From a virus: a DNA stretch of 35,548 bases. The notes under the pieces are model-generated. The model was not told the origin of the DNA. It saw nothing but the letters and a program-made list of their open reading frames with translations, and did not search any database. Numbering within the stretch: position 1 is the first letter of the stretch; the number at the start of each line of letters is the position of its first letter. The position numbers were made by a program, and so were the translations under genes. Positions 1 through 35,548 of the stretch are shown one piece after another. The stretch covers positions 1-35,548 of IMG/VR virus record IMGVR_UViG_3300037094_000013; one strand, 5' to 3'.

Positions 1-2
1 CT

Positions 3-854
3 GCACACCAGACTAAACAGTTCCTCTATGACCACTCTAATCTCACCCCGTTTGAACGTAATGTTCTTCGTCGTTTGATTCCTTTCTATGCCTATACGCG
101 TAAGAACACAGAAGGAATTGTTAAGACATTAATCGGGCGTCCAGGTCGTGTAGACTGGTTTAGGAACGCCTACTCCACATTGGGGGATGCACTGTCTGGT
201 GGAAATCTCTCCCCGCAGGAACGAAAGATGTTACCTGAGTGGATGCAAGATAGTCTTGATCTTGTAATAGCAAGGAACGGTAATAACGTTAAGTTGATTA
301 CTTCAATGGGATCTCCATTCGAGGCTCCGTTTGATGAACTCACTCGCTCTGGATTATTGGGATCAATGAACCCTCTATTCAAGGGTCCTATTGAGGCTGC
401 AACAAATTACTCATTCTTTGAGGGGAAGCCGCTTAGTCAAGTGACTGACGCTACGGCATTTAAGAACGCACCAAAAGCCATTAAAGACTTAATTGGTTAT
501 ACTGAACGAAACTACACCGATAAGTCTGGAAAGGAACATACACTATATGTATCTCTCAATCCTCATATGATGAACATGTTTAATAATCTTCCCCTTACTT
601 CTCGTACTCTATCTGCGATGGCACTTATACAGAATCCTAATATAGATTCACAGAATAAGGTACTCGCCAGTTTGTTTGGAATCAAACCAACGGCTGTAGA
701 TCTTACAGAAGAGAATTATCATAGACAGAAGGAGCTGGACACTCAGATACAAAGCATTCTCTCCAATGCTGGGGTTGGATATCAGAGAACAGAATACACA
801 GCACCAACTGGAACACATCTAGTACATCCTGGGTTGAATCCAGAAAACCAATAG
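3..854 (+). CDS. C-terminal part of a large virion protein (5'-truncated)
   Basis: The frame is open from base 3 to the TAG at 852-854 (283 residues), so the gene begins outside the window; the TTG at 75 is only an internal codon. Near its start it reads FERNVLRRLIPFY followed by YTRKN, a pattern I associate with C-terminal regions of very large phage internal or tail proteins of the LPD38 (large polyvalent protein) type. No enzyme motif is visible. It is the last gene of a plus-strand unit and is closed by a strong terminator, facing the minus-strand GroES gene. It is probably the distal end of the structural module that starts at 25403 if the map is circular. The family assignment is moderate; the coding status is strong. 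Confidence 0.7.
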   Translation, partial: AHQTKQFLYDHSNLTPFERNVLRRLIPFYAYTRKNTEGIVKTLIGRPGRVDWFRNAYSTLGDALSGGNLSPQERKMLPEWMQDSLDLVIARNGNNVKLITSMGSPFEAPFDELTRSGLLGSMNPLFKGPIEAATNYSFFEGKPLSQVTDATAFKNAPKAIKDLIGYTERNYTDKSGKEHTLYVSLNPHMMNMFNNLPLTSRTLSAMALIQNPNIDSQNKVLASLFGIKPTAVDLTEENYHRQKELDTQIQSILSNAGVGYQRTEYTAPTGTHLVHPGLNPENQ

Positions 855-856
855 AA

Positions 857-879
857 AAAGGCCCCGAAATGGGGCCTTT
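857..879. terminator. Bidirectional intrinsic terminator
   Basis: AAAGGCCCC (857-865) pairs perfectly with GGGGCCTTT (871-879) around a 5-nt loop, with A-rich and T-rich sides. It begins 2 nt after the stop of the virion gene and lies 16 nt from the end of groES, so it can end both converging transcripts. Confidence 0.9.
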
Positions 880-895
880 AACTTTTACCGTGCGT

Positions 896-1183
896 CTATT
901 GGTAAGCGACTATATCTTCAGCGTGAAGTGAGTAGTATGTCTTACCATTAATATTGAACTTCGTAGTTGTGTGTTCATTGAACAGAACATACATGTCAAC
1001 TTTGATTTCCATTGGGACACGAACTCCATCTTCCCATCTACCAGGTCCAACCTTGAGAACCTTTCCTTCGCTTGGTTTGTCGTCTTGGGAAATCCCCTTG
1101 ATAATCTTACCAACCGTTTCGGGTTTAATTCCCTCCACTAACACAAGGTCGTCTAGAACCTTAAGCTTGTTTATTTGCAACAT
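896..1183 (-). CDS. groES: Co-chaperonin GroES
   Basis: This 95-residue protein has the normal GroES length (95-97). The start is ATG 1183, because the longer in-frame extension overlaps the upstream gene in a non-homologous way. Signature parts are VLVEG near residue 12, a mobile-loop-like stretch with an Ile-Ile pair (KIIKG), VGPGRWEDG, and a C-terminal strand ending in EDIVAYQ that matches the GroES roof/base region. It forms the heptameric lid of GroEL and would assist folding of phage proteins such as capsid or tail subunits. It is the last gene of the leftward operon and overlaps the 63-aa gene by 23 nt. Order is groEL, small ORF, groES, the reverse of bacterial groESL. Confidence 0.9.
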   Translation of the reverse strand: MLQINKLKVLDDLVLVEGIKPETVGKIIKGISQDDKPSEGKVLKVGPGRWEDGVRVPMEIKVDMYVLFNEHTTTKFNINGKTYYSLHAEDIVAYQ

Positions 1184-1352
1184 TGGTATCTTTCTTGAGA
1201 GCCAGTCGCACCGACGGTACATCAAACAGTTCACCACGATGCATGTACGGTTGCAAGACTGTATCAGTTTCCAATAATACCTCATTAACCTTCTCTACCG
1301 CAGCCTTAAGCTTCTTCTGGTCAGGTGTCAATTCTTTTTCTTTCTTAGCCAT
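1161..1352 (-). CDS. Hypothetical 63-aa charged protein between groEL and groES
   Basis: Starts MAKKEKELT and is rich in Lys and Glu, with a helical N-terminal half (DQKKLKAAVEKVNEVLLE). It begins 5 nt after the groEL stop and runs 23 nt into groES, so translation is likely coupled. I recognise no family. Its place inside a chaperonin operon makes a chaperonin-linked role possible, but that is inference only. Its ATG follows an AT-rich leader with an AATAAT stretch and no Shine-Dalgarno, like many genes here. Confidence 0.65.
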   Translation of the reverse strand: MAKKEKELTPDQKKLKAAVEKVNEVLLETDTVLQPYMHRGELFDVPSVRLALKKDTNVANKQA

Positions 1353-1357
1353 ATATA

Positions 1358-2902
1358 TTATTTTTTATCTTTGTTGTCCTCTTCGGGAGTATTTAAAACA
1401 AATGTCCCGATACTTGTTAATATAGTTGCGACAGCTACTGCATTACGCAATGCCATCTCTACTGCCTTAAAGGGTTCGACCACTCCACTTTCCAAAAGGT
1501 TTTCGTACTCATCGGTTGCAGCATTATAACCGATAGTTTTTGTCAATTTGGAGGGGATCACTTTATGTTGAGCGTTCTTTGCAATCTGTCGTACAGATGC
1601 TTCTGCCAACATATGAGCAACACTATCTGCTATCTCGTTATCTTTATAGTCACTGGCATCATAGGCATTGTACATTGACAATCCTCCACCAATCAAATAA
1701 CCAAAGAGCATTGAGGCTCGAACAGCATTAACTGCATCCTCATAACGATAGACCTTTTCACGAGCTTCTCGTTCTGTAGCGCCACCAATTTTGAGAGTAA
1801 CAATACCGTTTGTAAGGGATGCGAGACGAGCCTTTACCTTAGAATCATTCTTATCCTTATCAAGCTCTTCCTTAAGATAAGCAATTCGTTCTTTTAATTC
1901 AGGTGAGTTGTGTTGGTTAGTGAAGAGGATCTTTTGGGGGTCTGCAGATACGCTGGCAGCACGCACGAAATCATCACGACTAATACTATCCACCCGCCTT
2001 CCACTAGACTCAGAAATAACACTCGTTCCCAGGTAAACTGCAAGATCTTCCAAAGCCAAATCATCGCTGAGCTTAGCAAGAACAAGTCCCATAGTCCCAC
2101 GAGCGTGATTAGCAATAAAGGTATTAGGAGCATCGCCCAAGAAGTCCTTAGCAACGATGCACATTTCCTTGAAACCAAGATCCATACCGACTTGCAGTAT
2201 GTGTTCAGCCTCTTCAGCATAGTAAAGTGTCTTATCAAATATAATAACTGGTATCTCCTTATAGGCCATCGTGGGACGGGCAACATCTGAATACAGGTTC
2301 TGGAACTTCATCCCCTCACCTATTCTGAATCCCTCCTGCTTCTCAAGACGAGTCTCCGCGTTGGGATTAAGTTCAAGATAAACCATCCCGTTGAGTCCCG
2401 CTGTAGTTATAGTAGTCAGGACATTCTTTGCAATTTCCACATCCCCACCAGCCGAGATTGTAGCAACCTCTAGCTTTGTCTTATCAGACTTAACCTCTTT
2501 CTTATTCTTCTCAAGGCGCGAGAGAAGTTTATTCAATACATCACCAAAAGTTTCTTTGATGTCATATTGAGACATACCAGAATCCCGCAACTCCATTGCT
2601 TTCTTGATGAGGGCATGGCTATACAAGACGGTTGTTGAGGTTCCATCTCCAGCCTCTGCATTAGTGCGAAGTGAACCATCTTTAATGATATCAACTACTG
2701 CATGTTCAATAGGATCATCAAGTTGAATACCACGAATAATTGTGATACCATCGTTGGTCAGTTCAAAGTTACCCTTATCGGATTCATAGAGAACATTCTT
2801 TCCACGCGGGCCGATAGTTTCTATAACGGGAAGGCTCACCTTTTCGACTGCCTTGATGATCTGATCCCTAACATCCTTCTCTTGATAAAGTGTCTTACTC
2901 AT
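1358..2902 (-). CDS. groEL: Phage-encoded chaperonin GroEL
   Basis: 514 residues, somewhat shorter than the usual 540-550 and without the C-terminal GGM repeat tail. The equatorial ATP site is intact: NDG with Asp51, AGDGTST at 84-90 with Asp86, and YEDAV with Asp389, equivalent to Asp52, Asp87 and Asp398 of Escherichia coli GroEL. The late GGATEREAREK and YNAATDEYENLL stretches match the hinge and lower equatorial regions. The apical domain (roughly 185-365) is the most divergent part, as expected if it is tuned to phage substrates. The start overlaps the end of the NinG-like gene by 8 nt. With the downstream groES this is a complete phage chaperonin pair, presumably ATPase-active. Confidence 0.95.
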   Translation of the reverse strand: MSKTLYQEKDVRDQIIKAVEKVSLPVIETIGPRGKNVLYESDKGNFELTNDGITIIRGIQLDDPIEHAVVDIIKDGSLRTNAEAGDGTSTTVLYSHALIKKAMELRDSGMSQYDIKETFGDVLNKLLSRLEKNKKEVKSDKTKLEVATISAGGDVEIAKNVLTTITTAGLNGMVYLELNPNAETRLEKQEGFRIGEGMKFQNLYSDVARPTMAYKEIPVIIFDKTLYYAEEAEHILQVGMDLGFKEMCIVAKDFLGDAPNTFIANHARGTMGLVLAKLSDDLALEDLAVYLGTSVISESSGRRVDSISRDDFVRAASVSADPQKILFTNQHNSPELKERIAYLKEELDKDKNDSKVKARLASLTNGIVTLKIGGATEREAREKVYRYEDAVNAVRASMLFGYLIGGGLSMYNAYDASDYKDNEIADSVAHMLAEASVRQIAKNAQHKVIPSKLTKTIGYNAATDEYENLLESGVVEPFKAVEMALRNAVAVATILTSIGTFVLNTPEEDNKDKK

Positions 2903-3623
2903 GGTTATTTTCTTGTTCTTTTACTAATTCTGAATAATGTTTAATTAAATCCTCCAGTTCACTAACTTGCCATTTCTTAATACTATTTCCTCTATGAACT
3001 AATTTCTCAAACTCCTCCTTACCATACTTTGATATAAGTCTTACTGCGTATTCTCCTACGTTTCCTGACTTAAACAGATTGCAGGATGGACATTGTGCAT
3101 TGCAGTTCATTTCATCCCATCTTGTTGCTTTGTTGGCCCTACCGATAAAATGTCCATTGTGCATCATTTGTCCAGTTCCCTTAGCTCCACAGGTGAAGCA
3201 AGTCCACGAGTCTCTATTACGGATAAACCTAGAGAAAACTGAATCAAGTTTGATTATTGCCCGTCTTAAACTGCGAGGCTTATTTTTTGCGAATTTGGTC
3301 TTCTTGGGACGCACACTTCTTTCGTGCTTAGTACGACTAAAGTGTCCCTTAAACCTCATCCTATCACGACATTTAATACTACAAGTCTCTCTATACCTAT
3401 CCCTCTGTTGTGACTTACTTACATAAAATTCTTTATTGCAATGTCTACATATCATTGGCTTGTTTGTCATTAGAGATAATGAAAAACATTTCTTTGAGCA
3501 GAAGTGGTGGGCTGACCTTTTGACCAGTGCCTGTCGTAAGTACTTTTCCTTTCCACATTGCTGACAAATTATTATCTGGCCATTTCGTGGTTTCCACCCA
3601 TTGCTTTTCATTAAATCTACCAT
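2895..3623 (-). CDS. NinG/Rap-like HNH-type recombination nuclease
   Basis: 242 residues. The C-terminal half resembles lambda NinG (Rap): CFTCG, then HNGHFIGRANKATRWDE, NCNAQCPSCN and SGNVGEYAVRLI, a treble-clef zinc fold with HNH-like residues. The N-terminal half adds two further CxxC/CSxKC zinc knuckles (ICQQCGK with FCSKKC; CRHCNK with CSIKC) and a basic linker (RSVRPKKTKFAKNKPR). NinG proteins act in phage recombination as branched-DNA endonucleases; that role here is inferred from the family. It sits 1 nt after the metallopeptidase gene and overlaps groEL. A plain HNH nuclease is the alternative. The start could be ATG 3623 or 3611. Confidence 0.75.
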   Translation of the reverse strand: MVDLMKSNGWKPRNGQIIICQQCGKEKYLRQALVKRSAHHFCSKKCFSLSLMTNKPMICRHCNKEFYVSKSQQRDRYRETCSIKCRDRMRFKGHFSRTKHERSVRPKKTKFAKNKPRSLRRAIIKLDSVFSRFIRNRDSWTCFTCGAKGTGQMMHNGHFIGRANKATRWDEMNCNAQCPSCNLFKSGNVGEYAVRLISKYGKEEFEKLVHRGNSIKKWQVSELEDLIKHYSELVKEQENNHE

Positions 3624-3624
3624 A

Positions 3625-3900
3625 CTATTTTAATAGCTTGTTATCATGTAGAACTTGATAGAACTGTGCCGAAAGGCTATCGAGCAGAGTATGTCCTTCC
3701 TTGGTGTCGGAGAATGTGGAATTCATTACGTGGAAGATTTCATGTATCAAAGTCTCCTCTTGTTGGGTCTGCGGGACTGAGCCACAGATGTATATCTCAC
3801 CCTTGGTTGAGTCAAAAGCACCATACTTTCCGCTATCATTCTCCATCATCTTAATCTTAATTATATGTCCACCAACCTTTAGTTTCTTTGGAATCTTCAT
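3625..3900 (-). CDS. Small putative zinc metallopeptidase (HEIFH)
   Basis: 91 residues from ATG 3900, which overlaps the previous stop as ATGA; the longer 102-codon frame is less likely. The HEIFH sequence fits the HExxH zinc-peptidase motif, preceded by TQQEETLI and followed by a helix, as in many small phage metallopeptidase-like proteins whose N-termini read MKIPK-LKVGGH. Natural substrates for this phage family are unknown. The third zinc ligand cannot be assigned with confidence. It is one gene of the leftward operon, between a 68-aa gene and the NinG-like gene. Confidence 0.7.
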   Translation of the reverse strand: MKIPKKLKVGGHIIKIKMMENDSGKYGAFDSTKGEIYICGSVPQTQQEETLIHEIFHVMNSTFSDTKEGHTLLDSLSAQFYQVLHDNKLLK

Positions 3901-4103
3901 ATTCTTTTTATTTCTCCAGTAAAGTGGGCACAAAATCCTATTGTATTACTTGCGTTCTCGGGAATGAACCACATGTAAGTTGATGGATAAAATAGTCTTA
4001 CTATGTCTCTGGCCTCTTCCTTAGTTTTCTGGTTTGATTTCACAGAGAATTGGGTAGTGAACTTGTCGTCCCAGAAGTGTCTTGTTACTAAAACTAACCA
4101 CAT
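3897..4103 (-). CDS. Hypothetical 68-aa protein
   Basis: Coding is supported by packing: the ATG lies 1 nt after the stop of the 39-aa gene and its TGA overlaps the metallopeptidase ATG (ATGA). The protein begins MWLVLVTRHFWDDKF and has a mixed alpha/beta character with KTKEEARDIVRLF as the clearest helix. The central W-x-I-P segment may be part of a strand. I do not recognise a family and see no catalytic motif. Confidence 0.6.
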   Translation of the reverse strand: MWLVLVTRHFWDDKFTTQFSVKSNQKTKEEARDIVRLFYPSTYMWFIPENASNTIGFCAHFTGEIKRI

Positions 4104-4104
4104 A

Positions 4105-4224
4105 TTAATGACCCAACTCTGTGTGGATATTACGGACTTCTGTAGACTTCTCTTCCTGTGTGGGGAAGAAAATTTCCTTTGCCTTGCTAATAATTCTAAA
4201 GAATGTAATTGAAACTGATGTCAT
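4105..4224 (-). CDS. Hypothetical 39-aa protein filling an operon gap
   Basis: ATG 4224 to TAA 4105 encodes 39 residues starting MTSVSITFFR and ending HTELGH. It exactly fills the space between the exonuclease stop (4226) and the ATG of the 68-aa gene (4103), with 1-nt gaps on both sides, which is the spacing style of this operon. The protein is moderately charged with no recognisable domain. No Shine-Dalgarno is seen; the upstream sequence is AT-rich (AAAATAAT), like its neighbours. Confidence 0.55.
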   Translation of the reverse strand: MTSVSITFFRIISKAKEIFFPTQEEKSTEVRNIHTELGH

Positions 4225-4225
4225 A

Positions 4226-4969
4226 TTATTTTATATCTATTCTTTTACCCGTTGACCAACCACCGCAAGACTGACAATGAAATCTATGATACTTGTGTTT
4301 GCGTGTAACACTAGTTCCTCTGGCTTGAAGCTTATCGGAACCACATATCGGACATGCCTCAGGTCGCCCGACGAGTACACCGATAGGTGGATGATTTGTA
4401 GCCCACGGTCGGAGTCGCATGTATACTTCATAGAGTAGATCTACGTCATGTTTATTATATTTCACCATTGTCTTCCAGGACTTTGGGTCCCCACTCATGC
4501 AACCTAGCCATGTATCCTTTCCTTCGTGTGGAAGCTTACGTCCTATATCTAGGTAGCGGCAAAGATCATCCAACTTATTACTATCAAATCGAAACTTAGT
4601 CCTAGCAAGTTTAAGAGTGTCAACAGTTTTAAAAGGAGATGGGGGAGGTAACTTATGTACCAAGAAACGCGCGTTAGATTTCTTGACATCGAAAGCGTCA
4701 GCATTGTGAGCAACCACCACGTCAGCACCATCAAGGATATTCCAAAGGTCTTTAATAAGAAGATAGTCATTTGTTTTGTCTTTCTTATACCCCTTATAAT
4801 CTGGGAGTGCGTAAGCCTTAGTGGGCCCATCATTTATCTTTACCGCAAAGGAAAGCATGTACCAATCACGATACACTTCTATGATGTTTGTCTCCCATAC
4901 GCCCCAGGAATAACCCAATTGCGGCGCGGTTTCGATGTCCAAGTAGACTATGTTTATATTTTCTGCCAT
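4226..4969 (-). CDS. DEDD-family 3'-5' exonuclease with C-terminal zinc ribbon
   Basis: 247 residues from ATG 4969. RNase H-like exonuclease motifs are in order: YLDIETA with Asp11 and Glu13, VVAHNADAFD at 85-94, and YNKHDV with Asp175, the typical DnaQ/YprB-like acidic set. The tail carries a zinc ribbon with CPIC (206-209) and CQSC (232-235). This phage family is linked to replication or recombination processing of DNA 3' ends; substrate preference is not deducible here. It is the first gene after the promoter at 5165-5193 and the folded RNA at 4983-5150. The start was chosen because ten extra upstream codons would reach to within 13 nt of that fold. Confidence 0.8.
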   Translation of the reverse strand: MAENINIVYLDIETAPQLGYSWGVWETNIIEVYRDWYMLSFAVKINDGPTKAYALPDYKGYKKDKTNDYLLIKDLWNILDGADVVVAHNADAFDVKKSNARFLVHKLPPPSPFKTVDTLKLARTKFRFDSNKLDDLCRYLDIGRKLPHEGKDTWLGCMSGDPKSWKTMVKYNKHDVDLLYEVYMRLRPWATNHPPIGVLVGRPEACPICGSDKLQARGTSVTRKHKYHRFHCQSCGGWSTGKRIDIK

Positions 4970-4982
4970 GTTAATGTTATTA

Positions 4983-5150
4983 TTTAAGTGGGGAGCCAAA
5001 GGTAAAGTTTTACAGCTGATAAACCTTTGGATAGATGTGAATACTAATTTTAATCTAGTTGCATCCGTGCCACTACTAAGTCCTTTAGGAACCTTTCATG
5101 CACCTTAGCGCCGTATTCAAGGGCACTTATTCAGTCACTCCCCACTTAAA
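4983..5150 (-). ncRNA. Multibranched structured RNA or 5' leader (about 168 nt)
   Basis: On the minus strand a perfect 13-bp helix joins 5138-5150 with 4983-4995 (TTTAAGTGGGGAG and its complement). Inside are three consecutive hairpins: GTGCC 5122-5126 with GGCAC 5067-5071, holding CTAAG/CTTAG and a TCC-TAAA-GGA tip; GATG 5062-5065 with CATC 5034-5037; and CCAAAGGT with ACCTTTGG (4996-5003 with 5023-5030). All nest without conflict, giving a four-way junction. A strong promoter places the transcript start about 7 nt before the outer helix, and the exonuclease ATG follows 13 nt after it. It could be a riboswitch-like leader or a processed RNA; I match it to no known family. Confidence 0.6.
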
Positions 5151-5164
5151 GAACGACTGAATGA

Positions 5165-5193
5165 AGTATAGCAAATCGAATGGCTTAAGTCAA
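5165..5193 (-). promoter_or_regulatory. Sigma70-type promoter TTGACT-N17-TATACT
   Basis: Read on the minus strand: -35 TTGACT (5188-5193), a 17-bp spacer, and -10 TATACT (5165-5170). The predicted start is near 5157, just before the outer helix of the folded RNA. The same -35 and -10 hexamers with the same spacer occur at 28378-28406. It would drive the exonuclease-to-GroES part of the operon. Confidence 0.75.
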
Positions 5194-5251
5194 GGGTTTA
5201 TTGATGATAGACAACAAAAGTTCTATTCTGTCAAGTGCTTGGCACTTCCAA

Positions 5252-5259
5252 TAGTTTTC
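5252..5259. repeat. Left target-site duplication of methyltransferase element 1
   Basis: TAGTTTTC lies immediately outside the left inverted repeat and is repeated exactly at 5919-5926 immediately outside the right one. An 8-bp direct repeat abutting inverted termini is the footprint of a DDE-type transposition. Confidence 0.75.
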
Positions 5260-5918
5260 GATGCCTATCCCTTCACCTATTTGCCTCGAAGAACGCTTGA
5301 GCAAACTTTTGCGAGCAAAGGGAGCGGAACTCCATATCGCTTTCAGGCACGTGAAGCCCTGCGAACTCTGGTATCAGGTGGTACGCGCTCTTGTGCAGGA
5401 ACGCGAGAGACGGCTTAGGGCGACCTGGGCGCACATACAACGGCAGCTGCGGAACGTCCTCCCATTTCTGGTACACGCGCTCTGGCTTATTGAACTTACC
5501 CCATAGTGCCGTTTTCTTTGTCCACGGCGAGCCGAAGTGCCACGGCTCATACGTCATTGTCGGCTCGCCCAAGAAGTCCTTTAGCCGACCGCTCGCGGGG
5601 TTTTCTATTACCCAAAATGTAGGCTTGCACTCCGCGATAATGCGCTGGCACTCACGCACCAAGAACAGCCCTTTTTCGTAGTCGCCCTGCTTGTGGAAGC
5701 CAGTAGCAATGCTGAACTCGGTACAAACGGGGTTGGCGATTATGCCGTACACGTCCTGTGGCGGGTGGTAGTTTTCTACTCCTATCTCGCTCCCCACAAG
5801 CACCACGTTATAGCCGTTATCGGCGTAGGGCTTGCTGTCGGAACCAGTATCGGCGCACAGGTGCAAGATGGTTTTCATATTCCAAGTGTAGCAATTATGT
5901 CGTCAGGGGATAGGCATC
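5260..5918. mobile_element. Methyltransferase-carrying mobile element 1 (659 bp)
   Basis: The perfect 12-bp inverted termini are GATGCCTATCCC (5260-5271) and GGGATAGGCATC (5907-5918), flanked by the 8-bp direct repeat TAGTTTTC. Almost the whole interior is one gene, the C5-methyltransferase on the minus strand, whose stop begins 1 nt inside the left terminus. The element lies in the 1-nt-to-4-nt zone after the stop of the transglycosylase gene and upstream of the promoter at 5165-5193, so it would disturb neither neighbour. No transposase is present. The same termini bound the element at 10204-10960. A 24-bp right-end sequence (5894-5917) recurs there with one mismatch. Confidence 0.75.
5273..5878 (-). 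CDS. C5-cytosine DNA methyltransferase-like protein
   Basis: 201 residues. The N-terminus LHLCADTGSDS (5-15) is the SAM-binding motif I region, ANPVCTEFS (48-56) carries the catalytic-type Cys52 in the place of the usual PPCxxFS, and VIENPASGRL (90-99) corresponds to the ENV motif. The protein is shorter than typical cytosine methyltransferases and has little room for a target-recognition domain, so specificity is unclear. Base composition is visibly GC-richer than the flanking operon, and the gene fills an element with inverted termini and a target duplication, both signs of transfer. It could mark phage DNA against host restriction. No cognate restriction enzyme is nearby. Confidence 0.75.
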   Translation of the reverse strand: MKTILHLCADTGSDSKPYADNGYNVVLVGSEIGVENYHPPQDVYGIIANPVCTEFSIATGFHKQGDYEKGLFLVRECQRIIAECKPTFWVIENPASGRLKDFLGEPTMTYEPWHFGSPWTKKTALWGKFNKPERVYQKWEDVPQLPLYVRPGRPKPSLAFLHKSAYHLIPEFAGLHVPESDMEFRSLCSQKFAQAFFEANR

Positions 5919-5926
5919 TAGTTTTC
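5919..5926. repeat. Right target-site duplication of methyltransferase element 1
   Basis: TAGTTTTC abuts the right inverted terminus and is identical to 5252-5259. It lies 2-9 nt from the stop codon region of the transglycosylase gene on the minus strand. Confidence 0.75.
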
Positions 5927-5927
5927 A

Positions 5928-6314
5928 TCAATCCCTCCAGCATTTTTCGCTCCACGACCATTGTTCTTTTCCATAATGTTTAAGTATATAGAACCCTGCT
6001 TCTAAGTTCTGTTGGGGATTGGTAATGTCGAATCCGAGTGACATCATTTGCTTCTGCCAGTAGTGGGAATTAATCTGCCAATACGAGTAATCGTATGACC
6101 ATATAATTCCTTCTGCATTCTTATTAGCCCTAAGAGCATTGGGAAGATCTCTCGATTCACATTCGATGATCCTTGTAGCCAGCGCCGCAGATACTTCGTA
6201 TTTCGCTGCCAGAGTATCTATTTGTTCTGTAAGTGTCGGGGGTATTGGGGGTTCGGCTGGGGCTTTATTTGGCCCTAATCCTAAGATTAGAGCGACCAAA
6301 TGGCCAACTATCAT
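5928..6314 (-). CDS. Lytic transglycosylase/lysozyme-like endolysin candidate with N-terminal signal
   Basis: 128 residues. A short hydrophobic N-terminus (MIVGHLVALILGLG) followed by a Pro-rich linker suggests export or a signal-arrest segment. The catalytic region reads ATRIIECESRDLP with the candidate catalytic Glu, then YSYWQINSHYW and NLEAGFYILKHYG, as in soluble lytic transglycosylase (goose-lysozyme-like) folds with the conserved Q-IN and A-ILK-Y-G elements. It would cleave peptidoglycan, either for host lysis or during entry. The next gene downstream was separated from it by methyltransferase element 1. A 96-aa membrane protein in the same operon (8655-8945) could serve as partner, but that is conjecture. 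Confidence 0.75.
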   Translation of the reverse strand: MIVGHLVALILGLGPNKAPAEPPIPPTLTEQIDTLAAKYEVSAALATRIIECESRDLPNALRANKNAEGIIWSYDYSYWQINSHYWQKQMMSLGFDITNPQQNLEAGFYILKHYGKEQWSWSEKCWRD

Positions 6315-6343
6315 GACTGAGACTCCATAGTACCATGGCGGTA

Positions 6344-6574
6344 CTACTTAGTCAATCCCTCAACAGCTTTTTCATACACCTTATTAATCTCATCCCCCAA
6401 TGCCTTGTGTAACTTAACAGCATACGGCTTGATCTCTTTGGTACTCATATTCTTAGCAAGTACCTTGGGATCAATCTTAAGTATCTTGGCAATAGCCATT
6501 GACAGCCGTAGTTGTGTATTGTATTTCTGTGGTTTCCCTTCAGAGGGTCTAACCTCTTCCTTAAAGTTATGCAT
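6344..6574 (-). CDS. Hypothetical 76-aa protein
   Basis: Starts at ATG 6574, 1 nt after the exonuclease stop (6576), which argues against the longer frame beginning inside that gene. It begins MHNFKEEVRPSEGKP and is Lys-rich with helical stretches (LRLSMAIAKILKI; VYEKAVEGL). No known family or motif is recognised. The position between a recombination exonuclease and a cell-wall enzyme gives no clear functional clue. Confidence 0.6.
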   Translation of the reverse strand: MHNFKEEVRPSEGKPQKYNTQLRLSMAIAKILKIDPKVLAKNMSTKEIKPYAVKLHKALGDEINKVYEKAVEGLTK

Positions 6575-6575
6575 G

Positions 6576-7412
6576 TTATTCAAAGTTTTGATTACAACGA
6601 TATAGTGTAAGTGCTGCAAGAAACGCCTCACGAACTGTACCCTTCTCGTCATGGATAATTTTAGGCTCGAATGTTGGTGCCCCAAACGGAATGATGATGA
6701 ATGTGTCTACCTCGATAGGATCAAACACTTTCTCTCCCGACGCAGTAAATCCACCAGTCTCTGCAAGTTCAATTGCATATCCACCTATTTGGTAGAATTG
6801 TTCTGCGTATGCAGCCTTAGAACTCTTGAAGTCTATGATTGCAGTCTTACCATTCTTAAGTAATGCACCACAGTCTGTGATGCCACCAAGCCAGTATTGT
6901 TCAGAGTAGGTATATAGTTCTGACCATAGGAACTTCTCTACGTTCTCGTGTGCCCAATCCGCAAATTGATGCACTTGCTCAAACGCTTCTTTTGGTTTGA
7001 TAGGCTTTCCACCTTCCTCAATACAAGACTTTACGTAAGACTCAAGTTCCGCATGCATGTCCTTCCCACCCTTCGCTGCTTTGTTTTTCTTTGTATCGTG
7101 GGCGCGATATGCTTCATCTAGAAGTTTGAGATATTCTTCGTCAAACATCTCTTGAATCTCGACGAACTTTTCTTTCACCAACTCAAGCCTGTCTTCAAAC
7201 TTAACTGTTCTAGGTTTCCCATTAACATACTCGGTAATGGGTGTCCATCCCAGTAATTTGAGACCCTCTCCTACGGCCCACCAGGTCAAAGGCTTTGCTA
7301 TTACTTTGAGTACCTCGGAAGTCCCTGTAAGAGGCTTCCCTCCAAGTGTATGTAAATGTCTTGGTCTATGTGTCTTTGGGTCTAGGTCGTCTTGGAATTT
7401 ATATTCTGACAT
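6576..7412 (-). CDS. PD-(D/E)XK exonuclease of the RecB/Cas4-like type
   Basis: 278 residues. The nuclease core is visible: His120 in GGKDMHAELES, GGITDCGALL with Asp180, AIIDFKSSKA with Asp194 and Lys196, and QIGGYAIEL with Gln208 and Tyr212, the classical motif order of RecB-family and phage recombination exonucleases. The N-terminal ~100 residues are charged and helical. It likely degrades or resects duplex DNA ends in phage recombination, working with the SSB-like protein (8309-8653) and NinG-like nuclease of the same operon. The start ATG 7412 follows an AT-rich leader containing AATAAATAA without a Shine-Dalgarno. Confidence 0.85.
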   Translation of the reverse strand: MSEYKFQDDLDPKTHRPRHLHTLGGKPLTGTSEVLKVIAKPLTWWAVGEGLKLLGWTPITEYVNGKPRTVKFEDRLELVKEKFVEIQEMFDEEYLKLLDEAYRAHDTKKNKAAKGGKDMHAELESYVKSCIEEGGKPIKPKEAFEQVHQFADWAHENVEKFLWSELYTYSEQYWLGGITDCGALLKNGKTAIIDFKSSKAAYAEQFYQIGGYAIELAETGGFTASGEKVFDPIEVDTFIIIPFGAPTFEPKIIHDEKGTVREAFLAALTLYRCNQNFE

Positions 7413-7465
7413 GTATAAAGTATCGTCTTATTTGTCTAATAAATAATGGCTCTGTTGCAACACGC

Positions 7466-7657
7466 TTAAATGGCTCTAATACTCACTGACCCAATTAAAC
7501 GCCCTGAGACGGCCCCTTCGGGCACGTATTGAGTGATAATCTCGTCGGCCTCAACTGAGTCACATAACCGGCATAGCCACTGGTTCATCCGGAAACTGTC
7601 TTTGACTATAGGATGTACGATGTGACAGTTCTCACACCCAAATTCGTTTCTTTTCAT
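7466..7657 (-). CDS. Small zinc-ribbon protein, 63 aa
   Basis: ATG 7657 overlaps the stop of the 47-aa membrane protein as ATGA, which fixes the start. Two CxxC pairs (CENC near residue 8 and CRLC near residue 30) make a zinc ribbon or knuckle likely. The C-terminal part has no motif. Small zinc-finger proteins are common in phage early operons as DNA- or protein-binding adaptors; no specific function can be given. Confidence 0.65.
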   Translation of the reverse strand: MKRNEFGCENCHIVHPIVKDSFRMNQWLCRLCDSVEADEIITQYVPEGAVSGRLIGSVSIRAI

Positions 7658-7797
7658 AGTTGAATAACTATCAAAACAATTCCAGTTATTAACATTACCC
7701 AACCAATAAGTTTCTTACCACAGAAGTCTGGATGATAACCAATGATCCCCGCTCCACCAAGGACAAGCAAACCACATAGTCCTATATCTATACTCAT
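7654..7797 (-). CDS. 47-aa membrane protein with two transmembrane helices
   Basis: ATG 7797 to TGA 7654, with ATGA overlaps at both ends to its neighbours, which is strong evidence that this short frame is translated. The sequence shows two hydrophobic segments: residues 5-20 (GLCGLLVLGGAGIIG) and 31-46 (IGWVMLITGIVLIVIQ), joined by a short loop with HPDFCGKK. The topology is that of a small hairpin membrane protein. A holin-like or superinfection role is possible but unproven. Confidence 0.65.
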   Translation of the reverse strand: MSIDIGLCGLLVLGGAGIIGYHPDFCGKKLIGWVMLITGIVLIVIQL

Positions 7798-8306
7798 AGA
7801 TTAAATGTTTCCTTAATTATATCTGAACCTAACTCATGTACCTTCTGCATGGTGCCAGTTTCCTTTGTCTTCTTCATGACCATGTACTCGTAGGTTCTAG
7901 TTGTAACTCCTTCAGCAACTCTCTTATCATACACTGCCTCACGGAAGTCGTGTTGAGAAAGAACTTTTGCTTGTTCAACTAACTCCTTTATATCTTCTTT
8001 TTTTGCTAGGGGAAGTAGGTAGAACAAACTCTTCGTGGGGATGTCTGCAATCTCTTCCTCTTCGTATCCAAGTTGAAGTACAAAGACTTCATAGATTTGC
8101 ATGAGGCGAGTTGCCTCTGACTTCGATAATCCAATTTCTGGATCGCGCAAATAATCTTCCCACTTATCTGCACCCTGTCCTACACACTTCTTAAATGCAT
8201 CTTCCTTTTTCAAATGATAAAGAAGCTTACCTATCATCACCGCACTCTCTTTTGTTAACCTTACTTCCTTAAGGAGTGCCTTATGGAAGGAGTATGGTGC
8301 TGACAT
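7794..8306 (-). CDS. Hypothetical helical protein, 170 aa, DUF3102-like pattern
   Basis: The start ATG 8306 lies 2 nt after the upstream stop; a TTG 3 codons earlier is less likely. The N-terminal half reads like a helical DUF3102-type phage protein, with IGKLLYHLKKE, then WEDYLRDPEIGLSKSEATRLMQIYEVF, a helix-turn-helix-like stretch. A later segment (LLPLAKKEDIKELVEQAKVLSQHDFREAV) resembles that found in ParB-like or regulator-like phage proteins. DNA binding is plausible but I cannot name a function. It sits between SSB-like and small membrane genes in the recombination part of the operon. Confidence 0.6.
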   Translation of the reverse strand: MSAPYSFHKALLKEVRLTKESAVMIGKLLYHLKKEDAFKKCVGQGADKWEDYLRDPEIGLSKSEATRLMQIYEVFVLQLGYEEEEIADIPTKSLFYLLPLAKKEDIKELVEQAKVLSQHDFREAVYDKRVAEGVTTRTYEYMVMKKTKETGTMQKVHELGSDIIKETFNL

Positions 8307-8308
8307 AA

Positions 8309-8653
8309 TTACCAATCGTTTCCTGAACTATCACCTGCCTCAATGACTGGTTCTGTAGGTGCCGAAGTGATACCCACCGCCCTCTCTAGTGCAGTCACTC
8401 GATCTTCAAGTTTCTTGTCAACCACAGAAGCCTTACTATTTGAGTCTACAACTTTAAAGTTAGTGAACTCACCATTCTTTTTAATCTCGATCATAACCTC
8501 ATCACCCTCCTTCCACCCTTCCGCGCCCTTGCTAAATGAGGACATACGAACATCTGGATATTCTACCGCAAAGATTGAGGTACGAGTACCTGGGCCAAAC
8601 TTTGTGTTAACGGGATCTCTGAAGATCTTTCGGATGGTAATTTTCTCTGCCAT
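8309..8653 (-). CDS. Probable single-stranded-DNA-binding-like protein (OB-fold candidate)
   Basis: 114 residues. The first ~70 residues are beta-rich, with alternating hydrophobics (TSIFAVEYPDV; DEVMIEIKKN; FTNFKVVD) as in small OB-fold proteins. A short coiled helix (LEDRVTALERAV) follows, and the protein ends with an acidic/Trp tip, GDSSGNDW, reminiscent of SSB C-terminal tails that recruit partners. Presence beside a RecB-like exonuclease, NinG-like nuclease and primase-helicase supports a replication or recombination role. Sequence similarity is not conclusive; another small OB-fold function is possible. The leader has AAATTAAAATAAT before ATG 8653. Confidence 0.45.
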   Translation of the reverse strand: MAEKITIRKIFRDPVNTKFGPGTRTSIFAVEYPDVRMSSFSKGAEGWKEGDEVMIEIKKNGEFTNFKVVDSNSKASVVDKKLEDRVTALERAVGITSAPTEPVIEAGDSSGNDW

Positions 8654-8654
8654 A

Positions 8655-8945
8655 TTATTTTAATTTATTGTGAATCTTATTAATTTCTTCCATTACTTTT
8701 GCATGGTGTTCATGCTGTGTCTTAAGATGTTTGTGTGTTAGCTTCTGCTGTGCCCCAAGAATTGGGAGCGCAATAAGCTGGATTACTGTCTGTGATAAAT
8801 ATGTACACCACGTAATCACATTGTTCGCTTGGATCACTGGCCCAAGTTCTACAAGATCAAGAATGATACATACGTAGAAGAAGGCCATCGAACTAAGTAG
8901 GTCTGCCATTAGTATAGCTAACCACTCATTGAATCGCTTAATCAT
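8655..8945 (-). CDS. Membrane protein, 96 aa, two helices and a His-rich coiled tail
   Basis: Two hydrophobic segments (about residues 9-31, ILMADLLSSMAFFYVCIILD, and 43-63, VITWCTYLSQTVIQLIALPI) are followed by a hydrophilic helical tail rich in His and Lys (HKHLKTQHEHHAKVMEEIN). Topology fits a small inner-membrane protein with a cytoplasmic tail. A holin function is possible but it is not adjacent to the cell-wall enzyme. It overlaps the HAD gene by 8 nt and precedes the SSB-like gene by 1 nt, confirming operon membership. Confidence 0.65.
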   Translation of the reverse strand: MIKRFNEWLAILMADLLSSMAFFYVCIILDLVELGPVIQANNVITWCTYLSQTVIQLIALPILGAQQKLTHKHLKTQHEHHAKVMEEINKIHNKLK

Positions 8946-9291
8946 AGTTTATTTCTTCTGGGTGAAAGGACTTATCGTCTAAATAAATATCTGCTCCAGG
9001 CTTCATGCACATGCAAATTCCATGAAAAGGAATCTCGTTTTTGATTAACCATGCGTGTGTCTGTGGATAGTATCTTGGTTGTCGTGCTGTATAGATAATT
9101 AGATGTGCCCCTTTCTTATAAAGTTTCCAAATAAACTCCTTCATCTCTGGAATTACCTTTGGTTCAGAATCATCACCCCACCATTCTCCCGACGCCAATA
9201 CTCCATCAACATCAATGGCAATGAGCTTATCGTTTGGACTTTTTAGGATGGACTTTAGTTCCTCCTTTGTGTGTGCTATCGTCTGTCCCAT
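8938..9291 (-). CDS. HAD-superfamily phosphatase
   Basis: 117 residues with the HAD signature: IAIDVDGVLA (residues 24-33; catalytic Asp27 and Asp29), IIYTARQ around 65-71 (motif II Thr) and IYLDDKS near 102-108 (motif IV acidic pair). The size is that of capless phage HAD proteins, often predicted nucleotide or polynucleotide phosphatases. It follows a DUF5664-type nucleotide pyrophosphohydrolase, so a shared role in the nucleotide pool is likely. The start overlaps that gene by 65 nt; no later in-frame start lies before the catalytic motif, so the long overlap seems real. Confidence 0.8.
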   Translation of the reverse strand: MGQTIAHTKEELKSILKSPNDKLIAIDVDGVLASGEWWGDDSEPKVIPEMKEFIWKLYKKGAHLIIYTARQPRYYPQTHAWLIKNEIPFHGICMCMKPGADIYLDDKSFHPEEINYD

Positions 9292-9613
9292 GTAATTTTG
9301 ACCTTACCATCTCTGCTCCACTAATATTAAATAGAATCGCCGCAGCGTGATCCTCATCCACTTCTCCAGAGAACCATTGTACAAAGTGCCGAAACGCCGA
9401 ATCCTTAAATCTTTCTAATTCCTCTTCTGTTGTTGCCTTCTCCCAATTCCTAGCCCCATACTTCACCGCACCTCTCTGCATTAACTCTGCCCACCGCTTA
9501 AGCATCGGAACATAAATCAAGTCATATCTTGGCTTCCCCTCATTAACATCTCGATTCATCCCCGTTGAATAGGTAATCCTCTTTCCACTATCCCTAGTCT
9601 TAAACTCTGCCAT
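9227..9613 (-). CDS. dATP/dGTP diphosphohydrolase-like protein (DUF5664 type)
   Basis: 128 residues from ATG 9613. The core EGKPRYDLIYVPMLKRWAEL, then YGARNWEKA, FRHFVQWFSGEVDEDHAAA and ILFNISGAEMV match the DUF5664 domain, a MazG-like helical fold found in phages and named as the N-terminal domain of a dATP/dGTP diphosphohydrolase. In phages with modified purine DNA such enzymes shape the dNTP pool; no PurZ-like gene is visible in this window, so that link is open. The C-terminal tail is low-complexity and basic, and it overlaps the HAD gene in a different frame. Confidence 0.7.
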   Translation of the reverse strand: MAEFKTRDSGKRITYSTGMNRDVNEGKPRYDLIYVPMLKRWAELMQRGAVKYGARNWEKATTEEELERFKDSAFRHFVQWFSGEVDEDHAAAILFNISGAEMVRSKLHGTDDSTHKGGTKVHPKKSKR

Positions 9614-9614
9614 A

Positions 9615-9857
9615 TTATCGAGTTGAATTACTAATTCCACTATTACGAGCCTGATAGACTTTACCTAAACGCATACGAGCATCTTCTAGATGTCGATATG
9701 CAAGCATTAGATTAGCCATCACTTCTCCTCTATCCTCTGACTCAATCGGAGGAAATTGGTTAGCTTCAAGTTTTGCTTTAAGAAGATTCTGTCCAAGCGT
9801 CTCAATCTGTTCACGAAGCAATTCACAATCTTTTTCGATTCTTGGTTCTGCTGGCAT
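9615..9857 (-). CDS. Candidate Acb2/Tad1-type helical-hairpin protein (anti-defence sponge?)
   Basis: 80 residues from ATG 9857, one nt after the preceding stop. The C-terminal half LAYRHLEDARMRLGKVYQAR is a signature I associate with the Acb2/Tad1 hairpin family, phage proteins that sequester cyclic nucleotides or cADPR isomers to block CBASS or Thoeris defence. The N-terminal half is a Glu/Leu-rich helix (ELLREQIETLGQNLLKAKLE), so the protein would be mostly two helices, as in that family. The usual downstream GG-S-YD loop is shortened to NSGISNSTR, so ligand binding is uncertain. It could equally be an uncharacterised small coiled-coil protein. Confidence 0.5.
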   Translation of the reverse strand: MPAEPRIEKDCELLREQIETLGQNLLKAKLEANQFPPIESEDRGEVMANLMLAYRHLEDARMRLGKVYQARNSGISNSTR

Positions 9858-9858
9858 A

Positions 9859-10035
9859 CTATCGCTTCTTCTTCTTTCCACCAACCATATGCTCCGCAAT
9901 TGCAATGGCCTGGCGTTGTCCAACTGGGCGACGAGGATTCTTACTTGATACTGGTTTCTTGGTATTACGTCGTACTCCTTCCTTCATGATCTTCTCGATC
10001 TTGGCCCCTACTGCTGTCTTTCTCTTCTTTGCCAT
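9859..10035 (-). CDS. Small basic protein, 58 aa (DUF6496-like)
   Basis: ATG 10035 to TAG 9859. It begins MAKKRKTAVGAKIEKIMKEG and contains RPVGQRQAIAIAEHM, with a basic GGKKKKR end. This resembles the DUF6496 group of small phage and bacterial proteins whose core is a helix with RKQAIAI; function unknown, probably nucleic-acid contacting because of its charge. Its stop precedes the next ATG by 1 nt. The leader TTATTTCCTGT and AATAATAATGAAGAAAT region holds no Shine-Dalgarno beyond a weak GAAG. Confidence 0.65.
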   Translation of the reverse strand: MAKKRKTAVGAKIEKIMKEGVRRNTKKPVSSKNPRRPVGQRQAIAIAEHMVGGKKKKR

Positions 10036-10147
10036 ATTTCTTCATTATTATTTCCTGTAAAACGAATACAGATACGCCATCCCGACCGAAATAGCGAAGT
10101 CTCCTTCGCTTACTTCCTTCCCTGCGCTCTGCCTTTAACTTATTCAT
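9965..10147 (-). CDS. Possible basic 60-aa protein
   Basis: ATG 10147 to TAA 9965; begins MNKLKAERREGSKRRRL and is highly basic, with FGRDGVSVFVLQEI as its only hydrophobic stretch. It overlaps the 58-aa gene by 71 nt in another frame, which weakens it. In its favour, if methyltransferase element 2 is removed, the restored primase-gene stop (10152-10154) falls 4 nt before this ATG, exactly the operon's spacing. I recognise no family. Confidence 0.4.
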   Translation of the reverse strand: MNKLKAERREGSKRRRLRYFGRDGVSVFVLQEIIMKKYGKEEKDSSRGQDREDHEGRSTT

Positions 10148-10203
10148 ACTATCATCTAATGCTACTTGATGTCAAGGGGGAATCTGTGGTGTAATGTTTT
10201 AGG

Positions 10204-10960
10204 GATGCCTATCCCGTAGCAACAAACTATTTTCGTGTGCCATAATGTACGAATGAATAAATCTGTCATATATTCAATCTTTTATTTATAATATCTATGT
10301 ATTTTCCGTCAATTTCAATTCCAATATATTCTCTCCCTAGATTTTTACACGCAAGTAATGTAGTGCCAGAACCAGCGAATGGATCAACTATAATTTTATC
10401 CTCTGGTATTAGTTTAATTATATTCTCCATAACTTCTAAAGGCATTTGGCAGGGGTGTGAAGTTTTATCTTTAGAAACATTTTTTACTTGATTTATATTC
10501 CACCAATCATACCCTCTTGCTAGTTTTCCATCTGCTATCCTTTTCATTATTCTTTTATCGGTAGGGTTTTTGAAAGGTTGTCCTAGTTTTCTAAAATCTG
10601 GTTTTATTCCAAAAAATGCTATATCTCTATGTTGTTTTGCTGTATTTGAATTATAAACCCAGCTGATAACTTTTTGTGGTATTTCTTCTACCGCCCAAGA
10701 GATTTTATAAATACTTTCTGGGTAATGAATTACCACAAATGGAGCAAACTTGAAAACTTCCCTCAACCAAGAGTAATACTCATCTTCTTCCAAGTTGTCT
10801 TTATAATCCCCATAATGATAACCGATATTAAATGGCGGATCTGTAACTATGACAAAATCGCCTTTTATTTTTGCTAACTCTACTAAACAATCCGATTGTA
10901 TTATTTTATTCATACTAGAAGTATATATCTATCGCATTATGTCGTGAGGGGATAGGCATG
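10204..10960. mobile_element. Methyltransferase-carrying mobile element 2 (about 757 bp)
   Basis: Left terminus GATGCCTATCCC (10204-10215) and right terminus GGGATAGGCATG (10949-10960) are the same inverted repeats as element 1, with one terminal mismatch on the right. Flanking bases GTTTTAGG (10196-10203) and CTTTTAGG (10961-10968) match at 7 of 8, a slightly decayed target duplication. The interior holds a single amino-methyltransferase gene on the minus strand and about 50 bp of AT-rich non-coding sequence at the left. The right end supplies the last ten codons and stop of the primase zinc-finger gene. No transposase is present. Confidence 0.75.
10266..10913 (-). CDS. Amino-type DNA methyltransferase (N6-adenine or N4-cytosine)
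   Basis: 215 residues. DPPF (25-28) is the catalytic motif IV, HPCQMP (153-158) is the HPxQxP element common before the SAM site, and DPFAGSGTTLLA (177-188) is motif I, followed by GREYIGIEID. This permuted order (catalytic motif first, SAM site last) is that of beta-class methyltransferases. No clear target-recognition domain is seen beyond the middle region, so specificity is unknown. It is AT-rich, unlike the C5 enzyme in element 1, although both elements have the same termini. A likely role is protecting phage DNA from restriction; no partner nuclease is adjacent. Confidence 0.88.
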   Translation of the reverse strand: MNKIIQSDCLVELAKIKGDFVIVTDPPFNIGYHYGDYKDNLEEDEYYSWLREVFKFAPFVVIHYPESIYKISWAVEEIPQKVISWVYNSNTAKQHRDIAFFGIKPDFRKLGQPFKNPTDKRIMKRIADGKLARGYDWWNINQVKNVSKDKTSHPCQMPLEVMENIIKLIPEDKIIVDPFAGSGTTLLACKNLGREYIGIEIDGKYIDIINKRLNI

Positions 10961-11204
10961 CTTTTAGGTACTCTGTTGCATCGTGGAACGAATATCCCAT
11001 ATCAACCAGGAATGAAATAGCTCCATGCCCATTTTTACCGCATCCAAAACAGTGATATCCACCATCGGGATAAAGAACACAAGATGGACTACGTTCTTCG
11101 TGGAATGGACATCTAACCGATATTCGTCTTCCTGGTTTTAATCCCAATAACGTAGGAATCGGAATCTCACGCAATCTCTGTAGTTCACTTACACTGAGTT
11201 CCAT
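10929..11204 (-). CDS. Primase zinc-binding protein (CHC2 type), 3' end replaced by element 2
   Basis: 91 residues. The DnaG-type zinc ribbon is clear: RCPFHEERSPS with Cys32 and His35, then YHCFGCGKNG with Cys52 and Cys55, followed by GAISFLVDMGYSF. Such domains read the template for primer start in DnaG and T7 gp4. Here the domain is a separate protein, translated after the TOPRIM-helicase gene with a 16-nt overlap, so the T7-type primase is split. The last residues (ACLSPHDIMR) are encoded by the inserted element; without it the frame would read LKHYTTDSPLTSSSIR before its stop. The core zinc domain is unaffected. Confidence 0.85.
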   Translation of the reverse strand: MELSVSELQRLREIPIPTLLGLKPGRRISVRCPFHEERSPSCVLYPDGGYHCFGCGKNGHGAISFLVDMGYSFHDATEYLKACLSPHDIMR

Positions 11205-12712
11205 AGATCGTCGCTAGCTTCTTGTACCTGTGCAATCTCTCTTGGGGATGTCGAGTGTTTAAATGTCTTTCCATAAACTCCCGTTGATGGATTGAATGTG
11301 TATATTCCATCTCCCATTTCACCTTTATTTTTTAAAACGTCAACCGAAATCTCATTAAGCGAGTTTGTCTCTGACAACATTATAACCACTTCTGGGTCTT
11401 GATAGAGGGAAGATGATCCCTTTAAGTCCTCGATGTTTGGTTTGCGAGTTCTCGCAATGAATCCACCAGGTCGCTCCGTCTTACGAACGTGAGATACTAT
11501 GAGTAATACTATTCCAGAGTCTTCTGCAATTCTTTTAAGTTTTTGTAAGGTGTCCATGATCGCGTCCCCCCTAGAGCCACTACTCAATTGACGCACCATG
11601 TAGTCCAGGTGATCTATGATAACAACCTGAATATCAAAGTACTTCTTAGACTTAGATATAAACTCTACGGTGTGATCTTTATCTGGCATTGCAAAGTATA
11701 TGGGAAGGCCAGAAGCATCCTTCATTACCCTATCCCAGTCCTCGTCTTTGTACATCGCAAGCTCCGTTAGTCCCGCGTCTTCGCGTATCTGTAGGAAGCG
11801 TCGCCCAACAGAATCAATGCCACGCTCAAACGGGAGTATCAATGTTGGTATGTTGTGATTAGCAAACTCATTAGCTATGTTCATAACATACGAAGTCTTG
11901 CCAACGTTACTACGTCCAGAGATGATTCCCATCCATCCCTTTTCAAAGTTTATTTGTGGCATGAACTTAGAGCTGATTGTTGCCACCTCTCCCTTACGAA
12001 GAGACTCTATCACATCCCCCATTGTCTTGAATTGTTGACGCGTGAATGGTTTGGAAGACTTAAGTACTTCTCGAAACTCGTCCACTGAATGTTTAGTCAA
12101 AAACTCATTTGGATCCTTGCAATCCCCATAGTCGATACTGTAACACCTATCCTGTCCAAGTCTCTCTGCCATTTTGCGTGCTGCCATCTTTCCTGGTTCA
12201 TCATTGTCATATCCTATATAGATTCGTGGGATATTGTCAATGAGTTCTAACCATCCCCCAAATGAATCCTTACCAGCAGATGGAGAAACAACATTCTTCA
12301 CCCCAGCTTGCCAAGCAGACATCGCATCAAACTCACCCTCAACAACAAGGACAAATCCTTTCTTAGACGCTTCGTGGATTCCATCTTGGTTAAACACCCA
12401 TGATTCTGCCCCATGCTCTCCAGAATATTTATTATCAACTGGTTCTAGGAAACGATACTTGATATTAACGAGTTCGTCGTTCTTGAACACTGGAATAGCA
12501 ATGGCGCTTGGGGATGTCTGGAAGCCAAGTTTAAAGTGACGGATGGTCTCGTCGTTTAACCCTCTTTTTTTAAGGTAGTCAAGTCCGTCTGTGGTATCCC
12601 ACAAATTCTTAATTAGGGAATCAAGCTTGGAGATGTCAGGACGAGAATATTCACGGCCCAAAGTTTCCCTAATGGATTGCAATTTTTCACTGATCGGTGT
12701 TTGTAATTCCAT
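11189..12712 (-). CDS. TOPRIM primase-DnaB-type helicase fusion
   Basis: 507 residues. The N-terminal part has a TOPRIM domain: VVEGEFDA (123-130) and YDNDEPGK (168-175) carry the metal-binding acids. The C-terminal half is a RecA-like hexameric helicase: SGRSNVGKT (265-273, Walker A), VVIIDHLDYM (363-372, Walker B), then IVLLIVSHVRK and DLKGSSSLYQDPEVV. This is T7 gp4 without its zinc domain, which is encoded by the next gene. It should prime and unwind at the phage fork. ATG 12712 was chosen because it follows the AAATAAT leader shared by other genes; an ATG at 12739 would overlap the upstream gene by 13 nt. Confidence 0.9.
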   Translation of the reverse strand: MELQTPISEKLQSIRETLGREYSRPDISKLDSLIKNLWDTTDGLDYLKKRGLNDETIRHFKLGFQTSPSAIAIPVFKNDELVNIKYRFLEPVDNKYSGEHGAESWVFNQDGIHEASKKGFVLVVEGEFDAMSAWQAGVKNVVSPSAGKDSFGGWLELIDNIPRIYIGYDNDEPGKMAARKMAERLGQDRCYSIDYGDCKDPNEFLTKHSVDEFREVLKSSKPFTRQQFKTMGDVIESLRKGEVATISSKFMPQINFEKGWMGIISGRSNVGKTSYVMNIANEFANHNIPTLILPFERGIDSVGRRFLQIREDAGLTELAMYKDEDWDRVMKDASGLPIYFAMPDKDHTVEFISKSKKYFDIQVVIIDHLDYMVRQLSSGSRGDAIMDTLQKLKRIAEDSGIVLLIVSHVRKTERPGGFIARTRKPNIEDLKGSSSLYQDPEVVIMLSETNSLNEISVDVLKNKGEMGDGIYTFNPSTGVYGKTFKHSTSPREIAQVQEASDDLWNSV

Positions 12713-12726
12713 ATTATTTATGTATT

Positions 12727-13023
12727 TTAGATCGTCCATACATCTGTTTCTCGCTTAGCGTTGTTAATCATCTCGCGCCTGTGGCTTCTAGTGTTGCGTG
12801 TGTGACGATTGCCACCAAGTAACATTTCAAGTGCCAGATCGACCGTGCCGACGTCAATTCCAATTATTGACTCTCTTTCACGCCTTAGTAGTTCTTTAGA
12901 GATAGTGGGGAAAGGATCGGGCATTGGCTTTGTTTTTGCACCAGGTTTAACCATAAGAAACCATTTGTATACAGATTTAAGTGGTAATCCATCATTCCTG
13001 TTCGGCATATTCTGTGATCGCAT
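12727..13023 (-). CDS. Hypothetical 98-aa protein
   Basis: Between the ATP-grasp and primase-helicase genes, overlapping the former by 32 nt if ATG 13023 is used or 17 nt if ATG 13008 is used. It contains a Pro-rich segment (KPMPDPFPTI), an acidic/aliphatic stretch (IIGIDVGTVDLALEML) and a basic C-terminal region (RHTRNTRSHRREM). I recognise no domain. A helicase-loader-like role would be typical of the position but nothing in the sequence proves it. Confidence 0.6.
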   Translation of the reverse strand: MRSQNMPNRNDGLPLKSVYKWFLMVKPGAKTKPMPDPFPTISKELLRRERESIIGIDVGTVDLALEMLLGGNRHTRNTRSHRREMINNAKRETDVWTI

Positions 13024-13759
13024 TAGCGTAGGCAGTTTGTCCCATCGGGCTAACGCCCGCCGCCGTGCCTACCTCTAGGACGTATGATCTGTCCCGATAT
13101 CTGATAATGTCCACCGCCCCAAAATCAAGCCCCAATGCCTCTATTGCCTCTCTAGCGCGAAGTACAACACCCTCTCTAGGGGAGACATCGCGCAAGAAGT
13201 AAAAGCCGTTGTGGGCGTTTTTAATGCGTTCTGCGGGGGCCGCCTCGTAAGTGCCATCCTCGCGCTGTTTCATTTTCTTGGCATAGTCAATTGCTTCGCC
13301 CTTAAAAATGTGAACACGATATTCCTCGCACGGATTGAGTAGCTTTGTGTAAAGCGGGGCTGGCTGGATCGTGTCGGGGGTAGATATACGAATACCCGCC
13401 CCCCCACTACCCGTAAGCGTGTGTCGCTCTACGATGTCATGCCACTGTCGTGCCTCGTCTATGTCCACTGTCCACGGTACTGTTCGCACTCCAGCCTCGC
13501 TTAGTTTTTCAAAAGTTCGTAGCTTATTTACTGCCAGTGCTACTGCACTTGGCTTGTTCAAAATCTGTTCGGGATTGTATGCCCATTGTGGCTCTCTAGA
13601 ATTACCCCAGTTGACAATTAGATCATCAACACGACTAGTATAGCGACGATTAGGATACACCCTAATTGTGTTTTTCCCATTATTACGTTGAAGCGCGTCG
13701 GCTATACCCCGTGAAGACGCACTGGCTATTTTGTAAGGAAAAATGACGATCCTACCCAT
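12992..13759 (-). CDS. ATP-grasp ligase-like protein
   Basis: 255 residues. An N-terminal region (VNWGNSREPQW, NKPSAVALAVNKLRTFEKL) precedes the ATP-grasp core: ERHTLTGSGGAGIRI as the glycine-rich loop, EEYRVHIFKGEAI, and the metal-binding end LDFGAVDIIRYRDRSYVLEVGTA. This architecture recurs in phage ATP-grasp proteins that comparative genomics groups with phage amidoligases and class II glutamine amidotransferases. It may join amino acids or amines to peptides together with the products of 16727-21929, although it lies in the opposite, replication operon. GC content is higher than in adjacent genes. The exact substrate is unknown. Confidence 0.75.
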   Translation of the reverse strand: MGRIVIFPYKIASASSRGIADALQRNNGKNTIRVYPNRRYTSRVDDLIVNWGNSREPQWAYNPEQILNKPSAVALAVNKLRTFEKLSEAGVRTVPWTVDIDEARQWHDIVERHTLTGSGGAGIRISTPDTIQPAPLYTKLLNPCEEYRVHIFKGEAIDYAKKMKQREDGTYEAAPAERIKNAHNGFYFLRDVSPREGVVLRAREAIEALGLDFGAVDIIRYRDRSYVLEVGTAAGVSPMGQTAYANAITEYAEQE

Positions 13760-13813
13760 ATAAAAATCATCAAACTATTAAGTTTTGCAATCGGCCCTGC
13801 ACTGTTAAAAACA

Positions 13814-13842
13814 ATCTTATCATGCTTTTCTCATGAAATCAA
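13814..13842 (-). promoter_or_regulatory. Possible internal promoter TTGATT-N17-TAAGAT
   Basis: On the minus strand the -35 TTGATT (13837-13842), 17-bp spacer and -10 TAAGAT (13814-13819) lie at the end of the initiator gene, 55 nt before the ATP-grasp ATG. The -10 is weaker than at the other promoters, so this is tentative. Confidence 0.3.
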
Positions 13843-14649
13843 GTGTTCTACGCTGTTAAACAACTCTTTACAAAGTGTGTCAAGATACTTCGTAAGTTCG
13901 GTGTCATGATCTTGGCCCCACATTGAGGCAGTTGGCTCATTAGCCATAAGGTAAGTTTCGTACTGCCCCACGTTATTATAAAGCCATGTAAGGGGAAATC
14001 CAGCCTCATAAGCCTTATCCCACATGAAATCGTCATTACCCGTCATTCCTCGCCACTCAAAATGCTGGAACATGAAACACCCAGCTTGTGCAAGCGTGTG
14101 TGTTTTAAGTATCCTCTCTAGGGCTTTATAGGTGGCGGGGTATGAGGGTAGCTTAGGCAGGTTTCCGTAGTTAAACTTGTATAGGTTTTGATAGAGCTGG
14201 ATAAGAGTGTCAACACTCGTCCTGTTAGGCTTAATAGGATCGGATGTAATCTTATTACTCTCTCTTATATTACTCTCTCCTATGTTACTCTCTCTGTCAA
14301 TCTGTGCATTGGACGGATTTACATCTGTAGATTGGACGACCCCTTGTGTAGATTGGACGGTATTGACTGAAAACGAAATAAGTGTCTTAATCTGTTGCCT
14401 ATGATGATTCTTTCCATCGTCGAAAAAGGATCGCTGTATGTACCCTAGTTTTTCAAGTTCACGCAGAACATTTGTAACGGTATCGGGTGCGGTTTTCGCT
14501 ACCCTAGCAATCTCGTCATTTGATGCAAAGCACTTTCCGTCCTTTAAGTGTTCGTACCAATAAAGCGTAGCATAAACACGATGATGCACTCCTGTCAAGT
14601 GTTCATCGTTTATAAGTCTATAGGGTATGATAAAAAAGTCTGGCGTCAT
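13831..14649 (-). CDS. Replication initiator-like winged-helix protein
   Basis: 272 residues. The N-terminal ~80 residues form a winged helix (FFIIPYRLINDEHL, then CFASNDEIARVAKTAPDTVTNVLRELEKLGYI), typical of phage replication initiators and O-like proteins. The middle is low-complexity and carries the ESNI repeat encoded by three 15-bp DNA repeats plus VQST repeats. The C-terminal part (PATYKALERILKTH, FEWRGMTGNDDFMWDKAYEAGFPLTWLYNN) resembles the C-terminal region of such initiators. The gene heads the replication operon, overlapping the Cys-rich peptide gene as ATGA. By analogy with lambda O, the repeats inside the gene may be the origin. Confidence 0.7.
   Translation of the reverse strand: MTPDFFIIPYRLINDEHLTGVHHRVYATLYWYEHLKDGKCFASNDEIARVAKTAPDTVTNVLRELEKLGYIQRSFFDDGKNHHRQQIKTLISFSVNTVQSTQGVVQSTDVNPSNAQIDRESNIGESNIRESNKITSDPIKPNRTSVDTLIQLYQNLYKFNYGNLPKLPSYPATYKALERILKTHTLAQAGCFMFQHFEWRGMTGNDDFMWDKAYEAGFPLTWLYNNVGQYETYLMANEPTASMWGQDHDTELTKYLDTLCKELFNSVEHLIS
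14254..14359. repeat. Iteron-like repeats inside the initiator gene (putative origin)
   Basis: Three tandem 15-bp units occupy 14254-14268, 14269-14283 and 14284-14298 (core TTACTCTCTC). Next come three copies of ATTGGACG at 14308, 14331 and 14352, spaced 23 and 21 bp, two of them inside the longer TGTAGATTGGACG. About two helical turns between copies suits protein binding on one DNA face. Repeats in the middle of an initiator gene are the layout of lambda-type origins. Confidence 0.55.
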
Positions 14650-14786
14650 GTCATATCATCGTCTTCGATGAATAGGTCAAAATCGGGCATTTCATCGTCG
14701 GCGTGATCCTTGCACTCAAAAATACAAAGTTCATGATCGCCAAGCTCACAGTTTAGACAGTCACAGTAACATTCATTTTCTGGCAT
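14646..14786 (-). CDS. 46-aa Cys-rich acidic protein
   Basis: ATG 14786 to TGA 14646, ending with an ATGA overlap into the initiator gene, which supports translation. Six Cys occur in the first 25 residues (ECYCDCLNCELGDHELCIFEC) spaced as possible metal ligands, and the C-terminal half is strongly acidic (DDEMPDFDLFIEDDD). It may bind zinc and mimic nucleic acid or bind a basic partner, but this is inference. It is the first gene of the leftward operon and is preceded by AATAAATTAAAATT without a Shine-Dalgarno. Confidence 0.6.
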   Translation of the reverse strand: MPENECYCDCLNCELGDHELCIFECKDHADDEMPDFDLFIEDDDMT

Positions 14787-14805
14787 AATTTTAATTTATT
14801 GCACA

Positions 14806-14826
14806 TGGTGGGTACTGCCCCCACCA
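14806..14826 (-). promoter_or_regulatory. GC-rich hairpin in the leader of the leftward operon
   Basis: TGGTGGG (14806-14812) pairs with CCCACCA (14820-14826) around a 7-nt loop, 20 nt upstream of the first ATG of the operon. No T-run follows on either strand, so it is more likely a leader or RNA-stability hairpin than a terminator. Confidence 0.45.
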
Positions 14827-14892
14827 ATTCCCCTACTAATTCGTGGTTGCGGCCACTAAGAATGGGCGGTTGACTCTAGCCTGATGTGCTAT

Positions 14893-14907
14893 GTGGCGGC
14901 TCGCCAC
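14893..14907 (-). other. Hairpin just after the tRNA 3' end
   Basis: GTGGCG (14893-14898) pairs with CGCCAC (14902-14907) around a 3-nt loop, 5 nt from the tRNA 3' end on the minus strand. It lacks a U-tract and may mark a processing point or weak terminator. Confidence 0.4.
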
Positions 14908-14912
14908 CTATA

Positions 14913-14981
14913 TTACGGGGATGGGATCGAACCACCGCTAGCGAGTTTCAAGTCGCCGTGCCCGCTTACACTAACCCGTAA
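14913..14981 (-). tRNA. tRNA-like gene, probable anticodon UGA, eight-nt anticodon loop
   Basis: On the minus strand the 7-bp acceptor stem is TTACGGG/CCCGTAA, the D arm GTG-TAAGCGGG-CAC, and the T arm GGTGG-TTCGATC-CCATC with the canonical TTCGA loop. The anticodon stem GGCGA/TCGCT leaves an 8-nt loop CTTGAAAC (14945-14952). With U33 in its normal place the anticodon is TGA (14948-14950), which would read serine UCA, but there is no long variable arm as serine tRNAs have. At 69 nt it is short, and CCA is not encoded. The identity is therefore uncertain; it could be a decoy, frameshift or degenerate tRNA. Confidence 0.7.
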
Positions 14982-15000
14982 CTTTGAGGGGCTTTGATGG

Positions 15001-16380
15001 ACGGACAGCCCTCACACCGTTTAGAAAATCCCCCAGCGACATAGTAGCCTATGATATGTTGCCTTTAGGCACTATCAGAATATAATCGGTGGCTACACAG
15101 TAGCGCGATATATCTCATGAATAGCGGCGAAACAGGATTAAGTTCCGACTGGGGGATACGCAAGAAATTGCGGTATCTTGCGGGGTAGATGTCACAAGCC
15201 CTCATGGACAATGTGGCCTACGATCTGATAGTAGGACGTACACACGGTGTATTCCTAAGATCAGTCTTTCTAGGGGCCATAGCCCCTTGACTGGTGCGTC
15301 CTTAGCGATGTATATATCGAATACACCTCAAATGGGATAGCACAAGCCGAGGATAGGACAACAAGTTTATAACTTGTCGTATAGCGGCGATTTTTGGGTT
15401 TCATTAAGCTACACCATACGGCACACCCTGTGTATGAAAAGGGCTTTGTATATGTAGCACCGCTATGTGATGGTCTAAAAACCGCGCCTTCTTCCGTATA
15501 TGGGAAGTCGTAGATTTTGGCGCGGTTTCTAAACCACCACCATTTTTCTGTACCGTGTTGTGCGAGTGATGTCTACCTGTTGGCATTTGTCTACGGATCG
15601 GGCGTGGATAAATTATCCCGCTTCTAGGCCGCTAGCTGGCGACTAAGTTCGCCTATAGATCATCCTAAGCCAGTATCGCTTTGGTCACAAATGGGCCTAA
15701 CTCCATCGCAGTTTGATCCGCGAAGTCTAGCAAACTATTACCTACGCTACAACAATCACGCACTTTGAAAACAATTAAGGGCACGATTGCTACTTAGCAC
15801 TTGCACTCATGGTAGATACAGCCGTTAGGGATGTATCACACGCACAGCACAGTACAGAACATGTGAAAGATCATTACTGGGAACATTCTACTCCCCACCC
15901 CCACTTGCTGTCAAGCGATTATTGTGTCCGAGTATGCGTAAGCCCCAGTGAAGTAGTAATTTAGCGATTCCTCTATACAGAGCTTGCGAGAGCTACAAGA
16001 CACTACGCAAACACGGCCAAACATATTGCGAAAGATTGCACGATAGTATCCCGATTTAACGTGTAAGATTTTCATAGGCCAAGTACCATTTTAAGCTGTT
16101 TAATGGCTGACTCCCTTGTCCGTCCGTAGACACCCACCGATCCACGCTTAGCACACCACCAGCCAGCATGTTCACCGCTTAAAACTTTATATGTGTACAT
16201 AACACATTAGTTTAGTTTGTAAACTTTACACCGTTACGACTTAGGTGTAACATAAGGATAGCAAGTAGATACACGCAGTCAACTATGCACACTTGCATAA
16301 CTGTGTTGTATTGCAAAAAGTCATTCTGCACGATAAAAAACACTTGCGGTCAAGTAGGTACATGTGATAGTCTTATACGC
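15001..16380 (+). ncRNA. Candidate giant structured RNA region (about 1.4 kb, no convincing gene)
   Basis: There are no packed reading frames here, but many stable helices. Examples: CCCCAG 15031-15036 with CTGGGG 15149-15154; CATAG/CTATG 15040-15053; a GATAC-GCAA stem capped by a GAAA tetraloop (15155-15177); AGGACG 15232-15237 with CGTCCT 15297-15302 enclosing two hairpins; ACAAGTT/AACTTGT 15361-15377; a 10-bp helix AAACCGCGCC/GGCGCGGTTT (15479-15488 with 15519-15528); GGATAA/TTATCC; GATACA/TGTATC; and TTACACC/GGTGTAA near 16226-16250. Place beside a phage tRNA and size recall the GOLLD and ROOL giant RNAs of phages. The GAAA loop favours the plus strand. Limits and strand are not fixed, and I identified no family consensus. 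Confidence 0.5.
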
Positions 16381-16383
16381 AGG

Positions 16384-16394
16384 AAAGGAGGTGA
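16384..16394 (+). promoter_or_regulatory. Near-perfect Shine-Dalgarno
   Basis: AAAGGAGGTGA is complementary to almost the entire 16S rRNA anti-SD tail, 5 nt before the ATG at 16400. It decides that start and contrasts with the AT-rich, SD-free starts of most other genes in the window. Confidence 0.8.
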
Positions 16395-16399
16395 TTTAG

Positions 16400-16576
16400 A
16401 TGCTTCTAAAATGTGATTGGTGCGGGATCAAGTTCGCCAACGCACCGGTGCATTACGCTCATAGGCATTTTTGCCGTGAGACATGCAAAATGGATTGGGT
16501 CGAGACTCAAACCAGAATAGCGGAAGCGCAAAGACAAGAACACGCATACAAGAACCAAGTGCGGCGAACACAGTAA
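16400..16576 (+). CDS. 58-aa zinc-knuckle protein with strong ribosome binding site
   Basis: Starts MLLKCDWCG and has CDWC (5-8) and CRETC (25-29), a treble-clef/FCS-like zinc knuckle, then a long charged helix (WVETQTRIAEAQRQEHAYKN). Family unknown; it may be an RNA- or protein-binding adaptor. The SD is exceptionally strong, suggesting high expression. It sits directly after the structured region and before the hairpin and leader of the amidoligase gene. Confidence 0.7.
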   Translation: MLLKCDWCGIKFANAPVHYAHRHFCRETCKMDWVETQTRIAEAQRQEHAYKNQVRRTQ

Positions 16577-16584
16577 TGGCTTTA

Positions 16585-16608
16585 GGGAGTGTGCCTTAAA
16601 ACACTCCC
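16585..16608 (+). terminator. Hairpin after the zinc-knuckle gene (weak terminator or processing site)
   Basis: GGGAGTGT (16585-16592) pairs with ACACTCCC (16601-16608) 8 nt after the stop of the 58-aa gene. There is no U-tract, so it may only slow or protect the transcript. Confidence 0.4.
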
Positions 16609-16631
16609 ACCAATTATAAATTTATTATTTA

Positions 16632-16702
16632 GGTGGGGGGCAACAAAAACCACACATGATCCGCAGTATTGGGCGCACCCATACGGGATAATCCCCCCAC
16701 CC
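16632..16702 (+). promoter_or_regulatory. Structured leader of the amidoligase operon
   Basis: GGTGGGGGG (16632-16640) pairs over 9 bp with CCCCCCACC (16694-16702), enclosing a second helix built from ATCC/GGAT, GTA/TAC and TGGG-CGCA-CCCA. The fold ends 24 nt before the amidoligase ATG (16727), whose immediate leader is A-rich (AAATAAAACAAACAAT). A riboswitch or translational control element is possible; no known class is recognised. Confidence 0.5.
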
Positions 16703-16726
16703 AAGTAATCAAATAAAACAAACAAT

Positions 16727-18295
16727 ATGCCTAACGCACCACAAAATAACCAACCCACACAGGCACAGCAAAATATGGAGCAACTGCGTAGGGGTTTGTT
16801 AGAAGACTTTGTACCAGATCGTCATTTGATAGGATGTGATCGTTGCGGTGGGGTAATAGAAGAAAATGCACAGAGAGTTGAGGGGATGTTTGGCTTTAGG
16901 ATTCTTTGTGCGCCGTGCTTCATTGAGCTAACAAGAAACCAAGAAGTTTTTGAGCCTCATGATAAAAAAAAGCCCAAGCCTAAGTTTGAACAAGGCACGA
17001 TCATCAAGTCGGATCGCCAGTTTGGACTAGAGTTTGAAGTGAACCTAGACCTTGCTGGGCAACATACACTACGCGACCTTGTGGCCCGTGATTTTAACCT
17101 AGTTCACGATGGTAGCGTAAACGCTGGTATAGAGGTAGTTTCTCCCATACTTTGCGGTAAGACAGGCGAAGACAAGATAAAAGCCATGTGTTCCTCACTA
17201 CAAAAGGTAAAGGCTGGCGCAGATGATAGCTGTGGACTTCATGTTCACATTGACGCCGCAGATTATTTTGAGAACACAAGAATAGATCTCACCACCCTTT
17301 CGGTGATCGGTAAAATAAGAGACTGTAGAATATACGTTTTGGACGCCACCCTACAAAAGACAATGCGCGAGGATAACTACGGGCTATGGGAGGCTGTCTA
17401 TTCTAACGGATCGCTAGATCAATTCACGGTCAACGAGTTTCTGGATTATATGCAAAGTGGAAAGTCCGTAGCAAACCTACCCGTTGTGTGGGCAGATGAT
17501 GGAAAAGTTGCAGAAACTTTTATACAATTCTACACGCCGATTGGATCGCGTGGTGCAAGAATTAAAAACAACGACAGTATAAAGACGGAGGCAGACATTA
17601 AAAAATATCACGGTGAACCATCCCTTGTCACGTTCGGATATTCCAAGTTTGTTGTCATAGACAGGGAGACTTCTAATAATCTTTATTGTGTTTGTGTACC
17701 TAAGTCTTATAGCAAGGGAGATAAGGATCGCCTAGATAGAATTAAGCGCGTGGCCTCATTCTATATCGCATTTGATGACGTGCTTGCCGCGATGTTGCCA
17801 TGTGATAGACGCGACAATGACTTTGCGATCCGTGCGTCAACGCGCATGTCCATACGAGACGTATCGGTTTGCGCTTCTATCCTTGACTTTTTCAACGCAT
17901 GGACAAAGACAAAGGACTTGCGTGGATTCAGACTGTCAATGGGAGAACAACGACACGAAAGCCGATACTATGGGATCAATTTTAGGGCATTATTAAAACA
18001 CGGCACTATCGAGATTCGATATCACGCAGGTACTACAGACGCCGACAAAGCTCTCCACTGGACTGCTCTACATCAGCGTATTGTGGACATCGCCGCAGAC
18101 CTAAAAGACCCCCGCTTTAACCTTGACAGATTGGAAAAGGCAGACATGGTTATCGAAATAGATCGTAAGGCAGACCTATTTTTCGCCAAGCTAAACCTAC
18201 CAAGCGATACAGAGACATACTTGCGTAAGCGCATATCTGAGTATTCTGGTGAGGATTCACATTTTGTTGAAAGTTTAATCGCAGACGATAAATAA
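16727..18295 (+). CDS. Amidoligase-family enzyme (PF12224-like) with N-terminal zinc knuckle
   Basis: 522 residues. A zinc knuckle (CDRC 37-40; CAPC 61-64) precedes an amidoligase core of the glutamine-synthetase-like COOH-NH2 ligase superfamily: FGLEFEVN (99-106), HDGS (127-130), GIEVVSP (134-140), CGLHVHID (169-176) and later GTIEIRYHAGTTDADKA. Family members are predicted to make amide bonds between carboxylates and amines using ATP. It is the first gene of an operon with a glutamine amidotransferase, a second amidoligase and a gamma-glutamylcyclotransferase, so a peptide- or cell-wall-modifying pathway is likely. The exact substrate cannot be read from sequence. Confidence 0.8.
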   Translation: MPNAPQNNQPTQAQQNMEQLRRGLLEDFVPDRHLIGCDRCGGVIEENAQRVEGMFGFRILCAPCFIELTRNQEVFEPHDKKKPKPKFEQGTIIKSDRQFGLEFEVNLDLAGQHTLRDLVARDFNLVHDGSVNAGIEVVSPILCGKTGEDKIKAMCSSLQKVKAGADDSCGLHVHIDAADYFENTRIDLTTLSVIGKIRDCRIYVLDATLQKTMREDNYGLWEAVYSNGSLDQFTVNEFLDYMQSGKSVANLPVVWADDGKVAETFIQFYTPIGSRGARIKNNDSIKTEADIKKYHGEPSLVTFGYSKFVVIDRETSNNLYCVCVPKSYSKGDKDRLDRIKRVASFYIAFDDVLAAMLPCDRRDNDFAIRASTRMSIRDVSVCASILDFFNAWTKTKDLRGFRLSMGEQRHESRYYGINFRALLKHGTIEIRYHAGTTDADKALHWTALHQRIVDIAADLKDPRFNLDRLEKADMVIEIDRKADLFFAKLNLPSDTETYLRKRISEYSGEDSHFVESLIADDK

Positions 18296-18301
18296 TAATT
18301 T

Positions 18302-19750
18302 ATGTGTGGTATCTTATGGGTAGATAGTAAACGTGGTATGAGTGCTGTAAAGCCACTAATAAAGCGATACCGAAAACAGGATCATCGCGGAAAGTCGGGA
18401 TATGGTTACGTTGCGGTAGATGCCAACGGATTCGTTGGTGAGATACACCGCAGTACAGACGAAGACGGGATCATGGAGGCACTTGCAAGTGAACAGTCTA
18501 GTAAGATTCTGTTTCATCATCGCTCCCCCACAAGTCTACCTAACTATGTGGGCGCAACCCACCCATTCAAGATCAGTAAGGACGATTTTGATTTTGATTA
18601 TTACATCGTACATAACGGCGTGATCGCTAATGCAGAGTTTCTTTTTGGTGAATACAAAAAGGCTGGTATAAAGTTCATGTCCGAAATGGCAGAGGGAAAA
18701 TACCATGAGTTTGTCAACACCGACGAATACTACGAGGACTTGGAAACTAAAACAAAGGTAAACGATAGCGAGGTTTTTGCAGTTGACATGGCCGCATTTA
18801 TCGAGGGAAAGCAAACGTGGGTAAAGTCGGCGGGCACCATCGCTTTCATTGGCCTACAAGTATTCAAGAATGGTAAGGACGCTGGCAAGGTCAACTCCCT
18901 ATTTTGGGGACGAAATAATGGCAATCCTGTATGCCTAGAAGAAGACAATGTTTTGTTCACATTGTCAAGCGAAGCTGGTGGAAAAGAAGTAGACGCTGAC
19001 AAAATATATTTCAAAAACTGGCAGACAGGCGAGATCACCACCAAACAAGCCAACGGTATTGCTTATCATGGATTCTCTACAAATGCAAGCGGAATCAAAA
19101 ATGTACATAAGACTAAAGCCGAAAGAAAGGCAGAACGTTGCGCCGCGCGTAAGGCTGGCCAGTCCAACGGCCTACCCGAAGATGCTGTTATACTCTATGA
19201 TGGTGGCCCTAACGAGCCAGAACCAGACCCCGAAATTGACGACGCCGTTGCAAGAATGACGGGCACAAGGATAGAGTCACACCCCTCATTTGATTGGATA
19301 GAAACCCTTAAAGCAACGCAAGATCAAGACGTAAACTTAAAGACCATGTGGGGACTTCTACCCACAAAGTCTAAATTACTTGCCGCAGGTGCCGCAGAGC
19401 AAGTAGAGGATATGACGCTTATTGACATCGGCATTGACCTTAACGCAATAGACAATGAGATCGAAGCGGCAGACATGGGGCGTGGTGACGCAGACGCAGG
19501 GCTGTTGCGACAATTGCGCGACGATTTACAGGATGATCTTGATAGTGAAAATGACGCACTAAGGGAGTTGCGATCTGCACAAGAATTGTTGCGTGAGGCC
19601 GTACAAGCAAAGCCATTCATTCTTAAAGACAGTGAAGAAGCAAAAGCCATGGTGGACGCCGCAAGCTCACAGTGGGGCGAGGCACACAACGCCCGTATTG
19701 CTACATGTGCCGAACTAGAAGCTCACATGGGTGCCTATGGTGGATGGTGA
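18302..19750 (+). CDS. Class II glutamine amidotransferase
   Basis: 482 residues. The N-terminal Ntn-hydrolase domain is diagnostic: MCGILWVD with catalytic Cys2 (exposed after Met removal), FHHRSPTS (71-78), ATHPF (85-89) and VHNGVIAN (103-110). The domain would hydrolyse glutamine to supply ammonia. The C-terminal 200 residues are acidic and coiled-coil-like (RQLRDDLQDDLDSENDALRE) with no synthetase domain, so ammonia would be delivered to a partner, probably the amidoligases beside it. It starts 6 nt after the first amidoligase and overlaps the 110-aa gene. Confidence 0.85.
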   Translation: MCGILWVDSKRGMSAVKPLIKRYRKQDHRGKSGYGYVAVDANGFVGEIHRSTDEDGIMEALASEQSSKILFHHRSPTSLPNYVGATHPFKISKDDFDFDYYIVHNGVIANAEFLFGEYKKAGIKFMSEMAEGKYHEFVNTDEYYEDLETKTKVNDSEVFAVDMAAFIEGKQTWVKSAGTIAFIGLQVFKNGKDAGKVNSLFWGRNNGNPVCLEEDNVLFTLSSEAGGKEVDADKIYFKNWQTGEITTKQANGIAYHGFSTNASGIKNVHKTKAERKAERCAARKAGQSNGLPEDAVILYDGGPNEPEPDPEIDDAVARMTGTRIESHPSFDWIETLKATQDQDVNLKTMWGLLPTKSKLLAAGAAEQVEDMTLIDIGIDLNAIDNEIEAADMGRGDADAGLLRQLRDDLQDDLDSENDALRELRSAQELLREAVQAKPFILKDSEEAKAMVDAASSQWGEAHNARIATCAELEAHMGAYGGW

Positions 19751-20069
19751 ATGGGTAAAAACAGGTAAGGTATGGATCAAGATTTATCCCACAAAAAAGA
19801 AAGATATGCTCTCTAAAAGCGTCCCCGTAGCAATACAATTTAACCTAGAGTGCGAGAACGGACGCAAGGCACAGCGTGTAGTCCCGTTGCGGGGTAGGGA
19901 TGTTGACACTTGCTTATATCGTGTTAGCCGACAAATCGTAGAAGCCAGCGATCTTGTTAGCAAAAATATGTGGATCGAGGAACACAAAGTAATTTACGAC
20001 TTGCCATTACCAGACGAGATGAAATTATTAGACGTGCCAGAACGGAGTGTGAATTATAAATTAAGTTGA
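19737..20069 (+). CDS. Hypothetical 110-aa protein in the amidoligase operon
   Basis: ATG 19737 lies in the last codons of the amidotransferase gene (14-nt overlap); a GTG at 19731 is possible. It begins MVDGEWVKTGKVWIKIYP, contains alternating hydrophobic strands (VPVAIQFNLEC; RKAQRVVPLRG) and a helix (RVSRQIVEASDLV). No catalytic motif or family is recognised. Tight packing between pathway enzymes suggests a partner or regulatory subunit. Confidence 0.65.
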   Translation: MVDGEWVKTGKVWIKIYPTKKKDMLSKSVPVAIQFNLECENGRKAQRVVPLRGRDVDTCLYRVSRQIVEASDLVSKNMWIEEHKVIYDLPLPDEMKLLDVPERSVNYKLS

Positions 20070-20073
20070 CGCC

Positions 20074-21174
20074 ATGAACGCCTTAACATACTACAGCATT
20101 TCGATGGGGTGTGATCCAGAGTTTTTCTTTAGCAAGGATGGTAAAATCGTTGGTAGTGAAAAGCTGATACCCAAAGAAGGGAAAGTATTGTTTAACAAGG
20201 GTGACAGCACAATGGGAACACACGCGCTCACTTCCGATTCAGTTGCCGGAAAGATCATCATAGATGGTGTGCAAGCCGAACTGAACCCGCGCCCACACTC
20301 ATGCCGTGCAACATTGGGAAATGAGATCGCGTGGTGTTTCCGTAAGATCAAGAATGAGTTATTGAAAGACGGCAATACCATAGATTTCTCACAAGCCGTT
20401 GAAGTCTCTAAGGAGGAGATGGATAGCCTTAGTGCGTCGTCTAAGCGTTTTGGATGTTCGCCATCACACAATGCCTACGCAGAGGATGGCAATAGTAAAA
20501 TCACCGTCAATCCGTTAGTCTATCGTACCCGTGCGGCAGGTGGGCATATTCATCTTGGCCCGAACCCATCCGACACGCTAGAGACGCAACGCAAGATCAA
20601 GGATGCACTTGACAATCATAAGATTATAGTGCCTATTCTAGACTTGATTGTAGGCAATACTTGTGTTCTGGTAGACAGGAACCCGTCAAACATAGAGCGA
20701 CGCAAGGTATATGGCAAGGCAGGTGAATACCGTACCCCAAAATACGGGCTGGAATACCGCACCTTGTCTAACTTCTGGCTAACATCATACCCACTGTTTG
20801 GAATGGCCTTTGGGCTTGCTAGGCTCGCGGTAAATATCGTTGCAAACGATACAGAGGACTTTTCCTACTCTAAAGCATTATTGGAAAAGGTGCGTATGCG
20901 CGATGTTGTTAAAGCGATCAACGAAAATGACTTCGACCTTGCGTTGAAAAACTTTAACGCGATAAAGCCGTTGCTCATAGAAATGGTGGGTGTTGGAGGC
21001 CATCATCCCATTACAACGGGAAACATCGCATATTTTGAACACTTTATCACTAAGCCCATGTCCTATTGGTTTAAGGAAAACCCCCTAGACCATTGGATCG
21101 GACTTGGCGATGGTCATGCTGGGGGATTCGAGGACTTTCTAGCAAAGGTCGTTTCTAAGGACATGGTAAAGTAG
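20074..21174 (+). CDS. phiEco32-type COOH-NH2 ligase (amidoligase type 2)
   Basis: 366 residues. It shows the family's sequence landmarks in order: MGCDPEFFF (11-19), DGVQAELNPRP (64-74), AAGGHIHLGP (154-163) and GLEYRTLSNFW (225-235), with acid and His residues that would bind ATP-metal as in glutamine-synthetase-like ligases. This is the family first described in phage phiEco32 and predicted to form amide links. It is distinct from the amidoligase at 16727, so the cluster has two ligases of the superfamily. It lies 4 nt after the 110-aa gene and 1 nt before the next gene. Confidence 0.85.
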   Translation: MNALTYYSISMGCDPEFFFSKDGKIVGSEKLIPKEGKVLFNKGDSTMGTHALTSDSVAGKIIIDGVQAELNPRPHSCRATLGNEIAWCFRKIKNELLKDGNTIDFSQAVEVSKEEMDSLSASSKRFGCSPSHNAYAEDGNSKITVNPLVYRTRAAGGHIHLGPNPSDTLETQRKIKDALDNHKIIVPILDLIVGNTCVLVDRNPSNIERRKVYGKAGEYRTPKYGLEYRTLSNFWLTSYPLFGMAFGLARLAVNIVANDTEDFSYSKALLEKVRMRDVVKAINENDFDLALKNFNAIKPLLIEMVGVGGHHPITTGNIAYFEHFITKPMSYWFKENPLDHWIGLGDGHAGGFEDFLAKVVSKDMVK

Positions 21175-21175
21175 T

Positions 21176-21529
21176 ATGGAAATTGAACAAATAGCTTCAT
21201 GTTGTGGGATCGGTGAAATGGCTGATTTGGATAGTAGTGCTGTAGGAAATATGTACATGTTTTGTGAAAGTGAGACTCCATACTCAAACGATAGATATAA
21301 TCTCTACGTTTTCACAGACGCAGTTTATAATCGTAGAGGATCAAAACTAGCCGCATACATTATTCGCAATCAGTTAGGAACAATCACAGCTAGTCCCCGT
21401 AGAATAGGTCACAGTGGACGAAATGTTCAATTATGGATATGGAGTGTGGATTGGGACAAAATGGAAGAATGGGCCAAAAAGCACAATTGCTTTAGACTAG
21501 AAGACGGCGACGATGGTTATAACTGGTAG
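21176..21529 (+). CDS. Hypothetical 117-aa protein in the amidoligase operon
   Basis: Starts MEIEQIASCCGIGEM 1 nt after the ligase stop. It contains YNLYVFTDAVYNRRGSKLA, probably strand-helix, and an aromatic strand QLWIWSVDWDKMEEW. The lone CC pair is not a zinc site. I do not recognise a family. A conserved operon position would suggest a subunit or substrate-binding role, but this is inference. Confidence 0.65.
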   Translation: MEIEQIASCCGIGEMADLDSSAVGNMYMFCESETPYSNDRYNLYVFTDAVYNRRGSKLAAYIIRNQLGTITASPRRIGHSGRNVQLWIWSVDWDKMEEWAKKHNCFRLEDGDDGYNW

Positions 21530-21530
21530 T

Positions 21531-21929
21531 ATGATACAACAACCAAAAAAATTAGTAGCGTGCTTCGGTACACTCAAAAAAGGATTCTATAATCATGAAA
21601 TGCTGGGTAACGCCAAGTTCATGGGATCGGTGGACGTAAAGGGAGTAATGTATCTACACGGCACATATCCAAGATTGTATCACGCGATAAAAGACGATCC
21701 ACACTTTGGATTCGATAAGGAACGTCATCATACCGCAGAGATATATTATGTAGAGTATCCACTATACGAGGATATCTTATACATGGAACGTGGTGCTGGA
21801 TATGTTGAAGAAACAATAGACACGGGAGATGGTAAGGCGTCTATCTTTTTCAATCCACATGAAGTTTTTTCCCCCGATTATGACAAGTGGATCGAGTCTT
21901 ATACGCAGTCATTATTCGATAATAAATAA
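21531..21929 (+). CDS. Gamma-glutamylcyclotransferase-like (AIG2/GGCT) protein
   Basis: 132 residues from ATG 21531, directly after the previous stop. ACFGTLKKGFYNHEML (residues 10-25) matches the glycine-loop signature YGTL-x-G-x-x-N of the GGCT fold, followed by beta strands (GVMYLHG, EIYYVEY) and DILYMERGAGYVEE, which holds the candidate catalytic Glu and the G-Y element. GGCT proteins cleave or cyclise gamma-glutamyl linkages. In an amidoligase operon it could edit or reverse a gamma-glutamyl conjugate. Presence next to GATase and COOH-NH2 ligase fits published gene-neighbourhood predictions for phage amidoligase systems. Confidence 0.8.
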   Translation: MIQQPKKLVACFGTLKKGFYNHEMLGNAKFMGSVDVKGVMYLHGTYPRLYHAIKDDPHFGFDKERHHTAEIYYVEYPLYEDILYMERGAGYVEETIDTGDGKASIFFNPHEVFSPDYDKWIESYTQSLFDNK

Positions 21930-21932
21930 ACT

Positions 21933-22172
21933 ATGTGGGATGACTATAACATAGAGCTAGAGGCAGTAAACAGGATCAAGGGATATTTTGATGTTAACCC
22001 CATGATCCGCAGTCTAAGTGCGAGACAGCGACACACGTTGAAGTTTCGCCTTAAAGAGCAATTACAGCGTGTTAGGCGTGATCGGGACGCCACCCCCCAT
22101 GACGTGCCAGATGATCGTATACACCTGGGGGAGATGGTGGAGTATTGTCGCACCCACCCAGTATTAGCATAA
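21933..22172 (+). CDS. Hypothetical 79-aa basic helical protein
   Basis: Starts MWDDYNIELEAVNRIKGYF after the AATAAATAAACT leader. It contains a basic helix (LSARQRHTLKFRLKEQLQRVRRDRD) and ends CRTHPVLA. No family is recognised. It belongs to the amidoligase transcript by spacing (3 nt before, 11 nt after). Confidence 0.6.
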   Translation: MWDDYNIELEAVNRIKGYFDVNPMIRSLSARQRHTLKFRLKEQLQRVRRDRDATPHDVPDDRIHLGEMVEYCRTHPVLA

Positions 22173-22183
22173 CGTACAAATGT

Positions 22184-22615
22184 ATGAGTTTACTTACAGA
22201 CGATTTACAATATGGGCCGCTGGAAATTTATGAAAGTCGGGTAGGGTGTGGCACATTTCAAATTTCTGGCATATCCATGTATACAGAGCCATCTGAAGTG
22301 GTTAGCGATCTAAAGCGCAAATTCATGCGCGCTGGGGACGAGTTTATGATATTGTACGGTGACAATGTGCAAACTCGTACCATAGGCGATGATCTTGCAA
22401 AGTATATTGAGGATCAGAAACTTGGCACGGTGGTAAGTAGCTTGCCATCCCACAATGGCAATTACATGATGTCACCCGAAAGAATGACAAAGACGTGGGT
22501 ATGGAATGTTAACATGCTCGCTCTTAAAAACTGGGATGGTTTGGGGGAAAAGAAAACCGTTGTAGAAAGCACCATCCGCAGGGCGCGCCGTACGATGGAC
22601 ATACCTACGTGGTAA
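22184..22615 (+). CDS. Hypothetical 143-aa protein, last gene of the amidoligase operon
   Basis: ATG 22184 is preferred over an earlier start that would run into the upstream gene. The protein begins MSLLTDDLQYGPLEIYESR and has mixed strands and helices (GTFQISGISMY; EVVSDLKRKFM; DEFMILYGDNVQTR). The C-terminus is basic (IRRARRTMDIPTW). No known family. It is followed by an intergenic segment with a promoter-like sequence and a bidirectional terminator. Confidence 0.6.
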   Translation: MSLLTDDLQYGPLEIYESRVGCGTFQISGISMYTEPSEVVSDLKRKFMRAGDEFMILYGDNVQTRTIGDDLAKYIEDQKLGTVVSSLPSHNGNYMMSPERMTKTWVWNVNMLALKNWDGLGEKKTVVESTIRRARRTMDIPTW

Positions 22616-22679
22616 TCGCTTGGGGATGTAAGGTGTTAAAAAATGAGTCAGTAGATCGTAGAAAGCCCGATGAGTGCCC

Positions 22680-22708
22680 TTGCACTTATCGTGGCTTTGT
22701 GCTATAAT
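22680..22708 (+). promoter_or_regulatory. Promoter-like TTGCAC-N17-TATAAT ending 11 bp before a terminator
   Basis: The -35 TTGCAC (22680-22685), exactly 17-bp spacer and perfect -10 TATAAT (22703-22708) face right. The predicted start near 22715 is almost at the foot of the terminator hairpin, so the transcript would be only about 35-40 nt. It could make a tiny RNA, or be chance. Confidence 0.5.
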
Positions 22709-22719
22709 ATATACAACAA

Positions 22720-22748
22720 AAAAGCCGCATGCTAGTAATGCGGCTTTT
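22720..22748. terminator. Bidirectional intrinsic terminator
   Basis: AAAAGCCGCAT (22720-22730) pairs with ATGCGGCTTTT (22738-22748) around a 7-nt loop; A- and T-rich flanks serve both strands. It separates the converging amidoligase operon and the minus-strand operon ending at 22778. Confidence 0.9.
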
Positions 22749-22777
22749 GCTTTGCCTTGCGGCTTTGCGTTTGCCTT

Positions 22778-23014
22778 TTATTTTGTCGGTGTCCCGTAGT
22801 AGTTCCATTGTCCGCAGTCGGTGCATTTCCCGTGTGCGTCCCAGTCGTGTAAGTGTTCTATCTCGTTATCGTGCTGATCGTACAGCTTGCCATTACGTAG
22901 CGTGAGCGTGAATATCCGGCGGTTCCCTTCGGTTATGTCGATGTCGATGTACTCGTTTGCCGCGAGCGTGACGGTTTTGCCGTCCTCGCGTGTGAGTTTG
23001 ACGGAGTATTTCAT
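22778..23014 (-). CDS. Hypothetical 78-aa protein with C-terminal zinc motif
   Basis: ATG 23014 overlaps the upstream stop as ATGA, so the two-codon extension is rejected. It begins MKYSVKLTREDGKTVTLA, beta-rich, and ends with HLHDWDAHGKCTDCGQW, a His/Cys cluster that may hold zinc (CTDC). No family is recognised. It is the last gene of the GC-richer leftward operon. Confidence 0.6.
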   Translation of the reverse strand: MKYSVKLTREDGKTVTLAANEYIDIDITEGNRRIFTLTLRNGKLYDQHDNEIEHLHDWDAHGKCTDCGQWNYYGTPTK

Positions 23015-23463
23015 ACCCATGCCGGTGTTACCGTACTGTTGGGCAGAGACGTCATGAACGTGATAACGTCTTTCGGCAGCTCAACACGTTTCCATTCAGT
23101 ACCGATCTTGTATCCGCATGTCGGGCATTCTTGCCCTTTATGCGTCTCGTATGTCCAGCCTAGCGCGCGTTGATGCTCGCACTCCGCGTGCATGTCGTTG
23201 AGATGCCATTTCTCCCATATATCAAGTAGATGAGAGAGCATCGCCGGCGTGAAGTTTTGATGGAAACGTATTTCATGCGCTGCAAAAGCATCGTATAAAG
23301 TCGTCTCAATTTGGCCGCATGAGCCGGCGCAATTTCCCGATGGCTGTGGGCCAATAACGCCACTGATCGTCAGTGTACCGTCTTTTATCTTCGATTTTAG
23401 GAACGTTTTTTGATATCGGCCATCCGTTAGGACGTCTCCGATATAGAGTATTTTTTGATCCAT
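23011..23463 (-). CDS. Conserved phage protein of unknown function, 150 aa
   Basis: The stretch WEKWHLNDMHAECEHQRALG followed by GWTYETHKGQECPTCGYKIG is a pattern seen in many phage hypothetical proteins whose function is unknown. CPTCG indicates a zinc knuckle, and the earlier CAGSCGQIE may add ligands. It starts MDQKILYIGDVLTDG. It is preceded by a 100-bp stretch of consecutive hairpins that separates it from the upstream 244-aa gene. It overlaps the next gene by 4 nt. Confidence 0.7.
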   Translation of the reverse strand: MDQKILYIGDVLTDGRYQKTFLKSKIKDGTLTISGVIGPQPSGNCAGSCGQIETTLYDAFAAHEIRFHQNFTPAMLSHLLDIWEKWHLNDMHAECEHQRALGWTYETHKGQECPTCGYKIGTEWKRVELPKDVITFMTSLPNSTVTPAWV

Positions 23464-23487
23464 ATTCTTTTGTCAGTGAGCGAGCGT

Positions 23488-23570
23488 GTAACTAGCATGT
23501 TACTCGCGCGGATACTAAGTGATCCGCATGGCACGCCCGTACAGGGTACAGGCGGGCTAGCGGGGCGCTA
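23488..23570 (-). promoter_or_regulatory. Cluster of four hairpins in an operon gap
   Basis: Four short stems follow each other: GTAAC/GTTAC (23488-23503), GCGGAT/ATCCGC (23508-23527), GCCCG/CGGGC (23535-23557) and TAGCG/CGCTA (23558-23570). They fill the space between the stop of the 244-aa gene and the start of the 150-aa gene, where other genes here simply touch. No U-tract is seen. They may stabilise or attenuate the transcript. Confidence 0.5.
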
Positions 23571-24302
23571 GGCTTTCTTGATAAGCTTCTTGATCTTTTC
23601 TTGTCGCGCTACTTCGGCGGCTTGCGCTTGTGTGGCTTTGTATGCGGTTAGGCGCTCGTGTTCTACTTTGCGCGCTTCATTCTTGCTAATGCGCTTTTGG
23701 TACTCATTCCGAGCATCGGTATTGACGCAGTGTTCGAGATAGGTACGTGCCTCGCCTTTGCGAGCGATGCTACCATCCTCAATCCATTGCGCGATAGTCG
23801 TGTCCGGTATGTCCGCGTATACTTCACCCTTGTCCGTTGTAAAATCTATTTCACGCTCGCTGTAGCGCTTTGAGGCCATGGAAAGGATACCGTCCCATTC
23901 GCGATGATCGCCGTTGATCCATTCCTTATAGTTATCGTCATGTACAGCGTCCATGGCCTCTTGCAATTCCTTTGCGAGATCGGTATCGGATTCGTATGCA
24001 GGCTGCGAGTCGCGGCGCAATTTATCCGTGAACACGGATAGCGCGATAGCTTGCGCTTGCGGATCGTTGAGCCATGCTTTCAATTCCTTTTTAGTAGCGG
24101 CCTTTAGCATGTCGCGCTCATAGTCGTAATGCTCTAGTACGTAGTCTATAGCCGCGTCTTCGGCTTCAAACATGTTGTCGTCTATATCGTTTGAGTCGCG
24201 GCCGTCTACTGCTATCGCGAGCGTGTCTAGCGCGCTTCCGGTGCTGTTTCCGTTGGCTTTGTAGTCGGTTTCGAGCGTGAGGATGTGAAGTTTATTTGTC
24301 AT
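23568..24302 (-). CDS. Hypothetical 244-aa acidic helical protein
   Basis: ATG 24302 overlaps the 38-aa gene's stop as ATGA, which decides the start. It begins MTNKLHILTLETDYKANG; the middle is acidic (DSNDIDDNMFEAEDAAIDYV), and the C-terminus is a basic helix (QEKIKKLIKKA). Third-base GC is high compared with the replication operon. No motif is recognised. As a long non-enzymatic protein in a small early-type operon with its own strong promoter, it may act in host takeover; this is inference. Confidence 0.6.
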   Translation of the reverse strand: MTNKLHILTLETDYKANGNSTGSALDTLAIAVDGRDSNDIDDNMFEAEDAAIDYVLEHYDYERDMLKAATKKELKAWLNDPQAQAIALSVFTDKLRRDSQPAYESDTDLAKELQEAMDAVHDDNYKEWINGDHREWDGILSMASKRYSEREIDFTTDKGEVYADIPDTTIAQWIEDGSIARKGEARTYLEHCVNTDARNEYQKRISKNEARKVEHERLTAYKATQAQAAEVARQEKIKKLIKKA

Positions 24303-24415
24303 ATAATCCACGGTAATAGTACTAGTAAGATCATCGCGACGAAAAGCGCGGCGGCGCCGGCGATGTCATCGAAGGTGACGCGGTAGGATTGCTTTGCTGG
24401 CCTGTAGTCGTTCAT
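24299..24415 (-). CDS. 38-aa single-pass membrane protein
   Basis: ATG 24415 to TGA 24299 with ATGA overlaps to both neighbours. A short polar N-terminus (MNDYRPAKQSYRV) is followed by one hydrophobic helix (GAAALFVAMILLVLLPWII). Topology suggests a C-terminal membrane anchor. Function unknown; a superinfection or membrane-stress role is possible. Confidence 0.6.
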   Translation of the reverse strand: MNDYRPAKQSYRVTFDDIAGAAALFVAMILLVLLPWII

Positions 24416-24663
24416 AGTGTGCTTATGAGATGTTTGATAACTGCTACATAACCCGCTTTGAAGTGATTTGCGCCCTTCTCGTTTATCTCTTCATGCTTCA
24501 TACGCAACACGCGGCGTCCGCTTTCATTATTGACCAGATGCGCATACCGCTTCATGTGACCTGCTGGGAGTTTTTTCATATTGATCTTGTTTATAGCTTT
24601 GTGTAATTGCTTGTAACTGTATCCGGTTATCGATCGCTGGATATGTTCTATATAATCTAGCAC
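24412..24663 (-). CDS. Hypothetical 83-aa basic protein, first gene of the 24.7-22.8 kb operon
   Basis: A GTG at 24663 gives a frame beginning (M)LDYIEHIQRSITGYSYKQ; an ATG two bases upstream is out of frame and stops at once. It is Lys/His-rich with helical segments (LHKAINKINMKKL; HEEINEKGANHF). No family is recognised. It starts 24 nt after the -10 of the promoter at 24687-24715. Confidence 0.55.
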   Translation of the reverse strand: MLDYIEHIQRSITGYSYKQLHKAINKINMKKLPAGHMKRYAHLVNNESGRRVLRMKHEEINEKGANHFKAGYVAVIKHLISTL

Positions 24664-24686
24664 ATGGTATGTGAAAAAAGAGTGAA

Positions 24687-24715
24687 ATTATACGCCACCT
24701 GTGGATAGCGCACAA
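24687..24715 (-). promoter_or_regulatory. Promoter TTGTGC-N17-TATAAT for the small leftward operon
   Basis: On the minus strand: -35 TTGTGC (24710-24715), 17-bp spacer, -10 TATAAT (24687-24692). The predicted start lies near 24680, 17 nt before the GTG of the 83-aa gene. Its -35 is 3 bp from the -35 of a rightward candidate (TTGACT, 24719-24724), a back-to-back pair. Confidence 0.7.
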
Positions 24716-24718
24716 GAC

Positions 24719-24748
24719 TTGACTTATGGCTTAATACATAGGTTATAC
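24719..24748 (+). promoter_or_regulatory. Possible rightward promoter TTGACT-N18-TTATAC
   Basis: -35 TTGACT (24719-24724) is followed after 18 bp by TTATAC (24743-24748). The spacing is one longer than in the other promoters, so confidence is lower. It points into a non-coding segment that ends at a terminator. Confidence 0.4.
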
Positions 24749-24755
24749 GGTGTCA

Positions 24756-24880
24756 ATTTTCACCCCCGAAAAACCACACAACAATACTCACTATACATCA
24801 ACAGAATACAGGTGATATAGTGACTGGGCATCGGGAAATCAACGTAAAGGAGAACAAGCGGCTTGTTATGCCGCTTTTCT
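24756..24880 (+). ncRNA. Candidate small RNA of about 125 nt
   Basis: It lies between the rightward promoter candidate and the terminator at 24856-24880. It has no reading frame of note but includes a bulged 10-bp hairpin: CACTATA 24789-24795 and TCA 24798-24800 pair with TGA 24813-24815 and TATAGTG 24816-24822. Promoter, hairpin and terminator together are the usual layout of a bacterial small RNA. No family is recognised. Confidence 0.45.
24856..24880 (+). terminator. Intrinsic terminator inside the intergenic region
   Basis: AAGCGGC (24856-24862) pairs with GCCGCTT (24870-24876) around TTGTTAT, followed by TTTCT. No gene ends here, so it most likely ends a non-coding transcript. Confidence 0.8.
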
Positions 24881-25364
24881 CGTTGTGTAATTCGCTCCCC
24901 GTATTACACATCACATATAGAGGGTTTACAAGTGATGTATAGGTATAGTAGAGTATATATGGCTTAGTGCTGTTAGGTATTAGGCCATACAGTGCGTAGA
25001 GTGTCCATGACGGCGCATAGATGGGCACGTATGTAGCCTCCCACGCACCGAGACAAGCGTGTATATATATGCTATATACTATCACACATACTACGTGCAC
25101 TGTCAATCGCGCACCCACACACGCTATATGGCCATAGGGGAGCATATATTACAACACGTGGATATGTCTTGACACAAGGGGATGGTTTGTGGCGTAATCG
25201 GCGGCGCTCTCTAGTCTATCCGAAGGATTCCTTTGTCTCTCGGCACGGGTATGGCCCCCATACACCTTATGGGTTGAAGCCACCCCACCCAAAATTTTTC
25301 ATATTTCTTTATATTTTGTTACCATTGAGCTTGCCTCAAGACCCCCAATCACCTACTTAGCCCA
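24881..25364. other. Non-coding interval before the packaging operon
   Basis: About 480 bp with no convincing gene. It contains a 7-bp inverted repeat ACATCAC/GTGATGT (24908-24938), an AT-rich tract with TATATATA steps around 25060-25080, and a GTATGG/CCATAC hairpin near 25250-25265. A TTGACA at 25169 lacks a good -10. I see no origin, attachment site or tRNA with confidence. Confidence 0.5.
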
Positions 25365-25393
25365 TTGACAATTGACCCCTATTAAGCTATACT
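25365..25393 (+). promoter_or_regulatory. Consensus promoter for the packaging operon, leaderless arrangement
   Basis: -35 TTGACA (25365-25370), 17-bp spacer, -10 TATACT (25388-25393). The ATG at 25403 is 9 bp past the -10, so a start 6-8 bp downstream gives an RNA with at most about 3 leader bases. Confidence 0.8.
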
Positions 25394-25402
25394 GTTCCAA
25401 TC

Positions 25403-25978
25403 ATGGCATTAAAAGGAATTGTACCTGTTTACTCTACAGTAAAGGAGTTGATTGAAAAGCACGGGGGAGAAATTTTCCTTGCACTAGGAAAGGGAACTGC
25501 TCTTGAGGTGGCTAAGGAATATGGATTTGGTTCTTATTATAAGAACGAAAGGTCTATGAAGTCTGCTGTAATGAGAGCCTTTAACATAGTAAGAGATGAA
25601 CCTAATAAGTGGGGGATCAGTCTTGAGTCAGTAAAAGAGGTGGAGAAGTCTATCAAGGACAGGGCACCTAAACAAACTTCTATTATTGAGGTGGAAAAGC
25701 AAGATCTTGGAACACTTTTAACTGGTACCAGAGATCTAGCAGGACAGTTAATTAGGAGAAAATTGGACCAATTAGATAAAGACCCAAAAGCTTTGCAGGC
25801 CGAGAAGCTTAAGGATCTTGGTTGGTTATTTGGGGTATTATTCGATAAGGGTCAGATAATGGCTGGAAAGGCAACTGAGCATGTGGCCCTTATGTCTAAT
25901 ATTCCAGACCATCTAGACCCAGATGAAGCATTAAAGGCCATCATGCAAATGAGGGAAGAAATGCAACGTAAGGACTAA
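25403..25978 (+). CDS. Probable terminase small subunit
   Basis: 191 residues, two genes upstream of the large terminase. The N-terminal part has a helix-turn-helix-like segment (GTALEVAKEYGFGSYYKNERSM) suited to recognising the packaging site, and the remainder is helical (LTGTRDLAGQLIRRKLDQL; EKLKDLGWLFGVLFDKGQ), as in small terminase oligomerisation regions. Small terminases diverge strongly, so position and fold pattern are the main evidence. Transcription starts just before the ATG, giving a leaderless message. Confidence 0.65.
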   Translation: MALKGIVPVYSTVKELIEKHGGEIFLALGKGTALEVAKEYGFGSYYKNERSMKSAVMRAFNIVRDEPNKWGISLESVKEVEKSIKDRAPKQTSIIEVEKQDLGTLLTGTRDLAGQLIRRKLDQLDKDPKALQAEKLKDLGWLFGVLFDKGQIMAGKATEHVALMSNIPDHLDPDEALKAIMQMREEMQRKD

Positions 25979-25979
25979 T

Positions 25980-26273
25980 ATGGCAAAGAAAAAGAAATGG
26001 AAGTGGGTGACGGACAATAAGATGAAAGGGGCTTATGGGGAGACAGATTTTGATAAAAAGACTGTTAAAGTTAATAAGAAAATTCATAAGAATAAGAAGG
26101 TTAAGATGGGGATACCTAAAAAGGATGGGACTCTATTGAATACCATTGTTCACGAGGGATTACATGTCAAACATCCCAAGATGACTGAGAAGGTTGTTAG
26201 GAAGGAAGCAAGAAAGGTAGTTAGTAAAATGGGAACTAAGGCTAAAAAGAAAGCATATGGAAAACTCAAATAA
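25980..26273 (+). CDS. Small HExxH protein between the terminase genes
   Basis: 97 residues, strongly basic (MAKKKKWKWVTDNKMKG). NTIVHEGLHVKHPKMTE contains HEGLH, a HExxH zinc-peptidase-like motif, in a short helix, as in other minimal phage metallopeptidase-like proteins. It is a second such gene in this window but unrelated in its other residues to the one at 3625-3900. Whether it is active is unknown. It starts 1 nt after the terminase small subunit stop. Confidence 0.65.
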   Translation: MAKKKKWKWVTDNKMKGAYGETDFDKKTVKVNKKIHKNKKVKMGIPKKDGTLLNTIVHEGLHVKHPKMTEKVVRKEARKVVSKMGTKAKKKAYGKLK

Positions 26274-26361
26274 CGAAGTAGAGGATAAGGTTGTGGATCA
26301 GTTTGCTGGATTCCCTGAGGATCCTGCCGATAATCCCAACGTCTGTATTTCTTGTCAATAA
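26257..26361 (+). CDS. 34-aa acidic protein ending in CxxC, upstream of terminase
   Basis: ATG 26257 to TAA 26359-26361, overlapping the HExxH gene by 17 nt and ending 1 nt before the terminase ATG. The peptide starts MENSNNEVEDKVVDQFAG and ends NPNVCISCQ, with a possible metal-binding CxxC. Without it there would be an 89-nt gap in a packed operon, so translation is likely. Confidence 0.5.
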   Translation: MENSNNEVEDKVVDQFAGFPEDPADNPNVCISCQ

Positions 26362-26362
26362 G

Positions 26363-28003
26363 ATGAATACGGCAGATGAAATGGTAAGGAGACTTGAAAA
26401 TTGGAAACAGTATAGAAAGTCCGAAGCATATCAAGGAGTATTGGCCTCTAGATTAAAGGTTAATGACGCCTGTAATAAACACGTAGAAGCTAGATCTATC
26501 ACGTGGAATCTTTGTGCTAGACCAGATGATCCTGCCGAGGGGTGTATTTTCTTTATTGAGCACTTTGGATGGACTCTAGACCCCAGACCTCAGGTAGACG
26601 AACATGACCTTCCATTTATTCTTTATGAATATCAGAAGGAGGTTATTAGATCTGTTGTGTCCCACATAGATAAGGGGACTGATCTTTTTATAGAGAAATC
26701 CCGCGACATGGGAATGACGGATGTGGTATTTGTTTATATTCCACTCTGGTATTGGTTATTTAGGGATGGAAGTAAATTTCTACTTGGATCCTATAAGGAG
26801 GATCTTGTGGATAATAGAACCTTTGACTCCCTGTTTGGTAGATTGGATTATGCGATCCAAAGTCTACCTAAGTGGATCCTACCAAAGAAATTCAATTTGG
26901 ATAAGGATCGTAGGCATATGAAGATTATCAATCCAGATAACTTCAACCAGATTACAGGAGATACAATGAACCCAGAGTTCGGACGCGGATCTCGTCAAAC
27001 AGCAGTACTCTTTGATGAATTAGGTTTCTGGGAATGGGGGAAAGAAGCGTGGGAAGCATGTTCTCAGGTCACTAACTGTCGTATAGCCAACTCGACTCCG
27101 CATGGATATAACTTCTATGCCATGCTTAAGGAGGAGTTCTTGGCTAACCAAAGAGTTGATGACATTCTAACAATGCACTGGAGTAGATCCCCACTTAAGG
27201 ATCAACAGTGGTATGAATATGAAAAGGAACGTAATGCTCCTGAAACAATAGCCCAAGAGTTGGATATCTCATATACCAAGTCCCAAGAGGGTAGAGTCTA
27301 TCCAGAATGGGATGCACAATTTGTAGTCAAAGGAGTCTTTCCATATGACCCAGCACTTCCACTTTATGTAGGATGGGATTTTGGTAGGACTGATGACACT
27401 GCCTTAATTTGGTCTCAACGCGATCACGATGGAAGGTTGAGGATTATTGATGAGTATAAAAACTCTAATAAACATATAGACTTCTTCGTTCCATTTGTAA
27501 CTGGATTTATTAACTCTGATCTCTATGGAAGATTTAATTATACTCCTGCTGAAGTAAATCTTATTGAGTCTCATAGAAACTGGGGGATTGGAACTCATTT
27601 TGGCGATCCAAGCGGAAGGTTTATTACCCAAGCTTCCGACTATTCTGTCTTTGACCTACTAAGAAATCGTGGTATAATAGTTAACTTCAGAGACGAGTGG
27701 AAAGGTTTTCAAAAACGAAAGATGGCAGCTAAAGGATTAATTATGCAGGGAATAGATTTGAATGACACACCTCGTTCGTTATATTTTAATGGGTGTATGA
27801 CTCAAGCGTCCTATCCAAAGATTCGACGAGCTGGTCTTGATGAGGTTAAATCTGATGCTCCCGTGCATAACTGGACTTCTCACTATCGTTCTGCTTTTGA
27901 ATATTTAGCATTGGGAATAGAAGAATTTAGAGCACCAGGAACCAAGGCGAGGGATAAGTTTCCCAAGTCGCGCTTTGGTCAAAAGAGAACTGTTGGATAT
28001 TAA
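26363..28003 (+). CDS. terL: Terminase large subunit
   Basis: 546 residues from ATG 26363; a 24-codon upstream extension overlaps the 34-aa frame and is not terminase-like. The ATPase half has FIEKSRDMGMTD (109-120, deviant Walker A), TAVLFDELGFWEW (213-225, Walker B with catalytic Glu) and STPHGYNFY (coupling motif region). The nuclease half begins YVGWDFGRTDDTALIW with metal-binding Asp339 and continues with THFGDPSGR. It translocates and cuts DNA during head filling. It is followed after 2 nt by a 122-aa gene and then the portal, the standard packaging order. Confidence 0.92.
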   Translation: MNTADEMVRRLENWKQYRKSEAYQGVLASRLKVNDACNKHVEARSITWNLCARPDDPAEGCIFFIEHFGWTLDPRPQVDEHDLPFILYEYQKEVIRSVVSHIDKGTDLFIEKSRDMGMTDVVFVYIPLWYWLFRDGSKFLLGSYKEDLVDNRTFDSLFGRLDYAIQSLPKWILPKKFNLDKDRRHMKIINPDNFNQITGDTMNPEFGRGSRQTAVLFDELGFWEWGKEAWEACSQVTNCRIANSTPHGYNFYAMLKEEFLANQRVDDILTMHWSRSPLKDQQWYEYEKERNAPETIAQELDISYTKSQEGRVYPEWDAQFVVKGVFPYDPALPLYVGWDFGRTDDTALIWSQRDHDGRLRIIDEYKNSNKHIDFFVPFVTGFINSDLYGRFNYTPAEVNLIESHRNWGIGTHFGDPSGRFITQASDYSVFDLLRNRGIIVNFRDEWKGFQKRKMAAKGLIMQGIDLNDTPRSLYFNGCMTQASYPKIRRAGLDEVKSDAPVHNWTSHYRSAFEYLALGIEEFRAPGTKARDKFPKSRFGQKRTVGY

Positions 28004-28005
28004 TT

Positions 28006-28374
28006 ATGTCTAAAGGAACACGTTGGTTTAGGCGTCTTAGAAAAGAGTGTGAGAAGATATCACCTCTACTTAGGTTTAAAAGGATTAAATACGGTTTCTA
28101 CCGTATCTATTATCAACAGGCATATATTGGAGAATGCTCTAAGGATATGACTGAGATTGGTTATGATATTGAGGAAAAGAACTACCACTTTGAGGATAAC
28201 AGTTATAGACAGGAGTACGAGGACTTAATGGAAACAACTGCTAGAGTAAAGAACTTTAGAGAGGGATATTGGGATAACCTTGATAGAATTCGTACGCGGG
28301 TGTACATGTTCAAATCAAATAAGGAGTTCTACGATAATGCTATAAATGGCTATAAACAAATGAGGATCAAGTAA
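28006..28374 (+). CDS. Hypothetical 122-aa protein between terminase and portal
   Basis: Starts MSKGTRWFRRLRKECEKIS. It is Tyr- and charge-rich with a strand YGFYRIYYQQAYIGEC and a helix (QEYEDLMETTARVKNF). No family is recognised; the terminase-portal interval often encodes small head or packaging accessories. The portal promoter overlaps the region just after its stop. Confidence 0.65.
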   Translation: MSKGTRWFRRLRKECEKISPLLRFKRIKYGFYRIYYQQAYIGECSKDMTEIGYDIEEKNYHFEDNSYRQEYEDLMETTARVKNFREGYWDNLDRIRTRVYMFKSNKEFYDNAINGYKQMRIK

Positions 28375-28377
28375 TCA

Positions 28378-28406
28378 TTGACTTATTAATGAACTAATGT
28401 TATACT
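28378..28406 (+). promoter_or_regulatory. Consensus promoter for the portal gene, leaderless arrangement
   Basis: -35 TTGACT (28378-28383), 17-bp spacer, -10 TATACT (28401-28406). ATG 28416 is again 9 bp past the -10, the same geometry as the terminase promoter. Confidence 0.8.
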
Positions 28407-28415
28407 GTCAAAAAT

Positions 28416-30497
28416 ATGGCACTATCTGATACTTCTCCTCAGTTAACGTATGGTAATACGCCACTACTGCAGCCTGAGACCTTTATCCCTGAACAGGACC
28501 AATTCTATATTCAGTCTGCTAAAGAGATGCAGGTTGTACGAGAGACATTCTTTCGCTTCCGATGGGCACAGGATATGCGTAATAGGGCCTATCAATACTT
28601 TGATGGGCGCACTATCATTGAATATATTAATGATTCTACCTCTCGTTTCATAACTAATATCTTTGAACGAGATGGACTCGAAGACTGGCAAGCCCGCGTG
28701 CATGACCAGTTTACTCGCAATAAGGTAATGACTGTCCTTGGGAAAACAGTGGACAATCTCCCAGTTGGGACCTTTGAGGCTCGTGGAGACGATGACATTC
28801 GTAAGGCTTCATTGCTTACGGATCTTTATGCTTATTCAGAAGAGATTGCTGGATATGAGGAATTTATGTCCAACTTTCTATTGGAGTGTATCGTTAAAGG
28901 AACTGCTGTTGGTTACGAGGGTGTAGAAGTATTTGAACGTCATCTTCGGGATGTTAAAGGTGCTGGCGATGATATAACCTTCACTGATAATATAACCAAG
29001 GAAACTAAACTCTATGCAGAGATTGTTCCATTGGAAGAGTTCTATCCAGCACATGTAGGAATTAGAACTATTAAGGATATGCCGTTCTGTTTCTGGAGAC
29101 GCGAAATTTCATATGATGAGTTCAAATTGAATTGGTCAATGTATGAAAAGTCACGTTACGTGAAACCCCATGCCCCGCTATCACAGTGGCGTGAACAGAG
29201 ACCGTTCTATCTAGATTATATCTCGACCACTGTCCAGCCAGGAAATGTTGAGATTGTGCGTCTTTACGACAAGATTAACGATATCTATGTTATCATAGCC
29301 AACGGAGTTTGGCTTAACCCAATTGGTCCTAATGAGGAAGTTAGTCCAATGCCATTCAACCACAAGGAACTCCCGTTCTTCGATATGAAGTATGACTTCA
29401 TTGGCAATTGGTTCTATGGTAAGTCCCTTCCAGATAGACTACAAAGTTCACAGGATGTCTTGGATGTACTAACCAACATGCTCCTTGACCAGAGTTTCCT
29501 TACGATCTTTCCCCCATTGCTTACTGCAGGGAACGATGCGATTGAAGATGACTATCTCCGCCCAGGACGTAGAACTCCAATTGATACACAGGGACTTCCT
29601 CTTAGGGATGCGTATGCTACTCTTGATCTTGGTGCACCGTCTGGGTGGCACGAATTCATCCTTAACTATACTCGACAAGTAATGGAAGAGGCTTCTGTAG
29701 ACCAGGTATCATCTGGTAAGGCTGGTGTTGGAGCACGCACCACAGCAACAGAAATTCAGGCAGCACAAGCTGGTGCCACTTCGTCACAGGGAGTATTCAC
29801 CAATCAAATTAACTTTGCTATTCGTCGTAAGGCCTACCTTCGCGCTAAGAATATACTTCAGTTCTGGACCGATCCTTCATGCCCAGTTCTACAGGGAGTA
29901 CTTGGTGATGATGCAGACCAAGAACTTGGAAAGGCATTTAATCTATTTAAGGTTGATGGCACAACCCTATCACACGGTAAGCGCGGTACCAAGGTTATAG
30001 CTCTATTCCAGAACTCAGAGGATATGCCAGATCAGAACCAATTGGCAGTTAAGGGTGCTGTTAAGCATGCAATAACTGGCCAGCATACTGAGTACCTAGC
30101 TATTAATGCTGAGTACCTACGTCATATGGAGTTCAATGCCAAGACTATAATGGACAAGAATAATAAGAATACTAGGGATGTAGAGAAGGCCTTGCAACTT
30201 GAAAAGGTTAAAGTCTATCTCCAGGAGTTTCCTCAAGGAACATTTGATGTGGCCGAACTTGCAGCGCAGACTGCTGAGGTTATGGGAGATGATCCATCAA
30301 AGATTATGGCTCAACAGCAACAGCAACCCGCACCTGGTAATACCCCTCTAGCACCAGGACAAGCACAACCTATTGCCCCTTCTCCAGCACAACCAGTTTC
30401 ACCCAATGGCCCTAATAAGCCAACTATGGGAGTAGCAGCTAACATGGCTAAGCCACCTGCTGGAATTGCTCGTGGACGCCAGTCACTAGGACAATAA
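28416..30497 (+). CDS. Portal protein
   Basis: 693 residues. Position after terL, length, and the mix of wing-like and long-helix segments fit a tailed-phage portal: DKINDIYVIIANGVWLNP and FFDMKYDFIGNWFYGKSL are typical, followed by RLQSSQDVLDVLTNMLLDQ, GVGARTTATEIQAAQAGA (the conserved A-T-x-x-E region after the stem) and SSQGVFTNQINFAIRRKAYL. The last ~80 residues are Gln/Pro/Ala-rich and disordered (QQQQQPAPGNTPLAPGQA). It would form the dodecameric DNA gate at one capsid vertex. Transcription starts within a few bases of the ATG. Confidence 0.88.
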   Translation: MALSDTSPQLTYGNTPLLQPETFIPEQDQFYIQSAKEMQVVRETFFRFRWAQDMRNRAYQYFDGRTIIEYINDSTSRFITNIFERDGLEDWQARVHDQFTRNKVMTVLGKTVDNLPVGTFEARGDDDIRKASLLTDLYAYSEEIAGYEEFMSNFLLECIVKGTAVGYEGVEVFERHLRDVKGAGDDITFTDNITKETKLYAEIVPLEEFYPAHVGIRTIKDMPFCFWRREISYDEFKLNWSMYEKSRYVKPHAPLSQWREQRPFYLDYISTTVQPGNVEIVRLYDKINDIYVIIANGVWLNPIGPNEEVSPMPFNHKELPFFDMKYDFIGNWFYGKSLPDRLQSSQDVLDVLTNMLLDQSFLTIFPPLLTAGNDAIEDDYLRPGRRTPIDTQGLPLRDAYATLDLGAPSGWHEFILNYTRQVMEEASVDQVSSGKAGVGARTTATEIQAAQAGATSSQGVFTNQINFAIRRKAYLRAKNILQFWTDPSCPVLQGVLGDDADQELGKAFNLFKVDGTTLSHGKRGTKVIALFQNSEDMPDQNQLAVKGAVKHAITGQHTEYLAINAEYLRHMEFNAKTIMDKNNKNTRDVEKALQLEKVKVYLQEFPQGTFDVAELAAQTAEVMGDDPSKIMAQQQQQPAPGNTPLAPGQAQPIAPSPAQPVSPNGPNKPTMGVAANMAKPPAGIARGRQSLGQ

Positions 30498-30498
30498 T

Positions 30499-30762
30499 AT
30501 GTTTAAAAAGAAAGAAGAAAAGGTAGACGTTATTTCTTCCCTCGGTAATTGGGAGGGAGTTGAAATAGAAAAGATCGGAAACCCCGAACTCTATTCAGAC
30601 ATGGCAAAAATAGATGGTCTTCACGAGTTCTTTCGTGAGACTATGATAAACGATATCAAGCGATATTTTGCAGCCCAGACAGATAGGGAACGAGATATTA
30701 TTCGTGGTGCTTTCTCACGAACTAATTATCTTAAGAACTTGCTTGACAATGTAGACAATTAG
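30499..30762 (+). CDS. Hypothetical 87-aa protein after the portal
   Basis: Starts MFKKKEEKVDVISSL 1 nt after the portal stop. It is helical and charged (HEFFRETMINDIKRYFAAQ; RDIIRGAFSRTNYLKNLL). Small helical proteins at this place often help head assembly, but no family is recognised. Its last codons contain the promoter for the next gene. Confidence 0.65.
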   Translation: MFKKKEEKVDVISSLGNWEGVEIEKIGNPELYSDMAKIDGLHEFFRETMINDIKRYFAAQTDRERDIIRGAFSRTNYLKNLLDNVDN

Positions 30763-30771
30763 TGTTACAGT
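30743..30771 (+). promoter_or_regulatory. Promoter TTGACA-N17-TACAGT before the scaffold gene
   Basis: -35 TTGACA (30743-30748), 17-bp spacer, -10 TACAGT (30766-30771). The predicted start near 30778 leads straight into a chain of hairpins and then the scaffold ATG at 30922. Confidence 0.65.
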
Positions 30772-30789
30772 ACTCATAGTTTGACTGTG

Positions 30790-30887
30790 AGTGGTCCCCC
30801 GACCCTGCCTCGGGGAACCACTGACCGCCAAACGGTCAGAACCATAAGGTCGTTCCAGGACTCAACCTGGTCTGGGCATGAACCAGA
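30790..30887 (+). ncRNA. Five-hairpin structured leader of the scaffold-capsid transcript
   Basis: Consecutive stems: AGTGGT-C-CCCCG with CGGGG-A-ACCACT (30790-30822), GACCG/CGGTC (30823-30837), ACC/GGT (30841-30850), CCAGG/CCTGG (30855-30870) and TCTGG/CCAGA (30871-30887). They fill most of the ~145-nt leader between promoter and ATG 30922, and no gene is present. This may stabilise the message, regulate it, or be a separate small RNA. No known family is recognised. Confidence 0.55.
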
Positions 30888-30921
30888 ATAAAAAGTGTTA
30901 GTAATAAAAGGGAACAAAATT

Positions 30922-31533
30922 ATGGAGAAGACACCAGAAGGGGAGAATATCCCTGGGGGTGATGAGAAGATTGTGCTTACTAAAGACGAGCATGACGCGC
31001 TAGTGAATGGCACTACTAGCATGAAAAATGAACTTATAGAACTTCGCAAGAAGAACCGTGAGTTGGCCAGCCAGCAAGCAGTTTCGCCTGACGAAATCGA
31101 AAAGGTAATTACTGCCGAACTTAAGAAGAGGGATCAAGAGAGCCTTAAAAGGATCATTGATTCAGCTACCGCAGAGTTCATTGCTGCCCATCCTGAATTC
31201 TCACCAGAGAATGACAAGGACGGATTAACATTAGCCGCATACCAACGAGCACTCGGACGTATGAATCTTAGTGGTATTACCACAAAAGAGGACTACCAAG
31301 AAATACTCGATGATGCGTTACGCCTGACTGAGAAGCCAGCCGCAACTACGCCAATGCAACCTTTCTCATCCCCACGTTCAACACCAATGGCACAGGGAGT
31401 CAAACCTGGCTCTAACTTGCCGTTCGGTGAACAAAAACTTGTTGCTGAGAAGTTCAATGGTAATGTTGAGACTTACTTAGCATGGAAGGCAAAGCACCCC
31501 GAAGTATTTGCAGAGATAATCAAATATGTGTAA
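30922..31533 (+). CDS. Scaffolding-like head protein
   Basis: 203 residues from ATG 30922. Acidic N-terminus (TPEGENIPGGDEKI), a coiled coil (MKNELIELRKKNRELASQ) and charged helices (KVITAELKKRDQESLKRI), then a Pro/Ser-rich segment and a C-terminal helix (LAWKAKHPEVFAEII). This is the profile of phage scaffolding proteins, and it lies between the portal and capsid genes. There is no protease motif. Its transcript has a structured leader and an AAAAGGG element 10 nt before the ATG. Confidence 0.7.
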   Translation: MEKTPEGENIPGGDEKIVLTKDEHDALVNGTTSMKNELIELRKKNRELASQQAVSPDEIEKVITAELKKRDQESLKRIIDSATAEFIAAHPEFSPENDKDGLTLAAYQRALGRMNLSGITTKEDYQEILDDALRLTEKPAATTPMQPFSSPRSTPMAQGVKPGSNLPFGEQKLVAEKFNGNVETYLAWKAKHPEVFAEIIKYV

Positions 31534-31572
31534 GGGGGTCGAATAAATTTATAAATCAAAAGGAGTTTTCTT

Positions 31573-32112
31573 ATGGCAACATCCGTATTTACGAAAGTGG
31601 GTACTCTCGTTCCCTTTGGGGCTCCTGTTCTTCGCGCAGTTACTATCACCAATAGTACGACCTTGACTATCGCAGATATGGTTAGTGTTTCTTCTGGTTT
31701 CCTCTTGGATTCCTCTGGAACGACTTATCCTATCTTTGGTAACTTGGCCTCTATTGAAACGTACAAAGGCGTTGGTCTTCCGACTACTGGAGTCGCTGGT
31801 GCATCTATGGGTTCTTTCATAAACTCATATCTCACTGCTTCCAATAATCAGACCGTCGCACAAGTACTAGGAATCGTTGATATCTCAAAGAATTCGTTAT
31901 ATACGAATGCTACGAGTGGCGTTCTTGGAACAACTACAGGTTCTAACCTTATTGGTTATTACTTGAATCTTGTTGCTGGGTCTGCTGTTACTATTGACGA
32001 AACCTCCGCAACCACCACACCAGGAACTACAGAGTTCTTCAACTGGGGATTGCAGCCAGGTAGTACTACGCTCATTGTTGTCAACCTTAATACCACTGCG
32101 GTTTCTCGATAA
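31573..32112 (+). CDS. Small Thr/Ser/Gly-rich head protein (capsid decoration or head fibre candidate)
   Basis: 179 residues, nearly free of charge, with repeated small polar residues (TITNSTTLTIADMV; SYLTASNNQTVAQV; GTTTGSNLIGYY), as in beta-rich decoration or head-fibre proteins encoded just before the major capsid protein. It has a good Shine-Dalgarno (AAAAGGAG, about 7 nt before ATG 31573), rare here, suggesting high expression. No specific family is recognised. Confidence 0.65.
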   Translation: MATSVFTKVGTLVPFGAPVLRAVTITNSTTLTIADMVSVSSGFLLDSSGTTYPIFGNLASIETYKGVGLPTTGVAGASMGSFINSYLTASNNQTVAQVLGIVDISKNSLYTNATSGVLGTTTGSNLIGYYLNLVAGSAVTIDETSATTTPGTTEFFNWGLQPGSTTLIVVNLNTTAVSR

Positions 32113-32160
32113 CTATAAGGGTTTCGAGACCAGTGGCAAACTAAAAGGTTAAATTGGTAT

Positions 32161-33129
32161 ATGCCAGAAACAAGAGGAAAGTGGACAGACCTCATCCCTG
32201 ATGTAGGTCTCAAGATTTCAGAACTTTTTGACCAAGGTGACATCGAATACCAGCCTGGTATTTTTGCCATTCTTCGTCAGGATAGTGGAACAGGTGCTCA
32301 GAAAAACTACACAGGTAAAACTGGATTTGGACTCGTTTCACAATTCGTGGACGGTGACGACATCGGTACGATTCAACGTTACAAGACCTACACTACACAA
32401 GTTATTTATACTAACTATGGTGGTGCAGTCGAAGTGACGAAGAATACGATTGAAGATCGTGACTTTGCTCAGGAATTGGGTGAAATGAAGGACCTCTCGC
32501 GTGCGATCAACTACTCAGTTGACCAGGCGGGATTCCAGATGTTTAACGGTGGCTTTGCGACGACTACGAACGTCAACAACTATGTCATGACATGGTATGG
32601 TGATGGCGTTCCGCAGTATTCGACAGTTCACCCGACAGTTGTACCAGGTGGTTCTACGCAGTCAAATGCGTCGTCCACTGGTGTAGTCTTGTCTCACGAC
32701 AACCTTGAAACAGCGCGTATTGCGTTGGAACTCCAACAGACAGATAACGGCAAGGCTCTTACCATGGTTGGTAAGACCACTCTCATTGTTCCTTTGAACC
32801 TTGAGAAGACCGCACGTCAGACGTTGGAATCCGCGTTTACGCCTGAATCAGCTAATAACGCTATCAACATCTATCGTGGCATGATTGACCTCATGTGCAC
32901 GAAGTTCCTCGACCAGTTGAATGGTGGTTCAAATACCGCATGGTATTTGATTAACCAAGGAGTTCACAAACTCTACCATGATACTCGTCAGGAAAAGCGT
33001 CTCGAAATGGATACGAACATTCGTAACAAAGTAGTGACCTTTACTGTTGATGCTCGTTGGGCTGACCATTCGCGTGAATGGAAAGGGACGTGGGCATCTA
33101 AGGGCGATACTCTCGCTTACAGTTCCTAG
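32161..33129 (+). CDS. Major capsid protein (HK97-like, Mu gpT-like pattern)
   Basis: 322 residues. The sequence (DIEYQPGIFAILRQDSG; QVIYTNYGGAVEVTKNTI; DRDFAQELGEMKDLSRAI; ALTMVGKTTLIVP; NIYRGMIDLM; AWYLINQG) follows the order of E-loop, spine-helix and P-domain elements in HK97-fold capsids with a Mu gpT-like appearance. It lies after the scaffold and decoration genes. There is no N-terminal delta-domain or protease gene, so a separate scaffold is likely. Codon use changes in this gene toward C-ending codons, which is common for a highly expressed protein. Confidence 0.85.
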   Translation: MPETRGKWTDLIPDVGLKISELFDQGDIEYQPGIFAILRQDSGTGAQKNYTGKTGFGLVSQFVDGDDIGTIQRYKTYTTQVIYTNYGGAVEVTKNTIEDRDFAQELGEMKDLSRAINYSVDQAGFQMFNGGFATTTNVNNYVMTWYGDGVPQYSTVHPTVVPGGSTQSNASSTGVVLSHDNLETARIALELQQTDNGKALTMVGKTTLIVPLNLEKTARQTLESAFTPESANNAINIYRGMIDLMCTKFLDQLNGGSNTAWYLINQGVHKLYHDTRQEKRLEMDTNIRNKVVTFTVDARWADHSREWKGTWASKGDTLAYSS

Positions 33130-33238
33130 TTCTTTAGGGTACTTACGCTATCTCGCGCAAAGGCCCTCCAATCAGAAGAATCTCTAGTCTCCGAGGTTCT
33201 TGGCAGACAGGATAATGAGACATTAAACTAAAATTATT

Positions 33239-33493
33239 ATGTATACAGGAAAAAGCATAGGTCACTATAGTGAATACGTAGCAGCCTCAAAATCTGCTGG
33301 TGTTAAACATTTGGGTGACGAAGCTGCAAAAAATACAACGCACTCAACGCTTTTGAGTAAAACTGGTATGCCAGGCACATCGAGTCCAACAATGGGTTCT
33401 GCAATGCCTAGCCCCCAAATGGATACTGTCCCTGGGGATGTAATGCAACCAGTGAATGCCTCCACACTTCCAAAGGGCACAATCATTAGATAA
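33239..33493 (+). CDS. Hypothetical 84-aa Pro/Ser/Met-rich protein
   Basis: Starts MYTGKSIGHYSEYVAASKSAG after AAATTATT. The C-terminal half is low complexity (GTSSPTMGSAMPSPQMDT). The 109-bp gap before it shows no promoter or terminator. A head-tail connector or disordered virion component is possible; not recognised. Confidence 0.6.
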   Translation: MYTGKSIGHYSEYVAASKSAGVKHLGDEAAKNTTHSTLLSKTGMPGTSSPTMGSAMPSPQMDTVPGDVMQPVNASTLPKGTIIR

Positions 33494-33494
33494 T

Positions 33495-33659
33495 ATGGCT
33501 GAAGAAATTGTAACAAATCACAGCACCATTAAGACAGTAAATGATTATTTTGGTATGCCAATCAATGGTGGAATTGGTGATGGTAGGAATGATGGTGGTC
33601 CCGCTTACTTCATAGAGTCTATTGTCGATAAAGACGCAGACTCAATGGAGAATGACTAG
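33495..33659 (+). CDS. Hypothetical 54-aa protein
   Basis: Starts MAEEIVTNHSTIKTVNDYFGM 1 nt after the previous stop and overlaps the next gene by 8 nt. It contains a Gly-rich segment (NGGIGDGRNDGGPAYF). No family recognised. Confidence 0.55.
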   Translation: MAEEIVTNHSTIKTVNDYFGMPINGGIGDGRNDGGPAYFIESIVDKDADSMEND

Positions 33660-33948
33660 ATACAATATCCTTAGGAAGCATTCTACACAAGATGAACGAA
33701 GGGTTTATGAGGTTTTAAAAGAACTTCACATACCATTCAAACATCGCTGGTTAATAGGTGGAATGGAGGTAGACTTCTTAATAGGAAAAACAGTCATCGA
33801 AATAGATGGGCACAATCAAAAGGCAGACAAAAACAACAAGCTCTTAGAACTAGGATTCATTCCACTTCACTTGTCTAACGAAGTAACTAAGAATCCAACT
33901 TACTTAAAAGATTATTTTAAAACTTATAAATTATGGCAACTCCCGTAA
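33652..33948 (+). CDS. DUF559/Vsr-like PD-(D/E)XK nuclease in the structural module
   Basis: 98 residues from ATG 33652, which lies in the end of the 54-aa gene. The motif order DERRVYEVLKEL, MEVDFLIG and VIEIDGHNQK is that of DUF559/Vsr-type PD-(D/E)XK nucleases (Glu, Asp in VDF, then ExD with Lys following), finishing with LELGFIPLHLSNEV. Such nucleases nick DNA in repair, restriction or homing; here the setting between capsid and fibre genes recalls free-standing homing nucleases. It overlaps the next gene by 16 nt. Specificity unknown. Confidence 0.7.
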   Translation: MTRYNILRKHSTQDERRVYEVLKELHIPFKHRWLIGGMEVDFLIGKTVIEIDGHNQKADKNNKLLELGFIPLHLSNEVTKNPTYLKDYFKTYKLWQLP

Positions 33949-35548
33949 AAGTAGGAAATCTTCCATCAGTTGGAACAAATTTCTTTAAACTAAACGCAGC
34001 CTCCTCTTTTGGAGAAATGGTGGCATTGACAAACCAATGGCATCAGCCAGTCCTGTTGTATGGTACATCTGTACCGACCACGGGTTATTATGCGACTGGC
34101 GCATTATTCCTAAATCAAAACGGGGGTACAGGAACTACCCTCTATTATAATCAGAGCGTTACCTCTACACCAAATTTCATCGCTGTCAATAGTAGTGGTG
34201 GTGGTGGAGGCGGTCTTTCAATTCCATACTCTGAAACTGATGCGGTCACCACGACTGGTTCTACAGCATCAATTACATCTACTGCACTTACATCTGGTAA
34301 TGTTTATGCTGCAGCGGTGAGTACTGGGGTATTTACAACTGGGGCACTTTACTATGGAAATCTTAGTGCGTCTACAACGGGTAATGCGTTTAATGCAATT
34401 ACTACAGGTGTATACACAGGTACTGGTCTTTCCCTTCTCACTGCTAACTCAGCTACAACCGGAGTAATTAATGTTGTCTCGGCAACTGGACTTACAACTG
34501 GTGCAGCATTCCAGGGTACCGTTGGTACGGCGCTAACAACTGGCGCAGTTTTTAACGCGGCAATGGGTGCAGCAACTTCTGGCGCAGCTCTTAAGGTAGC
34601 AACGACTGGAGTCTATACTGACTCAACAACTGGACTTATCTCGATTACTGCCAACTCACTAACAACTGGCGATGTCGTTATTGTATCTGCCACTGGGCAA
34701 ACAAGTGGCACACTTCTGTCAGTAACTGGCGGTGGTGCAAATATTACGACTGGTGGTATTGTTTTGGATCTTGAACTTGGTGCAGCAACAGCTGGAACCG
34801 GTCTTAAAGTTCTTACGTCTGGCGTCTATGCTGGATCTAACAACCTTGCTCTTTTCTCTGCAAACTCTGCAACTACGACAACTGGTATCGTCTCAATTAC
34901 GGGCACAGGTCTCACTTCGGGTGTTGGACTTCTTGTAACTGGGGGCGGCGCTAACCTTACTACTGGAACCGTAGCATCTATTGCGATGGGTGCGGCTACT
35001 GCGGGTACAGGTCTCTCTGTAGTTACTACTGGGGTTTATGCTGGTTCCAACAACATGGTTGTTGTCACTGGTAATTCGGCTACAACCACAACTGGCCTCG
35101 TGGCAATTTCTGGAACTGGACTAACGTCTGGTCAGGCACTCTTGCTTACGGGAGGTGGAGCAAATATTACTTCTGGTTCTGCTACCCAGAAAATTACTAT
35201 GGGTGCAGCTACGACAGGTATTGGTCTACAGATTACATCTACGGGCACTTACACTGGAGTTGCTGGTAATGGGCTTATAAACGTCACTGCAAACTCAGCT
35301 ACAACTACGGCTGGTATTGTACAGGTTTCAGGTACTGGTTTAACTACTGGTGTTGGAGTCCTCGTTACTGCCGCTGCCGCGACTCTGACCACAGGATTCT
35401 ACTTTGCGGCCAATGACGGTTCACTAAACGTAATAACAATTGGTGCAAATGGTCACGTTACCTCGAACCAGACAACAGCTCCGACTATTGCTGTAACAAC
35501 GCAAAACGGTATTACGGCTGCGGCTATTACTGCAGGCTCTACGGATAT
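33933..35548 (+). CDS. Repetitive Thr/Gly/Ala-rich fibre-like virion protein (3'-truncated)
   Basis: ATG 33933 opens a frame of at least 538 codons that runs off the window. The first 100 residues look like a globular N-terminus (VGTNFFKLNAASSFGEM), followed by a Gly linker (SSGGGGGGLS). After it come long repeats rich in T, G, A, S and V, nearly without charge. The pattern TTTGIVSITGTGLTSGVGLL recurs with variation. This is typical of beta-helical or beta-solenoid tail-fibre or tailspike proteins. The receptor-binding tip would lie beyond the window. Confidence 0.75.
   Translation, partial: MATPVKVGNLPSVGTNFFKLNAASSFGEMVALTNQWHQPVLLYGTSVPTTGYYATGALFLNQNGGTGTTLYYNQSVTSTPNFIAVNSSGGGGGGLSIPYSETDAVTTTGSTASITSTALTSGNVYAAAVSTGVFTTGALYYGNLSASTTGNAFNAITTGVYTGTGLSLLTANSATTGVINVVSATGLTTGAAFQGTVGTALTTGAVFNAAMGAATSGAALKVATTGVYTDSTTGLISITANSLTTGDVVIVSATGQTSGTLLSVTGGGANITTGGIVLDLELGAATAGTGLKVLTSGVYAGSNNLALFSANSATTTTGIVSITGTGLTSGVGLLVTGGGANLTTGTVASIAMGAATAGTGLSVVTTGVYAGSNNMVVVTGNSATTTTGLVAISGTGLTSGQALLLTGGGANITSGSATQKITMGAATTGIGLQITSTGTYTGVAGNGLINVTANSATTTAGIVQVSGTGLTTGVGVLVTAAAATLTTGFYFAANDGSLNVITIGANGHVTSNQTTAPTIAVTTQNGITAAAITAGSTD
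34566..35414 (+). repeat. Tandem 210-213-bp coding repeats in the fibre-like gene
   Basis: Units begin with GGTGCAGC-like codons (encoding GAAT) at 34566, 34779, 34989 and 35202, a spacing of 213, 210 and 213 bp (about 70-71 residues). Each contains GVYxGS, a NSATTTTG-like segment and GTGLTSG. The copies have diverged in DNA more than in protein, consistent with an old, selected repeat. Confidence 0.75.

What the first reader, a model, noticed from the sequence alone, without database searches (positions are those of the whole stretch)
4983..5193. Strong promoter feeding a 168-nt multibranched RNA upstream of an exonuclease
TTGACT-N17-TATACT places the start about 7 nt before a perfect 13-bp closing helix with three nested hairpins, then the exonuclease ATG 13 nt after the fold. 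Promoter, compact fold and gene are in register on the minus strand. It could be a riboswitch-like control of the recombination-chaperonin part of the operon or an independent structured RNA. I cannot match it to a known class.
Basis: partly seen in the sequence, partly recalled or inferred. Interest (0 to 1): 0.75.

Follow-up and report, generated by a model that had tools for sequence, protein, structure and literature searches.

The report
Divergent manA-family RNA in a phage
The structured RNA is real and is an unrecognised, far-diverged member of the known but functionally unexplained manA RNA family of marine viruses, made from its own promoter at the head of a phage DNA-processing and chaperonin operon; the wider family looks more like a stand-alone phage RNA gene than a switch for one pathway.

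Summary
In detail: TTGACT-N17-TATACT with extended -10, a perfect 13-bp closing helix (5150-5138 with 4995-4983), a compact multibranched fold (-52.5 kcal/mol, z -2.6) and an exonuclease ATG 13 nt further on. It is a divergent manA RNA (Rfam RF01745). The Rfam model aligns end to end, but at 20.6 bits, below the family cut-off of 55.2. A covariance model built here from 17 manA-like RNAs without the window finds this RNA, and nothing else in the window, at 36.3 bits (E about 4e-11); sequences that carry the conserved core by chance reach at most 19.3. Across the family the pairs covary strongly (21 of 28 change on both sides; 97% of cells paired against 73% in shuffles). The window copy lacks the 5' hairpin of cyanophage manA and has a longer closing helix. 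The nearest phage relatives and other homologues of the exonuclease lack it. Family-wide, manA occurs once per phage genome, next to a -10 box, ahead of dozens of unrelated genes, and often before a terminator or tRNA. That weighs against a pathway-specific riboswitch and for an autonomous RNA or general leader. Function is unproven.

The parts
5165..5193 (-). sigma-70-type promoter: -35 TTGACT (5193-5188), 17-nt spacer, extended -10 TGC-TATACT (TATACT 5170-5165); predicted start about 5158-5157
   Evidence: sequence; consensus scan; -10-like boxes 14-37 nt upstream of the GGGAG of 97 of 100 cyanophage manA RNAs, 22 nt here
4983..5150 (-). manA-family structured RNA (168 nt from closing helix to closing helix)
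   Evidence: Rfam RF01745 full length 1-192, 20.6 bits; independent covariance model R1 36.3 bits, E about 4e-11, sole hit in the window; folding z -2.56
5138..5150 (-). closing helix, 5' strand UUUAAGUGGGGAG
   Evidence: sequence; the homologous GGGAG/CUCCC helix covaries in the family
4983..4995 (-). closing helix, 3' strand CUCCCCACUUAAA
   Evidence: sequence
5127..5138 (-). conserved core GUGACUGAAUAA
   Evidence: identical to the manA consensus and to the cyanophage RNAs
5108..5126 (-). flush core hairpin GUGCC-CUUGAAUAC-GGCGC
   Evidence: minimum-energy fold; helix 3 of the family, with compensatory pairs in the window row
5101..5107 (-). conserved UAAGGUG after the core hairpin; its GGU pairs with ACU of the core in the family model
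4996..5030 (-). terminal hairpin CCAAAGGU...ACCUUUGG, directly before the closing 3' strand
   Evidence: minimum-energy fold; same position as the last hairpin of the family, but with a larger loop and not aligned by model R1
4226..4969 (-). DNA polymerase exonuclease subunit (phrog_403), first gene after the RNA
2895..3623 (-). NinG-type recombination endonuclease
1358..2902 (-). phage GroEL-type chaperonin
896..1285 (-). phage GroES co-chaperonin
857..879 (-). intrinsic terminator-like hairpin AAAGGCCCC-ATTTC-GGGGCCTTT with T tail, probable end of the transcription unit

Best explanation
This is a divergent manA RNA (the wider family of RF01745). Shown by computation: the fold and its family membership. 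Inferred from sequence: transcription starts at about 5158 from the extended -10 promoter, so the RNA forms at the very 5' end of a transcript that runs on without a terminator into exonuclease-NinG-GroEL-GroES and ends near 857. The conserved GUGACUGAAUAA core, its flush hairpin and UAAGGUG sit just inside a closing helix that seals a multibranched domain. Most likely working (inference, about 0.5): the RNA is an autonomous phage module, one per genome, that works either as a processed stand-alone RNA or as a general 5' leader (protecting the mRNA end or gating expression during infection), not as a sensor dedicated to the genes beside it. A ligand-controlled leader (about 0.3) is the main alternative.
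For: The Rfam manA model aligns end to end at this place and strand (E 6e-5 in a one-family search of the genome). Model R1, made without the window, gives 36.3 bits, E 4.1e-11, and no other hit in 35 kb; chance carriers of the core reach at most 19.3 bits. In the family alignment 97.1% of cells are paired (shuffles 73.5), 21 of 28 pairs have changes on both sides, and slid controls give 6-11; the window row forms all 12 pairs of helices 1-3. Distance from -10 box to core matches the cyanophage copies. One copy per record: 37 of 37 phage records and 15 of 15 further records. Downstream genes are of about 50 kinds; of 119 copies, 43 have a terminator-like hairpin and 7 a tRNA shortly after.
Against: The Rfam score is below the curated cut-off. 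The middle of the window RNA (hairpins 2 and 3 and the large loop of the last hairpin) does not align well with relatives, and model R1 did not align the terminal hairpin. 49 of 119 copies have a gene start within 80 nt without terminator or tRNA, as here, which also fits cis regulation. No expression data; the promoter is a consensus match only. The conserved core was also the search handle for relatives, so its invariance in the alignment is partly by selection. R1 E-values are rough.
Confidence: 0.72

Rival explanations
1. A ligand-sensing riboswitch (the Weinberg 2010 reading of manA) that controls translation of the exonuclease: the closing helix, 13 nt before the start codon, opens or closes with ligand.
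For: The RNA lies directly in the 5' leader with no terminator; manA is listed as cis-regulatory and a probable riboswitch (PMC2864571); 49 of 119 copies sit within 80 nt of a start codon.
Against: About 50 unrelated gene kinds follow the RNA, one copy per genome, terminators, tRNAs or opposite-strand genes follow many copies. No alternative structure or expression platform was found here.
Confidence: 0.3
2. An mRNA-end protecting or translation-enhancing leader with no ligand: a sealed fold at +1 that blocks 5'-end-dependent decay and leaves an A/U-rich landing site before a start codon without Shine-Dalgarno.
For: The RNA begins at the predicted start site here and in cyanophages; AAAUAAUAACAUUAAC before the ATG is unpaired in most of its length and has no Shine-Dalgarno match, as for many genes of this genome; highly diverse downstream genes.
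Against: The invariant core suggests more than an end-block; terminators directly after many copies would leave nothing to protect.
Confidence: 0.3
3. A chance fold and a chance promoter, not a functional RNA.
For: A 13-bp helix of this span occurs in about a fifth of whole-window shuffles; promoter-like matches are at the shuffled level.
Against: Full-length homology to a covarying family with an independent model at E 4e-11.
Confidence: 0.02

Closest known systems
manA RNA, Rfam RF01745 (Weinberg et al. 2010, PMC2864571; corrected in Rfam 14.3, PMC7779021)
   Same: GGGAGUGACUGAAUAA, flush hairpin, UAAGGUG, closing helix, total length, -10 box immediately upstream, one copy per genome
   Different: 20.6 bits against a cut-off of 55.2; no 5' hairpin before the closing helix; closing helix extended to 13 perfect pairs; different inner hairpins; larger last loop; the genome is not recognisably a T4-like cyanophage; downstream gene is a polymerase exonuclease subunit
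manA-like RNAs below the Rfam cut-off in other viral contigs and a Woesebacteria genome (L220, L221, L230, L232, L295)
   Same: same core, covarying closing helix, last hairpin abutting the closing helix
   Different: each from a different genome with different neighbours; by inspection L295, L232, L223 and L230 keep a 5' hairpin, L220 and the window do not
unlisted RNA of Patescibacteria and some phages (L246, L259, L261, L225, L226)
   Same: core GUGACUGAAUAA-hairpin-UAARGUG inside a closing helix; R1 24-34 bits
   Different: 217-230 nt, another inner fold with its own covariation; the three Patescibacteria loci match no Rfam family there even at E 10, the two viral ones none at the cut-off; found by the core pattern, so kinship with manA is likely but not settled

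Membership tests
manA RNA (RF01745) | score at or above Rfam gathering cut-off (55.2 bits) | tested here: not met
   20.6 bits, full length 1-192
manA RNA (RF01745) | statistically significant full-length homology to the family | tested here: met
   R1, built without the window, 36.3 bits, E 4.1e-11; chance core carriers at most 19.3; Rfam model E 6e-5 for the genome
manA RNA (RF01745) | conserved core GGGAGUGACUGAAUAA ... UAAGGUG | tested here: met
   16 of 16 and 7 of 7 identical
manA RNA (RF01745) | closing helix around the core and flush core hairpin, covarying | tested here: met
manA RNA (RF01745) | 5' hairpin before the closing helix | tested here: not met
   no such hairpin in the minimum-energy folds of the expected transcript; the Rfam alignment places it across the -10 box
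manA RNA (RF01745) | inner hairpins with a pseudoknot (marked uncertain by its authors) | tested here: inconclusive
   middle of the window RNA aligns poorly
manA RNA (RF01745) | position in a potential 5' UTR | tested here: met
   exonuclease ATG 13 nt after the closing helix, no terminator between
riboswitch | ligand-dependent structural change that alters expression | not testable with these tools
   needs in-line probing and reporters
any other Rfam family | match to another of 4227 families | tested here: not met
   manA is the only match up to E = 10

The most novel reading that the evidence does not exclude
manA is not a cis-regulatory riboswitch candidate but one branch of a wide superfamily of autonomous, single-copy structured RNAs of phages (and of some Patescibacteria and Chloroflexota) that carry a GUGACUGAAUAA-hairpin-UAARGUG core inside a sealed multibranched fold; the window RNA is a minimal member without the 5' hairpin.
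Probability: 0.45. Interest if true: 0.7.

Novelty: new variant of a known kind. Interest (0 to 1): 0.5.

Why it matters
manA RNAs occur in common ocean phages, were described in 2010, and no function was found for them in the papers held here. A much diverged minimal member in an unrelated phage narrows down which parts are essential (closing helix, core, flush hairpin). The family-wide pattern (one copy, own promoter, unrelated neighbours) suggests that the cis-regulatory label should be tested against an autonomous-RNA reading, in cultured cyanophages where this is directly feasible.

Tried and rejected
Close DNA relatives of the RNA: none in 50,697 phage records; exact closing helix in IMG/VR: none. 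Homologues of the exonuclease and the nearest phage relatives by terminase and chaperonin: model R1 finds no RNA in 22 such loci, and none of 14 related records scores above chance with the Rfam model, so it is not tied to the exonuclease; in two relatives the contig ends inside the exonuclease, or the gene is absent, so absence there is not proven. Rho-independent attenuator: no U tract after the fold. The 8-nt inverted repeat ATTCAGTC/GACTGAAT across the start site, which could compete with the core: such complements occur among 146 loci about as often as chance predicts, dropped. Core match inside a ROOL RNA (L210): no flush hairpin, judged chance. Many of the 66 genome hits of the core pattern are chance matches without a flush hairpin. 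A survey of 60 genomes of the order of L261 found the RNA in L261's genome only, so in Patescibacteria it is sporadic or too diverged for R1. Literature: no experimental work on manA found in the held library.

Full report
What was checked. The region was read on the minus strand. Promoter, 13-bp closing helix, spacing to the start and to the ATG are as described, with four rather than three inner hairpins. The window is a 35.5-kb virus record. The gene after the RNA is a DNA polymerase exonuclease subunit (phrog_403), followed by NinG, GroEL and GroES and a terminator-like hairpin at 879-857.

Statistical weight of the bare observation. The fold is better than dinucleotide shuffles (z -2.56), but a helix of this kind appears in about a fifth of whole-window shuffles and promoter-like matches are not enriched.

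Identification. Rfam at the curated cut-off finds nothing. With a permissive threshold on the region the only match of 4227 families is manA RNA, RF01745, from model position 1 to 192, on the right strand, 20.6 bits, E 0.0018-0.0029. A one-family search of the genome gives E 6e-5; among 15 related records only one other, weak match appears (E 0.05). The alignment shows 16 identical bases GGGAGUGACUGAAUAA, then the hairpin, then UAAGGUG, and CUCCC at the end.

Independent test. About 120 cyanophage-type manA RNAs and a handful of diverged relatives were collected by the core pattern. They carry the same layout: a -10-like box (97 of 100 within one mismatch of TATAAT, 14-37 nt before GGGAG; 22 nt in the window), core, flush hairpin, UAARGUG, inner hairpins, and a last hairpin abutting the closing helix. 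Seventeen of them, without the window, were aligned; RNAalifold keeps 28 pairs, 20 with compensatory changes, and the closing helix is kept in nearly every sequence. A covariance model from them finds the window RNA at 36.3 bits, E 4.1e-11, full length, and nothing else in the window. Because relatives were selected by the core, the proper yardstick is what a chance carrier of the core scores: at most 19.3 bits (L182). With the window and two more relatives added, 97.1% of cells pair, 21 of 28 pairs change on both sides, no shuffle of 500 comes near, and slid structures fall to 41-54%. E-values of R1 are rough because calibration is shortened.

How it differs. The cyanophage RNAs carry a hairpin at the very 5' end, before the closing helix. 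The expected window transcript has no such hairpin and instead lengthens the closing helix to 13 pairs. L220 and L225 also seem to lack it (by inspection). The score under Rfam's threshold explains why the element would not be annotated.

How it probably works. Three family-wide facts bear on this. First, number: one place in each of 37 phage records, among them complete genomes of 170-250 kb, and one in each of 15 further records; a published cyanophage annotation also lists one (PMC9964418). Second, neighbours: about 50 groups of downstream proteins in about 100 loci; judged from their sequences, not by a family search, they include gp32-like ssDNA-binding proteins, transaldolases and Hsp20, and many are small proteins of unknown function. 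In annotated genomes the RNA lies after the major capsid gene in P-HM1, S-SSM5 and P-RSM4, after pstS in P-SSM4 and P-SSM3, after a ferredoxin gene in P-SSM7, after regA in P-SSM2, and in P-TIM68 the next annotated gene is on the opposite strand. Third, ends: 43 of 119 copies have a terminator-like hairpin within 160 nt and 7 a tRNA gene, while 49 run into a gene within 80 nt without either. From general knowledge, riboswitch classes usually track a pathway and often recur in a genome; this RNA does neither. An autonomous RNA, or a general-purpose leader, fits better. The window copy is joined to its mRNA, so here it is at least a leader. All functional statements are inference.

A wider circle. 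The core pattern also found RNAs in Patescibacteria and two viral contigs (L246, L259, L261, L225, L226) that align well with one another and have their own covariation (28 of 62 pairs with changes on both sides among five sequences), match no Rfam family and score 24-34 bits with R1. They were found through the core, so a common origin with manA is likely but not proven. They are sporadic: one of 60 genomes of one order.

Verdict.

Noticed in passing
L246:1539-1769, L259:1952-2181, L261:3350-3575, L225 (-) 3899-3682, L226:1502-1725: An unlisted 217-230-nt structured RNA in Patescibacteria and phages with the manA-like core GUGACUGAAUAA-hairpin-UAARGUG, conserved ACUACUGCRRAGG and 28 pairs with compensatory changes; no Rfam match.
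   Followed up: partly
L112, L114, L120, L124, L154, downstream of manA: A recurring element GACCUAAGAUGCAACU...AGUSGGGCAGAUGGUC, often followed by a T run, lies directly after many cyanophage manA RNAs; it looks like a terminator with a conserved loop.
   Followed up: no
window 14911-14982 (-): ARAGORN reports a tRNA-like gene with a four-base anticodon (tgaa); Rfam finds no tRNA in the window, so it is probably spurious.
   Followed up: no
window 14787-16726: About 1.9 kb between the divergent gene blocks with only short ORFs (60 aa or less), at the turn of the cumulative GC skew, with two imperfect inverted repeats (15467-15540; 16621-16712, the latter just before the amidoligase gene).
   Followed up: no
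window 16727-21174 (+): A cluster of amidoligase (Amidoligase_2), a weak glutamine-amidotransferase-like protein (below cut-off) and a COOH-NH2 ligase ahead of the packaging genes, suggesting peptide or cell-wall modification by the phage.
   Followed up: no
window, most genes: Many genes of this phage have no Shine-Dalgarno match before the start codon, which hints at a host that makes little use of it.
   Followed up: no
L006:524-1838: In the related contig the NinG gene seems split by an intein-like insert with an HNH-type ORF.
   Followed up: no
L296 and L298, about 180 nt after the core: T-arm-like stem-loops (GCGGGUUCGAUUCCCGC; GCAGUUCGAAUCUGC) inside the manA-like RNAs of two Chloroflexota genomes.
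   Followed up: no

Follow-up and report, generated by a model that had tools for sequence, protein, structure and literature searches.

Two methyltransferase genes of a phage lie in transposase-less cassettes bounded by IS1595-type transposon ends

The DNA analyzed here, referred to as the window, is a virus record of 35,548 bp with terminase, portal and head protease genes. At 5260-5918 it contains a 659-bp element, W1, which carries a single C5-methyltransferase-like gene and no transposase gene. The ends of W1 are perfect 12-bp inverted repeats (GATGCCTATCCC) at 5260-5271 (plus strand) and 5907-5918 (minus strand), directly bordered by the 8-bp target duplication TAGTTTTC, as had been described in the original prediction. 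The prediction had also stated that a 201-codon methyltransferase-like gene is the sole content of W1 and almost touches both ends. Indeed, a 201-aa open reading frame (ORF) runs from 5878 to 5273 on the minus strand, and its stop codon TGA (5273-5275) sits within the left terminal sequence. W1 is placed directly downstream of a gene for a lysozyme-like protein with an SLT domain (5928-6314). Searching for the motif of the W1 end revealed a second element in the same phage, W2 (757 bp, 10204-10960), which the prediction had overlooked, with the end motif at 10204 (plus strand) and 10949-10960 (minus strand). The features of the two elements are:

5252..5259, no strand: left target-site duplication of W1, TAGTTTTC, 8/8 match to 5919-5926
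5260..5276, plus strand: left terminal inverted repeat of W1, perfect over 12 bp, fitting the family consensus over ~17 bp and holding the cargo stop codon
5273..5878, minus strand: W1 cargo P0001, a C5-cytosine-methyltransferase-like protein of 201 aa, apparently full length (phrog_757, alignment, AlphaFold model)
5894..5918, minus strand: right terminal inverted repeat of W1, 25 bp, adjoining the cargo start codon; 24/25 to the family consensus and matching the right end of W2
5919..5926, no strand: right target-site duplication of W1, pairing with 5252-5259
10196..10203, no strand: left target-site duplication of W2, GTTTTAGG, 7/8 identical to 10961-10968
10204..10215, plus strand: left terminal inverted repeat of W2, GATGCCTATCCC, 12 bp identical to the left end of W1
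10266..10913, minus strand: W2 cargo P0002, an N4/N6 DNA methyltransferase of 215 aa (PF01555, E=1.2e-30)
10929..11204, minus strand: primase CHC2 zinc-finger gene with its 3' end interrupted by W2 (PF01807, E=5.3e-13)
10936..10960, minus strand: right terminal inverted repeat of W2, 25/25 to the family consensus
10961..10968, no strand: right target-site duplication of W2, CTTTTAGG, 7/8 to the left copy

The window was searched for perfect 12-bp inverted pairs spaced 300-1500 bp apart and enclosed by a perfect 8-bp direct repeat. W1 was the single match, and the same search on dinucleotide shuffles of the window returned such a structure in 0/200 cases. The right end of W1 is conserved across 25 bp (5894-5918), the left end for ~17 bp, after which the methyltransferase coding sequence starts. 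Over 25 bp, the right end of W2 differs from that of W1 at two positions. The two elements depart from their flanks in opposite directions in GC content, W1 with 0.546 (flanks 0.411) and W2 with 0.325 (flanks 0.429). Given this difference, and as P0001 and P0002 are unrelated, the two methyltransferases were probably acquired separately. Note that a further inverted repeat of 16 bp (94%), with its arms at 4980-4995 and 5138-5153 (142 nt apart), lies just left of W1, outside the element.

At the W2 site, translation across the joined flanks was compared with the present sequence. With W2 in place, the last 10 codons and the stop of the zinc-finger gene are supplied by the element; with W2 removed, the frame continues for 14 further codons to its own stop. 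The zinc-finger gene (10929-11204) is separate from, and downstream of, a Toprim-DnaB-like primase-helicase gene (11189-12739, minus strand).

The original assignment of the W1 cargo to the C5-methyltransferases is supported by PHROG and by the predicted fold, but not by Pfam at its cut-off. P0001 matched phrog_757 (DNA methyltransferase) with E=1.5e-27, while its match to the Pfam C5 family was weak (E=0.005, below cut-off). An AlphaFold model of P0001 (pLDDT 88.9) gave fold matches in the PDB to DNMT3A, M.HhaI and M.HaeIII; a sequence search of the PDB with the P0001 family returned 0 matches at E<=0.01. In an alignment of 18 sequences (P0001 and 17 relatives at 53-85% identity), P0001 retains all invariant residues, those of NPxC and ENP among them, and its C-terminus coincides with that of most of the relatives. 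The cysteine of NPxC is presumably the catalytic residue.

Near-full-length relatives of P0001 in 17 other viral contigs (L003-L019) have no W1-type ends; an 18th match (L020), aligned over 15 residues only, was left out of this test. According to the original prediction, relatives carrying the gene with different boundaries would show that the repeats are not element ends. On its face, this applies to the 17 copies, but the ends are established independently through other cargo, and these are resident copies of the methyltransferase gene at other places. No empty W1 or W2 site was found in a close relative, a primase-helicase query having returned no relatives in viral_contigs. L007, a contig considered as an empty site, has several distantly related genes in common with the window; it was rejected because gene order and orientation differ.

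Strict patterns of the ends gave 0 matches in viral_contigs and genome_contigs, and the patterns were therefore loosened, with scans returning 6, 7, 7 and 17 stretches. In viral_contigs, these scans identified four further two-ended cassettes lacking a transposase:

L021 (L023 is the same region): 344 bp, duplication GAGTTATC at 8/8, encoding a DUF6527 protein
L051: 798 bp, duplication GATAACTT at 8/8, encoding an N4/N6 methyltransferase
L027: 471 bp, flanks matching at 6/8, with two small ORFs
L024: 324 bp (7482-7805), flanks forming inverted, not direct, repeats, with an 86-aa ORF

Together with W1 and W2 this makes six cassettes. The duplication is 8/8 in three of them, and a lone methyltransferase is the cargo in 3/6. 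The L027 and L051 records represent phages, since both have terminase genes and L027 encodes a major head protein as well. No structural genes were detected among the ORFs scanned in the L021 and L024 records (four and one, respectively). Both inverted flanks of L024 contain a DnaA-box-like site, and our guess is that they arose by recombination between two oppositely oriented copies. A second, non-cassette methyltransferase (L024 8324-8956), 33% identical to the L051 cargo, is encoded 0.5 kb away. Several stretches were not counted: L025, L026, L028, L029 and 12 new ones (L083-L094) were dropped as unpaired or chance matches, including two weak pairs with poor end scores and duplications of 7/8 (L083) and 6/8 (L093), and L049 and L052 have another end type. 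This end type, GGTAATTATCCCTTGACAACAT, bounds ~1.34 kb in L049 (1-1343) and L052 (12956 to the end), a different element; the two viral contigs come from one sample.

As checks on the element, the original prediction had suggested searching phage and bacterial sequence for the termini and looking for a transposase between identical ends. Beyond the cassettes in viral records, this led to full-length copies with a transposase in both Patescibacteria and viral records, for example L030, L131, L050, L053 and L054. The end common to cassettes and full-length copies is 25 bp long, about CAYRCCTATCCCYTSACRACATAAT. In genome_contigs (84,980 species genomes), a scan with the ends yielded only three stretches, from two MAGs, one of Candidatus Kaiserbacteria and one of 0.8 Mb. 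The Candidatus Kaiserbacteria MAG contains an element of 2,055 bp (L030) with the exact duplication TAGTTATC and an ISXO2-like transposase (PF12762, E=4.6e-34). Relatives of this transposase are present in 14/297 genomes of its order at E<=1e-20. Seven of them (L033-L039, at least 51% identity) were inspected, and an end of the W1 type was present in 7/7. Both ends were found in 5/7 (including L030/L033), with exact 8-bp duplications in 5/5. Across the phylum, transposase matches occurred in 18/379 genomes at E<=1e-40. Two new matches exceed 50% identity: L095, with both ends and an exact duplication, and L096, at which no such ends or duplication were found. The 8-bp duplication is exact in every full-length copy of this clade with both ends. 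Around transposases at a greater distance (35-46%), related ends starting with GG are frequent, again with exact 8-bp duplications.

In viral records, an intact transposase lies between such ends in L131 (from the record of L022), L050, L053 and L054, and a truncated one in L055, with exact duplications in 5/5. The Pfam domain of the transposase was confirmed for L131, L050 and L054, while L053 was assigned by 56-57% identity to L050 and L054. The L054 record has portal and terminase genes and the L053 record an integrase gene. L131 is arranged as right end, 174-aa passenger, transposase and left end. The slot between right end and transposase corresponds to that of the cassette genes, and in layout L131 is a cassette plus a transposase. 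As a control, the pair finder was run on the reversed sequence of 95 loci and gave one pair. A query of viral_contigs with the transposase P0003 returned no relatives, a negative that reflects the single-sequence search, since related transposases do occur there (L050, L053, L054, L131). Many MITE-like copies of 121-124 bp with related ends were also seen (L031 583-703 and 2439-2559; genomes G002 and G142); P0003 had no match in genome G002.

Insertion appears to favor a particular target. In 12 of 15 elements tested, the motif TTATNCACA, a DnaA-box consensus, was matched at 7 or 8 of 8 positions when read at a constant offset relative to the duplication; among random positions of these loci, 0.13% match at 7/8 or better. 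The sites of W1 and W2, at 5/8 each, are two of the three elements below 7. The flank of L131, which was left out of the 15, reads TTATCCACA.

The ends also contain sequences that resemble signals for gene expression. In the orientation of the cargo gene, the distal end supplies the stop codon in 5/6 cassettes: the C-termini read VVKG-stop in L021, L027 and L051 and IMS-stop in L024, and the TGA of W1 lies inside the end. The exception is W2, whose cargo stops ahead of the distal end. In nine copies with a transposase (L030, L035-L038, L050, L053-L055), the transposase-proximal end matches TTGACA at 5 or 6 of 6 positions, and the best -10-like hexamer, 15-16 bp further, matches at 3 to 5 of 6. 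The passenger-proximal end of L131 has TTGACA and TATAAT, 16 bp apart. The corresponding -35 hexamers of W1 (4/6) and W2 (3/6) are weaker, so that expression of the cargo from the ends is just a suggestion in these two elements.

The original prediction had called W1 a transposon-like element, a reading much strengthened by the occurrence of the same ends around unrelated genes in this and other viral records and around IS1595-type transposases. W1 and W2 are very likely non-autonomous mobile insertion cassettes of an IS1595-type (ISXO2-like) transposon family found in Patescibacteria and their mobile elements, and are probably mobilized in trans. We infer that the cognate DDE transposase would come from a full-length copy of the host or of a co-resident element; in the phage itself, an end-copy search of the window and family scans of 32 ORFs revealed no transposase with such ends. 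The enzyme would bind the ends and excise or copy the cassette; integration at a favored 8-bp site would then generate the 8-bp duplication. Full-length copies consist of end, passenger plus transposase, and end, so that loss of the transposase gene would turn one into such a cassette, a possible route of gene capture. The gene-proximal end has a -35-like hexamer, and may act as part of a promoter, and the distal end has the stop codon of the cargo. The benefit of the cassettes is probably to shield phage DNA from host restriction.

Alternatively, W1 and W2 could be decayed full-length copies that brought their own transposase at insertion and lost its gene in place, leaving relics that are immobile in trans. 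Full-length copies with one passenger and a transposase do exist, and the transposase of L055 is truncated. However, W1, W2, L021, L024 and L051 contain no transposase remnant long enough for an ORF, and their cargo fills the space from end to end. Moreover, the duplication of W1 is intact, two independent losses within one 35-kb phage would be required, and the five compact small cassettes resemble units that are mobile as such. We therefore consider in-place decay unlikely.

Far less probably, the repeats are not transposon ends but serve a different kind of recombination, as integron-like sites or within homologous-recombination modules common to phages. The inverted rather than direct flanks of L024 and the swapping of modules among phages would fit such sites, but exact 8-bp duplications of varied sequence at many sites would not, and the full-length copies, with identical ends around IS1595-type transposases, largely refute this explanation. 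That an ordinary phage methyltransferase merely happens to be flanked by inverted repeats, as might be suspected from the relatives of the gene that lack ends in other phages, is refuted by the 0/200 shuffles and by the second copy in the window and further copies elsewhere.

Extending the interpretation of W1 and W2 as trans-mobilized cassettes, we propose tentatively, and with more doubt than confidence, that phages of Patescibacteria share an enzyme-less cassette system. Such cassettes would carry single genes, often anti-restriction methyltransferases, between ends that combine transposase sites, part of a promoter and a stop codon, and would be moved between phages by a transposase of the host or a co-infecting element that favors DnaA-box-like sites. 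If true, this system would parallel integron cassettes, but on the basis of a transposon.

The ends point to a putative host of the phage in Patescibacteria. Neither the terminase of the window nor P0001 had matches in the 297 genomes of the Kaiserbacteria order (0 each), and a search of the phages collection with the portal protein returned no match. The window also encodes GroES-like and GroEL-like chaperonins (896-1285 and 1358-2902, minus strand); distant GroEL homologues are found on the L024 and L027 contigs, with 23-26% identity to that of the window and 31% to each other. Genes of amino-acid ligase type are located at 12992-13759 (minus strand) and 16727-21174 (plus strand), with similarity to the RimK-like S6 glutaminyl transferase family, amidoligase, glutamine amidotransferase (weak) and COOH.NH2 ligase.

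Phages gain anti-restriction methyltransferases very often, and the route by which single genes enter is usually invisible. Here the vehicle can be seen: one phage has two cassettes that share their ends but carry unrelated methyltransferases, and the transposase matching these ends is present in Patescibacteria and in further viral records. Such ends provide a handle for linking uncultured phages with Patescibacteria hosts and for testing trans-mobilization of phage genes by a host transposase.

According to the original prediction, a mobile unit of this kind has little precedent. This holds in part, as one-gene cassettes with insertion sequence (IS) ends but no transposase are known as MIC elements, among them mic-qnrD and mic-qnrS2. 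Passages of PMC3913671 define MIC elements by inverted repeats, target duplication and absence of a transposase, with one or a few passenger genes inside, and describe MIC231 of Bacillus cereus as moved in trans by IS231A; a passage of PMC3129680 mentions them as well. Structurally, W1 and W2 are such elements: they have IS-type inverted repeats, a target duplication (8/8 and 7/8), one gene and no transposase, and their ends match those of transposase-bearing full-length copies. In contrast to MIC231, the ends and the 8-bp duplication are of the IS1595 type rather than IS231, and the present cassettes are phage-borne, with a lone methyltransferase in 3/6 and an end-supplied stop codon in 5/6.

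Members of the IS1595 family carry passenger genes. In passages of PMC9330008, elements combining passengers with a transposase are termed transporter IS, a passage of PMC12561309 describes an IS1595 member with 8-bp repeats, and an entry in the reference list of PMC3129680 presents the family as blurring the divide between IS and transposons. Like these, the full-length relatives have a PF12762 DDE domain, 8-bp duplications and extra genes, whereas W1 and W2 lack the ISXO2-like transposase, and the ends of the clade begin CAYRCCTATCCC, compared with GGGGCTGTACTAGA in ISApl4. W1 and W2 share with MITEs, such as the short copies in G002 and G142, the same ends without a transposase, but each holds an intact gene. 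Identity with integron gene cassettes is unlikely in view of the exact 8-bp duplications of varied sequence. No description of transposase-less IS1595-type cassettes in phages or Patescibacteria was found among the titles and abstract openings returned by literature searches. What appears to be new are the IS1595-type ends, the setting in phages and Patescibacteria, and a lone methyltransferase as cargo.

Follow-up and report, generated by a model that had tools for sequence, protein, structure and literature searches.

Transposase-less one-gene cassettes with IS1595-type ends carry two predicted methyltransferases in a phage genome

Results

Two methyltransferase genes between shared inverted ends

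The viral sequence analyzed here (IMGVR_UViG_3300037094_000013:1-35548; 35,548 nucleotides, referred to as the window) contains two short elements, E1 and E2, which share their termini and each enclose a single gene. E1 is a transposase-less, IS1595-type cassette of 659 bp (positions 5260–5918) whose inverted ends, GATGCCTATCCC, match at 12/12 positions, and it lies between two copies of the target duplication TAGTTTTC (5252–5259 and 5919–5926) that match at 8/8. The left terminal inverted repeat of E1, GATGCCTATCCCTTCAC (5260–5276, plus strand), includes the TGA stop codon of the cargo gene (minus strand, 5273–5275), and the right repeat, GATGCCTATCCCCTGACGACATAAT when read inwards (5894–5918, minus strand), contains the −35-like hexamer CTGACG. 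E2 is a cassette of the same type, 757 bp in length (10204–10960), with ends that match at 11/12 positions. Its left repeat (10204–10224, plus strand) is partly degraded past the first 12 bp, its right repeat reads CATGCCTATCCCCTCACGACATAAT inwards (10936–10960, minus strand), and the flanking duplications, GTTTTAGG (10196–10203) and CTTTTAGG (10961–10968), agree at 7/8. The 12-bp end is present exactly at 5260–5271 (+), 5907–5918 (−) and 10204–10215 (+), and with one mismatch at 10949–10960 (−). The right-end 24-mers at 5894–5917 and 10936–10959 both read ATTATGTCGT[C/G]AGGGGATAGGCAT and differ at that single base, as a sequence-only reading of this DNA had reported.

The two pairs were recovered when no motif was assumed. 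A de novo scan of the window for inverted 12-mers with at most one mismatch, a span of 200–2500 and flanking direct repeats of at least 7/8 returned E1 and E2 and nothing else; 30 dinucleotide shuffles yielded four single hits in total, never two in one shuffle. The GC content of E1 is 54.6%, that of E2 is 32.5%, and that of the window is 43.5%, so the cargoes do differ in composition as had been claimed. No PF12762 transposase was found in the window, and neither element encodes a transposase; E1 and E2 are therefore derivatives rather than complete insertion sequences. Each consists of a pair of inverted repeats around a passenger gene, with a target duplication and without a transposase, which is the structural arrangement of a mobile insertion cassette (MIC).

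The E1 cargo (5273–5878, minus strand) encodes a 201-residue protein with the PxC motif NPVC and an IENP motif. The ORF matches phrog_757, DNA methyltransferase, at 1.5e-27, and its match to PF00145 is weak (0.005, below the cut-off). An AlphaFold model built with 17 relatives has a mean pLDDT of 89.7, and Foldseek matched this model to the C5-cytosine methyltransferases DNMT3A, HaeIII and HhaI with E values of 1e-6 to 1e-5. Residues Pro50, Cys52 and Glu92-Asn93-Pro94, corresponding to the catalytic PC motif and an ENV-like motif, are invariant in the E1 protein and its relatives. By fold and motifs the protein is thus a DNA methyltransferase of the C5-cytosine type, and its activity is predicted from the model. 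The E1 protein aligns over its full length with the 17 relatives, most of which end in EANR, EANK or EANQ, and its C-terminus is the natural one, as in these relatives. The E2 cargo (10266–10913, minus strand) encodes 215 residues with a DPPF motif and a PF01555 N6_N4_Mtase domain (1.2e-30), and on this basis it is assigned as an N6/N4 amino-methyltransferase, likewise with predicted activity. The match of the E1 model to C5-cytosine enzymes bears out the earlier proposal that two methyltransferase classes are present.

E2 has entered the 3′ end of a Zn-ribbon primase-like gene (10929–11204, minus strand; PF01807). The primase-like frame now terminates within the E2 repeat (...CLSPHDIMR, then stop), and joining the E2 flanks in silico lengthens it to ...EYLKHYTTDSPLTSSS. 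A search via the helicase for relatives of the window phage in which the site is empty found none.

Relatives with the same ends include complete IS1595-family elements

The ends of E1/E2-type elements can be written in search form as CTATCCCNTNACRACATAA. Using the ends as queries on viral contigs uncovered further copies; the pattern ATTATGTCGTNAGGGGATAGGCAT gave zero matches among viral contigs. When 84,980 genomes were searched with the pattern TGTCGTNANGGGATAGGCAT, one genome only was found, A14_bin-1224 (G001, approximately 0.77 Mb), on two of its contigs; it contains 27 ends, against 0 for the reversed-pattern control. Paired, these ends form 121-bp MITEs; the flanking duplications are 8/8 in nine of them and 7/8 in two, and their register is in every case that of E1 and E2. 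An IS1595 transposase was sought in this MITE-rich genome and was absent.

G051, a genome from the same order, contains a complete element (L144/L115) with the left end CATGCTTATCCCTTGACGACATAAT, which is identical to the right end of E1 at 22/25 positions, and with the duplication TATATCCT on both sides (8/8). Its transposase has 291 residues and belongs to the IS1595 family (PF12762; 6e-27 for L070/L115). A search with this transposase yielded more complete copies with exact duplications, for example L145 and L146, the latter with terminal inverted repeats matching at 12/12, ends CACACCTATCCC and the duplication GAGTTATC (8/8). Two more distant complete copies (L149 and L154) also show the TATCCC core, together with 8/8 duplications and PF12762. 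Complete elements also lie inside two viral contigs, L156 (PF12762, 8e-33; duplication GAGTTTTG, 8/8) and L157 (PF12762, 2e-29; duplication GAGTTATA, 8/8). The passenger ORFs of complete elements are ClpP-like, PemK-like or of unknown kind. Since the ends are common to PF12762-bearing elements, the frame is that of the IS1595 family, and E1 and E2 are its transposase-less derivatives. The 8-bp target duplications fit those published for the IS1595/IS1016 group (PMC12561309). The ends occur in small genomes, of a size (0.4–1.2 Mb across the order) consistent with Patescibacteria, and we infer that the host of the window phage is probably a Patescibacterium.

The repeats contain a promoter-like box and stop codons

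In complete copies, the repeat on the transposase side has TTGACR at positions 13–18, followed by a −10-like hexamer at a spacing of 16–17 (6/6 examined). The cassettes have CTGACG, CTCACG, TTCACG or ATGACG at these positions. A −10 hexamer at the proper spacing is found in L132 (TATAAT, 18) and, by eye, in E2 (TATACT, 17), and not in every cassette. In five of six phage cassettes (E1, E2, L130, L131 and L132, L004 being the exception) the cargo ATG is 36–51 bp inside the element edge, akin to the 46–47 bp between transposase start and edge in L144 and L145.

Read from inside, the repeat on the 3′ side of the cargo offers two stop codons in different frames, a TGA 13 bp and a TAG 5 bp from the edge. 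The ORFs of E1 and L132 use the TGA; those of L004, L130 and L131 use the TAG and so end in VVKG; E2 is an outlier with its stop 62 bp from the edge. Because of the stop codons in this end, five of the six cargo ORFs terminate inside the inverted repeat. Homology to free-living phage relatives stops at residues 244–249 of 250 in the L130 protein and at residues 92–95 of 100 in the L131 protein, that is, just before the VVKG tail, indicating that the repeat added a short tail to these proteins.

Could the shared ends instead be a phage regulatory motif, a common promoter or terminator around two methyltransferase genes that has nothing to do with mobility? The −35-like hexamer upstream of each gene and the better conservation of the 24-bp upstream side relative to the downstream side would fit such a motif. 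However, each gene has an inverted copy on its 3′ side and 8-bp duplications outside, and in bacteria and other viruses identical ends flank MITEs as well as elements with a transposase. We consider this explanation highly improbable, and dropped a shared promoter as the sole explanation because the inverted 3′ copies and the duplications contradict it, though one end does have a promoter-like box. Integron or site-specific cassettes were considered and dropped as well.

Other phage cassettes carry varied cargo

Four further phage cassettes were found. L130 (798 bp; duplication GATAACTT, 8/8) encodes a PF01555 methyltransferase distant from that of E2. L127/L131 (344 bp; duplication GAGTTATC, 8/8) carries a DUF6527 gene. 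L132 (325 bp) encodes 86 residues that are weakly RyR-like (0.0055, below the cut-off), and its flanks form an inverted repeat in place of a direct repeat. L004 (471 bp; duplication 6/8) encodes 71 residues without a family match. The loci L003, L128/L129, L133, L134 and L136–L143 were set aside as chance matches, having no paired end and duplication in the expected register. GroEL is also encoded by three cassette phages, namely the window phage and those of L004 and L132.

It had been suggested that the system collects modification genes. Methyltransferases of different types do occupy three of the six distinct phage cassettes (E1, E2 and L130), a small sample; the remaining three hold unrelated small proteins (DUF6527, weakly RyR-like and unknown), complete elements have the ClpP-like, PemK-like or unknown passengers noted above, and the ends show no sign of cargo choice. 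More than 1000 phage records match methyltransferases, and given how common these enzymes are in phages generally, a half share among cassettes is not striking. No methyltransferase relative of E1 or E2 (L005–L026) lies inside an element with these or other recognizable ends. In view of the other passengers and the small sample we do not accept a specialization in modification genes, and a dedicated system gathering them is improbable.

Native target sites resemble DnaA boxes

Native targets were reconstructed by removing the element and one duplication. Oriented for maximal information with no motif assumed, 21 targets converge on AGTTATCCACA with 10.2 bits, whereas 40 random control sets have a mean of 3.6 bits and a maximum of 4.45. 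This motif includes the DnaA-box consensus TTATNCACA, for which 14/23 sites score at least 7/8, as against 2.8% of random places. The offset of the DnaA-box-like motif is near-constant, comprising the last five bases of the duplication and four bases outside. The sites thus appear to share a DnaA-box-like sequence in fixed register; those of E1 and E2 fit the motif poorly (5/8).

Discussion

What are E1 and E2? We propose that they are non-autonomous, MIC-type elements of the IS1595 family with one cargo gene each, presumably moved in trans, and we hold this reading with high confidence. As the earlier reading had supposed, the common factor is the mobile frame and not the gene, given the terminal inverted repeats and 8-bp target duplications at both loci, and the loci are not unique, since MITEs, complete elements and four further phage cassettes exist. 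Its suggestion that the transposase acts in trans also accords with a window that has no PF12762 gene and with complete same-end IS1595-family elements in small genomes and two viral contigs; a transposase gene with the same ends was to be looked for, and PF12762 elements have it. Several observations count against the MIC reading: the imperfect duplications of E2 (7/8) and L004 (6/8), the inverted flanks of L132, the lack of an empty-site relative, the lack of an IS1595 transposase in A14_bin-1224, and the 5/8 fit of the E1 and E2 targets.

Since other copies carry other single genes or a transposase, the elements look like mobile carriers of one gene each, by which genes would pass from phage to phage. 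In the proposed mechanism, a single cargo gene sits in the position of the transposase gene between terminal inverted repeats of approximately 12–25 bp. The enzyme that cuts or copies the cassette would be an IS1595-family transposase supplied by a complete element, either in the host or in another phage sharing the cell, and insertion would produce the 8-bp target duplication. The repeat on the 5′ side of the cargo, with its −35-like hexamer at positions 13–18 as for the transposase gene in complete copies, may partly drive cargo expression, and the stop codons in two frames of the 3′-side repeat would end most cargo ORFs. A methyltransferase cargo would then probably protect phage DNA from restriction.

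Alternatively, the cassettes could be dead remnants, inserted once and now fixed, with the methyltransferases kept for their function and movement over. The window record without a transposase and the imperfect left repeat and duplication of E2 are in keeping with this. However, the duplication and ends of E1 are perfect (8/8 and 12/12), the GC contents of E1, E2 and the phage are far apart, suggesting recent separate arrivals, and viral contigs hold complete transposase-bearing copies. We regard this reading of the cassettes as unlikely and favor mobile MIC-type elements.

MICs, in which inverted repeats enclose a passenger gene but no transposase, with target duplication and movement in trans (PMC3913671), are an already known kind of element, as are IS1595 elements with passengers. 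E1 and E2 are like MIC231 of Bacillus cereus and the qnrD and qnrS2 mic elements in having insertion sequence inverted repeats, a target duplication and a passenger that replaces the transposase (PMC3913671). In contrast to these, the ends of E1 and E2 are of the IS1595 family rather than IS231/IS4, the elements reside in phages, and the cassettes are one compact gene whose stop codon usually comes from the repeat; moreover, movement in trans is reported for MIC231 and the qnr mics, whereas for E1 and E2 it is proposed. With IS1595-family insertion sequences (the IS1016 group, ISApl4) they share the transposase family, 8-bp duplications and same-end complete copies with passenger ORFs, but the window copies have no transposase, and while ISApl4 has 14-bp repeats and A/T-rich duplications, the ends of the E1/E2 subgroup are NNNNNCTATCCCTTGACRACATAAT and its targets are similar to AGTTATCCACA. 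Tn3-derived MITEs and TIME-COMP elements are likewise reported to be non-autonomous inverted-repeat elements able to carry cargo; they belong to another transposon family, and TIME-COMP is a composite of two MITEs whereas E1 and E2 are single units (PMC13367494).

In the open-access literature we found no paper on IS1595 with Patescibacteria, nothing on phage MICs with methyltransferases and nothing on DnaA-box targeting by IS1595-type insertion sequences. Phage single-gene units of the MIC/IS1595 kind with repeat-borne stop codons, and a DnaA-box-like target, thus appear to be unreported. The Pack-MULE or Pack-TYPE elements of plants are transposase-less as well, with inverted repeats enclosing captured gene sequence, mostly gene fragments. 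This is an analogy only, because those elements are eukaryotic and of another superfamily, and the cassettes described here hold complete small genes.

More tentatively, and with less than even confidence, we suggest that phages of small-genome hosts, probably Patescibacteria, share a system of one-gene cassettes. Its repeats, of the IS1595 type, would frame any captured small gene with a −35-like box and stop codons, a common transposase would direct insertion to the DnaA-box-like TTATNCACA, and cassettes would travel between phage and host replicons via this common target.

Phage genomes are rich in single "moron" genes, and how these arrived can seldom be told. For the cargo of E1 and E2 the route can be read from the repeats, the target duplications and the transposase family. 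The cassettes offer a testable vehicle by which DNA methyltransferase genes, probably serving antirestriction, may spread through phages whose hosts are uncultivated bacteria. The inverted repeats here double as putative expression signals, and the elements reveal a subgroup of insertion sequences with insertion sites that resemble DnaA boxes.

Target sites of the elements

Where do these elements insert? The native insertion targets of 23 elements, reconstructed by removing the element and one copy of the 8-bp target duplication, converge on AGTTATCCACA; within it lies the DnaA-box-like TTATNCACA, whose register is fixed relative to the duplication. The 23 comprise elements of the window and of three further cassette loci (L004, L130 and L131), complete transposase-bearing elements in small bacterial genomes (L144-L146, L149 and L154) and viral contigs (L156 and L157), together with the MITEs of bacterial genome G001. 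At L132, another cassette locus, the flanks GTGCATAACTT and AAGTTATGCAC (7471-7481 and 7807-7817) are both DnaA-box-like and form an inverted rather than a direct repeat.

Cargoes and neighboring genes

Complete IS1595-type elements of small bacterial genomes carry passenger ORFs that are ClpP-like (L150:439-1020), PemK/MazF-like (L154:961-1374) and weakly HEPN-like (L109:2522-3277). Like the cassette cargoes, an ORF in the complete G051 element (L144:2803-3138; C-terminus ...HYVFKG*) terminates in the repeat, with its stop codon inside it.

The window encodes a GroEL (1358-2902, minus strand; phrog_5725), and two other cassette-bearing viral contigs, L004 (9085-10623) and L132, encode distant GroELs. 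The window also contains a gene cluster (12992-13759, minus strand; 16727-18295, 18302-19750 and 20074-21174, plus strand) that includes a RimK-like ATP-grasp protein (phrog_2599) and an amidoligase (phrog_2443). The 18302-19750 product, which begins MCGI and has no PHROG match, resembles by eye a class-II glutamine amidotransferase. The cluster may encode a phage peptide- or amide-ligation pathway.

Follow-up and report, generated by a model that had tools for sequence, protein, structure and literature searches.

A divergent and mostly intact member of the phiEco32/LUZ24/RIO-1 amidoligase cassette in the record of an uncultured phage

Phages phiEco32, LUZ24 and RIO-1 each encode two ligases of the PF12224 and PF14395 families, a glutaminase, an ATP-grasp protein and a gamma-glutamylcyclotransferase (GGCT), and this set goes under the name 'peptidoglycan modification cassette' in the literature (Iyer et al. 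2009; Hardies et al. 2013; both as relayed in PMC5498523). The full five-enzyme set has also been published for phage UFV-P2 (PMC3890496) and for RIO-1-like phages (PMC5498523), and transcripts of the cassette appear immediately after infection by Pseudoalteromonas phage PSA-HP1 (PMC7082346). The window analysed here, 35,548 nt in length, is the whole 35.5 kb IMG/VR record IMGVR_UViG_3300037094_000013 of an uncultured phage and encodes five predicted amide-bond enzymes (Table 1). It has in common with the cassettes of phiEco32, LUZ24 and RIO-1 the presence of all five families (Amidoligase_2, GAT-II, COOH-NH2_lig, ATP-grasp and GGCT) in one early region, the tight packing of the genes and the position beside a primase/helicase gene. 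It shares the amidoligase and the glutaminase with the OM43 phages (PMC10580990). We conclude that the record carries a new, divergent and mostly intact member of the known cassette rather than a new type of system.

Table 1. Features of the cassette region and its borders (positions refer to the window)
Feature	Position	Strand	Remarks
Primase/helicase	11189..12739	-	Toprim_2 + DnaB_C; comes after the ATP-grasp gene
ATP-grasp amide ligase (RimK/D-Ala-D-Ala-ligase-like), 255 aa	12992..13759	-	phrog_2599 1.2e-57; RimK 5zct 6.6e-10
Amidoligase_2 (PF12224), 522 aa	16727..18295	+	77.2 bits vs cut-off 22; 2.3e-21
Stand-alone class II (Ntn) glutamine amidotransferase, 482 aa	18302..19750	+	family profile vs GlmS 3e-18; active-site residues
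104-aa protein	19755..20069	+	no relatives found; no Pfam/PHROG match
phiEco32-type COOH-NH2 ligase (PF14395 COOH-NH2_lig), 366 aa	20074..21174	+	45.3 bits vs cut-off 25; 8.7e-12; phrog_3815 7.5e-38
117-aa member of small cassette-associated family	21176..21529	+	CCGI..E, LG.V, W(I/V)W motifs
Gamma-glutamylcyclotransferase-like (AIG2/GGACT), 138 aa	21513..21929	+	PF06094 0.0021; family profile vs UPF0131/GGCT structures 2e-12
79-aa protein	21933..22172	+	no relatives; no Pfam/PHROG match
Second member of the 21176-21529 family	22178..22615	+	matches L002:10124-10474 and 21176-21529 by profile and alignment
Two-way intrinsic-terminator-like hairpin	22720..22748		11-bp stem; between cassette operon and convergent operon

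The cassette departs from those of the three reference phages in several respects. Its plus-strand operon follows the order amidoligase, glutaminase, PF14395 ligase and GGCT; the ATP-grasp gene lies on the opposite strand in a divergent operon and encodes Gly instead of Asn231; and a further small protein family has been added. Moreover, the LUZ24 gp17/phiEco32 p85/RIO-1_12 protein, which precedes the amidoligase in all three phages, is missing. Homologues of it matched neither in this record nor in the nearest relative and were present in just 6 of 170 loci overall; since this protein is not a defining enzyme and is so rare, its absence was not used to exclude membership. The idea that a gp17-like protein is fused to the N-terminus of the amidoligase was rejected. 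The nearest relative, the 46.7 kb record IMGVR_UViG_3300032893_003193 (loci L005, L018 and L091), has the same layout and strands, proteins 32-46% identical to those encoded here, the same Gly in its ATP-grasp protein and a GroEL with 65% identity. In contrast to the present record, it is devoid of the 117-aa gene, of the 104-aa gene between glutaminase and PF14395 ligase, and of the cysteine motif in the amidoligase. As in phiEco32, LUZ24, RIO-1 and this relative, the cassette adjoins the primase/helicase gene; it is located beside replication genes, and its expression is probably early.

The first-pass annotation, made from the letters alone, had placed the five enzymes in the record, and all of them were recovered at these positions by Pfam, PHROG, family profiles and motifs. 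The same annotation drew the cluster from 16727 to 21929, i.e. to the end of the GGCT gene; its enzymes stand, but the operon extends to 22615 and is followed by the hairpin at 22720-22748, which has the longest stem among eight such sites in the window, a number of sites equal to chance expectation. Two of the unknown proteins (21176-21529 and 22178-22615) fall into one and the same family. The 104-aa protein, for which a GTG at 19731 is another possible start codon, has no match. The family of the 117-aa protein has 16 members, which are spread over 13 loci from 12 records, all of these loci containing the PF14395 ligase, and comparison with PDB and PHROG gave no convincing match. An Rfam search revealed no RNA in the 35,548-nt record, and a tRNA-like ARAGORN match at 14911-14982 was rejected because a proper anticodon is absent. 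Megablast of the cassette cluster against named phages returned no match, and IMG/VR scans with the single sequences of glutaminase, ATP-grasp protein and amidoligase found nothing; alignments were required to find relatives. Likewise, tblastn with the glutaminase yielded no match in named phages, which reflects divergence rather than absence, because annotated members of the family exist in LUZ24, RIO-1 and phiEco32.

Catalytic residues are nearly all kept across the five enzymes, with position 231 of the ATP-grasp protein as the single exception. In the amidoligase, a predicted glutamine-synthetase-fold core begins at about residue 95 and retains the GhExE, acidic, HxH and ExR motifs of the superfamily (G100-E102-E104, D128, E136, H172/H174 and E429/R431). 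The core of its AlphaFold model reaches pLDDT values above 90 and is closest to YbdK (Z 14.5), followed by Dop (11.6). The cysteine-bearing N-terminus in front of this core carries a C37xxC40-x20-C61xxC64 pattern, which resembles a zinc ribbon and not a CCHC knuckle. Nor does the pairing of two amidoligases with a zinc motif make this a rich version of the system, as first suggested: two ligases are ordinary, as in LUZ24, RIO-1 and phiEco32, and of 95 related amidoligase reading frames with room for a cysteine motif at the N-terminus, 37 have one.

Members of the glutamine-synthetase-fold superfamily are marked by an acidic motif in strand 1, acidic residues in strands 2-3, [HD]x[NH] in strand 4, Ex[RK] in strand 6 and an active-site Arg (PMC2588565). 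The PF14395 ligase keeps GCDPE 12-16, D64, E69, H158/H160, R209/R220 and E227/R229, with DPE in place of ExE in strand 1 as in its entire family. Its AlphaFold model (pLDDT 93) adopts a glutamine-synthetase fold that is closest to PafA/Dop (Z 15.9-15.3), then to YbdK/GshAB (14.5) and glutamine synthetase (~13). Judged by motifs and models, both the PF12224 and the PF14395 protein are thus predicted to belong to the carboxylate-amine/ammonia ligase superfamily.

The glutaminase scores below the Pfam cut-off (21.3 vs 27), as does the GGCT (19.1 vs 22.8). Nevertheless, the profile of the glutaminase family matches the glutaminase domain of GlmS/PurF and the active site is kept, including Cys2 after the initial Met, R74, T77, H87, HNG 104-106 and D155, which identifies the protein as a predicted class II (Ntn) glutamine amidotransferase. 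The known glutaminase domain leaves the C-terminal half of the protein without an assigned function. In the GGCT, an FGTLKKG sequence corresponding to the YGTL motif and the catalytic Glu92, present in 56 of 61 homologues, are kept, in line with a predicted GGCT/AIG2 protein. Membership of the fifth protein in the ATP-grasp family is clear from sequence comparison, its profile matching LysX-like and Ddl ligases in addition. K79, E146, R148, K162, D217 and E229 are all kept, here and in the nearest relative. However, the Asn that completes the metal-binding D ... E-x-N triad, found in 134 of 137 homologues, is replaced by Gly231 only in these two records; the third metal ligand has thus been lost in this lineage, so that activity of the ATP-grasp protein is uncertain. 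Loss of ATP- or metal-binding residues, named in the first-pass annotation as evidence against its proposal, is hence seen in part in one of the five enzymes, the others being intact.

The five families do not travel together to the same extent. With the PF14395 ligase as anchor, 80 IMG/VR loci were compared; the glutaminase was present in 72, the ATP-grasp protein in 69, the amidoligase in 63 and the GGCT in 45. Conversely, all 49 ATP-grasp loci of at least 15 kb contained amidoligase and glutaminase, and the commonest type in IMG/VR (37 of 80 loci) was amidoligase-glutaminase-ATP-grasp, lacking the PF14395 ligase and as a rule also the GGCT. Amidoligase and glutaminase genes were adjacent in 128 cases, mostly touching; fusions between cassette enzyme genes were not found in the loci compared. 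The GGCT was almost confined to loci with the PF14395 ligase (16 of 26 ATP-grasp loci of at least 15 kb, as compared to 0 of 23 without the ligase; 7 of 12 whole records, as compared to 1 of 18), an association that was not significant once relatedness was allowed for in a phylogeny-aware test, because the independent changes are too few: presence of the ligase changed only six times on the tree, with only two independent pairs on well-supported branches. From these distributions, the ATP-grasp protein, amidoligase and glutaminase appear to form an almost always present triad, to which PF14395 ligase and GGCT would be an add-on pair. The idea of a conserved, co-occurring amidoligase system is thereby borne out; its opposite, a lack of co-occurrence, is clearly at odds with the triad loci and the 80-locus counts. 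Matches were obtained for the PF14395 ligase in 305 and for the ATP-grasp protein in 307 of 50,697 named phage records, and in more than 400 IMG/VR contigs each. All bacterial hosts given in a 50-row sample of the named phages are Gram-negative. The carriers of the PF14395 ligase in this sample include Escherichia phages Bas91 and Bas92, which grow on E. coli K-12. Searches of bacterial genomes gave eight matches, every one of them a contig of a metagenome-assembled genome. A proposal that carriers use only glycan-cutting endolysins was dropped; SLT was found in this record, and two of the 14 other records had it as well (that of the nearest relative included), with no control set.

The explanation that we favour, with moderate confidence, is that this divergent phiEco32/LUZ24/RIO-1 cassette specifies a two-layer pathway acting on a cytoplasmic peptide with a carboxylate, which, going by the literature, would most likely be the peptide stem of peptidoglycan precursors. 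In the first, near-universal layer, the ATP-grasp ligase would join an amino acid to this acceptor, and the pair of amidoligase and glutaminase would add glutamine-derived ammonia (or an amine) to a carboxylate. In the second, optional layer, the PF14395 ligase would form a gamma-glutamyl-type bond and the GGCT would trim or edit the product, which would explain why GGCT occurs almost only where this ligase is present. The altered wall would shut out later phages or time lysis.

The substrate of RimK is ribosomal protein S6, to which it adds glutamates, and PafA couples Pup to lysines. Thus, the nearest solved relatives of the ATP-grasp protein (by sequence) and of the PF14395 ligase (by fold) act on proteins, which speaks against a wall target and is what would be expected if both ligases marked proteins of the host or the virion with amino acids or a peptide, and the glutaminase and the GGCT removed or edited this mark. 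We regard such protein modification as rather unlikely. The fold comparison does discriminate, as the amidoligase model prefers YbdK over Dop, but for the PF14395 ligase the gap in Z between PafA/Dop and YbdK is only about one unit.

Synthesis of a peptide-like or gamma-glutamyl metabolite during infection, such as a glutathione-like or signalling compound, is in our view unlikely. GCS2/YbdK-type ligases of the glutamine-synthetase fold, ATP-grasp proteins and GGCT make up the toolkit for glutathione-like peptides, and a related bacterial ligase family whose genes neighbour a glutaminase-like or AIG2 gene has been interpreted in this way (PMC2588565). However, transporter, thiol or carrier-protein genes were not seen in the cassette operon, and the sets were found in the early regions of phages and only rarely in genomes of bacteria.

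A yet more doubtful proposal is that the PF14395 protein is a phage Pup-type ligase that links the gamma-carboxylate of a glutamate to proteins, while the glutaminase and the GGCT serve as erasers, the whole being a protein-tagging and not a cell-wall system. PafA and Dop, i.e. Pup ligase and depupylase, provide the closest modelled fold and have the ligase motifs of this fold in common with it (PMC2588565), but identity in the structural alignment is only ~10%, PF03136 (Pup ligase) has no match in the 35,548-nt record even at an E value of 10, and the genes of these cassettes include no conserved small protein that resembles Pup and ends in Gly-Glu/Gln, which likewise counts against protein modification in general. 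Finally, it is very improbable that the system of this lineage has partly decayed, the remainder running with an inactive ATP-grasp protein: replacement of the nearly invariant Asn231 and separation of the gene from the cassette operon would fit, but both members keep the six other residues and an open frame despite only 46% identity between the two proteins, which argues for lasting selection.

Taken together, this record adds one further divergent example to a cassette that is widespread in phages and, according to the literature as relayed, was described in 2009. The division into a triad and an add-on pair of PF14395 ligase and GGCT provides a simple, testable structure and indicates which deletions to compare.

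The window, a complete viral record from IMG/VR that is 35,548 bases long, encodes a PF12224 amidoligase, a class II glutaminase, a phiEco32-type COOH-NH2 ligase (PF14395), a γ-glutamylcyclotransferase (GGCT)-like protein and an ATP-grasp protein, and the identity of these genes as a five-enzyme phage cassette is nearly certain. All five enzymes are present in LUZ24 (gp16-gp22), RIO-1 (ORFs 8-14) and phiEco32 (p77-p86), and the same set has been published for UFV-P2 (PMC3890496). Thus, the joint presence of two ligase families, in which the first-pass annotation saw a rich version of the system, is ordinary. The cassette of the window differs from those of LUZ24, RIO-1 and phiEco32 in that its ATP-grasp gene lies on the opposite strand and encodes Gly231 in the metal motif, a gp17-like gene is absent, and a small protein family is represented twice.

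Features of the window and of related loci
Feature	Position	Strand	Remarks
GroES	896-1285	-	PF00166, 5e-16
GroEL	1358-2902	-	PF00118, 2e-33
SLT transglycosylase-like protein	5928-6314	-	PF01464, 26.8 bits; possible endolysin
ATP-grasp gene	12992-13759	-	within replication operon, primase/helicase downstream
Divergent gap between the two operons	14650-16400		~1.8 kb, few genes, doubtful tRNA-like match; perhaps origin or promoter region
22-nt inverted repeat	15467-15540		inside the divergent gap
58-residue frame	16400-16576	+	directly upstream of amidoligase; zinc-finger-like CxxC...C...C; under the 60-aa cut-off and so missed
Operon, eight tightly packed genes	16727-22615	+	amidoligase, glutaminase, 104-aa orphan, PF14395 ligase, 117-aa protein, GGCT-like protein, 79-aa orphan, second 117-aa-protein relative
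Small-family members	21176-21529; 22178-22615		
Two-way terminator-like hairpin	22720-22748		after + strand operon
Zinc-ribbon protein, examples	L100:11091-11294; L112:4402-4623		35 more

Gene order and strands are shared with a relative record of 46.7 kb (L005, also listed as L018 and L091) at 32-46% protein identity, which is without the 104-aa and 117-aa genes. Profiles were run over 160 IMG/VR neighbourhoods, 80 anchored on each of two genes. Loci anchored on the PF14395 ligase carried the glutaminase in 72/80, ATP-grasp in 69/80, the amidoligase in 63/80, GGCT in 45/80 and all five enzymes in 31/80 cases; those anchored on ATP-grasp carried the glutaminase (73/80), the amidoligase (71/80), the PF14395 ligase (31/80) and GGCT (22/80). 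Conserved co-occurrence in other phages is thereby borne out; amidoligase and glutaminase accompany ATP-grasp in 49/49 loci of at least 15 kb. Their two genes lie side by side in 128 instances, and in most of these the reading frames touch. Among named phages, 305 records have the PF14395 ligase and 307 ATP-grasp, with nearly equal per-genus tallies, and all named bacterial hosts in a 50-row sample of the former are Gram-negative.

Pfam scores of the glutaminase and GGCT fell under the cut-off. Family profiles, which combine the window protein with related sequences, hit solved structures of GlmS/PurF glutaminases (3e-18) and of UPF0131/GGCT proteins (2e-12), respectively; for the ATP-grasp profile the top match is RimK (6.6e-10), followed by other glutamate ligases and D-Ala-D-Ala ligases. 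Sequence searches found no solved relatives of the two GS-type ligases (PF12224, PF14395), which were modelled by AlphaFold with alignments that join the window proteins to those from IMG/VR. For the PF14395 ligase, the model (mean pLDDT 93) is nearest to PafA/Dop (Z 15.9-15.3, rmsd 3.6-4.0, ~260 residues), then to YbdK/GshAB (Z 14.5) and glutamine synthetases (Z ~13); Foldseek alone placed GmaS, GS and YbdK on top with weak E-values. The amidoligase model (pLDDT 70.6 overall, core >90) is nearest to YbdK (Z 14.5-14.6). The models thus assign the carboxylate-amine ligase fold to both proteins, each of which retains its defining residues (PMC2588565). The main rival to wall modification, modification of proteins, is favoured by RimK and PafA/Dop, the solved proteins closest to ATP-grasp and to the PF14395 ligase, but no Pup-like partner is seen.

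Loss of ATP- or metal-binding residues, named beforehand as grounds for rejecting the system, applies in part, and to ATP-grasp alone: in alignments of 61 to 137 relatives per family, every other checked catalytic position of the five enzymes is retained in the window, including the remaining ATP and metal residues of ATP-grasp. Position 231 of its E-x-N metal motif is Asn in 134/137 rows and Asp in one, and Gly is limited to the window and L005. This Gly is a real trait of the lineage, common to two proteins that are 46% identical.

GGCT appears to be tied to the PF14395 ligase. It occurs in 16/26 ATP-grasp loci of at least 15 kb with this ligase and in 0/23 without (Fisher p 1.7e-6, relatedness ignored), and in whole records in 7/12 versus 1/18. 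On a tree of 95 loci, a set that includes loci picked for the ligase, 50 have both genes, 24 the ligase only, 21 neither and none GGCT only. Ligase presence switches only ~6 times on the tree, with just two independent pairs on supported branches, and these data therefore suggest the link but do not prove it. Should the link be real, it would most naturally mean that the γ-glutamyl product of this ligase is what GGCT acts upon.

A small family with the motifs CCG[IVM].E, LG.V and W[IV]W lies near the cassette, with 16 members in 13 loci (12 records), and is doubled in some phages, the window among them; besides the window, it was noted in L017, L020, L021, L023-L029 and L032. It has no convincing match in PHROG or among solved PDB structures, and we consider it undescribed. 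A zinc-ribbon protein of 65-75 aa, acidic at its C-terminal tail and in many cases with Glu or Asp as the last residue, follows ATP-grasp in 37 loci, mostly those of the ATP-grasp, amidoligase and glutaminase type. The window GroEL shares only ~28-29% identity with GroELs of named phages and 65% with that of L005; two further cassette phages also have copies. The SLT protein likewise recurs in L005.

A seven-gene peptidoglycan modification cassette, thought to prevent superinfection, has been named as common to RIO-1, phiEco32, 7-11, PA11, tf, MR299-2, LUZ24, PaP3 and CW02 (PMC5498523). Cassette genes are reported to be expressed immediately upon PSA-HP1 infection (PMC7082346), and amidoligase and glutaminase are reported in OM43 phages (PMC10580990). 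Our analysis observed genes, motifs, modelled folds, layout and co-occurrence. Judged by enzyme family, ATP-grasp would couple an amino acid to a carboxylate, amidoligase and glutaminase would form one glutamine-dependent unit, and the PF14395 ligase would generate a γ-glutamyl-type bond that GGCT may trim. The acceptor, taken from the literature only, would be the peptidoglycan stem. This chemistry together with the cell wall as target is, in our estimate, slightly favoured.

What the first reader, a model, noticed from the sequence alone, without database searches (positions are those of the whole stretch)
15001..16380. 1.4-kb gene-free region packed with RNA helices: candidate giant phage RNA
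In a genome where genes overlap by 4 nt, this is a striking gap. It contains many perfect stems up to 10 bp, a 9-bp stem with a GAAA tetraloop, a three-way junction (15232-15302), and internal repeats (ATAGCGGCGA at 15121 and 15381; CACAAGCC followed by GGACAA at about 15193 and 15341). Size, density and the nearby tRNA resemble the giant ornate RNAs GOLLD and ROOL known from phages, but I see no consensus that proves membership.
Basis: partly seen in the sequence, partly recalled or inferred. Interest (0 to 1): 0.85.

Follow-up and report, generated by a model that had tools for sequence, protein, structure and literature searches.

The report
Stalk-closed RNA elements beside phage tRNA
A stretch of about 0.9 kb without genes, next to a tRNA in an uncultured phage, is predicted to fold into several long-stemmed RNA structures; related phages carry similar elements whose stems are conserved as RNA, so it looks like an uncatalogued set of phage RNAs rather than a copy of the known giant RNAs.

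Summary
The gap is real, but its gene-free, structured part is about 14983-15910; two small leftward ORFs probably fill 15911-16200. Rfam finds only a weak tRNA, so GOLLD and ROOL are not met. Folding is far beyond chance (14985-15878: z -8.4 minus, -5.8 plus). The stems at 15546-15859 and 15467-15540 beat every shuffle. The window's only near-consensus leftward promoter lies just upstream, the tRNA just downstream. One distant syntenic relative, G004, has the same layout, but structural alignment did not prove homology of the two RNAs.

The stronger result is in the phage family. Relatives carry many noncoding elements closed by long terminal stems with differing insides, some in tRNA slots, some at the same gene junction. 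Wobbles in the stems lie on the transcribed strand (45 to 10; 14 of 14 elements), and four positional orthologues show double compensatory changes in 9 of 19 stem pairs. I read the locus as a tandem of such stalk-closed RNAs plus a tRNA, probably cut out by RNase III and RNase P. The cutting, and any function beyond it, is inference; no transcription data exist.

The parts
14911..14982 (-). tRNA gene with an 8-nt anticodon loop (CTTGAAAC), no encoded CCA
   Evidence: ARAGORN, anticodon printed as four bases tgaa; Rfam tRNA 28.4 bits, cut-off 29
14983..15466 (-). Structured noncoding segment just upstream of the tRNA: several hairpins and a CCCCCAG/CTGGGGG-closed domain (15028-15157)
   Evidence: 15000-15560: z -6.4 minus, -5.0 plus; centroid structure; 15028-15157 z -4.4 minus
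15467..15540 (-). D2: 74-nt hairpin closed by a 22-bp stem, perfect on the minus strand (three G-U pairs that are A-C on the plus strand)
   Evidence: z -10.1 minus, -6.0 plus
15541..15545 (.). 5-nt linker CATTT between D2 and D1
15546..15859 (.). D1: 314-nt element closed by a 25-column stem (22 Watson-Crick, one wobble on each strand, one mismatch), extendable to 39 columns; strand not decided
   Evidence: best stem of the window, above all shuffles; wobbles 5 plus, 1 minus over 39 columns; core checked; z -3.6 minus, -5.3 plus
15885..15914 (-). Promoter-like site TTGACA-18-TAGAAT (11 of 12), predicted start about 15878
   Evidence: the only site of 11 of 12 or better on the minus strand of the window; chance of one in the gap 0.016
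15911..16075 (-). Probable small ORF, 54 aa, weak similarity to the 28006-28374 protein family
   Evidence: E 0.04-0.07; no PHROG or Pfam match
16072..16200 (-). Possible small ORF, 42 aa, overlapping the next by ATGA
   Evidence: Pfam DUF7387 E 0.31 only
16621..16712 (+). Stem of 20 columns, inner 52 nt, in the leader of the amidoligase gene
   Evidence: score 16.6
4976..5157 (-). Element with a 20-column closing stem next to the exonuclease gene, a position where several relatives also carry one
   Evidence: score 16.3

Best explanation
The locus most likely encodes a leftward transcript made of tandem, separately folded RNA elements closed by long terminal stems (D1, D2 and the structured segment to about 14985), followed by a tRNA and then the replication genes. 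The stems of 22-25 bp are of the length RNase III cuts, as in the stalks around rRNA precursors; RNase P would cut at the tRNA 5' end. Cutting would free small structured RNAs and separate them from the downstream mRNA. Shown by computation: the structure excess, the promoter-like site, the tRNA, and RNA-level selection on the stems of the same kind of element in related phages. Inferred: transcription, the cutting, release of the RNAs, and that D1 and D2 belong to that class. What the freed RNAs do is open; my best guess is a small stable RNA role alongside the phage tRNAs.
For: Structure: z -8.4 minus for 14985-15878; D1 and D2 are among the three best stems of the window. Layout shared with G004: its best stem also lies in the syntenic gap (L112:10936-11040), a near-consensus minus-strand promoter lies in each gap (chance 0.016 and 0.0065), and a tRNA or tRNA-like gene closes the transcript in each. 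Family: long-stem noncoding elements with an inner part of 20 nt or more are 2.8 against 0.8 per 10 kb non-ORF in unrelated phage contigs (overlapping pieces not removed). Wobbles of elements between same-strand genes lie on the coding strand, 45 to 10, 14 of 14 elements, P 8e-6 after composition correction; controls show no such bias but are few. Four positional orthologues (A11): 98.7% paired, 9 of 19 pairs with double changes, 0 of 500 shuffles; A12: 8 of 22 pairs; L122/L133: 4 of 23 pairs. Elements fill tRNA slots with spacers of 0-5 nt in two arrays (L017:2457-2590, L135:6052-6174 and 6617-6738, z -7.1 to -7.5). The D1-D2 linker is 5 nt.
Against: No homologue of D1 or D2 could be aligned, so covariation is not shown for the window's own RNA. 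Wobble direction in the window as a whole is neutral (20 plus, 17 minus), and D1 leans to the plus strand. A structural alignment of window and G004 scored no better than controls. No expression data. RNase III and RNase P cutting is untested.
Confidence: 0.48

Rival explanations
1. One giant ornate RNA of about 0.9 kb, analogous to GOLLD or ROOL, ending at the tRNA; the stems are domains of one fold that may oligomerise.
For: Size, phage origin and tRNA neighbour as in PMC12286853; whole transcript z -8.4; similar length in G004 (promoter to tRNA-like gene about 0.8 kb).
Against: No Rfam match. The predicted fold shows separately closed domains; relatives carry comparable elements singly, at scattered sites. 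Structural alignment to G004 not above controls.
Confidence: 0.2
2. A long structured 5' leader of the leftward replication operon that controls its expression (attenuation, antitermination or mRNA stability), with an embedded tRNA.
For: Promoter-like site upstream and DnaD-like/primase operon downstream on the same strand; other leaders here are structured too (16621-16712).
Against: tRNA processing would cut leader from mRNA; relatives have such elements inside tRNA arrays and between late genes.
Confidence: 0.17
3. DNA-level element: replication origin or similar, with inverted repeats extruded as DNA hairpins.
For: Cumulative GC skew minimum lies here, next to a DnaD-like initiator gene; one DnaA-like 9-mer at 15611(-).
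Against: Skew turns wherever gene direction turns; no iterons. In relatives the wobbles are on the transcribed strand, which DNA-level repeats do not predict; the minus-strand fold is stronger here and in G004.
Confidence: 0.08
4. Decayed tRNA array or decayed genes.
For: Some relatives carry 22-24 tRNAs; one extra T-arm-like hairpin at 15326(-).
Against: No similarity to 92 tRNAs of relatives beyond one 16-nt match, E 0.31; decay would not leave 22- and 25-bp stems; no protein match in six frames except weak ones.
Confidence: 0.05

Closest known systems
T4 stable RNAs rnaC and rnaD (species 1 and 2, NC_000866)
   Same: Small stable RNAs of 139 and 119 nt inside a phage tRNA cluster, spaced by 1-6 nt; rnaC folds strongly (z -4.1).
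   Different: No long closing stem: rnaC ends in a T-arm, and rnaD is not unusually stable (z -0.8). The tRNA-like RNA of G004 (L112:10593-10443 minus) resembles rnaC more than anything in the window does.
GOLLD RNA
   Same: Phage-encoded, often over 800 nt, near tRNAs (PMC12286853).
   Different: Rfam model does not match.
ROOL RNA
   Same: Large structured RNA of phages and prophages, often near tRNA islands (PMC12286853); a 520-nt abundant RNA on a Lactobacillus megaplasmid is the concomitantly reported case (PMC5643018).
   Different: Rfam model does not match.
rRNA-precursor stalks and phage T7 RNase III sites (from general knowledge)
   Same: Long terminal stems of about 20-26 bp that bracket an RNA and mark it for RNase III.
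   Different: Here the bracketed RNA is small, variable and not rRNA; cutting is not tested.

Membership tests
GOLLD (Rfam) | Match to the Rfam covariance model | tested here: not met
   No match at gathering score or at E up to 10 (G004)
GOLLD (Rfam) | Encoded in phage or prophage near tRNA, over about 800 nt | tested here: met
   tRNA at 14911-14982, structured stretch about 0.9 kb; circumstantial only
ROOL (Rfam) | Match to the Rfam covariance model | tested here: not met
GOLLD / ROOL | Homo-oligomeric cage | not testable with these tools
   needs cryo-EM or mass photometry
Stalk-closed RNA elements of this phage family (defined here) | Noncoding element closed by a stem scoring above shuffles | tested here: met
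   D1 and D2
Stalk-closed RNA elements of this phage family (defined here) | Covarying closing stem among orthologues | tested here: inconclusive
   Shown for relatives; no alignable orthologue of D1 or D2
Stalk-closed RNA elements of this phage family (defined here) | Wobbles of the stem on the transcribed strand | tested here: inconclusive
   D2 3 to 0 for minus, D1 5 to 1 for plus; flanking genes diverge, so sense is not given
tRNA | Cloverleaf found by ARAGORN and Rfam | tested here: inconclusive
   ARAGORN yes with four-base anticodon; Rfam 28.4 bits against 29
T4 rnaC-like RNA | T-arm at the 3' end of a 120-150-nt RNA in a tRNA cluster | tested here: not met
   The only T-arms in the gap are the tRNA's and one at 15326

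The most novel reading that the evidence does not exclude
This phage family carries an undescribed class of RNA modules: a conserved, covarying stalk of about 20-26 bp around a rapidly changing inner RNA, placed in tRNA slots and at fixed gene junctions, cut out of polycistronic transcripts and used by the phage; the window holds a tandem of them in one RNA locus.
Probability: 0.35. Interest if true: 0.8.

Novelty: new variant of a known kind. Interest (0 to 1): 0.6.

Why it matters
Phage genomes are tightly packed, so 0.9 kb of structured noncoding sequence must earn its place. If the elements are cut-out stable RNAs, uncultured phages hold a store of small RNAs that sequence searches miss because only the closing stem is conserved, and that can be found by the stem and its one-sided wobbles. 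It would also give T4 rnaC and rnaD, stable RNAs in a phage tRNA cluster, a comparative setting.

Tried and rejected
Close homologues of the window: scans with amidoligase, primase and COOH.NH2 ligase gave none, distant ones, or only G004; the terminase scan gave the family. The shared 18-mer AAGCCC..ATGGACAATG (window 15196, L112 10690; alignment shuffle P 0.024) looked like a conserved hairpin, but a pattern scan found it elsewhere only inside ORFs. My first impression that window and G004 share a domain order was not upheld by structural alignment: 2684 against controls of 1970-4111; the top control hits looked like chance matches. Wobble direction as strand proof for the window alone: rejected, it is neutral. 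A scan for the odd tRNA found no relative. A terminase scan of bacterial genomes gave only distant hits and no host. A rule of structure upstream of every tRNA in the family did not hold. Alignments of wider sets of positional orthologues were too diverged to use. Folding runs timed out and were repeated in smaller form.

Full report
Setting. The window is a 35,548-base record of an uncultured phage with terminase, portal, major capsid, GroEL, a primase-helicase, a DnaD-like replication protein and a set of amide-bond ligases. The gap lies between leftward replication genes (46-aa ORF 14646-14786, DnaD-like 13831-14649) and rightward genes (58-aa ORF 16400-16576, amidoligase from 16727).

Observation. 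The gap and the repeats are there. The structural excess is real but narrower than claimed. For 14985-15878 the fold energy is 8.4 standard deviations below dinucleotide shuffles on the minus strand and 5.8 on the plus strand. For 15540-16200 the minus-strand value is -0.15. Eleven coding stretches of 500 bases gave values between about +1.8 and -2.9. The three best stems of 14985-15878 exceed all 100 shuffles. The part 15911-16200 probably holds two small minus-strand ORFs; the second resembles, weakly, a protein family encoded next to the terminase (E 0.04-0.07).

Known families. Rfam 15 gives nothing at gathering score in the window, and at E up to 10 only a tRNA at 28.4 bits and a snoRNA chance match. 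GOLLD and ROOL are therefore not met by their models. Their described context (phage, near tRNA, large; PMC12286853, PMC5643018) is shared in part.

Strand and promoter. On the minus strand the whole window has one promoter-like site of 11 of 12 matches, TTGACA-18-TAGAAT at 15914-15885, in this gap. G004, the only relative with the same gene order here, also has a minus-strand site of 11 of 12 in its gap, at L112:11438-11410. The chance of one in each gap is 0.016 and 0.0065. In G004 the minus strand also folds better (z -4.7 against -2.2), and its best stem (L112:10936-11040) is in the gap. In the window the 22-bp D2 stem is perfect only on the minus strand, but D1 leans to the plus strand and the sum of wobbles is neutral (20 to 17). 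So the minus strand is favoured, not proven.

Homology to G004. An 18-mer is shared (shuffle P 0.024). I do not claim that the two RNAs are shown to be homologous; synteny, promoter, tRNA and the long stem are the shared points.

The family. The terminase scan gave a family of related phages. In pieces of these genomes, noncoding elements with a closing stem scoring 17 or more and at least 20 nt inside occur at 2.8 per 10 kb of non-ORF sequence, against 0.8 in unrelated phage contigs (overlapping pieces were not removed from that count). After removing duplicates 38 elements remained, with an inner part of 15 nt or more. Few resemble each other in sequence; the clearest pairs share only the closing stem (L130:9506-9635 with L132:12843-12968, and L135:6052-6174 with L135:6617-6738). 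In two tRNA arrays they fill a tRNA slot with spacers of 0-5 nt (L017:2457-2590, L135:6052-6174, L135:6617-6738; z -7.1 to -7.5). Two others enclose a real tRNA (L119:12452-12555, L138:4741-4836).

RNA-level selection. A stem kept as DNA has no reason to prefer G-T over A-C mismatches on one strand; a stem kept as RNA does. For elements with an inner part of 60 nt or more between two genes of the same strand, wobbles on the coding strand number 45 and on the other strand 10, all 14 elements leaning the same way (P 8e-6 after correcting for composition). Control contigs show no bias, but hold few such elements. Elements recur at the same junctions: between the GGCT-like and COOH.NH2-ligase genes in five genomes, near the exonuclease gene in several including the window (4976-5157), and between GGCT and the small terminase. 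Four orthologues at the last site align over their closing stem with 98.7% of cells paired, 9 of 19 pairs with changes on both sides, and 0 of 500 shuffles as good in pairing or covariation score. A second set of three gives 8 of 22 pairs, a pair near the exonuclease 4 of 23. The structures counted were drawn from the stems found in single sequences, so the percentage paired leans towards them; the double changes do not depend on that.

Reading. The window's gap holds two stems of this kind, D1 (15546-15859) and D2 (15467-15540), 5 nt apart, then a structured stretch to 14985 and a tRNA. I take it as a tandem of stalk-closed RNAs ahead of a tRNA, released by RNase III at the stalks and RNase P at the tRNA. 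RNase III and RNase P are inferred from what such stems and tRNAs do in bacteria in general; nothing here tests them. That D1 and D2 belong to the class rests on likeness and family, not on orthology. A single giant RNA and a long leader remain possible.

Nearest known. T4 rnaC and rnaD are stable RNAs in a phage tRNA cluster. They lack the long stalk; rnaC has a T-arm at its 3' end, as does a tRNA-like RNA of about 150 nt in G004. The window's elements are therefore like them in place, not in build. A short literature search found no description of such elements in phages, but the library holds open-licence papers only.

Noticed in passing
window 14911-14982(-); L133:9387-9481(+): tRNA genes that ARAGORN prints with four-base anticodons (tgaa; gatt in the relative G030), i.e. 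8-nt anticodon loops.
   Followed up: partly
L112:10440-10593(-): tRNA-like RNA of about 150 nt in G004 with acceptor stem, T-arm and two large arms; resembles T4 rnaC; Rfam tRNA-Sec only 17.6 bits.
   Followed up: partly
L017:2457-2590: Element in a tRNA slot that holds a T-arm (ATAGGTTCGAATCCTAT) followed by a hairpin that could be a closed acceptor stem; possibly a permuted tRNA-like core on a long stalk.
   Followed up: no
window 30765-30847: Second-best stem of the window (38 columns, GC-rich core) between genes downstream of the portal gene.
   Followed up: no
L118, L127, L130, L132 upstream of TerS: A conserved stretch of about 55-70 nt upstream of the small terminase gene in several relatives; not seen in the window.
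   Followed up: no
window 25364-25403: Plus-strand promoter-like site of 11 of 12 just upstream of the small terminase gene.
   Followed up: no
window 12992-21929: Cluster of amide-bond enzymes: S6-glutaminyl-transferase-like, two amidoligase-type ligases, glutamine amidotransferase-like, GGCT-like; the ligase genes are inverted in window and G004 against other relatives.
   Followed up: no
L017:4263-4574: A tmRNA gene inside a tRNA array of a related phage.
   Followed up: no
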